A stretch of DNA of 51,742 nucleotides from Gammaproteobacteria bacterium Ga0074134 (GCA_001464965.1 LNEJ01000001.1:1-51742); one strand, 5' to 3'. Shown: positions 1 through 51,742, numbered from the stretch's first letter. Numbers and translations are program-made. Notes: generated by a model not told the origin, from the sequence alone.

Positions 1-233
1 AATGTCCGTCTGCTTTTTGCCATTTCGTCACCTGTTTTATATTGAGGGTGATGTTATCACCCATAATCAGGTGGCCAAATTAACTATGCCACTACAGTGA
101 CACAGTAGAACTAAAAGCACCCAACAATTCAATACTGATAATGGCACAAATTTTCACTATGAATCGAGCGCCTGCGGTTTTTTCAGCCTTTATGATATAA
201 AGTAAACCATGAGGATAACAGGAGGAACACACA
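1..233 (+). promoter_or_regulatory. Leader region of the four-cysteine protein, with nested hairpin
   Basis: No gene is visible here. A nested inverted repeat lies at about 30-74: an inner GGGTGAT/ATCACCC stem (46-62) inside an outer CACCTG/CAGGTG pair. It could end transcription arriving from outside the window or be an operator; no T-run follows it. No convincing -35/-10 pair was found. A strong ribosome binding site, AGGAGG, sits 8 bases before the ATG at 234. Confidence 0.35.
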
Positions 234-419
234 ATGATAGAAAAACCAGCACATCACCCGGAAGGCCTCTTGAATTGCGAGGTCTGCATGAAAGAAATCC
301 CTGCGTCGGTCGCCAAGAGCGTCGAAGCCGAGGACTACGTCCATTATTTTTGCGGCGCGGACTGCTTTGATAAATGGCTGAAGAAGGAGGGGAACTCCGT
401 CAAAACCGGCAAGGATTAA
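234..419 (+). CDS. Small four-cysteine protein, DUF3330-like
   Basis: A 61-residue protein with two cysteine pairs, C15-x2-C18 and C40-x3-C44, followed by an aromatic FDKW segment. The layout suggests a small treble-clef or ribbon zinc-binding fold, and the wording around the cysteines (CEVCMKEIP, YFCGADCF) resembles proteins grouped as DUF3330. The function of that family is not known. The start is well supported by AGGAGG 8 bases upstream. The gene runs towards the PilZ gene, with 23 bases between the two stops. It has no signal peptide or membrane segment, so it should be cytoplasmic. Confidence 0.75.
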   Translation: MIEKPAHHPEGLLNCEVCMKEIPASVAKSVEAEDYVHYFCGADCFDKWLKKEGNSVKTGKD

Positions 420-442
420 CGGTTAGCGATGGGGCGCGCAGC

Positions 443-775
443 TCAATGCGGCGTTTCAGCGGCCTCTTTGTGACGCAATACTTCCTGGAGGGAACGGAAC
501 GCGGTCGCATCGAAATCACGGAACACGAGTCCCATTCCCTCTTTCGTTAAACGTGCGACCTTTGCCCGGATTTTATGCTTGATACGGTGCGCGCCTGAAC
601 CTAACATAAAAATCAGCTCAACCTGCGCCTCCTGTGGCAACAGCGGGTGGGCACACTCAAGAAACACTCCGCCCAAACCAATATCCCGTGTCTTGCACAC
701 CGATATCTCTTGGCCTTGAGAAAAAAGCCCGACATCAAGATATATGGGCGCCCGATCTGTCCAGCGGCGTTCCAT
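443..775 (-). CDS. PilZ domain protein
   Basis: A 110-residue single-domain PilZ protein, probably a cyclic-di-GMP receptor acting on motility, adhesion or polysaccharide output. The N-terminal arginine motif is present as R4-x3-R8. The second motif reads D31-I-G-L-G-G36, so glycine replaces the usual serine of D/N-x-S-x-x-G; binding is likely but not certain. The ATG at 775 is chosen over an upstream in-frame start because GGAGAG lies 7 bases before it and because the PilZ arginine motif begins at once. It is a single gene, convergent with the four-cysteine protein. Confidence 0.85.
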   Translation of the reverse strand: MERRWTDRAPIYLDVGLFSQGQEISVCKTRDIGLGGVFLECAHPLLPQEAQVELIFMLGSGAHRIKHKIRAKVARLTKEGMGLVFRDFDATAFRSLQEVLRHKEAAETPH

Positions 776-1121
776 AACATTACTCTCCGATTTTCGCCCA
801 TCTTGAAATAGCATAAAGCAAAGGCACACCCCAAAAAGGCCTTCTTGCCTCGCCTAACCAATCGCAACTGACGCCAAAATAACGCCGTTATTAAAACTCA
901 GCAAAATCCGGGCCGCGCAACGAAAAAATACCTCAACAAATTGTTTTTTATAAAGTAATATAAAATAAAATTAATATGGACTTATTTAGGGCAATTAAAA
1001 GCAATGTGTAGTGTAAAGTTTACCGACACTTAACCGCTGGTAATTTACACTTTCTTCGACATATCACCCCTACGGGCAACAATTGACCGGCTGAAAATAG
1101 GCACCACGTTTTTTCGCAAGG
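776..1121. promoter_or_regulatory. AT-rich intergenic region with small palindromes
   Basis: This stretch lies upstream of the PilZ gene and downstream of epmA and holds no open reading frame worth calling. It contains a 15-bp palindrome, AATAACG-C-CGTTATT (878-892), and two related palindromes, GTAAAGTTTAC (1013-1023) and GTAATTTAC (1040-1048). The middle part is strikingly AT-rich. These could be operator sites for PilZ gene control; no regulator can be named and no clear promoter hexamers were found. Confidence 0.3.
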
Positions 1122-2108
1122 TCAAACACGACAAACAGGAAACGCCAACACCTCGTCAATCGCTTGAGCTTTTGCCGCAATCATGAGTAGACGGTCCACT
1201 CCCAGCGCGACACCGCAACAATCCGGCAGACCGTGCTGCAGAGCCGCAAGCAGGCGTTCATCCGGGAGAATATCGGACAGACCTGCGACACGGCGTTTTG
1301 CCCGATCCACGTCGAAACGGCGCCGCTGCTCACTGGCATCTCCCAACTCGTGATAACCGTTGGCCAGCTCGATGCCGTTGATGTACAACTCAAAGCGTTC
1401 CGCGAGCGCCGGGTTGCCGGGCCGCACGCGCGCAAGAGCCGCCTGCGACGGGGGATAGTCAAAGATGAAGGTGGGGCGCTCAATACCAAGCTGGGGCTCG
1501 ACCACATGGGTCAACAGCAGATCCAGCCAACCATCCCGATCACTATCATCAAGCCCCTGTGGCTCACTGATATTTTGGATCAAGGCGCAATGTTTAAGTT
1601 CCGCCACCGTTGCAGCGTGGGGGTTGATGCCGGCATGGCGCACAAAGGCATCGGCATAGCTGAGACGCTCCGCCCGAGGCGCGCCGATGAGGAGACTTAC
1701 CAAAGCCTCGACCTCGCTCATCAACGCCGCAAGATCAAATCCCGGCAGGTACCACTCCAGGAGGGTAAATTCAGGATTATGCCTCCGCCCCGCCTCCTCG
1801 TTTCTGAAGACCTTGCCCAACTGGTAGATCGGCCCACTCCCGGCGGCGAGCAGGCGTTTCATGGCGAATTCCGGGGAGGTTTGCAGACACAGGGTGCGCC
1901 CTTGAGGGGCGCCGGGGCCGGTATAGCAGGTGGTGAAGCTGTGTAGATGGGGATCCGTCACCGTTGTGGAGGACAATATTGGCGTTTCCACCTCCAGTAC
2001 GCCGCGTTCGGAGAAAAAACTGCGAATGGCGGCCAGCACGCGGGCACGCAGCCGCAGGTTTTCAAGGCCTGCGGCAGGCCGCCATTCAATGGAATAACTA
2101 TCTTGCAA
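1122..2108 (-). CDS. epmA: EF-P--(R)-beta-lysine ligase EpmA (PoxA/GenX)
   Basis: A 328-residue class II lysyl-tRNA-synthetase paralogue that lacks the anticodon-binding domain and attaches (R)-beta-lysine to Lys34 of elongation factor P. The length matches EpmA (about 325). Class II landmarks are visible: the motif 1 region around VETPILSSTTVTDPH, motif 2 as FRNEEAGRRHNPEFTLLEWY, and the C-terminal motif 3 as GVALGVDRLLMI. It lies 33 bases downstream of efp on the same strand, so enzyme and substrate are probably cotranscribed, and epmB is divergent next to efp. A full lysyl-tRNA synthetase is excluded by the length and the missing N-terminal OB-fold. Confidence 0.96.
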   Translation of the reverse strand: MQDSYSIEWRPAAGLENLRLRARVLAAIRSFFSERGVLEVETPILSSTTVTDPHLHSFTTCYTGPGAPQGRTLCLQTSPEFAMKRLLAAGSGPIYQLGKVFRNEEAGRRHNPEFTLLEWYLPGFDLAALMSEVEALVSLLIGAPRAERLSYADAFVRHAGINPHAATVAELKHCALIQNISEPQGLDDSDRDGWLDLLLTHVVEPQLGIERPTFIFDYPPSQAALARVRPGNPALAERFELYINGIELANGYHELGDASEQRRRFDVDRAKRRVAGLSDILPDERLLAALQHGLPDCCGVALGVDRLLMIAAKAQAIDEVLAFPVCRV

Positions 2109-2141
2109 ATCGCGCTTTAATACGATTTTCCGCCACCAAAA

Positions 2142-2711
2142 TTAAGCCTTGGCCCGCGACAGATATTCTCCAGTGCGCGTATTCACCTTGAGCAGATCGC
2201 CGATCTCGACAAACAGCGGCACGCGCACCACCGCGCCCGTTTCAAGCGTAGCCGGCTTGGTGCCGCCTCCCGAGGTATCGCCACGCAGACCTGGATCGGT
2301 ATCCACCACCTTGAGCGTAACCGTGTTCGGCGGCATCACGCTGAGCGGCACGCCATTCCACAGTGTAACTACACAGACATCCTGCTCCTTGAGCCATTTG
2401 ATGGCGTCTTCCACGGCAGGGGCATCCGCAGCGATCTGCTCGAAGGTCTCCGGTACCATGAAATGCCAGTGCTGGCCATCGCTATACAGATACTGCATCT
2501 CGACATCGACAACATCCGCGGCCTCCACGGTGTCACCGGATTTAAAGGTACGCTCGATGACACGTCCGGTCTTGAGGTTGCGGAATTTAACGCGGCTAAA
2601 CGCCTGCCCTTTACCGGGCTTGACGAACTCATTCTCCAGAATCGAGCAAGGATCATTATCCATCATGATTTTGAGACCCGACTTAAATTCGTTGGTGCTA
2701 TATGTGGCCAT
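2142..2711 (-). CDS. efp: Elongation factor P
   Basis: A 189-residue EF-P, the usual length. It binds between the P and E sites of the ribosome and relieves stalling at consecutive prolines. The modified loop reads VKPGKGQAF, with lysine at position 34, the residue beta-lysylated in E. coli; this agrees with the EpmA and EpmB genes on either side. The ATG at 2711 is chosen because [12 protein letters not shown] is the family's N-terminus and GAGG stands 5 bases upstream; the open frame extends 63 bases further without a plausible start. It is the first gene of a probable efp-epmA operon. Confidence 0.97.
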
Positions 2712-2800
2712 GCCATCCTCGTTCAAAAATACAGCGGTTGCGTAAGAATGCAGGATTAACGATAGCAATCCCACACCCTGCCTTTAGACTCCGGTAAACT

Positions 2801-3814
2801 ATGCCTATGTTACCGCGAATTTCGCCATCTTGGCAGACCAGTTCCTGGCAAAAATTGCTTGCCCAGGCCATTAGTGATCCGATTGAACTGCTGGCGATGC
2901 TCGATCTTGCGCCGGATGCGCTGCCTTTAGGACAGGCGGCCCGGCGCCAGTTCGCCCTGCGTGTGCCGCGTGGCTATGTGGCGCGGATGCGCAAGGGCGA
3001 CCCTGACGATCCGTTGCTGCGCCAGGTATTTCCGCTCAGCGACGAAGAATCCCTTGCCGCGGGTTTTAACACCGACCCGGTAGGCGACCTGGCCGCCATG
3101 CCCGCCCCCGGTGTGTTGCATAAGTATGAAGGACGCGTGCTGCTAGTAACCACCGGCGCGTGTGCCATCCATTGCCGTTATTGTTTTCGCCGCCACTTTC
3201 CTTACAGCGATGCCAATCCCGCCGCCAATGGTTGGGATGCGGCACTGAACTATATCGCCGCCGACCCTACCGTGAGTGAGATTCTTTTAAGCGGCGGCGA
3301 CCCTTTGATACTGACCGATCAACGCCTGGCGCCCCTGGCGCAGCGATTATCCGCCATTCCGCACCTCAAACGGCTGCGCATCCATACGCGCCTGCCGATC
3401 GTGCTGCCGGAACGAGTGGATGACGCCCTGCTTGCCTGGCTGGGCTCAATCCGTCTAAAGCCGGTAATAGTGATCCACGCCAATCATGCCAATGAGATTG
3501 ATGGCCCGGTACGCGATGCGCTGTCGCGCCTTGCGCAGGCTGGGGTGGTGTTATTCAATCAGACCGTGCTACTGCGCGGGGTGAATGACTCCGCCACAGC
3601 GCTGACCGACCTTAGCGTAGCCCTGTTCGAAGCCGGGGTAACACCGTATTACCTGCACCTGCTGGACAAAGTGCAAGGCGCCGCCCACTTTGAAACCGAG
3701 ATATCACACGCACGCCGCCTTATGGAAGATCTGCGCAACTGCCTGCCCGGCTATCTCGTCCCCCGGCTGGTACACGAGCAACCCGGCGCGCCGAGCAAAC
3801 TGCCCCTGCTGTAA
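2801..3814 (+). CDS. epmB: EF-P beta-lysylation protein EpmB, lysine 2,3-aminomutase family
   Basis: A 337-residue radical-SAM, PLP-dependent enzyme that converts (S)-alpha-lysine to (R)-beta-lysine for EF-P. The iron-sulfur cluster motif C121-x3-C125-x2-C128 is present in CAIHCRYC. The short length, without the extra C-terminal part of clostridial lysine aminomutases, fits EpmB. It is divergent from efp, with 89 bases between the two starts, which must hold both promoters. The start is uncertain: ATGs at 2801 and 2807 are both in frame and neither has a clear ribosome binding site. Confidence 0.95.
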   Translation: MPMLPRISPSWQTSSWQKLLAQAISDPIELLAMLDLAPDALPLGQAARRQFALRVPRGYVARMRKGDPDDPLLRQVFPLSDEESLAAGFNTDPVGDLAAMPAPGVLHKYEGRVLLVTTGACAIHCRYCFRRHFPYSDANPAANGWDAALNYIAADPTVSEILLSGGDPLILTDQRLAPLAQRLSAIPHLKRLRIHTRLPIVLPERVDDALLAWLGSIRLKPVIVIHANHANEIDGPVRDALSRLAQAGVVLFNQTVLLRGVNDSATALTDLSVALFEAGVTPYYLHLLDKVQGAAHFETEISHARRLMEDLRNCLPGYLVPRLVHEQPGAPSKLPLL

Positions 3815-3918
3815 AGAATCCCCAAAAACTGCTTAACGATAGATATTCCTGCCCTCAAAAATCGTCTGGTCAAGCCGATACAGTGGCATGGACCCAACTG
3901 ATTGCTGGAAATATCCCC

Positions 3919-5676
3919 ATGGAAAACTGCGGCATCATATTGCACTTCCCAGAAAAAGACGAACCCCAGAATTTAGCCTGCCCGCCCCACCCCTTGAAAA
4001 TAAAGGAGTGGCTGGAGCATCTGCCTCTGGACAATACCGGCGAAACAGCGCGACTGGTCTATCAGGAACTGACTGCACTAAATCGCACGTCAATTGCCCC
4101 CCAGCACCGTTTCCAGATTCTCGAATTTTTCAGACCATCCGTACAACATGTCGCGGGCGCGCTAAAAAAGCATTATCTTTGCTCAACCTTGCCGTTATCC
4201 AGCATCAGCATCAAAGCCGCACAACTCACGCGGGAGCTGTATCTGGAGATGGCGAACGGTTACAAGATCATCATCGACAACCTGCTGACCAATGAAGCCA
4301 CCGCGAGCATGACACTGACGCACATGCACCGTGCCATGTGCTATCTGAGCGAAGCACTGCTTACCTCTTATCAGATGTATGCACCTTCCCCAGCCACGGT
4401 ATGGCATGACATGCACCAGATGTACCGCTACGCGGAGCATAAAAAGCTGCATGAAAGCCCCGTGCTGGACAACCAGAACACGCTAAATCCGCAGCGCAGC
4501 ATCAATGATCTCTACAAGCAGTCATTACTGCTGGCTTTGGCGAACCCCTATCAGTTATCACAGGATGGAATCACCGAGGTCTATGCAGCACTGGTCAAAC
4601 TGGCGCCTTATGGGCTGTTGAATGCGGTATCGAATCCCGGCGACGCGACGGGATCGTTCATCATCAATTTAACGGGAGATGATCCGCCCACATCGCTGGC
4701 AGTGAACAAAAATTGTGGCGTCGGATCATGCCTGGCGTTAGACACTACGGATTTGATATATCACCTCTTTCAGTTGCTGGAAAACGAGGCCGGATCGCTA
4801 GAGCAAAATGCTGCACGCGAAGACAGCCCCTCATCGCCAGTACCTTCCGGCTTGGCACGATGGCTGATCTCGGCATGGGGTATCGTCTCCAGGCGCAGCT
4901 TTGCACGCCTAAGAAAAACCGGGCGGGTCAATATCACCATCGGACTCGACGCCATCCATCATTTCATCAGCAACACATCCGTGGTGGATGCTACGCTTTC
5001 TTTCATAAAAAAAGATATTCACCCTGCTCCTTCCTCGCCACCCAACCCGCCCAGAGGAAACAGCGATCCTATCGCCCTGTTCTCCCGTGGCCTGCAAAAC
5101 ACTGCGCATAGAAACGTGGACACCCCTCGCCCCCACGCAACACACACATGCACAATAATCAATGAAAGTGCGGGTGGCTCGGGCTTGCTATGGAAAGGAG
5201 ACGGCAATTCAACCCCGTTCAAAACCGGAGAAGTAATTGGCATTCAAACCGCTAATGGGATGAGCAACAATGCATGGGGAATCGCCGTCATTCGCTGGGC
5301 AAAGAATGTAACCAGCTCGGAAGTGGAATTCGGCATTGAGATGCTAGCACCGGCCGCCGAGGCGGTGCTGATACGTACCCATGCCGCGGACCGGTCCGGC
5401 GATGCTCCGCTTAATGGCCTGCTGTTGCCTGAACTCAAAGCTACCAGCCAATCCGCTACTTTAATAACACCTGAAAACGCATTCCAGACCGGAAAGGAAA
5501 TCATCCTCAACACAAACAGTGGGACACGCCATGTGCTGCTCACTGAATCTCTGGAGAACACCAGCAGCTTCATGCAATTTCTTTTCATGCCTGTTCAGGT
5601 TATGCCTTCTGAAATCCTGACTGCCGCCGTCCAGACACACGACAAGGATTTCGAGCTGCTTTGGGCGTATATATGA
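3919..5676 (+). CDS. Uncharacterised protein with degenerate PilZ-like C-terminus (paralogue 1)
   Basis: A 585-residue protein of unknown function. The N-terminal half looks all-helical, beginning with the conserved block IKEWLEHLPLDNTGETARLVYQ, which it shares with its downstream neighbour. Near residue 415 the segment TCTIINESAGGSGLLW resembles the second PilZ motif (N-x-S-x-x-G), followed by a beta-rich tail with IAVIRWAK and FGIEML; no R-x3-R motif precedes it, so cyclic-di-GMP binding is doubtful. No signal peptide or membrane segment is visible. The ATG at 3919 is preferred over one 36 bases upstream because both paralogues then begin MEN and align to IKEW. It follows epmB by 104 bases. 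Confidence 0.7.
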   Translation: MENCGIILHFPEKDEPQNLACPPHPLKIKEWLEHLPLDNTGETARLVYQELTALNRTSIAPQHRFQILEFFRPSVQHVAGALKKHYLCSTLPLSSISIKAAQLTRELYLEMANGYKIIIDNLLTNEATASMTLTHMHRAMCYLSEALLTSYQMYAPSPATVWHDMHQMYRYAEHKKLHESPVLDNQNTLNPQRSINDLYKQSLLLALANPYQLSQDGITEVYAALVKLAPYGLLNAVSNPGDATGSFIINLTGDDPPTSLAVNKNCGVGSCLALDTTDLIYHLFQLLENEAGSLEQNAAREDSPSSPVPSGLARWLISAWGIVSRRSFARLRKTGRVNITIGLDAIHHFISNTSVVDATLSFIKKDIHPAPSSPPNPPRGNSDPIALFSRGLQNTAHRNVDTPRPHATHTCTIINESAGGSGLLWKGDGNSTPFKTGEVIGIQTANGMSNNAWGIAVIRWAKNVTSSEVEFGIEMLAPAAEAVLIRTHAADRSGDAPLNGLLLPELKATSQSATLITPENAFQTGKEIILNTNSGTRHVLLTESLENTSSFMQFLFMPVQVMPSEILTAAVQTHDKDFELLWAYI

Positions 5677-5797
5677 CAAAGAGCCAGCCCCATGCACCGG
5701 AAATTTTTCCGTATTCCACTCCATACTCTAAATATTTGAAAATCCTGGCCGATAGCAATAATATCCTCTGGAATATGCTCAAGGAAAATAATCCGCC

Positions 5798-7591
5798 ATG
5801 GAAAATACCACCATCAAGCTGGAAACACCGTGCCAGGACAAGGACCTTGGCATGGCGTTTGATCCACATCCTGTAAAAATCAAGGAGTGGATCGAGCATT
5901 TACCTCAGTTCAATGCAGGAGAAACCGCGCATTCGCTCTATTGCGCACTGACAAAACTGAACCGCACCACCCTTCCAGTACAGCACCGCTGCCAGATTCT
6001 GGATCTGTTCAGAGCCCCGGCCCGTCAAGGAATAGCTGCGTTAAAAAAACAATATCTCGGCGCTGCGTTTCCGTTGTCCGACCAAAATCTGAAAGACGCC
6101 CATCTGGCGCGCAACCTGTATGGCGAAATGGCGATTGGCTATAAGGTAGCCCTCAACAATCTGATCGCACACCAGTCCTCATTATTCACCGCTGGCAAGG
6201 CATTGCTGCTGCTGCATCATGCCATGCAATATTTATTTGATGCGCTGCTCACTTCTTATCAGATATATACGCCCTGCCCCAACTCAGTATGGCGGGATAT
6301 TCATCAGTTGTATCATTACGCCGAAAAAAAGCATATCCACGAGAGTGCTATCCACAACACAGAAGGCGCACCAATCCCACACCACAGCATCAGCGATCTC
6401 TACAAACAGGCACTATTGCTCTCTCTCGCCAATCCCTATCATTTATCGCAAAATGAAATAGGCGCTGTGGTGGGCGTCCTTGGTCAATGCGCATCACTCA
6501 GTCAGCTGGTACCCGTTTCCGGGATCCCGGACCTGGAGGAAGCATTCCTGATCGATCCGGAAAAAGACGAACCAACCTCATCGGCAACAGCAGAAAAAAA
6601 ATACTTTTCCAAGGCATGCCGGGTACTGGATACATCAGCCCTGATGCATCATCTGCGCAACACACTCAATCAACAAGAAGCCCAGGAACTCAAAAAACCA
6701 TTTCTGCCCCATGATCTTTTTCTCAGATTAATGTCATCATGGGGAACCGTCCCGCAACGCAACTTCTCCCGCATCAATAAAAACTCCGTACTCGTTGTGA
6801 CAGTGGGCCTGAGCGCCACTCACAACGCCATCAACGCAGCTTCAACATTCACCGCACACGAAGCGCGAAAAGGCAAAGCCAGCTTCACCAGCCGCCCTGT
6901 AAAGGGTCTGCATGACGAGGAAGAGGGCGGGGATGAGCAGAAAGTGGAGAAAGATCAACAGGACGTATGGAATGTTGTCAATCAAACTGCGTACCACATA
7001 AAACAGCAGGAGAAACAGCCAGCCTCACCCCCGCCTCCAGCACTTCCATTTGCAACGTATGAGTGCGCCGTTGTCAACGAAAGCGCCAACGGCGCATGCC
7101 TGGCGTGGGAGGGAAACAAAAAATCGGCGAAATTCAAGATTGGCGAGCTGATCGGCTTCCGCATCACAAACCAGGGAAACCTTCAGGAATGGAGCATAGC
7201 GGTCATCCGCTGGATGAAGCACGTCAAAAACGCACGGATGGAATTTGGTATTCAGATGATCGCCCCCATCGCCGAGCCGGTAACATTAAGCCGTTACGAC
7301 GCAGGAAAGAGCGCCGCTGACCAGACGGCAGGTCTACTGTTACCAGAGATCAAGGCCATTAATCAACCCGCCACCTTAGTAGTGCCTGCGCATATCTTCA
7401 GCGCCGGAAACAAAGTAGCCATAAAGACACATAGCGGCAAAGGTGAAACCATGCAGGCCGCACTGCTCGCCGAACCCCTGCAAAACACCGGCCTCTTCGT
7501 GCAATTCCGTTTTACGCTTGAGCATGGCATCAACGATGGCACACTTGCATCTGGCGCGCAGATGGGAGAAAAAGAATTTGAATGGGCGTGA
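5798..7591 (+). CDS. Uncharacterised protein with degenerate PilZ-like C-terminus (paralogue 2)
   Basis: A 597-residue tandem paralogue of the preceding gene. Shared blocks include IKEWIEHLPQFNAGETAHSLY, the DLYKQ.LLL.LANPY.LSQ segment, a repeated LDT. segment before the middle, and the PilZ-like stretch CAVVNESANGACLAW (N-E-S-A-N-G at residue 427). Between the helical half and the PilZ-like part lies a charged, glutamate- and glutamine-rich linker and a proline run (PPPPALP), absent or different in paralogue 1. The start has AGGA 13 bases upstream. The function is unknown; a cytoplasmic signalling or scaffold role is one possibility. Confidence 0.7.
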   Translation: MENTTIKLETPCQDKDLGMAFDPHPVKIKEWIEHLPQFNAGETAHSLYCALTKLNRTTLPVQHRCQILDLFRAPARQGIAALKKQYLGAAFPLSDQNLKDAHLARNLYGEMAIGYKVALNNLIAHQSSLFTAGKALLLLHHAMQYLFDALLTSYQIYTPCPNSVWRDIHQLYHYAEKKHIHESAIHNTEGAPIPHHSISDLYKQALLLSLANPYHLSQNEIGAVVGVLGQCASLSQLVPVSGIPDLEEAFLIDPEKDEPTSSATAEKKYFSKACRVLDTSALMHHLRNTLNQQEAQELKKPFLPHDLFLRLMSSWGTVPQRNFSRINKNSVLVVTVGLSATHNAINAASTFTAHEARKGKASFTSRPVKGLHDEEEGGDEQKVEKDQQDVWNVVNQTAYHIKQQEKQPASPPPPALPFATYECAVVNESANGACLAWEGNKKSAKFKIGELIGFRITNQGNLQEWSIAVIRWMKHVKNARMEFGIQMIAPIAEPVTLSRYDAGKSAADQTAGLLLPEIKAINQPATLVVPAHIFSAGNKVAIKTHSGKGETMQAALLAEPLQNTGLFVQFRFTLEHGINDGTLASGAQMGEKEFEWA

Positions 7592-7659
7592 AATGTCGTC
7601 AAAAAGATGCTGAACCCACCAGCTTCGTAGCGGCTTCTTTTTTCCAGATTCTTACCCGG

Positions 7660-8202
7660 CTACTGTGCTGTTTGCCGGAAGAACGCCGTAAGCACCGCAG
7701 GATAACGAAGCGTTCCACCTCCGCTTAATGCACCTTTTGCCAGCTCTATAGCCTGCACGGATTCTTCGGGCACAGGCAAAAGACACCGGATGTCCCATTT
7801 AGAAGCCTTTTCAAGGCCGAATCTCGCATAAAACTCGGGATGCCCCACTACGATAATGGCCTTGTGCCCGAGACTCGCCGCCTTGGTGATCGCTGCCCGC
7901 ATCAGGGCAGAGCCTATGCCACGATGCGACTGCGAGGGGACTACCGCCATCGGCGCCAGCGCCAATACCTCAATCTCACCTCCTGGCCGTCCAAGATAGG
8001 CACGCGACAGCAGGACATGTCCCACGATACGGTTATCTATTTCAGCAACGAGGGATAATTCGGGAATGAAATGCTCGGACTGTCGCAATGCGGTGACGAG
8101 AATCGCCTCCGCTTCACCTTCGAAGGCGCTAAGATTGACAACATCAATCGCGCGCACATCAGCCGCTGTTTCCTGCCGGACGGCAATATCTGTCATGGTC
8201 AT
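7660..8202 (-). CDS. GNAT-family N-acetyltransferase, YhbS-like
   Basis: A 180-residue acyl-CoA N-acyltransferase. The acetyl-CoA pyrophosphate loop is QSHRGIGSAL (91-100), matching the R/Q-x-x-G-x-G/A pattern, and the segment GHPEFYARFGLEKA is typical of the YhbS subgroup. The substrate cannot be told from sequence. AAGGAG lies 10 bases before the ATG. The gene is convergent with paralogue 2 and downstream of htpX on the same strand, separated from it by a perfect hairpin. Confidence 0.85.
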   Translation of the reverse strand: MTMTDIAVRQETAADVRAIDVVNLSAFEGEAEAILVTALRQSEHFIPELSLVAEIDNRIVGHVLLSRAYLGRPGGEIEVLALAPMAVVPSQSHRGIGSALMRAAITKAASLGHKAIIVVGHPEFYARFGLEKASKWDIRCLLPVPEESVQAIELAKGALSGGGTLRYPAVLTAFFRQTAQ

Positions 8203-8280
8203 TTTATTGTTCTCCTTACTTGGATACAGCCTACATCGGCGGCGAATCCATTTTCTTTATAGCAACACCTGCCCCAAATG

Positions 8281-8309
8281 ACAGAGGCGCCCCTCAAGGA
8301 CGCCTCTGT
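8281..8309. terminator. Perfect 9-bp hairpin between htpX and the acetyltransferase gene
   Basis: ACAGAGGCG and CGCCTCTGT pair around an 11-base loop, 7 bases after the htpX stop. No run of T follows on either strand, so it may be a weak terminator or a stabiliser of the htpX mRNA 3' end. Confidence 0.5.
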
Positions 8310-8316
8310 TAACTCA

Positions 8317-9204
8317 TTAACTGCGCTGGGAACGCAGCGTGGCAATGCGCTCATCCAGCGGAGGATGGCTCATAAACAGGCGTTTCAGGCCGTGGCCGAT
8401 CCCACCTGAAATGCCAAACGCAGCCATCTGGTCCGGAAGATGAGCCTGGTTAGCCCCCATTTTCAAACGCTCCAAGGCGGCAATCATCTTTTCCCGCCCG
8501 GCCAGGCTCGCACCACCGGCATCGGCGCGGAATTCGCGGCGGCGGCTGAACCACATGACAATAGCGCTCGCCAGTACACCCAGTACCAGCTCAGCAACCA
8601 TGGAAGTTACCCAAAAGGCCGGGCCATGACCACGTTCAGTCTTGAACACCAACCGGTCCACCAGATGGCCAACCACCCGTGACAGCACAATCACAAAGGT
8701 ATTCACCACGCCTTGAATCAGCGCCAGGGTTATCATGTCACCATTGGCGACGTGGCTGACCTCGTGCGCCAGCACCGCCTCGGCCTCGTCCTGACTCATG
8801 GAACGCAACAGACCGGTGCTCACCGCCACCAGGGCGTTGTTACGCCGCATGCCTGTGGCAAAGGCATTCACATCGGGCGAGTCATAAATCGCCACTTCCG
8901 GCATGCCGATACCGGCCTTCTGCGCCTGGCGCCGCACGGTATCCACCAGCCACGCCTCGGTGGCGTTCGCCGGGCGTTCGATCACGCGCGCCCCGGTCAT
9001 ATTCTTGGCACTCCATTTGGAGATCGCCAGCGAGATAAACGAACCGCTCATGCCTATGATTGCCGCATAGATGAGCAGCGAATTCATGTTCAGATCAACA
9101 CCCTGCTGATCGAGAATACCTTCAATTCCTAACAGGCGCATCGAAACGCTGAGTACAACCAGCACAGCGATGTTGGTAAGCAGGAACAGAAAAATGCGTT
9201 TCAT
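8317..9204 (-). CDS. htpX: Protease HtpX
   Basis: A 295-residue inner-membrane zinc metalloprotease of family M48B that degrades misfolded membrane proteins. The zinc motif HEVSH is at 147-151 and the downstream [11 protein letters not shown] supplies the third ligand. Two N-terminal membrane segments (about 4-22 and 42-62) and two more around 158-178 and 190-215 match the family. GAGG stands 6 bases before the ATG. A heat-shock type promoter lies just upstream (9238-9266), which fits known sigma32/Cpx control of htpX. Confidence 0.96.
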
Positions 9205-9237
9205 TCAAAACCTCGTAAGTTATAAACCCGAATCATT

Positions 9238-9266
9238 AGATAGGGTCAGTGCCTGATAAGTTCAAG
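9238..9266 (-). promoter_or_regulatory. Sigma32-type heat-shock promoter of htpX
   Basis: Read on the minus strand, CTTGAA is followed after 15 bases by CCCTATCT. The sigma32 consensus is CTTGAAA, 13-15 bases, CCCCATNT. The predicted transcript start is about 25-30 bases upstream of the htpX ATG. Confidence 0.65.
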
Positions 9267-9339
9267 TCCCACCCAAAGCCTGATCCGATCAAGGCATGAT
9301 ATATTTTGACATAATTACAATAAGTTATAAATACATCAC

Positions 9340-9807
9340 CTATAACCCGCTATTGGCCCGCCAAGCCACCAGCTTACCATGCATGCGCCGCACATGGCTG
9401 CCCTCCCAATAGACCTTACCGCATTGTGGGCAATGATAGAGGTGGCGAACCATCACACGAGACCGATGCGGCACCTCGCACCACCGCTCGGGCGCGGCCT
9501 CGGTCAACGGCGTGTTGCACACCAGACAGCGCGTGAAGGGCCGGAACGTCCAGTCGATACCGAGTTGATCTGTCAGCTCCCGGATGCAATCCTGCACCGT
9601 GTTGGAACGCAGCAGGATCACCACGCCCGGCGCCTCCCGGAATTCGGTGAGCTTGCGGTCGCGCGTGATCAACAGCCGCCCTTCACGCACCGTCCGCTCG
9701 ACGAGTTCCCGGTCGCGGGCGCCATCATCTTCGATGACTGTGTCATAACCCGCCGCGCGCAGCCAGCGCCCTAGACGCTTAAGCATCTCGTCGCACAAAA
9801 ACTTCAT
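9340..9807 (-). CDS. Mut7-C RNase-domain protein with zinc ribbon
   Basis: A 155-residue protein made of a PIN-like Mut7-C domain (about 1-85, with acidic residue D6 in FLCDEML and the LLITRDRKL block) and a C-terminal zinc ribbon (C94-x2-C97 and C126-x2-C129). Family members are presumed RNases; no substrate is known. Its ATG overlaps the TGA of the deacetylase-family gene upstream by the ATGA arrangement, so the two were probably translationally coupled. Confidence 0.85.
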   Translation of the reverse strand: MKFLCDEMLKRLGRWLRAAGYDTVIEDDGARDRELVERTVREGRLLITRDRKLTEFREAPGVVILLRSNTVQDCIRELTDQLGIDWTFRPFTRCLVCNTPLTEAAPERWCEVPHRSRVMVRHLYHCPQCGKVYWEGSHVRRMHGKLVAWRANSGL

Positions 9808-10767
9808 GGCGTTTCGATGAACACCCGCACCACCGCCGTCCAGGCACGCGCCACGTTATCCAGATTATAGCCACCCCCGCCCAGAGCCACTATGCGCCCC
9901 TCACAGCACTCCTCGGCGATCTCGCACAACCGGGCCGCCGCATGGGCATGGGCGGCGGGCGAATACCTCAGATTTGCCAAAGGGTCACCGGCAAGACTAT
10001 CGGCACCGCATTGCAGAATGATGAATTCAGGGCGGGCATGGCGCACAAACGCCTCGATGCGCGGCCAGACTTGTAAAAAGGACGTATCTCCGGCACCCGG
10101 CGGCAAGGGGATGTTAAGCTTGCTGCCCGCCGCCGCGCCACGCCCGGCCTCGTGCGCCGCGCCGGTGCCGGGGAAGAGATAACGGCCATCCTCATGGACA
10201 TCGGCAATGAATAGCTGCGGATCGGCCTCATAGGCATAAAACACCCCATCACCATGATGGACATCGATATCCACATACGCGATGCGCCGCACACCGTAAC
10301 CGCTACGCAAGATCTCAATCGCCACGCCTATGTCGTTGAAGATGCAAAAACCCGTCGCGGCATCGCGTGCCGCATGATGCAACCCGGCGACGGGGACGAA
10401 AGCGCGACGGCACCCTTTTTCCATTATGCACTTCACGGCATCAACGGTGGAGCCCACGACATAGGCCGCCGCTTCATAGACGCCGGAAAAGGCCGGGGTA
10501 TCGCCATCATCAAACGTCCCCATGTCACGCGCCGACATCGCCTTGACGCGCGCCACATGCGCATGGGTATGGGAAGCGCTCGATCACCTCCTGCGCCGCC
10601 ATCACCGGCGCGCGGACGGTTACGCTGCCATCCAGGCCGTTGCGCATCATCTCATCCCAAAAGGCCTCCATCCGCCCGCCCCCGAAGGGATGGCCGCCAG
10701 GAAAGGCGTAGCGGGCAAGGCCTTCGCCGAGGTAGACACATACCCGGCTATCGTTTGCAATTGACAT
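9804..10767 (-). pseudogene. Histone-deacetylase/AcuC-family amidohydrolase, frameshifted
   Basis: Two frames together encode one deacetylase of about 320 residues. Residues 1-65, starting MSIANDSRVC with the typical FPGGHPFG segment, are in one frame; the rest, with GLHHAARD, YVDIDVHHGDG and the C-terminal GGGGYN, is in another. The break is at GGG 10571-10573 (plus strand): removing one base restores ERFHTHAHVARVKAMS, the usual family reading. The catalytic histidines and zinc aspartate are all in the longer fragment. This may be a true frameshift or a one-base sequence error. A separate gene starting at the GTG at 10556 (250 residues) is less likely, as it would lack the N-terminal strand. 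Confidence 0.85.
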
Positions 10768-10771
10768 CGGC

Positions 10772-10900
10772 TTATGGCCTCTCGCCGCCATGCAGGACGA
10801 TCAGCGCCAATACAGCGAGCGCGACACCCACAACCAGGATCGCCGCCAATTGCCTATCGATCTGACTTACCGCATGTATCAGCTTTACTAAAGCATCCAT
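10772..10900 (-). CDS. Possible 42-residue single-pass membrane peptide
   Basis: A short frame beginning MDALVKLIHAVSQIDRQ and continuing into a strongly hydrophobic stretch (about residues 19-36, rich in L, V, A and I), then HGGERP. This is a plausible single transmembrane helix. It ends 4 bases before the ATG of the deacetylase-family gene, and GAGAGG within its last codons would serve as that gene's ribosome binding site. Its own binding site is poor. No family is recognised; a chance frame is possible. Confidence 0.4.
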   Translation of the reverse strand: MDALVKLIHAVSQIDRQLAAILVVGVALAVLALIVLHGGERP

Positions 10901-11008
10901 CCTGCGCCCCCAAAACGATAACCATAAAAAGAGGTTACAGCCGACGCACCATCATCGTAAAGGACCAAATAATGCTGATTTTCAGCGTTTTTTCGTTCTT
11001 GACAAAAC

Positions 11009-11036
11009 AAAAGGCCCGCAGCTGCGGGCCTTTTGT
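11009..11036 (-). terminator. Rho-independent terminator of the tgt-secF operon
   Basis: A GC-rich perfect stem, AAAAGGCCCGCA against TGCGGGCCTTTT, followed on the minus strand by TTTTGTTTTG, 20 bases beyond the secF stop. Confidence 0.9.
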
Positions 11037-11055
11037 GCTCAATCAAGGAAAAGCA

Positions 11056-11991
11056 TCACGGACGGGCGTCAACACCTTCTCCTTCCTTCTTCACCGGCAT
11101 CAGATTACTCCTGTCAATGCCCAGCCACATCACAATCGGGCTGGCCACCAGTACCGAGGAATAGATGCCGAACACGATACCGATCGTGAGCGCCAATGCG
11201 AAATAAAACAGCGACTCGCCACCGAAAAACAGCATGGACAACACCACCAGCTCGGTCATGGTGTGCGTAATAACAGTACGGGACATGGTACGGGTGATGG
11301 CGTTGTCGATGACCTCGGGAACGGACGCTTTACGCATCTTGCGGAAGTTTTCGCGGATCCGATCGAACACCACCACCGATTCGTTTACCGAGTAGCCAAG
11401 AATGGCGAGCACGCCCGCCAGCACAGTGAGAGAAAATTCCCACTGAAAGAAAGCGAAGAAACCCAGAATGATCACGACATCGTGCATATTGGCAACGATC
11501 GCTGCAACCGAGAAACGCCACTCGAAGCGCATCGCGAGATAGGCCATGATACCGGCGCACACCAACAGAAGCGCCAGTCCGCCGCCCTCATACAATTCCT
11601 GACCGACCTGCGGGCCAACGAATTCAACTCGCCGCCGTTCCACGCTGGCATCCTGCGTCTTGAGCGCATGCATGATCTCATCGCTGAGCGTCGCCGAGGA
11701 CATGTTCTGCTTTGCGGGCAGGCGAATGAGCACATCTTGAGTGGTGCCGAAGTTCTGCACTGTTACATCATGATACCCAGCCTTCTGAAGCCCGACACGA
11801 ATATGCTCCACGTCTACTGCATGAGGATAATGAACCTCGACTACCGTGCCGCCAGTGAACTCGATACTCAGATTCAGCCCGCGCACGAAAAGCGCCCCGA
11901 CCGCCAGCACAAACATCACGGCCGAAATCACCGTGGTAATGCGCGCATAGCGCATGAACGGAATATCATGCTTGATGCGGAAAAATTCCAT
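11056..11991 (-). CDS. secF: Protein translocase subunit SecF
   Basis: A 311-residue inner-membrane protein that works with SecD and YajC to drive late steps of Sec export using the proton gradient. It shows the family layout: one N-terminal membrane helix (about 18-36), the conserved GLNLSIEFTGG loop (38-48), a periplasmic domain, then five more helices with ILGYSVNESVVVFDRIRE. The start at 11991 is chosen over an earlier one because MEFFRIKHDIPFMR is the typical beginning and AGAGGA precedes it. It is last in the operon and 17 bases after secD. Confidence 0.97.
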   Translation of the reverse strand: MEFFRIKHDIPFMRYARITTVISAVMFVLAVGALFVRGLNLSIEFTGGTVVEVHYPHAVDVEHIRVGLQKAGYHDVTVQNFGTTQDVLIRLPAKQNMSSATLSDEIMHALKTQDASVERRRVEFVGPQVGQELYEGGGLALLLVCAGIMAYLAMRFEWRFSVAAIVANMHDVVIILGFFAFFQWEFSLTVLAGVLAILGYSVNESVVVFDRIRENFRKMRKASVPEVIDNAITRTMSRTVITHTMTELVVLSMLFFGGESLFYFALALTIGIVFGIYSSVLVASPIVMWLGIDRSNLMPVKKEGEGVDARP

Positions 11992-12008
11992 GAAACTATC
12001 CTCTGAGG

Positions 12009-13868
12009 TTAAATCGGCAGTTTGGCGAGCTTGCGCTGGCCGTAAATCAGGTTGACCATGGCGCGCGATACCATCACCGCGCTGAACATGGACGTCAGGA
12101 TGCCGATGCACAACACCACCGCGAAGCCGCGTACCGGCCCGGAACCGAGCAGGAACAGCGCGAAACCGGCGATCAAGGTTGTGATATTCGAATCCAGAAT
12201 AGTGCCCCAGGCACGCTCAAAGCCGGCGTGAATCGATGCCTGAGGCGTATTACCGCCGCGCAGCTCCTCGCGGATACGCTCGAAGATCAGCACGTTGGCG
12301 TCGATGGCCATGCCGACGGTGAGCGCGATACCTGCGATCCCCGGCAACGTCAGCGTGGCCTGCAGCATGGACAAGACGGCCATCAGCAACACCATGTTCA
12401 TGAACAACGACACACTGGCGATGACACCAAAGACCCGGTAATAGACGCTCATGAAAATGGCGATGGCGGCAAAACCGATGAGCGTCGAATTGAACCCTTT
12501 GGCGATGTTCTCCGCGCCCAGGCTCGGACCCACTGTACGCTCTTCCACGATATCCATCGGTGCGGCCAGGGCACCTGCGCGCAGCAGCAAGGCAAGGTCG
12601 CGCGATTCGTTGGAGCTGTCCAGCCCGGTGATCTGGAAGCGCTTACTGAGCGCCTCGCGGATGGTTGCGATGTTGATGACCTCTTCGACCGTTTTCTTGG
12701 TCTTGACGGCCCTGCCGTCGACCATGCGCGTCTCGGTCTTGCTCTCGATGAACACCACGGCCATCGGCTTGCCGACATTGTCCTTGGTGATGTTATACAT
12801 CATTTTGGAGCCTTTGCCGTCCAGCGAGATAAACACCGCCGGGCTGCCATCACGCTGGTCAATACCCGATGAGGCATCGGTGATATCCTGCCCGGTAATG
12901 ATCAAGCGTTTCTGGAGCAGCACGGGAGCGCCCTTGCGCTCTTTATAGAGTTTGGAACCGGGCGGCACACGTCCGGCCACCGCGTCCTCGACATTGTGCT
13001 CCGTATCGACCAGCCGAAATTCCAGGGTGGCGGTGGCGCCCAGAATGTCCTTGGCACGCGCGGTATCCTGCACACCAGGCAGTTGCACCACAATACGGTC
13101 AGAACCCTGCTGCTGGATCACCGGCTCGGACACGCCCAGTTCGTTGACGCGGTTGCGCAGCGCGGTGATATTCTGTTGCACGGCGAATTTACTTATCTCA
13201 AGCTGCTCTTTTTCGCTGATCGAGGCCAGCAAATAATACTCGCCGCCTCGCTCCTCGTCCTTGATGACCAGGCTCGGGTACTCCTTCTTGATTTTCTTGA
13301 GCGCCTCATCACGTTCCCCCACATCACGGAATTTGACTTCCAGGTTGCCAGTGCTTTGCCGCGCCACAGTCAGGTAGCGCAACTTTTCGTTGCGCAGCAA
13401 GGTGCGGATCTCGCCAACATAGCGCTCTTCCGCCTGGGCCAATGCCGCCACGGTGTCTACCTGCATCTGGAAATGCACACCGCCGCGCAAATCCAGCCCC
13501 AGATACATCGGTGCGGCGGCCAGGGAGGTCAGCCAGCCGGGGGTGGCGGGCGCAAGGTTTAGAGCCGTTATATAGTCATCGCCCAACGCCGCGGCAACCA
13601 TATCCTTGGCTTTGAGCTGATCATCGGTGTTGGAAAAGCGCACCAGCAAGCTGCTCGCCACCGCCTCAATCGGCTGCGAGGCAATTCCGGCCTGCCTGAG
13701 GGTATCCTGTACTTTGGTGCGCGTGGACATATCGATGGGAGTGCCACGGCTCGATGAGATCTGCAGCGCAGGATCCTCGCCATAGAGATTGGGCAGCGCA
13801 TACACCACGCCGACAGCGAGCACCGCCACAATCAGCAGGTATTTCCACAGGGGATACTGGTTAATCAT
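12009..13868 (-). CDS. secD: Protein translocase subunit SecD
   Basis: A 619-residue partner of SecF. It has an N-terminal membrane helix (about 8-26), the D1 motif GLDLRGGVHF at 124-133, a large periplasmic part, and a C-terminal bundle of five helices containing GMAIDANVLIFERIREELR, the proton-pathway region. The length matches the E. coli protein (615). It lies between yajC and secF on the same strand. Confidence 0.97.
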   Translation of the reverse strand: MINQYPLWKYLLIVAVLAVGVVYALPNLYGEDPALQISSSRGTPIDMSTRTKVQDTLRQAGIASQPIEAVASSLLVRFSNTDDQLKAKDMVAAALGDDYITALNLAPATPGWLTSLAAAPMYLGLDLRGGVHFQMQVDTVAALAQAEERYVGEIRTLLRNEKLRYLTVARQSTGNLEVKFRDVGERDEALKKIKKEYPSLVIKDEERGGEYYLLASISEKEQLEISKFAVQQNITALRNRVNELGVSEPVIQQQGSDRIVVQLPGVQDTARAKDILGATATLEFRLVDTEHNVEDAVAGRVPPGSKLYKERKGAPVLLQKRLIITGQDITDASSGIDQRDGSPAVFISLDGKGSKMMYNITKDNVGKPMAVVFIESKTETRMVDGRAVKTKKTVEEVINIATIREALSKRFQITGLDSSNESRDLALLLRAGALAAPMDIVEERTVGPSLGAENIAKGFNSTLIGFAAIAIFMSVYYRVFGVIASVSLFMNMVLLMAVLSMLQATLTLPGIAGIALTVGMAIDANVLIFERIREELRGGNTPQASIHAGFERAWGTILDSNITTLIAGFALFLLGSGPVRGFAVVLCIGILTSMFSAVMVSRAMVNLIYGQRKLAKLPI

Positions 13869-13934
13869 GAATCATCCTTCCAGCCAGCAACACTCAAAAT
13901 AACGGGATAACAAAAAAGCGGGCGGTTTCACACC

Positions 13935-14261
13935 TTATGATTTATAAGTTCCCTTGGGCATCAACGCCGTGATGGCACTGCGCTGCACCTTGATCTCGAC
14001 ACCCTCGGCGACTTCCAAGGTAACAAAGCTCTCATCAATACGGGCAATTTTTCCCAGCAGACCACCGCTAGTGACCACCTCGTCGTTCTTCGCCAGCGCC
14101 TCGGTCATTTTTTTATGTTCCTTGGCGCGCTTCATCTGGGGGCGGATCAGCAGGAAATAAAACACCACAAAAATCAATAGCAGCGGCACAAATTCCATAA
14201 TGCCAGGGGCAGCGGCGGCAGGGGCAGCTTCGGCCCAGGCGTCAGAGATGAAAAAGCTCAT
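13935..14261 (-). CDS. yajC: Sec translocon accessory protein YajC
   Basis: A 108-residue protein with one membrane helix (about 24-40, PLLLIFVVFYFLLIRPQ) and a soluble cytoplasmic part ending in ALMPKGTYKS, as expected for YajC. It associates with SecDF. It lies between tgt and secD, the standard order. Confidence 0.95.
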   Translation of the reverse strand: MSFFISDAWAEAAPAAAAPGIMEFVPLLLIFVVFYFLLIRPQMKRAKEHKKMTEALAKNDEVVTSGGLLGKIARIDESFVTLEVAEGVEIKVQRSAITALMPKGTYKS

Positions 14262-14348
14262 ACGGTTTCCTTCTTAATCTTAAAGTTTTGGAAGTTTTGA
14301 TTTGGCGCTTCGGGTTGTTCACTATGACCCGGAACTCATAACTCGCTA

Positions 14349-15473
<1,125 letters not shown>

Positions 15474-15590
15474 TTATAGCCGGATTTTTGATAGAGTTCG
15501 TTTTTTTAGCTTGTACCGAGACGCAAAGAGGCATTGCTTGAAAGTCGGCTCATGCTGCTTGCCGTTTAATCCCAATGGAGTTTTTCAGAC

Positions 15591-15833
15591 TTGACCAAAA
15601 AAAAGACAGCGGCCCCGCCCGATTTTGAGTCAGCGCTCAAAGAATTGGAGACTCTGGTGGGCCGCATGGAACAAGGCGATATCTCCATCGAAGAGTCGCT
15701 CGCCTGTTTCGAGCGCGGCATCAACCTGACTCGCACTTGCCAGCAATCCCTCAAAGAAGCGGAGCAAAAAATTCAGGTGTTGATCGAAAAGGATGGGCAA
15801 CCGGAACTGCGACCGTTCGCCAATGAAAAGTAA
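15591..15833 (+). CDS. xseB: Exodeoxyribonuclease VII small subunit
   Basis: An 80-residue helical protein, the usual length for XseB, which assembles in several copies with XseA to form the single-strand exonuclease. The typical DFESALKELETLVGRMEQGD and SLACFERGI blocks are present. The start is TTG at 15591: no ATG or GTG is available in frame before a stop at 15567, and GGAG lies 12 bases upstream. Its last codons overlap the start of ispA by 11 bases. xseA is not in the window. Confidence 0.94.
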   Translation: MTKKKTAAPPDFESALKELETLVGRMEQGDISIEESLACFERGINLTRTCQQSLKEAEQKIQVLIEKDGQPELRPFANEK

Positions 15834-16725
15834 CAGCTTCAATGACTGGCTTGCAGCCTGCCAGGAACGTGCCGAACAAAAACTCGAGCACTGGCTACCG
15901 GCGGCCACGATTCACCCCACGCATTTACACGAAGCGATGCGCTATGCCGTACTGGGCGGCGGCAAGCGCATTCGCCCGTTGCTGGTGTACGCCACCGGCG
16001 GCGCGCTGGGCGTGGAGAACACCGCGCTCGACGGACCAGCCTGTGCCGTGGAACTGATTCACGTCTACTCACTGGTGCATGATGACCTGCCCGCCATGGA
16101 TGACGACGATCTGCGGCGCGGCAAGCCCACCTGCCACAGGGCGTTTGACGAACCCACCGCCATACTCGCCGGTGATGCCCTGCAAACCCTGGCCTTTTAT
16201 GTCCTCGCTCACGACCCCGCTATCCAGGCGAACGCCACGGCACGGCTGAAGATGATTGAGACTCTGGCGCTGGCCTCCGGCTCACGCGGCATGGCGGGCG
16301 GACAGGCCATCGATCTGGCCGCCGTAGGACGCACGCTGACGCTCGGGGAGCTGGAAGACATGCACATCCACAAGACCGGCGCCCTGATCCGCGCCAGCGT
16401 GGCACTCGGCGCACTCAGTAAGCCGGACATTGACCCCGATGTGTTCAACCGCCTCGATCGCTACGCCAAGTGCATCGGCCTGGCGTTCCAGATCCGCGAT
16501 GACATCCTCGACATCGAAAGCGACACCGCAACCCTCGGCAAAACCCAGGGTGCGGATATCGCCCGCGACAAACCCACCTATCCAGCCCTGCTCGGCATGG
16601 CGGATGCCAAGCAGCGCGCCAGAGACCTCCACCAGGAAGCGCTGGACTGCCTCGGCACACTCGACGAACGCGGCGCCGCCCCATTGCGGTGGATCGCGGG
16701 ATATATAGTAGAACGAATCCGCTGA
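15823..16725 (+). CDS. ispA: Farnesyl diphosphate synthase (polyprenyl synthetase)
   Basis: A 300-residue trans-prenyltransferase that makes farnesyl diphosphate from IPP and DMAPP/GPP. The first aspartate-rich motif is DDLPAMD (87-93), the second is D226-D-I-L-D230, and GGGKRIRP lies at 45-52. The small residues two before the first motif, with the overall length, fit the C15 producer IspA. The ATG at 15823 is chosen because it is coupled to the end of xseB. The dxs gene that often follows ispA in related bacteria is absent here. Confidence 0.95.
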   Translation: MKSNSFNDWLAACQERAEQKLEHWLPAATIHPTHLHEAMRYAVLGGGKRIRPLLVYATGGALGVENTALDGPACAVELIHVYSLVHDDLPAMDDDDLRRGKPTCHRAFDEPTAILAGDALQTLAFYVLAHDPAIQANATARLKMIETLALASGSRGMAGGQAIDLAAVGRTLTLGELEDMHIHKTGALIRASVALGALSKPDIDPDVFNRLDRYAKCIGLAFQIRDDILDIESDTATLGKTQGADIARDKPTYPALLGMADAKQRARDLHQEALDCLGTLDERGAAPLRWIAGYIVERIR

Positions 16726-16799
16726 CAAAACCCTGTATTTACGTCGTCCGGTGCCATGCTTCATCATCTTGTCATCGAATATTCTCATTTGTAGCAATA

Positions 16800-16828
16800 T
16801 TGTCACAATATTGTCACAAAACCATCAT
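16800..16828 (+). promoter_or_regulatory. Pho box (PhoB binding sites) upstream of the porin gene
   Basis: Three 7-base units at 11-base spacing: TTGTCAC (16800), TTGTCAC (16811) and CCATCAT (16822), each followed by a 4-base AT spacer. The PhoB consensus is CTGTCAT repeats spaced by 11 bases. A further weak unit, TTGTAGC, lies one step upstream. This fits control of the porin and pstS by phosphate starvation. Confidence 0.8.
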
Positions 16829-16842
16829 AAAATCCCATCCGT

Positions 16843-16910
16843 TGTTAACCCGAATGTTTCATAAATTCGCACGATGATCGCGCAGAATTTATGAAACATT
16901 CGGGTTAACA
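16843..16910. repeat. Perfect 26-bp inverted repeat in the porin leader
   Basis: The left arm, 16843-16868, beginning TGTTAACCCGAATG, and the right arm, 16885-16910, are exact reverse complements around a 16-base centre, which itself contains the small palindrome CGAT-G-ATCG. It lies between the Pho boxes and the porin start. It may be the relic of a small mobile element, an operator, or an RNA hairpin in the 5' leader. Confidence 0.8.
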
Positions 16911-16975
16911 CTTATTCATAGAGGGGAAACCTGCCATGCAGCAAGGAAATACCCGTAACTAGAGGAAAGATAACG

Positions 16976-18472
16976 GTGAGTGCGATCAAGATATCCTACA
17001 GAAAAGAGCAGCGCAGCAATCCATCCAAGCGCCGTGCGGGCATGGTACTGTCAGTCGGCCTGCTGTGTGCCGCAATGCAGGCACCAGTGCACGCGAACGA
17101 GGCCGTTTCGGACTTAATAAAGACCTTAAAGGAAAAAGGGGTGCTGAGCAATGAAGAGTATAGTCAGATCAAGGACACCCTCAGGGATGTTAAGCAAAGC
17201 GAAGCCGAAGCCAAGCGCGGTGAATTGAAGCCAGTTTTCAAGGATGGCATTTCCATCGAATCCGCCAGCAAGGATTTCAGCATTTCCCTCACTGGCCGCG
17301 TGCACGCCGATTATCGCAATTTCCTGGGTAATGACGGCATGGTTGCCGACACCTTCGAGATGCGTCGCGCTCGTGTCGGCGCCAAGGCCAAATTCTATGA
17401 CCGCTACGAAGTGCAGGTAATCGGCGAATTCGGGCAGGGTACCGCGGCGCTCGACATCGCGCATCTGGACGCCCTATGGTGGCCGAAACTAGGGTTGCGT
17501 TTTGGTCAGTTCAAAATGCCGATGGGACTCGAACAGCTTACCAGCTCCAATTTCATTGACTTCCAGGAGCGTTCCTTCGCCGATCAACTGGTGCCCGGTA
17601 AGGAAATCGGCGCCATGGCCTTCGGCGAGATCACCAAGGGGGTCAATTATGGCCTGGCGCTGTCGAACGGACGCGGCATCAATCGGGCGGAGCTTTCGAA
17701 CATCGACGGCAGCACTGGCAATAACACTGGCCAGAACAACGCCAAGGCGGACAAGATGGATGTGATTGGCCGCGTCACCGCCAATTTCGCCGAAATTCTC
17801 AAACAGAAAGATGCCGTCTATCACGCAGGCCTAGCCTTCTCCAAGGGCGAACAAGCGCCCGGCGACGGTGTATTGAGCGCCCGCTCTCAGGCCAGAGGCG
17901 CCACTTTCTTCCAGACGGCGACGTTCGATGGAGAAAACTTCGATCGCACGCGCTATGGCGTCGAGGCCGCGATGGCGAAAGGTCCAGTCAAGTTCCAGGC
18001 GGAACACCTGACAGCCAATTATCAAGGCAATAGCAAGGCGGGCGTCAACTTTGACCGGGACATCAGTGCCTGGTATGCCTCGATCAATTGGCTGATCACG
18101 GGTGAGAAATATGCAGACAATTACAAAGCTGGCGCGTTTGGCCGCATCCGTCCCAACACCAACTTTCAGCCCGGATCGCTGGCCGAAGGCTGGGGCGCTT
18201 GGGAGGTGGGGGTACGCTTCACCGAGTACGATGCCTCTGACTTTGCGGCCGCCAACGCGGCGGGAACAGGGCGCTTGGCCTCTTCCTCCGCGACAAATGC
18301 CTACACCAACAAGGCAGGCGCATGGACCGCGGGCGTCAAGTGGATCGTCAACCCCAATACACGCTTTATGTTGAACTATGTTCAGACCGGCTTTGACACG
18401 CCGGTCACCGTCAATGGCGTCACCAGCAAGAGCGAAAAAGCCGCTACACTGCGCGCTCAGTTTGATTTTTAA
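16976..18472 (+). CDS. Phosphate-selective porin, OprO/OprP family
   Basis: A 498-residue outer-membrane porin for phosphate or polyphosphate. It has a long signal sequence (about 1-40, ending PVHA), a helical segment just after it (DLIKTLKEKGVLSNEEY), and the family's beta-barrel starting GISIESASKDFSISLTGRVHADYR, ending in FDF with a terminal aromatic residue. The GTG start at 16976 has AGAGGAAA 8 bases upstream. The Pho boxes at 16800-16828 and the pstS gene 34 bases downstream support a role in phosphate uptake. Confidence 0.92.
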   Translation: MSAIKISYRKEQRSNPSKRRAGMVLSVGLLCAAMQAPVHANEAVSDLIKTLKEKGVLSNEEYSQIKDTLRDVKQSEAEAKRGELKPVFKDGISIESASKDFSISLTGRVHADYRNFLGNDGMVADTFEMRRARVGAKAKFYDRYEVQVIGEFGQGTAALDIAHLDALWWPKLGLRFGQFKMPMGLEQLTSSNFIDFQERSFADQLVPGKEIGAMAFGEITKGVNYGLALSNGRGINRAELSNIDGSTGNNTGQNNAKADKMDVIGRVTANFAEILKQKDAVYHAGLAFSKGEQAPGDGVLSARSQARGATFFQTATFDGENFDRTRYGVEAAMAKGPVKFQAEHLTANYQGNSKAGVNFDRDISAWYASINWLITGEKYADNYKAGAFGRIRPNTNFQPGSLAEGWGAWEVGVRFTEYDASDFAAANAAGTGRLASSSATNAYTNKAGAWTAGVKWIVNPNTRFMLNYVQTGFDTPVTVNGVTSKSEKAATLRAQFDF

Positions 18473-18506
18473 TGGAAATATACTCTAAACCATCGAGGCA
18501 ACATGC

Positions 18507-19517
18507 ATGTTAAATAAATCCATCAGGAAATCGCTAGTCATGACCGCCATTCTGGGCGGCCTATCGAGTATGTCAATGACGGCTGTCGCTGTGCCCACTA
18601 TCAAGGCCGACGGTTCCAGCACCGTTTTCCCCATCACCGAAGCGGTTGCCGAGGAGTTTCAGAAAGCGAAGAAGGGCACGGTCCGCGTCACCGTAGGCAT
18701 CTCCGGCACTGGTGGCGGATTCAAGAAATTCTGCCGCGGCGAAACCGATATCCAGGATGCTTCACGCCCGATATCGGCTGGCGAAATGGAATCGTGCAAA
18801 GCCGCCGGCATCCATTACATGGAACTGCCAGTAGCCTATGACGCGCTTACGGTAGTGGTCAACCCCGAAAATAGCTGGGTAAAGAGCATGACAGTGGCCC
18901 AGCTCAAGAAAATGTGGGAACCAAGCGCGCAAGGCAAGATCACCACATGGAACCAGATCGACCCCTCCTGGCCTGACGCACCCATCCGGTTGTTCGGCGC
19001 AGGCTCCGACTCCGGCACCTTCGATTACTTCACCGAAGCAGTCGTCGGCAAGGCCAAATCCAGCCGGGGCGATTACACCGCCAGCGAGGATGACAATGTG
19101 CTGGTACAGGGCGTCATACGCGACAAGAACGCGCTGGGTTACTTCGGCTACGCCTATTACGCCGAAAACTCTAAAAAGCTGAAAGCGGTACCCATCGCAG
19201 TGCGGCAAGGAAAACCCGCCGTCGCACCTAGCCCTGATGCGGTAATAAATGGCAGCTACCAACCGCTGTCACGCCCAATCTTCATTTATGTCAACGCGAA
19301 ATCCATCCAAAAACCTGAAGTCAAGGAGTTCGTTGAGTTCTACCTGAAGAATGCCGCCAGCCTCGTCAAACAGGTGAGCTACATCCCGCTGTCCGACAGC
19401 GATTACAGTTTAGTGCTTGAAAATGTCAACAAGCGCAAGCTGGGCAGCCTTTTTGGCGGCGTACCCGAAATAGGCATAACCATTGATGAACTGATGCGGC
19501 GCGAAGGTAAGCTGTAA
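18507..19517 (+). CDS. pstS: Phosphate ABC transporter periplasmic binding protein PstS
   Basis: A 336-residue periplasmic phosphate-binding protein with a signal peptide (about 1-28, no lipobox cysteine). Binding-loop residues are visible in [20 protein letters not shown] and [12 protein letters not shown]. It belongs to the PstS/SphX-type branch. It is downstream of the porin and shares its Pho-box promoter. The permease and ATPase genes pstC, pstA and pstB do not follow; a terminator does. The protein must therefore serve a transporter coded elsewhere, or act in sensing. Confidence 0.94.
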
Positions 19518-19835
19518 CCAGTTTTATTTCTGATCGCCCGTTCACCCTCTCTCCGTACGGAGAGAGGGTTTTTTATTGCCTGAATTTGGACTTCTGAAGC
19601 CTGCCCAGAGATCCAACAATTTCCATGCAAGGATTGCCCCGACAACCCCTCACAGCCACACGGGACTACATGCAAATTCAGCCTGTCACGCCATAATATT
19701 CCACCCCTGCTCAAAGGCTTCATGGGGCACCAGCAGATAATGCCATTTAGCGCCTATTCTCTCCGCATTCTCATTGGAAAAACCCACCGGCGCACCCCGC
19801 CCCGGTCTGTTACCCACCCTCAATATCCGCTGTTA
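19518..19835 (+). other. Intergenic region after pstS
   Basis: Apart from the pstS terminator near its beginning, this stretch shows no gene, repeat or clear promoter. It separates pstS from the oppositely oriented membrane-protein gene, so the two genes are convergent. Confidence 0.5.
19544..19575 (+). terminator. Rho-independent terminator of pstS
   Basis: A 12-bp perfect stem, CCCTCTCTCCGT against its complement, with almost no loop at the centre, followed by TTTTTTATT. It ends the porin-pstS transcript. Confidence 0.9.
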
Positions 19836-20978
19836 TTACTCTTGGGTTTCCTTGGTCTTTTCCGCCTTCTGTTCCAGCCTCTTCAACACACGGTCTATCA
19901 TGCTTCTCAAAATCTTGTCTGATGAAAAACCGGAGGCAATTGCAAGAATTGCATAAACATAGCCTACAGCTCCGGAATGAATATGCAGAGTGATTAGCTG
20001 GGGCGCCTGATCTGCCATACCATTAGTAACCGGCTCTATCGAAAAGACAAGCTTGGATAGCTCCAACACATAGATAAAAATAGCGGCAAAGGCACTGATG
20101 ATGGGTTTTGAGATTACATAATGCAGCATGTATCGCCAGAAAGGACCTTTGACAAACAAAAAGTCCTCCTTGGTAATCAGATTGCTAAGGTATGCCCCCA
20201 TTCCGCCAAGCATCGCCATGGGTATGGCCACGTCTTTTAAAGTATGCCACGCATGTGACTCATCCATTTGCGAGGAATAACCCAGAGACCAGAAAAGGAA
20301 CATTATCAAGCCCAAAAAAATGGCACTTGTCAGGCTCACCATGCTGTTCAAAGAGAGTATCCAGAATGCATGATCCATCTGATCATTCACAATCCTCAAT
20401 GCCTCCTTGAGGACATGCCTGACCTGGCCCATATTCTTCTTGGCATTCAGCTTTTTCAGCTCTGCCATGGTTTCCGTAAGCTTTTCTTGCAGATCTTCCG
20501 TTGGCTTAGCTTTTAGCCCTGCCACAATATCTGTCAGCCTTTTTTTTAGCTCCCCAAGCTTTTCTCTGGTTTCCAGCTCATCAATGACCGCCGTCAGCTT
20601 CCCCTTCCGGCCATCGCTTCCCAGCCACTCTTCCCTGATATGTTTTTCCTTGATGCTCAAACCGAAAAAGGTCTTAATGTCTATTGCCTTGCTCAACACC
20701 TCCTCATCCGGTATGAGCAGAATGATATCCTCATCAACGCGATGCACGAGGCTCCAGAAAATCTTGTGCTTTTTGCCAAACGGCAACTTTGGCTCAAGAG
20801 CAGCCTTGGCATTTTCCAAGCGCTCTCTACATTTCTCCAAGATTTCTTCCTGAACCCCATCCAGCCCGCCACGCTTTCCAATAACATCCAGCGTTTCCAT
20901 GAGATCTATACGCTTTGCCCAGAGATCTTCTTCTGCCGGGTTTATCCACCAATTGAGTTTTTTATCATTATTACCCAT
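19836..20978 (-). CDS. Unknown coiled-coil membrane protein
   Basis: A 380-residue protein I do not recognise. The N-terminal 190 residues are highly charged and helical, with probable coiled coil around 120-185 (ELETREKLGELKKRLTD and neighbouring heptads). The C-terminal half has three or four membrane segments (about 205-230, 245-265, 280-305 and 335-355), then a basic tail. No signal peptide is seen, so the charged half is probably cytoplasmic. GAGG stands 8 bases before the ATG. It is the last gene of a likely tsaD-VIT-LolA-like operon, 34 bases after the LolA-like gene. Confidence 0.7.
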   Translation of the reverse strand: MGNNDKKLNWWINPAEEDLWAKRIDLMETLDVIGKRGGLDGVQEEILEKCRERLENAKAALEPKLPFGKKHKIFWSLVHRVDEDIILLIPDEEVLSKAIDIKTFFGLSIKEKHIREEWLGSDGRKGKLTAVIDELETREKLGELKKRLTDIVAGLKAKPTEDLQEKLTETMAELKKLNAKKNMGQVRHVLKEALRIVNDQMDHAFWILSLNSMVSLTSAIFLGLIMFLFWSLGYSSQMDESHAWHTLKDVAIPMAMLGGMGAYLSNLITKEDFLFVKGPFWRYMLHYVISKPIISAFAAIFIYVLELSKLVFSIEPVTNGMADQAPQLITLHIHSGAVGYVYAILAIASGFSSDKILRSMIDRVLKRLEQKAEKTKETQE

Positions 20979-21012
20979 CGAGACACCTCGCTTACATTAT
21001 TGTGTTCGAATA

Positions 21013-21852
21013 TCATTTGATATTTTCAATACCCAACTGCATCGCGCGTTTTGAAAAGGATTCTTCAGTAAGGCCGACATTCAACTTGATGTCGGCGATA
21101 GTCAACAGTGTCTTATTCCCCGTTTGAACATTCATCCCCACCACCTCTTCCCACACCCAGGCATCATTGATCTTTTTCCATTTAGTGAACTGCTGTTTTT
21201 GTAATTTATTGCGCTCATCGTAATAATCAATACGCATTGGCAAGAAATTATCCTTGGATATCCATCGCACAACTTTCCCATAAGGATAAAATTCCGCGCC
21301 GCCTTTCTTGGGAATGCTCTCTATGACATGACAAACAACGCCTTCCATTGTTTCGGATGTCAATAATTGATGCGTGTCGTCATCGGGACTTCTTGGGACA
21401 AGATCGAACTGCCTCAATTCCGATTTCGAGAATTCCTCTTCCTTGGCATGTTTCGGCCCCGTATGGCTCAGCCTTCTAACCATGCGCAGCTCGGGAAGAT
21501 AGATCCACTCATCGTCATTTTTATTAAGTTCCGGCTTATAAAAAACCCCCAGATAAGAAACACCTTTGGCATCAGGAGGAAATTCACGGAACATCATGAC
21601 CTTTGTGTCGACTTCGCCTGCCCCCTTGAATTTTTTCCACGCCATGGAGTAGATCAGTTTTTTTTCAGGCTCCCCTTTTTCCTGAAAAATAAAGGTAATT
21701 TTTGACAGGGAATCATCTCCGCCATAGACCTCGAAGGATTTCTTCATGATGGCGCCGGCAGTAAGCTCTTCCGCATGGGCAGTCACTGCGACAGACGCGA
21801 TCAAAAAAATAATAATGCCCAGCCATCCAGTGAAAACAGTCCTGTTATTCAT
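21013..21852 (-). CDS. Outer-membrane lipoprotein-sorting (LolA-like) protein 1
   Basis: A 279-residue secreted periplasmic protein with a signal peptide (about 1-27, ending VTAHA). The family resembles LolA and carries the blocks MMFREFPPDAKGVSYLG, WIYLPELRMVRR and a late WVWEEVVGMNVQTG. These proteins are thought to carry lipids or lipoproteins between membranes and commonly occur beside RND permeases. The ATG at 21852 has AGAGGG about 9 bases upstream; the long open frame before it overlaps the VIT gene and lacks a signal peptide. A second member lies at 35384-36235. Confidence 0.85.
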   Translation of the reverse strand: MNNRTVFTGWLGIIIFLIASVAVTAHAEELTAGAIMKKSFEVYGGDDSLSKITFIFQEKGEPEKKLIYSMAWKKFKGAGEVDTKVMMFREFPPDAKGVSYLGVFYKPELNKNDDEWIYLPELRMVRRLSHTGPKHAKEEEFSKSELRQFDLVPRSPDDDTHQLLTSETMEGVVCHVIESIPKKGGAEFYPYGKVVRWISKDNFLPMRIDYYDERNKLQKQQFTKWKKINDAWVWEEVVGMNVQTGNKTLLTIADIKLNVGLTEESFSKRAMQLGIENIK

Positions 21853-21866
21853 TGCGACATCCCTCT

Positions 21867-22895
21867 CTAATTCAAATTCACCCCGATGAAACCACCAATA
21901 AGATACGTCACCATTCCCGCCCCGCCGCCGATGAGCATCATGCGCAGCCCGCTCAGCCAGCCGCGCTTCCCGGTAAACAGGCTCAATAATGCGCCCACCG
22001 CGAATAAAGCGGCGCCTGCCAATGCTGCCGCCACAAATAACGCATTCTTTCCTGCGCCAAAGAGAAATGGCAACAGCGGCACTATGCCGCCTGCCGCGAA
22101 TGCCAGAAATGAGGACATAGCCGCGCCCCACGGAGAACCCAGGTCGTGCGGATTCAAGCCCAGCTCTTCGCGAGCCAGCGTGTTCAAGGCATGCTCCGGG
22201 TCACGCATCAAGTCTTGCGCGATACGGCGCGCCTCATCCAGCGGCAGGCCACGCGCGTTATAGATCAGCGCCAGTTCTTCCGCTTCTTCTTCCGGATACT
22301 CCTTCAGCTCTTCCCGCTCCAGCCCGATTTGATATTCAAACAGCTCGCGTTGCGAGCGCATGGAAATATATTCGCCTGCCGCCATGGAAAACGCGCCCGC
22401 CAAAAGACCGGCGACGCCCGATAACAAGATGATTCTGGAGTCGCCCGATGCACCAGCAATCCCCATAATCAGGCTGGTATTCGACACCAAGCCATCATTC
22501 ACGCCAAATACCGCGGCACGCAAGTTACCGCCAGAGACACGGCTGTGCTTGCCCTCCATGTCCGCTGCTGAGACAGGCTTTGGATGGCCTGTAACGCCAG
22601 CGCTATACACGGATACACCACGTATTTTCATCGCTGCCAGCACCGGGCGTACCGCGCGCGGCCCTAATCGCTGGACAAGCTGCCTTACCAGACGCGCCCG
22701 CTGTGAGGGATGAAACGCAGGAACTGCATCGCCTTGCTCACGGGTACGCCGCTCCCACAGCAGCGCCTGCGATTCCGCGGCATCCGCCAACGTGTTAAAC
22801 AGCTTTTTTTTGGATGCATCCTGCTCGGCGTCGGCCACCGCACGGTACAGCCAGGCTGATTGTTTTTCCTCAAACCAACTTTCGATGACGGACAT
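21867..22895 (-). CDS. VIT1/CCC1-family transporter with N-terminal ferritin-like domain
   Basis: A 342-residue membrane protein. Residues 1-85 look like a rubrerythrin/ferritin-like helical domain (YRAVADAEQDASKKKLFNTLADAAESQ) followed by a linker; residues 125-342 form a VIT/CCC1 transporter with GVNDGLVSNTSLIMGIAGA, the MAAGEYISMRSQRE segment, and hydrophobic helices to the end. VIT proteins move iron or manganese out of the cytoplasm. It starts 18 bases after tsaD on the same strand and precedes the LolA-like gene by 14 bases. Confidence 0.88.
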   Translation of the reverse strand: MSVIESWFEEKQSAWLYRAVADAEQDASKKKLFNTLADAAESQALLWERRTREQGDAVPAFHPSQRARLVRQLVQRLGPRAVRPVLAAMKIRGVSVYSAGVTGHPKPVSAADMEGKHSRVSGGNLRAAVFGVNDGLVSNTSLIMGIAGASGDSRIILLSGVAGLLAGAFSMAAGEYISMRSQRELFEYQIGLEREELKEYPEEEAEELALIYNARGLPLDEARRIAQDLMRDPEHALNTLAREELGLNPHDLGSPWGAAMSSFLAFAAGGIVPLLPFLFGAGKNALFVAAALAGAALFAVGALLSLFTGKRGWLSGLRMMLIGGGAGMVTYLIGGFIGVNLN

Positions 22896-22913
22896 CTTTT
22901 GGAGTCTCGATGT

Positions 22914-23927
22914 TTACGGTGGCGCCAGCACATCGAGCGGCCAGCGCGGCGTGGCGAAAAATGCCAGCGGCTCGGCCTGCCCTGCCTGGACACGCCGGCA
23001 ACCGGCATAGGCAATCATCGCACCGTTGTCAGTGCAAAACTCCAGGCGCGGATAAAAAACCTGCGCGCCCTCCTCACCCGCAATTCTCCCTAATCGTTCA
23101 CGCAACGCGGTGTTGGCACTCACGCCGCCGGAAACCACCAAACGCTCAAGGCCCGTCTGCTGGAGTGCGCGCCGGCATTTGATAGCCAATGTATCCACCA
23201 CCGCATCTTGAAAGGCACGCGCAATGTCGGCGCGGGTCTGATCATCGCCACCCTGCATCTGCAGACTATTAACGGCAAAGGTCTTGAGGCCACTGAAGCT
23301 GAAATCCAAGCCAGGCCGGTTGGTCATCGGACGCGGAAAATGAAACCGTTTTGGATCGCCCCTCTGCGCCAGGCGCGCCAAAGCCGGACCACCCGGATAC
23401 CCCAGCCCCAGCAACTTGGCGGTCTTATCGAAAGCCTCACCGGCGGCGTCGTCCAGCGATTCCCCGAGTATGGTGTAACGTCCCACGCCATCCACGCGCA
23501 CCAGTTGGGTATGGCCACCCGACACCAGTAGCGCAACAAACGGAAACGCCGGGGGATCATCCTCCAGCATCGGAGCGAGCAAATGCCCCTCCATATGGTG
23601 TACGGCAACCGCGGGTACCCCCCACGCCCAGGCCAGGCTGCGGCCCACTGCCGCCCCCACCAGCAGCGCACCCGCCAGACCAGGACCTGCGGTATAGGCC
23701 ACACCGCCGATATCATCCGGACGCGTGTCCGCCTGGTTCATTACCTGGCGCAGCAAGGGCAGCACCTTGCGCACATGATCGCGCGAGGCCAGCTCCGGCA
23801 CTACCCCGCCGTATTCCGCGTGCAGCGCAACCTGGCTGTGCAGTGCGTGCGCCAGAAGGCCACGCGCTGAATCGTATATTGCAACACCAGTTTCGTCGCA
23901 CGAGGTTTCAATACCAACAACACGCAT
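22914..23927 (-). CDS. tsaD: tRNA N6-adenosine threonylcarbamoyltransferase TsaD
   Basis: A 337-residue enzyme that, with TsaB and TsaE, transfers threonylcarbamoyl to A37 of ANN-decoding tRNAs. The iron-binding H111-x3-H115 motif is in [10 protein letters not shown], the nucleotide site shows SGGHTQLV, and the N-terminus reads [14 protein letters not shown]. The ATG at 23927 is supported by CAGGAAAA upstream. The rpsU gene often found next to tsaD is absent; instead tsaD heads a run with the VIT gene, LolA-like 1 and the unknown membrane protein. Confidence 0.97.
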
Positions 23928-24083
23928 CCGCTTTTCCTGTTTTACCTGTCCACCACATCCAGCGATCACGCAAATCTTTCGCAATCACCCATCAAGATCA
24001 TATATAATTTTCAGGCTTAATGGCTTGAAAATACCAGGAAAACATCCTGACCACGCCTATCTCTCAAACATGAAGAACCTCTT

Positions 24084-25595
24084 ATGATACAGGCAAGCGG
24101 TTTAACCAAGATATTCCCTTCCGGCAACAAGGCCGTGGACGGGCTGGATCTCCATGTAAAAGAAGGAGAGATCTTCGCCTTGCTCGGTCCGAATGGCGCG
24201 GGGAAAACCACCACCATCCGCATCTGCTCAACACTCTCCGGCTTTGACGCCGGAAACGTGCGGGTCGCAGGCTATGACGTTGACAAAGATCCTGAAAAGG
24301 TCCGCGAATCCATCGGCGTCGTCGCGCAGCAGACCGGCATCGATTATTTTCTTACCGGACGCGAGAACCTTGTCCTGCAAGGCCATCTCTACCGGATGAA
24401 AAAAGCCGACATCCACGCACGGGTCGCAGAGCTTGCCGCCTATTTCGATCTGAAGGACAGCTTGGACCAATTGGTCGCCACCTATTCCGGTGGCATGCGC
24501 AGAAAGCTGGATATCGCCACTGCACTGATCCATCGCCCCAAAATCGTATTTCTTGATGAGCCGACACTCGGGCTGGACATCAAGAGCCGCAAAAATCTGT
24601 GGGCCTATATTGAAAAACTAAACCGCGAACTGGGCCTCACCATTTTATTGACCACCCACTACCTGGAAGAGGCGGACAAACTTTCCCACCAGGTTGCCAT
24701 TATCAATGCAGGCAAGATACGCATCACCGGCACGCCGGAAGAACTGAAAACCGGCATCCACGGCGATTCCGTACAGCTGACCTTCGAGCAGAATGACGCA
24801 CAAGTGGGCGCCTTCGCCCACACCTTAAAAAGTCAGCCAGAAATCAAGGATACCGTGTGGCAAGGCAACAAACTGCACATTTATGTTGAAAACGGGGCAT
24901 CAAGCGTGCCGCACATCGCCCTTATCGCGTCACAGCAGGGCGTTCATATCAAGACCCTGTCCCTCTCCCGCCCGACACTCGACGATGTATTCCTGAAATA
25001 CACCGGCAGCAGCCTGGAAGAAACCAAGGAAGACACCGGGCAAGAATGGTGGATGCAGTGGGCCGGCAAAGGCGGGGGCGGCAACTGGCAGAAAAAATGG
25101 GGCGGCGGACAGGAAGACGCCAGCGGCGACAACCCCAACACTGAAACACCAGAAACAGCCTCCTCGTCTCCAGCACAAGCATGGACGCAGGAAGAAATGG
25201 CGGAATGGTGGAAAAATAAGGGGCAATCCAGCGCTACCTCCGATACCGTCACAGAGAACACCGGGCAAGGCACCGTGGAAGCCGCCGCTCCCCCTGTGCA
25301 ATCCATGAATCCAGCACAAGCATGGACCAAAGAAGAAATGGAAGGATGGTGGAAAAATCAAGGGCAATCCAGCGGCACCCAGGGATCCCCTGACACATCT
25401 CCCTCCGCCGTCGAGGAAGCCACGCCACCTACTATCCAACCCGTGAATCCAGCGCAAACATGGACCAAAGAAGAAATGGAAGAATGGTGGCGCAACAAGG
25501 GACAATCGCCATGGCCTGCCGACAATAGCAGTCAGTGGGACGGCGCACCGCCGGATAAAACCGGGGAAACCCAAGACACAGGCAAAAAAGGCTAA
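24084..25595 (+). CDS. ABC transporter ATP-binding protein, DrrA-like, with Trp-rich repeat tail
   Basis: A 503-residue ATPase. Residues 1-310 are a normal DrrA/NatA-type domain: Walker A GPNGAGKT (35-42), signature YSGGM (134-138), Walker B IVFLDEP (154-160), H-loop TTH (190-192), and the C-terminal RPTLDDVFLKYTG. Residues 311-503 are an unusual extension: a W/G/Q-rich start (EWWMQWAGKGGGGNWQKKW), then three copies of a 21-residue repeat, PAQAWTKEEMEGWWKNQGQS-like, at 363, 410 and 456, spaced 46-47 residues apart. It pairs with the permease that follows. The tail has no signal sequence and should be cytoplasmic. Confidence 0.9.
   Translation: MIQASGLTKIFPSGNKAVDGLDLHVKEGEIFALLGPNGAGKTTTIRICSTLSGFDAGNVRVAGYDVDKDPEKVRESIGVVAQQTGIDYFLTGRENLVLQGHLYRMKKADIHARVAELAAYFDLKDSLDQLVATYSGGMRRKLDIATALIHRPKIVFLDEPTLGLDIKSRKNLWAYIEKLNRELGLTILLTTHYLEEADKLSHQVAIINAGKIRITGTPEELKTGIHGDSVQLTFEQNDAQVGAFAHTLKSQPEIKDTVWQGNKLHIYVENGASSVPHIALIASQQGVHIKTLSLSRPTLDDVFLKYTGSSLEETKEDTGQEWWMQWAGKGGGGNWQKKWGGGQEDASGDNPNTETPETASSSPAQAWTQEEMAEWWKNKGQSSATSDTVTENTGQGTVEAAAPPVQSMNPAQAWTKEEMEGWWKNQGQSSGTQGSPDTSPSAVEEATPPTIQPVNPAQTWTKEEMEEWWRNKGQSPWPADNSSQWDGAPPDKTGETQDTGKKG
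25170..25511 (+). repeat. Three in-frame repeats in the ABC ATPase tail
   Basis: Copies at 25170-25232, 25311-25373 and 25449-25511 encode PAQ(A/T)W-T-(Q/K)-EEM-x-x-WW-(K/R)-N-x-GQS. The copies are close in DNA sequence, and their spacers are rich in S, T, P and G. This points to local tandem duplication. Confidence 0.85.
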
Positions 25596-25636
25596 CGGCC
25601 TTTCTTGTCCATCAATCACTCATCAGGGTAAACATC

Positions 25637-26398
25637 GTGCTCGCGGATACATGGTACTTATTTGGCAAATACATGAAAATCACCATCAGGATGCCCTGGT
25701 GGTCACTCTTCACCCTTATTCAACCGCTGATCTGGCTGGTGATCTTCGGCCAGCTTTTCAAAAACATCTCTCAGCTCCCTGGCTTTCCAGCCAACAGCTA
25801 CGTCGATTTTTTTGTCCCTGGCGTGCTCATCATGACCGTCCTGTTCGGATCGTCATGGTCTGGCGTCAGCCTATTAAGAGAAATCACGGCTGGCACCATC
25901 GACAAGATGCTTGTCGCGCCGGTATCGCGCACGGCCATCGTCCTTAGCCGGGTACTGCACTCGGCTGTCCAGGTGCTCGCCCAAACACTGATCATCCTCG
26001 CCATATCCCTGGCGCTAGGCGCAGCCACCAGCATCAACCCGCTATATATCAGCATGGCCATGCTCATCATCTTTCTCCTGGGGGTAGGGTTCGCCGCGCT
26101 GTCGAATGGTTTCGCCATCATGCTGCAACGCGAGGAACCACTGGTCATGATAGGCAATCTGATGACCCTGCCACTGATGTTTTTCTCCACAGCGCTCATG
26201 CCGGAAAACTTCATGCCCGACTGGATCGACTATGTTGCCGCCATCAACCCGATCCATTACGCCGTGGAAGCGGTGAGAGCGGTATTAATCGGAACACCCG
26301 ATTTCGGCATCTATTCAAAGGGCCTGCTGGTACTGCTGGTGTTTGCGGGAGGCACGCTCGCCTGGGCAGTGAACGCGTTTAATTCTTTGCGGGAATAA
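25637..26398 (+). CDS. ABC-2 type permease, DrrB-like
   Basis: A 253-residue inner-membrane permease with about six helices and the family signature near the C-terminus (PEN...DW.DYVAAINPIHYAVEAVRA). With the preceding ATPase it forms a two-gene exporter for a lipid, polyketide-like or other small hydrophobic molecule; the substrate is unknown. The GTG start at 25637 has AGGG about 10 bases upstream. It is convergent with the TPR gene, only 7 bases apart. Confidence 0.92.
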   Translation: MLADTWYLFGKYMKITIRMPWWSLFTLIQPLIWLVIFGQLFKNISQLPGFPANSYVDFFVPGVLIMTVLFGSSWSGVSLLREITAGTIDKMLVAPVSRTAIVLSRVLHSAVQVLAQTLIILAISLALGAATSINPLYISMAMLIIFLLGVGFAALSNGFAIMLQREEPLVMIGNLMTLPLMFFSTALMPENFMPDWIDYVAAINPIHYAVEAVRAVLIGTPDFGIYSKGLLVLLVFAGGTLAWAVNAFNSLRE

Positions 26399-26405
26399 GA
26401 GCCTG

Positions 26406-29135
26406 CTAAAAAAACAAGGTTATCCCGGCTGTAAGGAGAGATTTTGAGTAATCTCCCAAGGCCCTGCTTTGCACCCCGATAATATCCTGCGCTCTCAGGA
26501 CAAGCCCTACAGGGAGATTCGAGTTGTTATTCTGGAATGAATAACTGGCGAAGGCCCTCAGCTTATCGTTGATTTCATAGCTCAAACCCAGGGAGAGGGA
26601 ATTAAACACATTGGCTCGGCGTTGCTGGAAATTGGTAACTGAATCGGGATTGGTGTAGAAGTTAAAAGCGAGGTTGTACACCGCGTTAGCCGACAATTTT
26701 GCTGAAAATGACTTATCAAAACGCAGCATGGCGCTATGGCCATTGTAAGCATAGTCGTGCCCTTCGGGCTGCGTATTACGGTTATTGATATAGTCATAGC
26801 TCAGCAAAATAGACCGCCCAAGCCCTAATCCCTGATTGAGCGTCAATCCTGTCGAGTACGTCACAGAATCAAAAAAGCTACTCGTATTACTCGTAAAATC
26901 TCTATACGATAAATTGAATTTCATTGCTGTCGGCGCGCTTTTTCTTTCCTCGGGCGCTGCAAGCCTACCGAACAGAGAAGGCATCTCAAAGCGCCATATA
27001 GTGTCGGTATAGACATTATTCCCGACACTTACTCTTTGCTCATTGAGCAAGCCAGAGATGTCGGTGCGCGTCCCACCCAGCGTCACATTCCTGTTACTGG
27101 GACCCCAAGTAACAAATGGGCCAATATCTATTCTTGTAAAATCCGCCTGTGAAAAATGATATATCATGTAAGCAGGGCTTAACATCAAGCCACTTCTAAC
27201 ATTCCTGCTCAACTTATAGCGGTAGGTCATATTCAAAGAAAGATTTGATATATATTCGTAGAATGGGGCCGTTTTATTCAAATTACTATTATTGTCATAA
27301 GTCAACGAATAACCCATGTTATAGGTAAATCCGTTGATTTTGCGTTCGAGCCCCGGGATTTTCTTCTCAGCCGTCACCACCAGCGGGGTTACTCCCCCAT
27401 TCTGTACTATAAACCTGTATTCCTTGAGTGCATCTTCTTCACGGTTCGAGTTTTCATAAAGCAAGGCAAGGTTGCCGCGCGCGCTAAGATTATCGGGGCT
27501 CAGGCCAATAATCTGTTGATAGGTCCGCTCCCCCTCGCCCAGTTCACCTTTTTTTGTCTGAATCAACGCCGTGTAAAACAAAGCAACTATATCGCTTGGA
27601 TTTTTCTGCAGAATATCGTCAAAATGTTTTTTTGCAAGGTCCGTTTTATTTTTCGCGAACAAGTCCCTTGCCACGGCAAGCTCTAATTTATTTCTAATCC
27701 GCTCCGCCTCTGCAGGTTCTTTTTCCAGAGCAACAGCCTTGTTATAGGCGTCGACCGCTTTTTCGTACAATCCCTTGTCATCCTGAAGCAGCCCAATATA
27801 GAAATAGGCCTTGGCATGATCAGGATTGATGCGAATCACTTCTTCAAATTCACGCAGCGCGTCATCGCGCAACAATTGCCTTGCATAGAGCACTCCCAGG
27901 TTAAAATGCGCCGTCAAGTCATTGGGGTTAGCCGCCAAGGTCTTTTTATACCCCTCCCTTTCGTCCGCCAACTTGCGTGCCTCGGCCAGTTTCTCACCGA
28001 AAGTATCCTGCATATTGCGAAGAATGGCGGCAGCTTGCTGTCCAGGCGGAGTATTGGCACCCATGGAAATCACCGCCTCCAACTCTCTGGAACTCTCTAC
28101 ATATTTATTTGTCTCCATATACAGCACGCCCAGCCGGAATCGCGCTTCCAAATGGCGCGGCTCAATCTCCAGCAATTTCTTGAACGTAGCCACCGCCTCA
28201 TCTGGTTGCTTTAATTCACGGTAAATCGTTCCTATATTAAAAAGGGCCATCAACTCATTAGGGTCAAGGGTCAAGACCCCTTGAAACTCTTTCAACCCTC
28301 CTTGGAGATCTTTCTTTTCGAGTAACTGAACCCCTTTTATAAGCCCAAGCCTGACAGTGGCCTTGAGCCCAATATCACTTCCCGGCTCAAGCGCAATAGC
28401 CCGCTTTAACTGTTCTACAGCAAGCGGAATTTTGCCACTTCTTTCATACACTCTGGCAAGATAGAAGTGGGGCGTTGCACTACCGGGCACAAGCAGCGCC
28501 ACTTGCTTAAAAACACCCTCGGCATCATCCAGACGATTGAAGTTAAAAAACGCCAGTCCCACGGCGTGCAAAACACGCGGATCATCGGAATAGTCCCTAC
28601 GCAGCACGGCCCCCAGAGCCAAAGCCTCATCGACATTGCCAGCCTCCGCATATTGCCGGATCTGGATCAGATAAAGGCTTTTCTCTGCACTTCTGGCCTC
28701 ATCCGTTCCTGGCGATTTGGACATAATGAGCTTGTACTCCTTTGCTGCCTCACCCAGCTGGTTCAACTGCTCATAAGCAAGCGCAAGCGAGGCGCGCACT
28801 TTCAAGTTTCCGGGTACAAGCGTTGAGCTTTTCTTGATGTATTCCAAACCCTCATTCGGCTGGTTCTTACGCATGTATATAACACCGATGTAATAAATAG
28901 CCTCGGCATTTTCGGGCGCAATCTTGGCTGCAGAATTGAAACTAAGCAGCGCGCCATCCAGATCACCCTTCTCCATCTGTGCTTTACCACGCACTATAGC
29001 CTGTTCGAGCTCAAGTGATTCCGGAGGTGCTCTTGTAATGTCAGATCCCGATGGTTGCTCCGCTGCAAAGACGAACTCCACATCATGAAGCAATAAAAGA
29101 TTCAACAAAAAAAACGGCAGCAGCCTTTTCTTCAC
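26406..29135 (-). CDS. Exported TPR protein with C-terminal outer-membrane barrel
   Basis: A 909-residue secreted protein: signal peptide (1-24), about a dozen tetratricopeptide repeats to about residue 600 (for example AIYYIGVIYMRKNQPNEGLEY and AKAYFYIGLLQDDKGLYEKAVD), then about 300 residues of alternating beta structure ending in aromatic FF, typical of an outer-membrane barrel. The layout resembles BcsC, PgaA and PelB-type exporters, in which periplasmic TPRs feed a barrel, but I cannot assign a polymer. The GTG start at 29135 has a weak binding site. A mobile-element-like repeat separates it from the next gene upstream. Confidence 0.85.
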   Translation of the reverse strand: MKKRLLPFFLLNLLLLHDVEFVFAAEQPSGSDITRAPPESLELEQAIVRGKAQMEKGDLDGALLSFNSAAKIAPENAEAIYYIGVIYMRKNQPNEGLEYIKKSSTLVPGNLKVRASLALAYEQLNQLGEAAKEYKLIMSKSPGTDEARSAEKSLYLIQIRQYAEAGNVDEALALGAVLRRDYSDDPRVLHAVGLAFFNFNRLDDAEGVFKQVALLVPGSATPHFYLARVYERSGKIPLAVEQLKRAIALEPGSDIGLKATVRLGLIKGVQLLEKKDLQGGLKEFQGVLTLDPNELMALFNIGTIYRELKQPDEAVATFKKLLEIEPRHLEARFRLGVLYMETNKYVESSRELEAVISMGANTPPGQQAAAILRNMQDTFGEKLAEARKLADEREGYKKTLAANPNDLTAHFNLGVLYARQLLRDDALREFEEVIRINPDHAKAYFYIGLLQDDKGLYEKAVDAYNKAVALEKEPAEAERIRNKLELAVARDLFAKNKTDLAKKHFDDILQKNPSDIVALFYTALIQTKKGELGEGERTYQQIIGLSPDNLSARGNLALLYENSNREEDALKEYRFIVQNGGVTPLVVTAEKKIPGLERKINGFTYNMGYSLTYDNNSNLNKTAPFYEYISNLSLNMTYRYKLSRNVRSGLMLSPAYMIYHFSQADFTRIDIGPFVTWGPSNRNVTLGGTRTDISGLLNEQRVSVGNNVYTDTIWRFEMPSLFGRLAAPEERKSAPTAMKFNLSYRDFTSNTSSFFDSVTYSTGLTLNQGLGLGRSILLSYDYINNRNTQPEGHDYAYNGHSAMLRFDKSFSAKLSANAVYNLAFNFYTNPDSVTNFQQRRANVFNSLSLGLSYEINDKLRAFASYSFQNNNSNLPVGLVLRAQDIIGVQSRALGDYSKSLLTAGITLFF

Positions 29136-29457
29136 GTAACGATCACTCTGACTGCGCGTTCTTTCTGAGACTATGGCATGACAAAATCATTAACTTCCCT
29201 CGATTATCCTAGAAACGGCAGTTGAACGGTGTGGAGTGTGCGGTTTTCAGGGTGCAGGGTAAGGCGCAACGACGCGGAATGGTTGTTCCATTCCAAGGAG
29301 TTGCAACGCTGCCATGCGCACTGAAAATCGTGCAATCCGCACCGTAGCGGCCTCACCAAACAGATGAGTCCGCAGGGTATGACAAACCCCGTCTAAAACA
29401 TATTGCTAATCGTCCAAAGAAGCGGTCAACTGCCGTTTCTAGGATTATTATCCACCG
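29136..29457. other. Intergenic region filled by a MITE-like element
   Basis: This stretch lies between the TPR gene and the outer-membrane protein gene and holds the element described at 29206-29445; the short remaining flanks show nothing else, and no clear promoter for the TPR gene was found. Confidence 0.6.
29206..29445. mobile_element. MITE-like element with 20-bp terminal inverted repeats
   Basis: Ends are exact inverted repeats, ATCCTAGAAACGGCAGTTGA at 29206-29225 and its complement at 29426-29445. Inside, 29226-29345 folds as one long imperfect palindrome centred near 29285 (GGAATGG-TTGTT-CCATTCC at the tip). No transposase frame is present. Target duplication is not clear. It is probably a non-autonomous insertion mobilised by an IS elsewhere. 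Confidence 0.75.
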
Positions 29458-30381
29458 TCAATAATAAATATTGATCTTGAGCAATGCCTTCCATCCGTTA
29501 AAAGAGAGCCTTAGCCGCTGATAACCCGAACCGTCTTCCGCCTGGTATTCAAGATTACCGGCTTCGGGATCGGAAACACCGCTTACTGCAGGCCTGGGCC
29601 GAACAGGGGTATTCATAAATACACCATCAGTGGGCAAAAAATCTCTTTCGATATTATTATTTCTAAACGTAAATTTGCTGAGGCCGTAGCTATAATTTGC
29701 CTCAAACCCAAGCGATAGCCATTTCTTAAAAAAAACTTCCCCACCAACCCCCGGCTGCAACATGAGGACCCCCGTAGCTTTCGAGTCAATAACGAAGATC
29801 TTCTTGAATGTTGCTGCAGGACCATCCAGATACAGGAATACCCAGTCTTCTCGATAGCCGATATCAAAAATTTCGTGCAGCGATAACCGGAAATACAGAT
29901 TGTATTTATCAGGCACACTTATCGCGTTGTGTTTCCAGCCCAGGTAAAACTCATTATAGGAAAGCGTGGCCCTTCTGCTGTTTGTAACATTCGCCTCAAA
30001 TCCCTGGACAGGAAACATTCCATTAATAGTCGATTCCGAAGCACCTTGCCAGGTACTTCCTCCAATCAGGAGCGCATTTTCCTTATCTAGCTTCCATTGA
30101 AACTCAACACCTGCCAGAGGCGCATAGTTAATGCTGGGCAGTGGGTTTCTAAAAAACTGGTTTGTAATTCTGGTGGGCGTATCTCCATTCAGTAAATCGG
30201 CCTCATACAGGAGCGGTGCCCTGAACACACCTGCGTTCAGCGCTGTAAGATTAGGCGCGTGAATTCCAAGGATGGGTGAAAAACTCCACTGATATTCATC
30301 CTGCTTGGCATAGGCAACATCACAGCGCGCTAAAATACCTGCCAGGTATGAAATGAACAGAAAAGAAGCTCTGCGCATCAT
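29458..30381 (-). CDS. Outer-membrane beta-barrel protein, unknown family
   Basis: A 307-residue exported protein with an N-terminal signal (MMRRASFLFISYLAGILA...) and amphipathic strand pattern throughout, ending IYY. Blocks such as YNEFYLGWKH, LQPGVGGEVFFKKWLSLGFEANYSYGLSKF suggest a barrel of 8-14 strands. No family is recognised. The ATG at 30381 follows the RND stop at once, inside AGAGGC; a GTG 15 bases earlier would overlap the RND gene. Tight coupling to the RND permease implies a common task. Confidence 0.72.
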   Translation of the reverse strand: MMRRASFLFISYLAGILARCDVAYAKQDEYQWSFSPILGIHAPNLTALNAGVFRAPLLYEADLLNGDTPTRITNQFFRNPLPSINYAPLAGVEFQWKLDKENALLIGGSTWQGASESTINGMFPVQGFEANVTNSRRATLSYNEFYLGWKHNAISVPDKYNLYFRLSLHEIFDIGYREDWVFLYLDGPAATFKKIFVIDSKATGVLMLQPGVGGEVFFKKWLSLGFEANYSYGLSKFTFRNNNIERDFLPTDGVFMNTPVRPRPAVSGVSDPEAGNLEYQAEDGSGYQRLRLSFNGWKALLKINIYY

Positions 30382-30385
30382 GCCT

Positions 30386-32881
30386 CTACGCAACACCTTG
30401 AGATATTCCTTTAACAGGGCGCGGCTTGAAGTAGGAAAATACCACGGGTAACGCCATCAACGCCGCCAAACAACTCACCACCATGTATGCGGCGACAAAA
30501 TACCCCAGCTTCTGGTTGGGAGGGAACTGGGAAAAGAACAACACCAAAAATCCCACTGTAACAATCATCGCATTAAACACGATAGTCTTGCCGACGCTGC
30601 GCAGCGTACCCAGCGTAGCAATCCGGTGATCATTTTCTTTTTGCCGCTCGCGGCGGTAGCGGAAAATATAATGTATCGCGTAGTCCACGCCCACACCGAT
30701 TGCTACACCCGTTGCCAGCGTCGTCGAAACGTCGATGGGGATACCCATGAAACCTGCGCATCCCGCAATCAGCACTGTCGCGAGCGTTACGGGCACGATG
30801 GTTACCAGCCCCACGGAAAAAGACCGGAACAGCAGCGCCGCAAGCAGGAATATGCCCAGTTTTGACAGCACCAGCGCCAATCCCTGCCCCCTAATTAACA
30901 GCTCTGCCCAAATGAAAGAGTTATTGGCAGAACCCGCCAGATTGACTTTAACATCCAGGCCGGACATTTCCTTCTTCACAAAATCATTGACCCCATCGAT
31001 GATCACTTTAAGATCACCGGTATGGTCCGTCTTGATAAAAAATGTCACGTTGGCCTGCCGGTAATCATAATCTATGACTTCATTCAGCAACTCGGGCTGC
31101 CCGGAGATGGAAAACAAAAAGAGATCTTCGGCAACTTCCGCTTGAGACGCCGGCAACACGTTGTACTGTGGTGCATCCGCATGCAGCGTTTTGTTCATGC
31201 TCTTCAAATAATCAACCACGGACAGTGAGTCGCCCACATAAGGCAGGCTTTCAACCTTGGTCTGGAGCGCCTCGATTTTCTTCAGTACCGCGAGCGACTT
31301 GAGCGCATCTTTTTGCTTGCCTTCGACAACCACATTCAGGAATATTGTTCCATCGAACTTCTTGTTCAGCATGTCGTTGGACAGCGCCACCTCGCTGTCC
31401 TTTTTGAAGTCGCTCATCCAGCTTGAATCTACATGCAGCAGCGTTATGCCATAGATACCCAACACGGTCATCACAACCAGCGCGAGGCTCACACTTTTTT
31501 TATTTTTGAGTACGACCTCTCCCCAGCTCACCAAAGTCCGGGTAATCCGGTCCTGCTCCGCATGAACGCGCATTGCGCGCCGCTTTGCCAGATAGTCACC
31601 GACCTTCGGCTTCAATTGACACAGCGCGGCGGGGAGAAAGGTCACGGACAGCAGCCAGCAGTATAGGATGCCGAGCACCGTGAATAAACCAAAGGTCTTG
31701 AATGGAGGCATTTCCGAAAACCACAGGGAAAGAAACCCTATCGCCGTCGTAAGCGACGTTGTAATCAGGGGAGGGCCGAGCTCCTCCAGCACCTGACTAA
31801 CAATCACCTTTCCTTCCCTGTAAGGATCGCTTAAAACATTATCGTAATAATTGGTTAACAGATGAACGGCATTGCCTATCGCCACCGCCACCAGTATCAC
31901 CGGCAACATGGTGGAAATGGTATATAACGGGACATTGAGGACCGCCATCGTCCCCATGGTCCAAATAATGCCAGCTGCCATTATGAATAAGGGCAGTACC
32001 ACGCCACGCAATGTTTTGAACACAAAGAAGAGGGTAACCATAATCGCCACTATCAGCAGTGGTATCATGACCTTCATGTCCTGCATGGCATAGAATCCCG
32101 AGCTGACCTCGATGACCGGCCGGCCTGCCATGTAAAATACATCGGCGTCCTTGCCAGCGGCCGCACCGCTCTTTGCGGATGACTTGTCCTGCTGCGGCCA
32201 GTTCCCTTGCGGCCACTGACCCTGCCCACTGCCTTGCGGCCACTTGCCCTGTTGCCAACTGCCGCCACCGGCGGACTGACCACTCCACGAGCCACCCCCT
32301 TGTTCCGCGGCGAGTATCCCCTTGATCTGCCAATAAGTCTGATACCGGTTAGCTATCCCCTCTTTGAGTTTGGCGCGGATCATGGCCCCCGTGCCATCCT
32401 TGGAAACGATATTGCCTACAAACAAATCGCTATTGCCGTAAACAGCGCTCTTGAGCCGCTCGATACCCGCCTTATCGGTGGGCACGGTTTCCATGAGCCG
32501 CTGTGTGCTCAGCTCCGACTCCGTTCCAGTGAACACAGTGGCGGTCGACAGTGAAGCCACATCTATCGTCCGGTTGGCAATCACCCCCGGCAGCGCCGAA
32601 ATTTTCTCCGTAATGCGCGCAATGCGCGCCAGCGTCTTGGGGTTAAAAATACCCTCTTTTTCATTGACAATACCGATAATGACCGCATCCTTGACGCCAA
32701 ACACCTCATCGACCCTTTCATCATAGAGAATCGCGGCGTGGCCCTTGGGGAGATAAACACGGGCATCCGTCTCCCAGTGCAGCTTGGGCAATTGAAAAGC
32801 AAAAAATACCGTGATTGCGGCGATGACGAGCATCACGCTTTTGGGGAACATCGTAACTGCGGTGTATAACCTGTTCAGCAT
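30386..32881 (-). CDS. RND-superfamily (MMPL-type) permease with Trp/Gly/Gln-rich insert
   Basis: An 831-residue inner-membrane permease with two related halves, each made of one helix, a periplasmic domain and five helices (GVGVDYAIHYIFRYR in the second half, VAIGNAVHLLTNYYDN in the first). It resembles MMPL/HpnN-like exporters of lipids rather than drug pumps: it is single-chain, with no membrane-fusion partner nearby. Residues 194-244 of the first periplasmic domain are a low-complexity insert rich in W, G, Q and P (for example QGQWPQGNWPQQ), unusual for the family. DUF1302-like and LolA-like genes nearby are typical companions. Confidence 0.88.
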   Translation of the reverse strand: MLNRLYTAVTMFPKSVMLVIAAITVFFAFQLPKLHWETDARVYLPKGHAAILYDERVDEVFGVKDAVIIGIVNEKEGIFNPKTLARIARITEKISALPGVIANRTIDVASLSTATVFTGTESELSTQRLMETVPTDKAGIERLKSAVYGNSDLFVGNIVSKDGTGAMIRAKLKEGIANRYQTYWQIKGILAAEQGGGSWSGQSAGGGSWQQGKWPQGSGQGQWPQGNWPQQDKSSAKSGAAAGKDADVFYMAGRPVIEVSSGFYAMQDMKVMIPLLIVAIMVTLFFVFKTLRGVVLPLFIMAAGIIWTMGTMAVLNVPLYTISTMLPVILVAVAIGNAVHLLTNYYDNVLSDPYREGKVIVSQVLEELGPPLITTSLTTAIGFLSLWFSEMPPFKTFGLFTVLGILYCWLLSVTFLPAALCQLKPKVGDYLAKRRAMRVHAEQDRITRTLVSWGEVVLKNKKSVSLALVVMTVLGIYGITLLHVDSSWMSDFKKDSEVALSNDMLNKKFDGTIFLNVVVEGKQKDALKSLAVLKKIEALQTKVESLPYVGDSLSVVDYLKSMNKTLHADAPQYNVLPASQAEVAEDLFLFSISGQPELLNEVIDYDYRQANVTFFIKTDHTGDLKVIIDGVNDFVKKEMSGLDVKVNLAGSANNSFIWAELLIRGQGLALVLSKLGIFLLAALLFRSFSVGLVTIVPVTLATVLIAGCAGFMGIPIDVSTTLATGVAIGVGVDYAIHYIFRYRRERQKENDHRIATLGTLRSVGKTIVFNAMIVTVGFLVLFFSQFPPNQKLGYFVAAYMVVSCLAALMALPVVFSYFKPRPVKGISQGVA
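32150..32302 (-). repeat. Low-complexity W/G/Q/P-rich coding segment of the RND gene
   Basis: Codes residues 194-244, made of short imperfect units such as GGGSW, QGKWPQG and QGQWPQG. It lies in the first periplasmic loop of the permease. Confidence 0.8.
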
Positions 32882-32908
32882 GGCTGTAACGGCATCCTTT
32901 ATACAGTG

Positions 32909-32994
32909 ACAGGCTGGCGGGAGTGAACCCGCCAGCCTGTGAATTTATTCTGCGTTGACTTTACATAGCGGAAAACCCGCTCTTTGGGTTTTCC
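32909..32994. repeat. Two perfect hairpins between the DUF1302-like and RND genes
   Basis: A 13-bp stem, ACAGGCTGGCGGG and its complement (32909-32940), and a 9-bp stem, GGAAAACCC/GGGTTTTCC (32970-32994). No T-run follows either on the minus strand. They may be mRNA stabilisers or processing sites that set unequal levels of the two proteins. Confidence 0.7.
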
Positions 32995-33022
32995 GGTAAA
33001 ACTTCCGTATTAAACCACACCG

Positions 33023-34528
33023 TCAGAATGAATATTTAAAATCCATGAAAATACGATCATTATCATGGAAATAACCAAGAAATTGTGGCCTTTGCTGCGT
33101 AGCGGCAACAATGGGCGAGATGCCCCCGCCGGGATCGCCAAAAAAGCCCTTTTTGCCCCAAAAGAGATCCATTCCAACCCCTACCTGAAACTTATCGGTC
33201 ACCTGAAAGGTAACCTTCGGTTTCAGGTAGGATTCACGCATATTAATCAGATATATCCATAGAAATTGCGCCGTGGCGGAGTGCTGCGGAAACTCTTTTC
33301 TGCCAAAAAGGTTCAAAGAACTGTCGTTCCGCGCCTGAATCAATTCCGGATCATGATTCAATATTATCCATTGCGTAACGCCGGGCGACAAATCCAGACC
33401 GCCTATATTGAAATCCAGCCCCATCCCCCAGCGGATATGATCCCGCTGCAGCGTTCCATTATTATCAAGGTAGCCGTCGTTATTCCTATCCACTGTATTT
33501 TTCAATCCAAAATACTTGCCCGTCACATAAGCCGCCTCGCCTTTCAGAATAACCGGACCGAGCTGCTTGACCGCAGTTCCGCCGTACATCGCTATCCTGG
33601 TATAGGTTGGATACAAGACAGGATCTTCCTGCTTATCAAGCCTGATCGTTCGAAAAACGGTGGGGAAAAAATCCCATGTGTATAAATAGCTCAGCGACAC
33701 CTCCGTATTGAAGATATTGGTGGTCGCCCTGAGCCCTACCTCGGAATTCTGTAGCTTGAACGACTGGGGTTTTTTGGTTAATAAATTTCCAAAATTATCT
33801 CGTATATCCTGAAGAAGCTCCCATTCAGAACCGCGCGGCGCCGCCTTGTGAAATTGAAGATCGGGGATCAACAAGAATTGATATGTGGTATCGCCGCGAT
33901 AATGATCCATCTTCAGCGTCCACTGGGATATCCTATAATCCAGCAAATCAGGCAGGATCAACTCCCTGAAGTCGACCGGGTTGACTTCGTCCACGATCCT
34001 GACGCCTTCCAGCACACCCCACACGACATACTGCTTACCCAGCCGGATATCGAGGTTTTTCAGGAACACATCAAAATAAAGCTCCCGGGTTGCCGCCACC
34101 GGGGAATCTTTCTCATGCTCAAGATTTTCGACAAAAACCAGAGGCTGTTGGGCATCCCGCTGTGACCTTGCTGCAATCGTGCGGTAATCAAATAAATCAT
34201 AGGCCAGATCATAATAAGCCCAGCCAGCATAGTTAAATTTAACATTCGAACTAAAAGGGTATTGCGCATTCACATAGAAAATATTCCGGACCTTGGTAAT
34301 GGATCTTGGCTCACGGAACCGGAATGCGGTTTCATTCTTCAAATAACCGCTCACCCTCAGCTTGGACCAAATGGAAGATTTCTCCTTTTGAGCATCGCCC
34401 CCCCCCGCTGCCACCCCAAAACCGGCATCTTGCCCTTTGGTCTCATCGGCAAACGCGAATTGATGGCTGGCCATCACAACCGCAACCCACAGGACGGCGG
34501 CGTAGTGCACTATCTTTTTTCTATTCAA
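33023..34528 (-). CDS. DUF1302-like outer-membrane beta-barrel protein
   Basis: A 501-residue exported protein with a signal peptide (about 1-28, ending FAFA) and a large barrel ending FKYSF. Blocks such as LDIRLGKQYVVWGVLEGVRIVDEVNPVDFRE are typical of the DUF1302 group, proteins often coded with LolA-like/DUF1329 proteins and RND permeases and thought to take part in hydrophobic-compound transport across the outer membrane. The TTG start at 34528 overlaps the stop of the regulator gene by four bases (TTGA), with AAGGA 9 bases before; coupling to the regulator is likely. Confidence 0.85.
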   Translation of the reverse strand: MNRKKIVHYAAVLWVAVVMASHQFAFADETKGQDAGFGVAAGGGDAQKEKSSIWSKLRVSGYLKNETAFRFREPRSITKVRNIFYVNAQYPFSSNVKFNYAGWAYYDLAYDLFDYRTIAARSQRDAQQPLVFVENLEHEKDSPVAATRELYFDVFLKNLDIRLGKQYVVWGVLEGVRIVDEVNPVDFRELILPDLLDYRISQWTLKMDHYRGDTTYQFLLIPDLQFHKAAPRGSEWELLQDIRDNFGNLLTKKPQSFKLQNSEVGLRATTNIFNTEVSLSYLYTWDFFPTVFRTIRLDKQEDPVLYPTYTRIAMYGGTAVKQLGPVILKGEAAYVTGKYFGLKNTVDRNNDGYLDNNGTLQRDHIRWGMGLDFNIGGLDLSPGVTQWIILNHDPELIQARNDSSLNLFGRKEFPQHSATAQFLWIYLINMRESYLKPKVTFQVTDKFQVGVGMDLFWGKKGFFGDPGGGISPIVAATQQRPQFLGYFHDNDRIFMDFKYSF

Positions 34529-34956
34529 ATCCGATCCTTACATTGATCACAAAGGATAATATGACCTTCGCCGGACACCCCCAAGCCAAACGTAACCAAC
34601 ATTCCCGGTGCAAGCCGCCGTCCACAGCCAGAACAATCCATTTGCCTGTTTAGCTTGATCTCTTCCCATCCCAAAACTGAAGGAAATCTGGGCGGTTGGG
34701 ATACGGCATTTACAGCTGCTTGCGGATTCGGCACCACAAAATTGTGCCCTGCAGCCTGCCCCTCGGAAAATGCCTCTTCAAGAATCTTACGGATCAGAAT
34801 CGAGACCGGCACACCCAGATCACTCGCTCTTTGTATCACCCGATCCCTCAGCGTCTTAGGCACCCTGGCACCCAAAAACTCTTCCTTACGCTTCATTGCG
34901 ACAGACATTGCCTTGTCTCGCATGGCCTGCGCTTGTGTTATCGGCCTCTCACGCAT
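34525..34956 (-). CDS. Ribbon-helix-helix-like regulator with C-terminal zinc ribbon
   Basis: A 143-residue protein. Its first half, MKRKEEFLGARVPKTLRDRV followed by DLGVPVSILIRKILEEAF, has the length and pattern of a ribbon-helix-helix DNA-binding domain; the second half ends with a zinc-ribbon pair, CSGCG and CDQCK. It is probably a DNA-binding repressor that may sense a metal, redox state or ligand. It heads the run regulator, DUF1302-like, RND, outer-membrane protein, and a 20-bp inverted repeat overlaps its own promoter, suggesting autoregulation. No close named family is recognised. Confidence 0.72.
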   Translation of the reverse strand: MRERPITQAQAMRDKAMSVAMKRKEEFLGARVPKTLRDRVIQRASDLGVPVSILIRKILEEAFSEGQAAGHNFVVPNPQAAVNAVSQPPRFPSVLGWEEIKLNRQMDCSGCGRRLAPGMLVTFGLGVSGEGHIILCDQCKDRI

Positions 34957-34963
34957 AAACTTA

Positions 34964-35015
34964 CCCTTAATGAATGTATAACAATGAAAAACATATGTTA
35001 TACATTCATTAAGGG
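34964..35015. promoter_or_regulatory. Perfect 20-bp inverted repeat, probable operator
   Basis: CCCTTAATGAATGTATAACA (34964-34983) and its exact complement (34996-35015) are separated by 12 bases. The repeat begins 8 bases upstream of the regulator's start codon and overlaps the predicted promoter, so bound protein would block transcription of the regulator and the genes behind it. Confidence 0.8.
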
Positions 35016-35023
35016 GACGTCAA
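34994..35023 (-). promoter_or_regulatory. Probable sigma70 promoter of the regulator operon
   Basis: On the minus strand TTGACG (35018-35023) is followed after 15 bases by TATAAC or after 17 by TAACAT. The right arm of the inverted repeat fills the space between the hexamers. Confidence 0.55.
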
Positions 35024-35383
35024 GAATCTAAAAAAGACATACCACCAAGAATGGTAAAAGAAGAATAAATAGAAAAAACTATCCGGCGGGCTTCAAAACA
35101 AGATGCCGTCCCTGAATAAATACTGGAAACCACAAGGCCATCCATGGCTATCTTTGCCGTGAGCTAGGGCCAGTCTGCCATGGATGGGATAGAGCAGAAT
35201 TCCCTGGCCTGCCCCCCGTAAGAACAGATTCTAAGGGAAGCTACGCGCTGCCCTTCAGGGTGAATGAGACCACCTGAATAGTTAACTCAATCTGCCTTCA
35301 CTCCAGTCTACGCGGGGAGATTGGGAACATCCATTTATCAGAACACTCCCCGCCACACGCTACAAAACATCCAGCGGTGCGAC
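35016..35383. other. Structured intergenic region between LolA-like 2 and the regulator
   Basis: No gene is seen in this 368-base stretch. It holds several inverted repeats: CCATCCATGGC/GCCATGGATGG (35138-35148 and 35177-35187), GCGGGGAG/CTCCCCGC further towards LolA-like 2, and a weak stem followed on the minus strand by a T-run near 35077-35115, which may end the LolA-like transcript before the regulator's promoter. The density of structure would suit an untranslated RNA or degraded insertion; no known riboswitch consensus was recognised. Confidence 0.4.
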
Positions 35384-36235
35384 CTATTTGCTATACCCTT
35401 TCTCCAACGTCCTTTCCACAAAAAGGTTATCCTGCAGACCAATATTAATCTCTACATTGCTAACTTCAAACAGAGATGCGTGCAGGGTTTGTACATTCTG
35501 AACAACCACCTTATCCCACACCCATGCCGGCCCCACTTTTTGCCAGCGCAAATTTTGCCTTTTCAGTAAATCGCCCCTTTTGTCATAATAATCGACCCTC
35601 GCCTTGACACAACCATCCCAGGCAGGCGTCTTCAGAAACCAGGATATACGCTTGCTGTACAGTGGGTTCTTTTCCTTCGGCGTACTTTCCACTACGTAAA
35701 ACTCGTTATTGTTGGCGGGCTCGATGCGGATCAGTTTATGCTCATCCTCATCCCATGCCCTGCCGCTGATATCGGCATAGGTCAAATCCGACCCCAAAAA
35801 ACTATCTCCTGGATCCCTGATTGAAACACGCCGTATCTTTCTCAACGCCGGCAAATAAATCCACTGATCGGCATTCTTGTCAGCCTCACGAGTAAATGCC
35901 CAACGCATAAAAGCCGCACCCTGGGCATCAGGAGGAAATTCCGTGAAGAGAATCATTTTATCGGCGACACCCTCGGCCCCCTTATAATCCTTCCACAACC
36001 GGAGGTAGACATTTTTCCTCTCGCTCCCCGAGCTGTCCTTGAGAATAATCGCCAGCTTTGAACGCTGATCATTACCCGGGTTTTTGTAATCGCAGTTCTT
36101 GACGACATCTTCTCCCGTCACAGCCGCTGCACCGTCCTGAGCCGCGTGAACCTGATGCGTAACAGTCACGCTGGACAACAACAATGAAAGTGCCATCAGA
36201 TAACGATTAATACTGAAATCCATCAATGGACTCAT
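35384..36235 (-). CDS. Outer-membrane lipoprotein-sorting (LolA-like) protein 2
   Basis: A 283-residue periplasmic protein with a signal peptide (about 1-31, ending HQVHA). It is a paralogue of the protein at 21013-21852; shared blocks are MILFTEFPPDAQGAAFM, WIYLPALRKIRR and WVWDKVVVQNVQT, and both end with a NIGL or NVGL stretch. Such proteins are proposed lipid or lipoprotein carriers and usually accompany RND permeases, as here. CAGGAG stands 6 bases before the ATG. It is separated from the regulator by a structured 368-base stretch. Confidence 0.85.
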   Translation of the reverse strand: MSPLMDFSINRYLMALSLLLSSVTVTHQVHAAQDGAAAVTGEDVVKNCDYKNPGNDQRSKLAIILKDSSGSERKNVYLRLWKDYKGAEGVADKMILFTEFPPDAQGAAFMRWAFTREADKNADQWIYLPALRKIRRVSIRDPGDSFLGSDLTYADISGRAWDEDEHKLIRIEPANNNEFYVVESTPKEKNPLYSKRISWFLKTPAWDGCVKARVDYYDKRGDLLKRQNLRWQKVGPAWVWDKVVVQNVQTLHASLFEVSNVEINIGLQDNLFVERTLEKGYSK

Positions 36236-36544
36236 GGTCGACTCCTGTTTTGTTTTATTACGGTTTCATCCCGGCGATCAAAGTGAACGGACTCGGCTCC
36301 GGCAGAGACCTGAAGCTCAGGTCACAAAATCCAACCTGTTCGAAATCTATAGGAAATTACCCCGATTGATCAAACCTTGTCAAACACTTTTGACCTTTTC
36401 TCAAGTAGCACAGGGGAAAAAGAGAAATGTGATAATCCTAGCTCGTTAAAGAAGCCCCTTGGTAGCGCGAAATCTCGCACATAAAAAAAGAGAGGGGGTT
36501 CTAAACCCCTCTCTTTTGGCTACACCACCCGAATTGCTCGGCTA
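36236..36544. promoter_or_regulatory. Intergenic region with LolA-like 2 promoter candidate
   Basis: On the minus strand TTGACA (36378-36383) is followed after 18 bases by TAATTT (36354-36359), a possible promoter for LolA-like 2. The terminator of the secreted-protein gene occupies 36486-36517. Nothing else is seen. Confidence 0.35.
36486..36517 (-). terminator. Rho-independent terminator of the secreted-protein gene
   Basis: Stem AAAAGAGAGGGG against CCCCTCTCTTTT with an 8-base loop, followed on the minus strand by a T-run; it lies 28 bases past the stop codon. Confidence 0.88.
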
Positions 36545-37471
36545 TTAGAATGTGGGCGCAGGAGTCCCGAACAGCGCTGCATTATAGGTGCTGGGATCAA
36601 ACAAAGGCTTTTGCGTCAATGAGAATGTGCTAATCAGGCCAGCAGCGGGGGCCGGGCTAAGATTCTCGTAGGATTGGAAGCCGAAAAGCGTCTGACCCGT
36701 ACCAATTGATACAGCCTGACCAATGCCGATAAGTTTCACATCATTACCAGCCGCATAGGCCAAGGTCTGATTAGTAGTCCCACCGGGAATGGGGGGTAAC
36801 GTAAAGCTACCAGGAGCACTAACAATAGTACCCGCACGCTCACGCAGAATAAATTTTTGGCTATCCGTAGCGCCACCACCCACGGCAAGCGAAACATTCT
36901 GATCAAGATTCAAGTTCTTGCTTACAACGGCACCCAGCGGATCGGCAATCTGGGTCAGCGCAAAAGAAGTGTCAAACCTGTTAATTTGGTCATTGAGCAA
37001 CTGGTTTAAAGTCACCTCTGACAGGCCGCTCGCCTGTGCCCAGCCAGTCTTCAGGTCGGTAGTGGCAGTGAAATCGGTCGTGCCCGCTGGAACTTGGGCA
37101 GAACCAGGCTGAAAGATCCTCTGGCTATCGATAATACCACCAACTGCCCCACCCCTCACCAAATTCGAATCGTAGAAAGGTAGCGTCGCAGGGGCACCAC
37201 TGACTGTCTTGTCTGTCACGATGGTTTGAAAATACAAGGTACCGGTAGCCAACTCAGTCAATTGACGCTGGATAAAACCCTTATCAGTAACAAGGGTAAC
37301 GCAACTCCAACCTGTAGCCGGACATACACTCGCCGCATCGATAGCAATATCACCGTTCGTTACACTCCAACCCGTTTTAGGATCATAGCCCGGCGGCTGT
37401 GCCATCGCCGCGCCCGCAAGAATCAGCGCAGCGGAACCTGCGGAAACCATAAATATTATCTTGTTACGCAT
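36545..37471 (-). CDS. Secreted protein of unknown function
   Basis: A 308-residue exported protein with a signal peptide (about 1-24, ending AAMA) and no later membrane segment. The mature part is rich in T, G, A, S and N, has only two cysteines (in VCPATGWSC), and shows a pattern of short strands with repeated TGW motifs (KTGWSVTNG, ATGWSC, KTGWAQ). I do not recognise the family. The ATG at 37471 is chosen over a TTG 15 bases earlier because GGGGAG is 8 bases upstream. It has its own promoter, a CRP-type site and a terminator, so it is a single-gene unit. Confidence 0.72.
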   Translation of the reverse strand: MRNKIIFMVSAGSAALILAGAAMAQPPGYDPKTGWSVTNGDIAIDAASVCPATGWSCVTLVTDKGFIQRQLTELATGTLYFQTIVTDKTVSGAPATLPFYDSNLVRGGAVGGIIDSQRIFQPGSAQVPAGTTDFTATTDLKTGWAQASGLSEVTLNQLLNDQINRFDTSFALTQIADPLGAVVSKNLNLDQNVSLAVGGGATDSQKFILRERAGTIVSAPGSFTLPPIPGGTTNQTLAYAAGNDVKLIGIGQAVSIGTGQTLFGFQSYENLSPAPAAGLISTFSLTQKPLFDPSTYNAALFGTPAPTF

Positions 37472-37554
37472 ATCATATCTCCCCAATCAAGACGCCCAAT
37501 TTAGAGGCAGGCTCTCCGCCCCATCCAAAACACCTGAGTACACCTGTGGACATA

Positions 37555-37583
37555 TTTTTAACATGGGTCGGCGCGATTGTCAA
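37555..37583 (-). promoter_or_regulatory. Sigma70 promoter of the secreted-protein gene
   Basis: TTGACA (37578-37583) and TAAAAA (37555-37560) on the minus strand with the ideal 17-base spacing. Confidence 0.65.
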
Positions 37584-37632
37584 GATCATTAATATGTATC
37601 GACCTATTTATGGAAAATCTTTAGGCTGAATA

Positions 37633-37648
37633 TGTGACCATCATCACA
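37633..37648 (-). promoter_or_regulatory. CRP/Vfr-type binding site
   Basis: TGTGA-CCATCA-TCACA matches the TGTGA-N6-TCACA consensus in both halves. Its centre lies about 92 bases upstream of the predicted transcript start, one of the helical positions from which CRP can act as a class I activator. Confidence 0.65.
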
Positions 37649-37756
37649 AAACACACATCTTACCCTTTATTAATGATGCCCGATGCTACAAAAACATGCA
37701 ACCGCGAGCCTTGCATCAAGGCTTTTGACCGGACGCTGGTGATGCCCACTACACAC

Positions 37757-37787
37757 AAAAAAACCGGGCATTGCCCGGTTTTTTAAA
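37757..37787 (-). terminator. Rho-independent terminator of the alpha operon
   Basis: Stem AAAACCGGGCA against TGCCCGGTTTT followed by T on the minus strand, about 25 bases past the rplQ stop. Confidence 0.9.
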
Positions 37788-37810
37788 ATAACAAAGGTTA
37801 ACTAAGCCCA

Positions 37811-38206
37811 CTATTCAGTACTAATAGGCTTGATCTCTGTCTCAGACTGGGGACGGTCAACAAGCTCAACAATTGCCATTGGTGCTTTATCCCCTGGACG
37901 AAAACCACATTTAAGAATTCGCAGGTAACCACCAGGACGCGCCTTATAACGAGGGCCAACTTCATTGAACAGCTTGCTTACCACGTCACGGTCACGTACG
38001 CGGGCAAACGCAAGCCGCCTTTTGGAAACATTATCGACCTTCGCCAAGGTAATAAGTGGCTCTGCCATGCGACGGAGCTCTTTAGCCTTGGGTAGAGTGG
38101 TTTTTATAATCTCATGACGAATCAAGGATGCCGTCATATTGCGGAGCATAGCCTTACGATGGCTGCTATCCCGGCTGAGTTGACGCCCAATATTGCGATG
38201 ACGCAT
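37811..38206 (-). CDS. rplQ: 50S ribosomal protein L17
   Basis: A 131-residue L17 (E. coli 127), starting [20 protein letters not shown], a late-conserved protein near the exit tunnel. It is the last gene of the alpha operon; AAGGAAG precedes the ATG. A 140-base gap separates it from rpoA, longer than elsewhere in the cluster, and a terminator follows. Confidence 0.97.
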
Positions 38207-38346
38207 TTGTATACTTCCTTAACCTGTTTACCCGCTGCCTATTAAGGAGGGGACACTAAAATCGTTTTGAAACTTCAGCAAGAAACCGAGGGAAAGGATA
38301 TCCCAGCGAAACAAAGACGGAGCGAACCCCTATTACTTTATCTGGT

Positions 38347-39348
38347 TCAGGCCGACGCCTTTTCTTTCCTCTGAAGTCCTGCCGGTGGCCAATTCTCCAG
38401 GCACATCCCCAAGGACAAGCCATGAGAAGCCAAAACATCCTTTATTTCAGTCAAAGACTTCTTGCCTAAATTAGGCGTCTTCAACAACTCGACTTCAGTA
38501 CGCTGAATCAAATCACCAATATAATAGATGTTTTCAGCCTTCAAGCAATTAGCCGAACGTACCGTCAACTCAAGGTCATCGACAGGCCGCAGCAGAATTG
38601 GATCAATCTCCATTTCTTTGATCGCAGCCTGCGCTTCCTCTTTGCCCTTCAACTCCACGAAAACAGAAAGCTGTTCCTGTAATATAGTGGCCGCACGACG
38701 TATCGCCTCCTCGGGATCGATCGTGCCATTCGTTTCGATATCAATCACCAACTTATCCAAGTCAGTGCGTTGCTCAACACGCGCACTCTCTACCACATAG
38801 GAAACCCTACGCACGGGGCTATACGATGCGTCCAGCTGCAACCGGCCTATCGGATTACCGGCATCCTCTGTATTCAGACGGCTTAGAGCAGGCTGATATC
38901 CACGCCCCCGCGAGATACGCAGGGTCATGGCCAGCTCAGCGGGTTTAGTAAGAGTAGCAATCACATGATTAGGATTTACGATCTCGATATCATGAGGCAA
39001 TTCAATATCTTTTGCCAGCACAACACCGGGGCCTTTTTTTCGCAAATTAACCCACGCCTCATCGCGGCCATGCATACGTATAGCCAAGCCTTTCAGGTTC
39101 AGCAAGATATCAATAACATCTTCTTGAACACCCTCAAGGCTGGTGTATTCATGCAACACGCCCTCGATCTCTGCCTCGACAACCGCGCAGCCAGGCATTG
39201 AGGACAACAAAATGCGGCGCAACGCATTACCCAAAGTATGGCCAAACCCGCGCTCAAGCGGCTCCAACGTAACTTTGGCGTGCATACCGCTGACCACATG
39301 CACATCAACCAGACGCGGCTTCAGAAATTCGAACACCGAACCCTGCAT
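38347..39348 (-). CDS. rpoA: RNA polymerase alpha subunit
   Basis: A 333-residue alpha subunit. The N-terminal dimerisation domain runs to about 235 and the C-terminal domain from about 250; the latter keeps [11 protein letters not shown], whose arginine corresponds to E. coli Arg265, which contacts UP elements and CRP. Next to it, [11 protein letters not shown] has cysteine where E. coli has arginine. Fourth in the alpha operon, after rpsD. Confidence 0.98.
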
Positions 39349-39421
39349 GAAAAATCCTCTCTTACGTTAAGCGTGACGTACTTTGCGTACCCACCAGCCA
39401 TCCAAAAATCACAAGGCTCGA

Positions 39422-40048
39422 TTACTTGGAATACAGCTCCACAACAAGGTTTTCATTTATATCAGAAGGCAGATCACTGCGCTCCGGAACCGCCTTGAAA
39501 ACACCCTGCATTTTCTCCACGTCCACATCAATCCAGCCCGCGAAGCCACGCTGCTGGGCAAACGTCAAGGCAGCCTGGATGCGCAATTGTTTTTTAGAAC
39601 CTTCGGTAACGGCTACCAAATCGCTCGGATTGATTAAATAGCTAGGTATGTTTACCTTCTTGCCATTAACCGTGATCCCATTGTGACGAACGAGCTGTCG
39701 CGCTTCGCTACGAGAAGCCGCAAAACCCATGCGGTACACGACGTTGTCCAGTCTTCTTTCGAGAAGTTGCAACAACAGTTCACCAGTGGACCCCTTCCGG
39801 CGGTCGGCCTGCTTGTAGCATCCCCGGAACTGCCCCTCAAGAACGCCATAAATACGGCGAAGCTTCTGCTTGGCACGAAGTTGTCCGGCATAATCGGTAA
39901 GACGAGGCTTTTTCTGGCCATGCTGACCGGGAGGAGAATTACGCTTCTCAATCGCGCACTTCGCGGTATAACACTTCTCGCCCTTTAGAAAGAGCTTCTC
40001 ACCCTCACGACGGCACAAGCGGCATTTTGATCCTGTGTATTTAGCCAC
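39422..40048 (-). CDS. rpsD: 30S ribosomal protein S4, zinc-ribbon type
   Basis: A 208-residue S4, one of the first proteins to bind 16S rRNA, and in E. coli the translational repressor of the alpha operon. The N-terminus has C9-x2-C12-x13-C26-x4-C31, a complete zinc-binding set (the C+ form), which E. coli S4 lacks. The S4 RNA-binding domain around [23 protein letters not shown] is normal. Confidence 0.97.
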
Positions 40049-40063
40049 AGCTACTCTCCAATT

Positions 40064-40453
40064 TTAAACACGACGCTTCTTCGGCGGCCGGCAACCATTG
40101 TGCGGGATCGGAGTAACGTCTGTAATGCTGTTGATTTTAAAACCTGCAGCGTGCAGCGCTCGCACCGCAGACTCACGGCCAGGCCCGGGGCCTTTCACGA
40201 GAACGTCTAAGTTCTTCATCCCAAACTCTTGAACAATAGATCCCGCCTTCTCTGCGGCAACCTGAGCCGCAAAAGGTGTGCTTTTACGAGAGCCACGGAA
40301 TCCCGAGCTGCCCGCAGTAGCCCAAGACAAGGCGTTTCCCTGGCGGTCGGTTATAGTTATGATTGTGTTATTAAAAGAAGCGTAGACATGCGCTACGCCG
40401 TCAACCACATTCTTTTTTACACGCTTACGCGTACGTGTGCTGGCTTTTGCCAT
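40064..40453 (-). CDS. rpsK: 30S ribosomal protein S11
   Basis: A 129-residue S11, same length as E. coli, with the platform-binding [18 protein letters not shown] block and the C-terminal [18 protein letters not shown]. It lies 15 bases before rpsD and 23 after rpsM. Confidence 0.98.
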
Positions 40454-40476
40454 ATCCGGTTCCTAGCTCTATTGAA

Positions 40477-40833
40477 TTATTTGCGTATCGCCTTGCGTGG
40501 CCCTTTCCGGGTCCTCGCATTGGTACGAGTACGCTGGCCACGGGCCGGCAGTCCACGGCGATGGCGCAACCCCCTATAACTACCGAGATCCATCAAGCGC
40601 TTGATGCTCATGGAGACTTCGCGGCGAAGGTCACCTTCAACTTTTAACTTGGAAACCTCGGAACGCAGCGCTTCGATCTCGGCTTCGGAAAGCTCCTTGA
40701 CCTTGGCGTTCGGCTTCACTCCCGCTACCTCACAAATATAGCGGGCCCGAGTTGGACCAACACCATATATAGCTGTGAGCGCAATGACAGCATGCTTCTG
40801 CACAGGTATATTTACACCGGCAATACGGGCCAT
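40477..40833 (-). CDS. rpsM: 30S ribosomal protein S13
   Basis: A 118-residue S13, the head protein forming bridges to the 50S subunit, with the basic tail [22 protein letters not shown] that reaches the P-site tRNA. First gene of the alpha operon behind its own promoter; AGGAGG lies just upstream of the ATG. Confidence 0.98.
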
Positions 40834-40869
40834 TCGTCCTCCTGCTAATACTACCCGGTAAAACTGACA

Positions 40870-40898
40870 ATTATACTTATCTACTAAAAGGAAATCAA
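40870..40898 (-). promoter_or_regulatory. Sigma70 promoter of the alpha operon
   Basis: On the minus strand TTGATT (40893-40898) and a perfect TATAAT (40870-40875) with 17-base spacing. The transcript would start about 30 bases before rpsM, too short a leader for the S4-binding pseudoknot known from E. coli. Confidence 0.75.
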
Positions 40899-40941
40899 GA
40901 ACAGACTTCCTTCTGAGATCTCAAAACGTTGCTATATATAC

Positions 40942-41055
40942 TCAGCCTTGCCGCTGCTTGTGCCGCGTATCGGCACAGATGATACGCACAACACCCTTGC
41001 GACGCACCACTTTACAGTTACGGCACAACTTTTTTACGGAAGCACGAACCTTCAT
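40942..41055 (-). CDS. rpmJ: 50S ribosomal protein L36
   Basis: A 37-residue L36 beginning [20 protein letters not shown]. The zinc set C11, C14, C27 and H32 is complete, so it is the standard zinc-binding form. It lies between secY and rpsM as usual and is separated from rpsM by the alpha-operon promoter. Confidence 0.97.
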
Positions 41056-41117
41056 GACTATTCTCCACAAAACATACAAAAGTTACTGGGCCTGTAAACG
41101 GGGGCGTTTAAATTCTT

Positions 41118-42473
41118 TTAACGCAGGAGACCCGATCCACTGTACCCTTTCAGATTCGCTTTTTTTAACAAGCCCTCATACTGATGAGACATCAAGTGAG
41201 CTTGTAGCTGGGTCATGAAATCCATTACCACAACCACGATAATCAAAAGTGAGGTGCCCCCAAAGTAGAACGGAACGTTCAACGAGACAATCAAGAACTC
41301 CGGCAACAAACAAATGACAGTTAAATACAACGCTCCTGCAACCGCCAGCCGGGTCATGACCGTATCGATATAACGCGCGGTCTGCTCCCCAGGTCGCACA
41401 CCTGGAATAAAAGCGCCAGATTTCTTTAAATTATCAGCCGTATCCTTGGGGTTGAAAACCAACGCGGTATAAAAGAAACAAAAGAAAATGATGGCGGCTG
41501 CATACAAAAATACGTAAACAGGTTGTCCCGGAGACAATACCGTCGACAAGTCACGCAACCAATCCATTCCTTCCCCTTGACCAACCATGCCTGCTATTGT
41601 GCCAGGGAAAAGGATGATGCTAGAGGCAAAAATTGGCGGTATAACACCCGCCATATTAACCTTCATCGGCAAATGGCTTGACTGAGCCGCATAAACCTTA
41701 CGGCCCTGTTGACGCTTCGCGTAATTAACGGTTATCCGGCGTTGGCCGCGCTCAATAAAAATGACACCCGCGGTTACAACCAATGCCATAACAAAAAGAA
41801 TCAACACTGTCAGCGCATGCATCTCACCGGTGCGCGCCAACTCCAGCGTACCGCCAATTGCCGCAGGCAATCCTGCCGCGATACCAGCAAAGATGATCAT
41901 GGAAATACCATTACCGATCCCACGCTCCGTGATTTGCTCACCCAACCACATGAGGAAGAGCGTACCCGCGACCAGGCTCAAAACGGCAATGAAAATAAAA
42001 CCATAGCCCGGCTCGATAACAACACTGATGCCACCGACCTGTTGCTTCTGCAATGCGATGGCGACGCCACCTGCCTGCCCAGCCGCCAAAACCGCTGTAA
42101 GATAGCGAGTGTATTGAGTGATCTTACGGCGCCCGGCCTCGCCTTCTTTTTTTAACTGTTCCAGCGTAGGCCACACCACAGCCAATAACTGCAGAATGAT
42201 GGAGGCGGAGATATAAGGCATAATGCCCAGCGCGAACACCGTGAATCGCGAAAGCGCACCACCAGAGAACATGTTAAACATGTCGATTATGGTGCCGCGC
42301 TGTTGTTCAAACAATGTGGCAAGAGCATGCGGATCTATCCCCGGCACAGGGATATAAGCGCCGATCCGGAACACCACTAACGCACCTATCAAAAATAACA
42401 GGCGCTGTTTTAATTCAGAAAACTTGCCTGCGCCACCCATACCTGCGGGAGACGTCATACGAGGAACGGCCAC
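41118..42473 (-). CDS. secY: Protein translocase subunit SecY
   Basis: A 451-residue channel subunit of the Sec translocon with ten membrane helices, including the plug and the cytoplasmic loop ending [23 protein letters not shown]. The GTG start directly abuts the rplO stop, and the GAGG inside the end of rplO serves as binding site; a later ATG at 42458 is less likely. It is the last gene but one of the spc operon. Confidence 0.97.
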
Positions 42474-42908
42474 TTAATCCTCGACCTTACCGCCAACCGC
42501 CTCGATCGCCGCACGCGCACCTTTGGTCACGGCAACGCCACGCAAGGTGACTGGTATCTCAATCGTCCCCGAGAGGATTACTTTGGCGCGCTCTGCCGAT
42601 TGATGCACAATATTTGCACGTTTCAATGCTTCAAGATCAACCTCACCGCCAACTTTAACCAACTCAGACAAAGTAACTTCGGCTGACTTGCCGGCGCCCA
42701 AAGAGGCAAAACCGAATTTAGGCAAGCGGCGCTGCAGCGGCATCTGGCCACCTTCAAAACCGACCTTATGATAACCGCCGGCACGGGCGGATTGCCCTTT
42801 GTGACCCCGTCCGCAGGTCTTTCCCAGCCCTGAGCCAATGCCACGGCCAACGCGCTTCGCGTCCTTTTTCTCGCCGATAGCAGGCTTGATAGTGTTAAGC
42901 CGCATCAC
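42474..42908 (-). CDS. rplO: 50S ribosomal protein L15
   Basis: A 144-residue L15, same length as E. coli, with the glycine- and arginine-rich N-terminus [22 protein letters not shown]. Its ATG overlaps the rpmD stop by the ATGA arrangement, and secY follows without a gap. Confidence 0.98.
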
Positions 42909-43099
42909 CCAATCTCCTCAGCCTTAACCATGTAGAACACCTTGTTGATCATACCGCGAACACACGGTGTATCTTCAAGTTCCACACTGTGCCGCATACG
43001 CCGCAGCCCGAGACCCAACAGGCAAGCTTTATGGCTAGGCAATTTACCGTTACTGCTACGCACCAATGTTACTCTCAGCTTTTTATTACCCGTAGACAT
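42905..43099 (-). CDS. rpmD: 50S ribosomal protein L30
   Basis: A 64-residue L30 (E. coli 58) with [26 protein letters not shown]. Bacterial-type short form. Between rpsE and rplO, overlapping rplO by 4 bases. Confidence 0.97.
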
Positions 43100-43103
43100 G
43101 GCT

Positions 43104-43610
43104 TTATCCCGCTACCTCTTCAACCGTCTTGCCGCGTTTCGCGGCAACAGACTCAGCATCCGCCATCCCAGTGAGGCCGCGTATTGTGGCGCGAACAACA
43201 TTAATGGGATTGCTTGATCCAATGCATTTGGCAAGCACATTCTGCACACCGAGCACTTCAAATACAGCACGCATGGCGCCACCAGCAATAATCCCAGTAC
43301 CTTCAGACGCCGGCTGCATGTGCACCTTTGATGCACCAAAGCGAACGGTCACAGGATATTGCAAGGTATTTCCATTTAGGCGTATGGTGCGCATATTTCT
43401 ACGGGCATCTTCCATCGCCTTCTGAATAGCGGCGGGCACTTCACGCGCCTTGCCTCGACCAAACCCCACCTTACCCTGACCATCGCCGACAACCGTCAAT
43501 GCTGAAAAGCCAAACTGACGGCCACCTTTCACTACCTTGGCCACTCGTCTAACAGCGATCAGTTTTTCCTGAAAACCATCACCATTCTGAGGCACATCAT
43601 AATTCGCCAT
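43104..43610 (-). CDS. rpsE: 30S ribosomal protein S5
   Basis: A 168-residue S5 (E. coli 166), a decoding-fidelity protein. The N-terminal RNA-binding domain starts [32 protein letters not shown], and the C-terminal domain has the [25 protein letters not shown] segment. Confidence 0.98.
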
Positions 43611-43621
43611 GACCTGATTCC

Positions 43622-43984
43622 TTAAAATTCGAGACCTTGCTCACGAGCCGCATCAGCCAACGCCTTGACACGACCGTGGTATCTAAACCCGGAGCGATCA
43701 AAAGCGATCTTCGTGACACCCGCAGCCAATGCTCGGGCCGCCACGGTCTTGCCCACAATGCTCGCGGCTTCAATGTTGCCAGTGCTTTTAACTGCGCCAC
43801 GAACCTGTTCATCCAAAGTAGAAGCGCAAGCCACGACTTCAGCCCCGGTAGGCGCGATCACCTGCGCGTATATGTGCCTAGGGGTACGATGAACGCATAG
43901 CCGGTGAACACCCAACTCTCTTATTTTCGCACGGGCTTTTTGAGCACGGCGCTGGCGTGATAACTTTTTATCCACGAAACTCAC
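43622..43984 (-). CDS. rplR: 50S ribosomal protein L18
   Basis: A 120-residue L18 (E. coli 117), which binds 5S rRNA, with [18 protein letters not shown] and the late [29 protein letters not shown]. Between rplF and rpsE. Confidence 0.98.
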
Positions 43985-43986
43985 CT

Positions 43987-44520
43987 TTACTTCTTCTTGG
44001 CTTCTTTACGAACAATAACTTCGTCCGAATATTTAACACCTTTACCCTTGTAAGGCTCCGGTGGACGGTAAGCACGAATCTTGGCGGCAACCAAGCCAAC
44101 CAAATTCTTGTCAATACCTTTAACCAGAACTTCAGTTTGGCTTGGGGTTTCAATCGTAATTCCAGCGGGAGCAGAAAAACTGATCGGATGCGAATACCCA
44201 AGCGTCAAATTAAGCGCGGAACCCTGCGCCTGCGCACGATAACCCACCCCTACCAGCTCCAGCTTCTTCTGAAAACCGGCGCTGACGCCGATCACCATGT
44301 TATTAATAAGCGCCCGTGCGGTGCCCGCCATGGCATTGGAGAATGTATTGGTGTCACGCGGGGCGAAATTGAGAACCTTACCCTCTTGACGAATCTCAAC
44401 AACATCAGGCACATCAAACGACAGTGAGCCTTTGCTGCCTTTTACAGTGACGGATTGACCGCTAAGGGTCACCTCAACGCCACCAGGAATAGTAACGGGT
44501 TTTTTTGCAACTCTCGACAT
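43987..44520 (-). CDS. rplF: 50S ribosomal protein L6
   Basis: A 177-residue L6, same length as E. coli, with two related domains and the C-terminal [24 protein letters not shown]. It binds near the factor-binding centre. It ends 2 bases before rplR begins. Confidence 0.98.
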
Positions 44521-44535
44521 TACTGCATACCCACC

Positions 44536-44931
44536 TTATGAGATAACACAAAGGACTTCACCGCCATGCCCGGCAGCACGCGCTGCGCGATCCGTCATCA
44601 CGCCCTTCGAAGTCGATACGATGCTAATACCTAAACCACCCATCACCTTGGGCAGCTCATCCTTACCACGATAGGCGCGCAATCCAGGCCTGCTAATACG
44701 CCGTATCTGCTCGATCACCGGCTTGCCTTGATAATATTTCAGATCAATCACAAGCAGCGGTTTGCCATCCTGATCCTGAACAGAAAAGCCGTTGATGTAA
44801 CCTTCATCTTTTAGCACCTGGGCAATAGCCTGCTTCTGTTTCGACATGGGCATGCTTACTGCCGCCTTGGAGGCTCCCAACGCGTTACGAATACGGGTCA
44901 GCATATCTGCTATAGGATCAGTCAAGCTCAT
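44536..44931 (-). CDS. rpsH: 30S ribosomal protein S8
   Basis: A 131-residue S8 (E. coli 130), a primary 16S rRNA binder and the repressor of the spc operon in E. coli. Typical start [17 protein letters not shown] and end GGEVLCVIS. Confidence 0.98.
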
Positions 44932-44982
44932 AATTCAATTCCACATTACAATTAAAATTCCGCATCAGCGAAATCCGGTCTT

Positions 44983-45288
44983 TTACCAACTGGCCTTAAC
45001 CAACCCAGGAACATCGCCCCGCATTGCGGCCTCACGCAGCTTATTCCGCGCCAAACCGAACTTGCGGTAAAAACCGCGAGGACGGCCGCTAACCTGGCAC
45101 CGGTTACGGATGCGGCAAGGGCTGGCATCACGCGGCAAGGCATGAAATTTGCGCTGAGCCTCATCACGTTCAGCAGGACTAAGGCTCAAATCAGTAATCT
45201 TCGCTTTTAATTCAAGCCGCTGTGCCGAGTATTTCTGGACCGTGCGCAGGCGCTTGACTTCGCGATTAATCATGGACAGTTTTGCCAT
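44983..45288 (-). CDS. rpsN: 30S ribosomal protein S14
   Basis: A 101-residue S14 of the long, zinc-free form: it lacks the four cysteines of the short type and has the usual C-terminal [23 protein letters not shown]. In the normal place between rplE and rpsH. Confidence 0.97.
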
Positions 45289-45297
45289 AAGTCTTCC

Positions 45298-45837
45298 TTA
45301 CTTCCTGAAGGGAAAGTTGAAGGCGGCCAACAAAGCGCGACCCTCATCATCGTTTTTGGCTGTCGTGGTGATAATCACATCCAACCCACGCAAAGCATCT
45401 ATCTTGTCATACTCGATTTCAGGAAAGATGATCTGTTCGCGCACACCCATGCTGTAGTTCCCGCGTCCATCAAAAGCCTTTGGACTGATTCCGCGAAAAT
45501 CACGGATACGCGGCATGGCAATATTGATCAACCGGTCAAGAAACTCATACATGCGATGACGGCGTAAAGTAACTTTGCAACCAACAGGCCAGCCTTCGCG
45601 CACTTTAAAGCCGGCAACGGACTTGCGCGCGAGCGTGACCACGGGCTTTTGCCCAGCAATTTTCATCATGTCAGCGACAGCATTTTCAATGACTTTTTTA
45701 TCGCCAACAGCCTCACCTACCCCCATATTCAGGGTGATTTTGGTAATTTGAGGCACCTCCATGACGCTCTTATAGTTATACTGCTGCATGAGCTGTTTAA
45801 CTACAGTGTCACGATAGTATTCTTGGAGTCTTGCCAT
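45298..45837 (-). CDS. rplE: 50S ribosomal protein L5
   Basis: A 179-residue L5, same length as E. coli, binding 5S rRNA in the central protuberance, with [20 protein letters not shown] and the C-terminal half with [20 protein letters not shown]. After rplX by 15 bases. Confidence 0.98.
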
Positions 45838-45852
45838 TCTATTTTTCCGAAC

Positions 45853-46170
45853 TTAGACGTCAACTATTTCATTATTGGACTTAAAGTAACGCACTTTACG
45901 CCCATCTTCCAGCACCCTAAAACCAATCCTGTCAGCCTTTTTTGTGACGGGGTTGAACAGCGCAACGTTAGAGACATGGATGGACATTTCTTTTTCAGAG
46001 ATGCCTCCAGATAACCCACGCGCAGGATTGGGTTTAACGTGCCGCTTCACCATGTTGACGTTTTCCACGACAACGCGGTCATTGATTAAAACGCGCAACA
46101 CACCGCCTCGTTTTCCTTTGTCTTTACCGGTGAGCACTATGACGTCATCACCTTTACGGATTTTTCGCAT
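45853..46170 (-). CDS. rplX: 50S ribosomal protein L24
   Basis: A 105-residue L24 (E. coli 104), an assembly initiator, with the KOW motif near the start ([20 protein letters not shown]). Second gene of the spc run, after rplN. Confidence 0.98.
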
Positions 46171-46198
46171 CTTTCAGTATTCCTAGCGTTTTACCGAA

Positions 46199-46567
46199 TC
46201 ACAACACTTCAGGAGCCAAAGAAACAATCTTCATAAACTGTTCCGTGCGTAGCTCACGCGTCACCGGCCCGAATATACGAGTCCCGATAGGTTGAAGCTG
46301 ATTATTAAGTAGCACCGCGGCATTGCCGTCAAAGCGGATCAATGAACCATCGGGACGGCGCACCCCTTTACGGGTACGAACAACCACAGCGTTGTATACC
46401 TCACCCTTCTTAACCTTGCTACGGGGCATGGCATCTTTGACGCTTACTTTAATAACGTCACCGACATTCGCATAGCGGCGATGCGAACCGCCCAGCACCT
46501 TGATACACATCAACTCGCGCGCGCCACTATTATCCGCAGCCTCAAGCGCTGTCTGCATTTGGATCAT
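46199..46567 (-). CDS. rplN: 50S ribosomal protein L14
   Basis: A 122-residue L14 (E. coli 123), with [27 protein letters not shown] and the end [10 protein letters not shown]. In E. coli it opens the spc operon; here no strong separate promoter was seen in the 32-base gap after rpsQ. Confidence 0.98.
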
Positions 46568-46599
46568 TGATTATCTCCAATCAACCATTCGAGCCTGAA

Positions 46600-46860
46600 T
46601 CAACCTGCTCGCTCAATAACTTTAACCAAGCGCCAAGACTTGGTTTTAGACAGCGGACGGCACTGCTGTATCACAACCAAATCACCTTCATTACATTCAT
46701 TATTTTCATCATGAGCATGCAGCTTCGTAGAGCGCTTAATGTATTTTTGATACAAAGGATGCCGCACATTGCGCTCTATCAAAACCGTGATGGACTTGTT
46801 CATCTTATTACTGACAACACGTCCACTCATCGCATGAGATACTTTCGTTTCTTCGCTCAT
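46600..46860 (-). CDS. rpsQ: 30S ribosomal protein S17
   Basis: An 86-residue S17 (E. coli 84) with [27 protein letters not shown] and [21 protein letters not shown]. Its ATG overlaps the rpmC stop. Last gene of the S10 part of the cluster. Confidence 0.98.
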
Positions 46861-47057
46861 GACACCTTACCTGCTTTCTCATTCAGTATGGTTTTAATAC
46901 GCGCAATATTCTTGCGAGCTGCATTCAATTGATGAGGCTTGGACAACTGTCCTGAACCTCTTTGCATGCGCAAATTAAATTGTTCACGCATCACATTCAG
47001 AAGCTCCTGCTTCAATTCAGCACTACTTTTGCTTCTTAGATCTTTTGCTTCCATCAC
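46857..47057 (-). CDS. rpmC: 50S ribosomal protein L29
   Basis: A 66-residue helical L29 (E. coli 63) at the tunnel exit, with [19 protein letters not shown]. It overlaps rplP upstream and rpsQ downstream by 4 bases each. Confidence 0.97.
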
Positions 47058-47467
47058 ATCACCGTCCGAACTGTAAAGGTTGTCTGCACGGGCAGCTTGG
47101 CAGCAGCCAGTTTAAATGCCTCGCGTGCCACCTCTTCAGTGACGCCTTCCATTTCATATAGCATCCGGCCCGGCTGAATTTGAGCGACCCAGTATTCAAC
47201 ATTACCCTTACCGCTACCCATACGAACTTCAAGCGGCTTTTTGGTAATAGGCTTATCCGGAAAAATGCGGATCCAAACTTTACCACCACGCTTAACATAA
47301 CGAGTCATGGCGCGGCGTGCAGCCTCAATCTGGCGCGCCGTTATTTGGCCACGACCGACTGCTTTGAGTCCAAACTCACCAAAGCTGACTTTATTACCCG
47401 TCGTTGCCAAGCCACGATTGCGGCCCTTGTGTTGCTTGCGGTATTTGGTTTTTTTAGGCTGAAGCAT
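47054..47467 (-). CDS. rplP: 50S ribosomal protein L16
   Basis: A 137-residue L16 (E. coli 136), near the A site, with [21 protein letters not shown] and [25 protein letters not shown]. It overlaps rpmC. Confidence 0.98.
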
Positions 47468-47482
47468 AACCGTACATCCTCA

Positions 47483-48169
47483 TTAGTTGGCGGCGGCCTT
47501 TTCAGGGGCGGCGGCATCGGTTTTTTCTCCCTTGCCAAAAACTTCGCCCTTGAAAATCCAAACCTTAATACCAATCACGCCCGACGGGGTATGCGCTTCA
47601 GCAACACCATAATCTATGTCGGCGCGCAATGTATGGAGTGGCACTCGTCCTTCACGATACCATTCGGTACGCGCTATTTCGGCTCCACCCAAACGCCCTG
47701 AAACTTTGATCTTGATACCAAGGCCACCCAGACGCATGGTATTTGTAACTGCCCGCTTCATGGCGCGGCGGAACATGATCCGGCGCTCCAGCTGCTGGGC
47801 AACGCTTTCCGCGACCAAAGTAGCGTCAAGCTCAGGCTTGCGGATCTCCTCGATGTTGATATGAACCATGTTCACATGAACCTTCATCATCGCGGCAACT
47901 TCCTTGCGCAAGGATTCGATATCCTCGCCCTTTTTGCCAATCACGATGCCGGGGCGCGCCGTGTGTATCGTAATACGTGCGTTACGCGCCGGACGCTCGA
48001 TCTGAATTCTGCTCACGGAGGCCTGAGCAAGTTTCTTTTTCAGAAATGCGCGTACGCGCAAATCGGTGTTGAGATACTCGGGATAGTGCTTGGAATCGGC
48101 ATACCATTTAGATGTCCAATCCTTAACTATGCCAAGACGAATCCCTGTGGGATGAACTTTTTGGCCCAT
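47483..48169 (-). CDS. rpsC: 30S ribosomal protein S3
   Basis: A 228-residue S3 (E. coli 233), with the KH domain around [22 protein letters not shown] and the conserved [22 protein letters not shown]. The C-terminal tail is short and alanine-rich. It follows rplV by 12 bases. Confidence 0.98.
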
Positions 48170-48181
48170 GACTATCTCTCT

Positions 48182-48514
48182 CTATTTTGCTGCCACAGTC
48201 ACTGTAATGTGACTGGTACGCTTAAGAATACGGTTGCCACGACCCTTGGCGCGTGCGTGCATCCGTTTTTGTGTCGGACCTTCATCCACACAAATCTTGC
48301 ACACCTTAAGCTCGTCAACATCAGCGCCATCGTTATGCTCTGCGTTGGCAATCGCCGATTCTAACACCTTTTTGAGAATTGCGGCTGCTTTTTTTGGACT
48401 AAATGTCAGCAACTGCAAGGCGCGATCAACGGGCAGGCCGCGTATCTGATCAGCAACCAAGCGGCCCTTTTGGGCCGAAAGCCGCGCATATTTCAACTTT
48501 GCAACAGTTTCCAT
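48182..48514 (-). CDS. rplV: 50S ribosomal protein L22
   Basis: A 110-residue L22, same length as E. coli, starting [26 protein letters not shown]. The ATG at 48514 is chosen by family alignment; an in-frame GTG at 48529, overlapping the rpsS stop, would add five residues and cannot be excluded. The exit-tunnel loop around [17 protein letters not shown] is normal. Confidence 0.96.
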
Positions 48515-48525
48515 TCCTAACCCCG

Positions 48526-48798
48526 TCACTTCGTTTTCCGGTCACCGGAGTGACCTTTGAATGTACGCGTCGCAGCAAACTCCCCCAGCTTATGCCCTAC
48601 CATGTTCTCGGACACGAGCACTGGGATGTGTTGCTTGCCATTATGCACGGCGATTGTCATACCCACCATATTGGGAATCACCATCGAACGTCGCGACCAT
48701 GTCTTGATAGGGCGCTTGCTGTTGGTGGCAATTGCCGCCTCAACCTTATGAATAAGGTGGGAATCAATGTATGGACCCTTTTTAATTGAACGTGGCAC
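48526..48798 (-). CDS. rpsS: 30S ribosomal protein S19
   Basis: A 90-residue S19 (E. coli 92), with [15 protein letters not shown] and the end GHSGDRKTK. Binds the head of the 30S subunit with S13. Between rplB and rplV. Confidence 0.98.
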
Positions 48799-48816
48799 GC
48801 TTCAATCCTCTTAACT

Positions 48817-49638
48817 TCACTTACGACGGCGTACAATCATGCCGACGGTACGCTTATTACTGCGCGTCTTATAACCCTTAGTCGGGGTACCCCAAGGCGA
48901 AACAGGATGACGACCACCTGATGTCCTACCCTCTCCACCACCATGCGGATGATCCACTGGATTCATGGCCACACCGCGAACGGTGGGACGTCTGCCGCGC
49001 CAGCGCGATGCGCCTGCCTTGCCCAGAGAGCGCAGGTTGTGTTCACCATTGCTCACTTCACCAATGGTGGCCTTGCAATCCACATGGATCTTACGTATCT
49101 CACCCGAACGCAAACGCAAAGTTGCATAGCCGCTTTCACGCGCAACCAACTGAACGCCCGTCCCTGCGCTACGCGCAACCTGTGCACCCTTGCCAGGCTT
49201 CAACTCGATGCAATGCACCGTGCTACCCACCGGAATGCTGCGCAATGGCAGGCAGTTACCAGCTTTGATGGGTGCGTCCGCACCGGAGACCAGCGTCTCT
49301 CCCGCCTGCACGCCTTTCGGGGCGATAATGTAACGGCGCTCACCGTCCGCGTACAACATCAAGGCGATATTCGCGCTGCGGTTTGGATCATACTCAATGC
49401 GTTCAATTTTTGCCGGGATGCCGTCTTTATTGCGCTTAAAATCAATGATGCGGTAATGCTGCTTATGACCGCCACCCTGATGGCGCACTGTAATACGCCC
49501 TTGGTTATTTCGCCCAGCGCTTTTGGATTGCTTCTCCAGCAATGGAGCATGTGGGGCACCCTTATACAAATCAGGGTTTACCATTTTAACAACAAAGCGG
49601 CGCCCTGCAGAGGTCGGCTTTTCTTTAATTAATGCCAT
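48817..49638 (-). CDS. rplB: 50S ribosomal protein L2
   Basis: A 273-residue L2, same length as E. coli, needed for subunit association and the peptidyl-transferase centre. The conserved [17 protein letters not shown] segment carries the histidine important for activity. Confidence 0.98.
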
Positions 49639-49669
49639 TACTATGATCCTTTATACGCTGATCGCCCGT

Positions 49670-49966
49670 TTACTGCGGTCCCATGAAATCAATATCATGG
49701 CCGGGTTTTAAGGTGACATACGCCTTCTTCCAGTTGGAACGGCGGCCTTGCATGCGACCAGCGCGCTTCACTTTACCTTTTACGTTACACACATGCACTG
49801 CGGACACCTGCACGCTGAACATTAACTCAACAGCGCCCTTGATTTCAGGCTTGGTGGCGTCAGCGACAACTTTAAACACGAATTGCTTGTTGCTTTCCGC
49901 TGTGCGTGTGCTTTTTTCCGAGACATGGGGCGCCAAAAGCAAGCCCATTAAACGCTCCTGATTCAT
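49670..49966 (-). CDS. rplW: 50S ribosomal protein L23
   Basis: A 98-residue L23 (E. coli 100) at the tunnel exit, the docking site for trigger factor and SRP, with [11 protein letters not shown] and [25 protein letters not shown]. Its ATG overlaps the rplD stop. Confidence 0.98.
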
Positions 49967-50583
49967 CCCAGTGCCTCCTCAAATTGCCTGACAGCACCTA
50001 CCGTCATTAAAATACTCCCAAAGCCAACCAAGCTCACAGGATCGACACCCTTGGCTTCGACCACATCAACTCTGTAGACGTTGCGTGCCGCCAGAGAAAG
50101 ATTTTGGTCGGCACTTTCTGTGACGATAAGCACGTCGTTCAAATCCATATCCTTCAACTTGAGCAGTAATTCGCTGGTCTTGGGGGCGGACACAGAAAAA
50201 GACTCGACGACAATGAGCCGACCCTGCCTGATCAACTCAGACAAAATGGCCTGTATCGCACCACGATACATCTTTTTGTTGACCTTTTGCGAATAGTCGG
50301 CAGGCACGGCAGCGAAAACCTTGCCACCTTTGCGCCACAGCGGACTGCGCGTGGTGCCGGCGCGGGCGCGGCCAGTACCTTTCTGGCGCCACGGCTTGGC
50401 TCCGCCACCACTGACTTCCGCGCGGGTTTTCTGCGCATGGGTGCCAGCGCGGGCACCGGCAAGATAGGCGGTGACCACCTGATGTACCAGCGCTTCACTG
50501 TACGGGCGATTAAAGGTGGCATCAGACACCTCTATCACTCCCGCAGGAACACCAGCTTTAAGACTTTGCAATTGTAATTCCAT
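49963..50583 (-). CDS. rplD: 50S ribosomal protein L4
   Basis: A 206-residue L4 (E. coli 201), with the long tunnel loop around [29 protein letters not shown]. In E. coli it represses the S10 operon. The start [11 protein letters not shown] at 50583 follows AAGGAA; an upstream extension of the frame is unlikely. Confidence 0.97.
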
Positions 50584-50593
50584 AATCTTTCCT

Positions 50594-51238
50594 TCACGCA
50601 CGCGCTTTAACGGCGGGACGAACGATAACATCGCCACCCTTGGCGCCTGGCACGGCACCTTTCACTAATAACAAACCACGTTCGCTATCAACACGCACCA
50701 CTTCCAGATTCTGAACGCAGCAACGCTCATTACCCATGTGCCCGGACATCTTTTTGCCCTTGAATACGCGGCCAGGTGTTTGACGCTGACCGATAGAACC
50801 AGGGGATCTATGAGAAAGCGAATTACCGTGAGTGGCATCACCCATGGTGAAGTTATGGCGCCGGATGGTGCCCGTAAAGCCTTTACCTATGCTGGTGCCG
50901 ACCACATCAATTTTTTGCCCCGCCTGGAACACGTCCACCTTCAGCTCGGCACCAACATCAATGCCTTCGCCTTCGCTTCCTTCAAGGCGGAACTCCCACA
51001 GGCTACGCCCGGCGCCAACCCCGGCTTTGGCATAATGCCCCGCCATGGGCTTGGTGACGCGGGAGGCACGGCGCGTCCCCACAGCGACCTGCAGGCTGCG
51101 GTAGCCATCAGTCTCCAAGGTTTTCACCTGGGTCACGCGATTGGATTCAACTTCTATCACGGTGACAGGCACGGATACACCACTTTCAGTGAACACCCGG
51201 GTCATCCCGCACTTACGACCGATTAATCCGATTGCCAT
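50594..51238 (-). CDS. rplC: 50S ribosomal protein L3
   Basis: A 214-residue L3 (E. coli 209), with [16 protein letters not shown] and the central [20 protein letters not shown] loop that reaches the peptidyl-transferase centre and carries the glutamine methylated by PrmB in E. coli. It follows rpsJ after a 73-base gap holding a hairpin. Confidence 0.97.
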
Positions 51239-51266
51239 CTTTAAAACCCTATTCTTAAATAGCAAG

Positions 51267-51304
51267 CTCTCACCAACTCTTCCTGCGGAAGGTTGGCTGG
51301 AGAG
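51267..51304. repeat. Hairpin between rpsJ and rplC
   Basis: CTCTC...CCAAC...TTCC pairs with GGAA...GTTGG...GAGAG across 38 bases with small bulges, centred on the only long gap in this part of the operon. It may be a processing or pausing site; no T-run follows. Confidence 0.5.
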
Positions 51305-51311
51305 ACGCTTT

Positions 51312-51623
51312 TTATGTCAACTTGATCTGCACATCCACGCCGGCGGCCAAGTCCAGCTTCATCAGAGCATCGACCGTCTTATCCGTTGGATCCACGATAT
51401 CCATTAAACGTTTGTGAGTACGAATCTCGTATTGGTCACGGGCATCCTTATCGACATGAGGAGAGATAAGAATGGTGAAACGCTCTTTCTTGGTCGGAAG
51501 AGGAATCGGACCTTTTACCTGGGCGCCCGTGCGCTTTGCAGTCTCGGCTATTTCGCGCGCCGACTGATCAATCAGCCGATGATCGAATGCCTTCAAACGG
51601 ATGCGTATTCTCTGATTAGCCAT
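51312..51623 (-). CDS. rpsJ: 30S ribosomal protein S10
   Basis: A 103-residue S10, same length as E. coli, also the NusE antitermination factor, with [29 protein letters not shown]. It starts 5 bases after the tuf stop, so no separate S10 promoter or long leader exists here; the str and S10 operons appear fused. Confidence 0.98.
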
Positions 51624-51628
51624 TGATA

Positions 51629-51742
51629 TTACTCGATCACCTTGCTTACAACACCGGCGCCGACAGTACGGCCGCCCTCACGAATCGCAAAACGCAACCC
51701 CTCGTCCATCGCAATCGGGGCGATCAGGCTGACCGTGACACG
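51629..51742 (-). CDS. tuf: Elongation factor Tu, C-terminal end (partial)
   Basis: The last 37 codons and stop of EF-Tu, running off the window edge. The translation ends [26 protein letters not shown], the usual C-terminus with the arginine-glycine-rich loop of domain 3. It lies directly upstream of rpsJ on the same strand. Confidence 0.95.

Follow-up and report, generated by a model that had tools for sequence, protein, structure and literature searches.

A gene set that resembles the cluster described here is AmeABCD of Castellaniella defragrans, in which a DUF1302 protein, a periplasmic protein of the LolA superfamily and an HAE3 RND permease are encoded together, and deletion of the Castellaniella version lowered terpene tolerance (PMC6394551). 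An MMPL/LolA-like protein of Thalassolituus was up 42-fold on C28 alkane (PMC6304351), and the P. gingivalis genes PG1175-81, which include MMPL, LolA-like and ABC genes, are iron regulated (PMC10434189). The HpnN hopanoid and MmpL lipid transporters likewise belong to the RND superfamily; HpnN differs in operating with no fixed partner proteins in the periplasm or outer membrane (PMC6394551). Little is understood of how RND, LolA-like and DUF1302 proteins take hydrophobic molecules across the periplasm. A further point of comparison is offered by BcsC, PgaA and Slam, outer-membrane exporters in which a periplasmic TPR domain is joined to a C-terminal outer-membrane barrel.

The cluster was found in a 51.7-kb contig, the whole of which (51,742 nt) was analyzed and is referred to as the window, from a 2.9-Mb genome that belongs to an uncultivated gammaproteobacterial lineage. 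The host order is represented by only eight genomes in the collection searched, and two members of the same genus are MAGs, one of them from groundwater. Between 37.5 and 26.4 kb the minus strand carries, in this order, genes for Sec36, LolA1, an RHH/zinc-ribbon protein, a DUF1302 protein, an RND permease, OMP29 and a TPR-barrel protein, convergent with a DrrA/DrrB-like ABC pair (24084-26398). The run from regulator to TPR-barrel gene, the LolA-like carrier just upstream, the second LolA-like gene and the ABC exporter nearby had all been noticed in a first-pass annotation and were all recovered here, the named cluster genes as intact ORFs. Sec36, the Trp-rich segments and the O-methyltransferase remnant are three features absent from that annotation. 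The overlaps within two pairs of cluster genes (34525-34528 and 30386-30396) are suggestive of translational coupling. All the outer-membrane and periplasmic products begin with Sec-type signal peptides, as judged by eye.

Table 1. Features of the cluster and its surroundings, with positions counted from the first nucleotide of the window
Feature	Position	Strand	Basis or detail
Sec36, exported all-beta protein, candidate surface partner or cargo	36545..37486	-	Sec signal peptide, no lipobox; AF2 model
Terminator-like hairpin directly 3' of Sec36	36486..36517	-	12 pairs, T tail; consensus match only
O-methyltransferase gene remnant, C-terminus only	36258..36332	-	GFCDLSFRSLPEPSPFTLIAGMKP, stop
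LolA1, periplasmic LolA-like carrier	35384..36235	-	PF17131
Ribbon-helix-helix plus zinc-ribbon regulator	34525..34956	-	4-base overlap with DUF1302 start; CxxC motifs
DUF1302 family outer-membrane barrel	33023..34528	-	PF06980
RND permease, HAE3/MMPL-like, Trp-rich insert	30386..32881	-	PF03176
OMP29, 8-strand outer-membrane beta-barrel	29458..30396	-	11-base overlap with RND gene end; AlphaFold model
TPR repeats plus C-terminal outer-membrane barrel	26406..29135	-	TPR at residues ~45-600; barrel ends in F
ABC-2 type permease, DrrB-like, convergent with TPR gene	25637..26398	+	ABC2_membrane
DrrA-like ABC ATPase, WWxQWAGKGGG motif and hypervariable Trp-rich tail	24084..25595	+	TIGR01188
LolA2, second LolA-like carrier, adjoins VIT-type gene	21013..21849	-	PF17131

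LolA1 matched PF17131 at 3e-42 (144.8 bits against a curated Pfam cut-off of 30), with profile matches to the PDB entries 9tp6, 3bk5 and 4z48, and LolA2 matched the same family at 9.1e-41. The DUF1302 protein (5.8e-14) belongs to a family considered, by published inference, to form outer-membrane barrels (PMC6394551). The RND permease was well above the MMPL cut-off (6.3e-36); its best family match was TIGR00921 (HAE3; 5.7e-69), which at 233 bits fell below the cut-off of 351.9, and its profile matches included HpnN and MmpL4/5 structures. By sequence it appears closest to the HAE3/MMPL exporters of lipids and hydrophobes. The ABC ATPase exceeded the cut-off of the DrrA subfamily (330.5 versus 312.45 bits), and its permease partner satisfied the general ABC-2 model while falling below the DrrB model TIGR01247 (135.3 versus 223.05 bits). 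The regulator has two CxxC motifs and an N-terminus that is RHH-like on the basis of a sub-threshold CopG_antitoxin match; a homologue was present in 24 of 30 related loci, and both CxxC pairs were kept in 24/24.

No Pfam family matched the window copy of OMP29. Its AlphaFold model (pLDDT 88) was an 8-strand outer-membrane barrel whose best VIA match was the OprF N-domain (Z 19.2, 1.8 Å over 133 residues), with OmpW also matched (Z 17.5); the modeled fold is a common one that says nothing on function. The TPR protein matched many TPR families in Pfam, and its C-terminal barrel domain is conserved, with a few members giving weak matches to porin families of a generic kind. A profile of this barrel found no credible relative in the PDB. 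The barrel fits none of the BcsC, PgaA and Slam families consistently: SlipAM (PF04575) had no match in the window protein and a single one, with an E value of 0.011, among 23 members, and the BcsC/PgaA models NF008520 (40.4 versus 858 bits) and TIGR03939 (32.9 versus a cut-off of 366.65 bits) were below cut-off and matched the TPR region only.

The first-pass annotation stated that RND, LolA-like and DUF1302 proteins often occur together, and they do form a recurrent module: in addition to AmeABCD (PMC6394551), an RND permease, a PF17131 LolA-like protein and a DUF1302 protein were found together in Prevotella (Bacteroidota), Haliovirga (Fusobacteriota) and Acinetobacter. In Prevotella and Haliovirga ABC ATPase genes lie near this core, as they do here. 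The proteins of these three trios have only 21-33% identity to those of the window, and no homologues of OMP29, the TPR-barrel protein, the RHH/zinc-ribbon protein or Sec36 were detected in the three stretches examined. AmeABCD, as described, is also without these four proteins, and its AmeB is a DUF1329 protein of 451 aa rather than a PF17131 protein (PMC6394551); nor was an AmeC-type COG4447 protein recognized with Pfam and NCBIfam among the nine cluster proteins. No description of a set with OMP29, the TPR-barrel, the RHH/zinc-ribbon protein and the W-tailed ABC ATPase was found in the open-access literature searched. The proposal of an undescribed trans-envelope transport system is partly supported: the extended set has a conserved order, and the core trio was, as the first-pass annotation had it, already known; transport and a hydrophobic cargo we infer, and the TPR-barrel protein is at most a candidate exporter. 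The novelty lies in the larger assembly, together with the co-occurrence of Sec36, the Trp-rich segments and the O-methyltransferase.

Gene order was compared in related genomes, as the first-pass annotation had proposed; the proposal of a transport system would have failed had no relative kept the order, and it passed this test, the order being kept in the genus, in the family and in further families of the class. In tblastn searches with the window genes the order was identical in three genomes of the same genus, two of the same family and one in another family, with the locus of a third same-family genome cut by a contig end; in a genome of a further family, LolA1 lies 7 kb away. Of 370 genomes of the class, 26, spread over eight families, had a DUF1302 orthologue by profile search (E < 1e-180), and across these families the order was kept whole or in large part. 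The consensus from 22 further mapped loci was Sec36-(MT)-LolA-Zn-DUF1302-RND-OMP29-TPR, convergent with the ABC permease-ATPase. Order and strand conserved in so many relatives indicate that the gene set is not a product of chance, and the tsaD gene that adjoins 14 of the mapped loci suggests that the locus is ancestral rather than acquired piecemeal. There are departures from the consensus. LolA is duplicated in two loci, the ABC genes are missing beside six and RND is missing in four; three genomes (G284, G292 and G367) have an RND-less copy, yet each carries an RND-bearing locus elsewhere. The cluster is kept in seven of the eight genomes of the host order. Among 397 genomes sampled evenly from the phylum there was no case besides that of the window, which suggests that the cluster is rare and belongs to lineages that are sparsely sampled. 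No orthologue of the whole set was found in a plasmid search.

The explanation that we prefer, with about even confidence, is that the genes encode a single dedicated route by which a hydrophobic or lipid-like substrate is exported across the envelope, Sec36 being its surface partner. The DrrAB-like exporter would flip the substrate across the inner membrane to its outer face, from which the RND permease, driven by the proton gradient, would extract it; the LolA-like carrier would ferry it across the periplasm; and the DUF1302, OMP29 and TPR-barrel proteins would take it and move it into or across the outer membrane, where exported Sec36 may bind or display it. The RHH/zinc-ribbon protein is a candidate regulator of the operon. 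A hydrophobic or lipid-like substrate is favored because the trio is found again in other phyla, two studies connect related sets with hydrophobic compounds (PMC6394551, PMC6304351) and an operon of this kind in Bacteroidota is tied to iron limitation (PMC10434189). The conserved gene order, the kinship of the RND permease with HAE3/MMPL exporters, the PF17131 carrier and the OprF/OmpW-type fold of OMP29 also speak for the route. Because the core is joined here by two more outer-membrane barrel proteins, a TPR domain and an exported family that strictly co-occurs with it, candidate receivers and a candidate client can be named. The lack of biosynthetic genes accompanying the cluster (the flanks examined consist of housekeeping genes), the RND-less versions, the copies without adjoining ABC genes and the Sec36 hairpin are points against an export route.

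An O-methyltransferase gene provides one further hint to the substrate, which it may modify in some lineages. An intact copy (PF08100 and PF00891) lies between Sec36 and LolA1 in three genomes and in three mapped loci of families f77 and f68; that the loci of three families carry it suggests a small molecule. In the window only about the last 24 codons remain, and in another genome scraps of both ends are left. The other cluster genes outlived this loss, so the enzyme is not essential for the proposed route. Rfam and tRNA scans gave no matches.

Sec36 is the most informative gene of the locus. It belongs to no Pfam or NCBIfam family, and its relatives have in common a Cys pair and the stretches GFLQRQ...TIITD and WIGQ...FGFQS. 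The AF2 model was all-beta (pLDDT 75), with no confident fold in Foldseek (best E 0.58). A porin was considered as a candidate (VIA Z 9.8) and rejected; the rmsd was ~9 Å, so that the match was treated as a generic beta meander, and two-domain proteins behind one signal peptide oppose this assignment. Profile A4 detected the family in 28 of the 370 class genomes, namely all 26 that have a DUF1302 orthologue and two others (G294 and G297) that belong to cluster-carrying families; the remaining 342 had neither. A Fisher test of this co-occurrence gave 6e-38, a value that is far too optimistic given the relatedness of the genomes, and all that can fairly be said is that both are present in the same eight families. 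In a hand-picked set overlapping the 370, Sec36 was present in 24/24 cluster genomes versus 0/24 others. Sec36 adjoins LolA1 in most relatives. A genome may have as many as 12 domain matches; some of these are two-domain proteins of 654-731 aa behind a single signal peptide, and some paralogues sit in arrays beside other large exported proteins. The host genome has one additional full paralogue, as well as a beta-propeller protein that has only an N-terminal stretch of ~70 residues in common with Sec36. The hairpin 3' of Sec36 suggests a separate transcript, and Sec36 may therefore be transcribed separately from the machine genes. A promoter-like site lies 5' of the gene (37583-37554); such sites were no commoner than in shuffles, so that only the hairpin deserves weight.

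Sec36 might instead be the cargo of a protein secretion route, in which the TPR domain would capture it in the periplasm and one or more of the barrels would export it to the surface, with the RND permease and LolA-like proteins energizing or chaperoning the process. We consider this unlikely, and it is kept alive by the tight link of the cluster with an expanding exported family and by the TPR-barrel. Presence in all cluster genomes and in two others, with none in the rest, is consistent with such a route, and dispersed paralogues, repeated domains and two-domain forms are as expected of clients; the gene also appears to have its own terminator, and TPR-plus-barrel proteins export in other systems. 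However, a plain Sec signal with no lipobox would leave the LolA-like carriers without an evident role, no common export tag was seen beyond a loose C-terminal FGxxPxF, and elsewhere HAE3 RND and PF17131 proteins are associated with hydrophobic molecules.

The hydrophobic export route would draw on both operons, which appear to be linked by their Trp-rich segments. After the DrrA core, 20/20 cluster-linked ABC ATPases have a hypervariable tail with ~7-12% Trp that nearly always opens with a conserved motif of the EWWxQWAGKGGGxW kind. Within the first periplasmic loop, the cluster RNDs have an insert that is hypervariable and rich in Trp, Gly and Gln (residues ~192-247 in the window copy); the Trp count per 60 residues reached 4 to 8 (median, 6) in 26 relatives versus 1 to 4 in 21 non-cluster RNDs, and the insert was absent from these 21 controls. 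Of 25 cluster-free genomes, only 1 had a close homologue of the ATPase core. The possibility that the ABC exporter is an unrelated neighbor was dropped on account of this distribution and of the Trp-rich tail in every linked copy. With standard topology the ATPase tail would be cytoplasmic and the RND insert periplasmic, so that direct contact is not obvious. It is unusual for an ABC ATPase and an RND pump to have segments of this kind in common, and the architecture is of interest whatever the cargo. An undescribed protein secretion machinery of RND pump, LolA-like carriers and TPR-barrel translocon that exports Sec36 as a dedicated new family of surface proteins, with disordered Trp-rich segments coupling the ABC exporter to the RND pump, is an unlikely reading.

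A hydrocarbon or solvent tolerance or uptake system like AmeABCD, by which toxic hydrophobic compounds would be pumped out or taken in, has the same core families as AmeABCD and the alkane-induced Thalassolituus proteins. It seems improbable, because no catabolic genes are nearby, retention in nearly all genomes of the order is unlike an accessory tolerance trait and an AmeC-type protein was not recognized in the cluster. That these are unrelated envelope genes held together by ancestry rather than by one pathway is quite improbable, for although cluster-bearing genomes may be kin, vertical descent inflates co-occurrence and the tsaD neighbor is conserved too, the overlapping genes, an order unchanged down to 25-35% protein identity, the duplicated sets in G284 and G292 and the Trp-rich segments common to RND and ABC ATPase all argue against it. 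LolA2 is conserved in the genus and family.

Two genes of the putative transport cluster carry hypervariable Trp-rich segments, which lie in the tail of the ABC ATPase and in a periplasmic loop of the RND protein. The O-methyltransferase gene is reduced to a C-terminal remnant in the window; sister genera retain an intact gene at the same position, and N- and C-terminal scraps are left in genome G003. The DUF1302 gene of G003 contains a premature stop, and its product would lack the last strand and the terminal aromatic residue.

Tandem paralogues of 597 aa (39% identity to each other) had no Pfam family; by eye, their end looks PilZ-like. For a 380-aa protein encoded next to the second LolA-like carrier gene, with a membrane C-terminus and a helical-looking N-terminus, no Pfam family exceeded the cut-off.

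A 571-aa beta-propeller protein of the host genome (G000) shares only the N-terminal module with Sec36, the exported protein modelled as all-beta. Its C-terminal end, a Gly-rich stretch followed by a hydrophobic and basic tail, resembles a sorting signal. The four consecutive Sec36-family genes in G284 are a local expansion.

Coordinates of the features described (window positions unless a genome is named)
Feature	Position	Mapped locus
597-aa paralogues	3883-5676, 5798-7591	
380-aa protein	19836-20978	
ABC ATPase	24084-25595	
RND	30386-32881	
O-methyltransferase remnant	36258-36332	
DUF1302 gene with stop	G003:C7:1727533-1728990	
Beta-propeller protein	G000:C31:79686-79922	L059:9678-11393
Sec36-family row	G284:C58:1470-6986	L154
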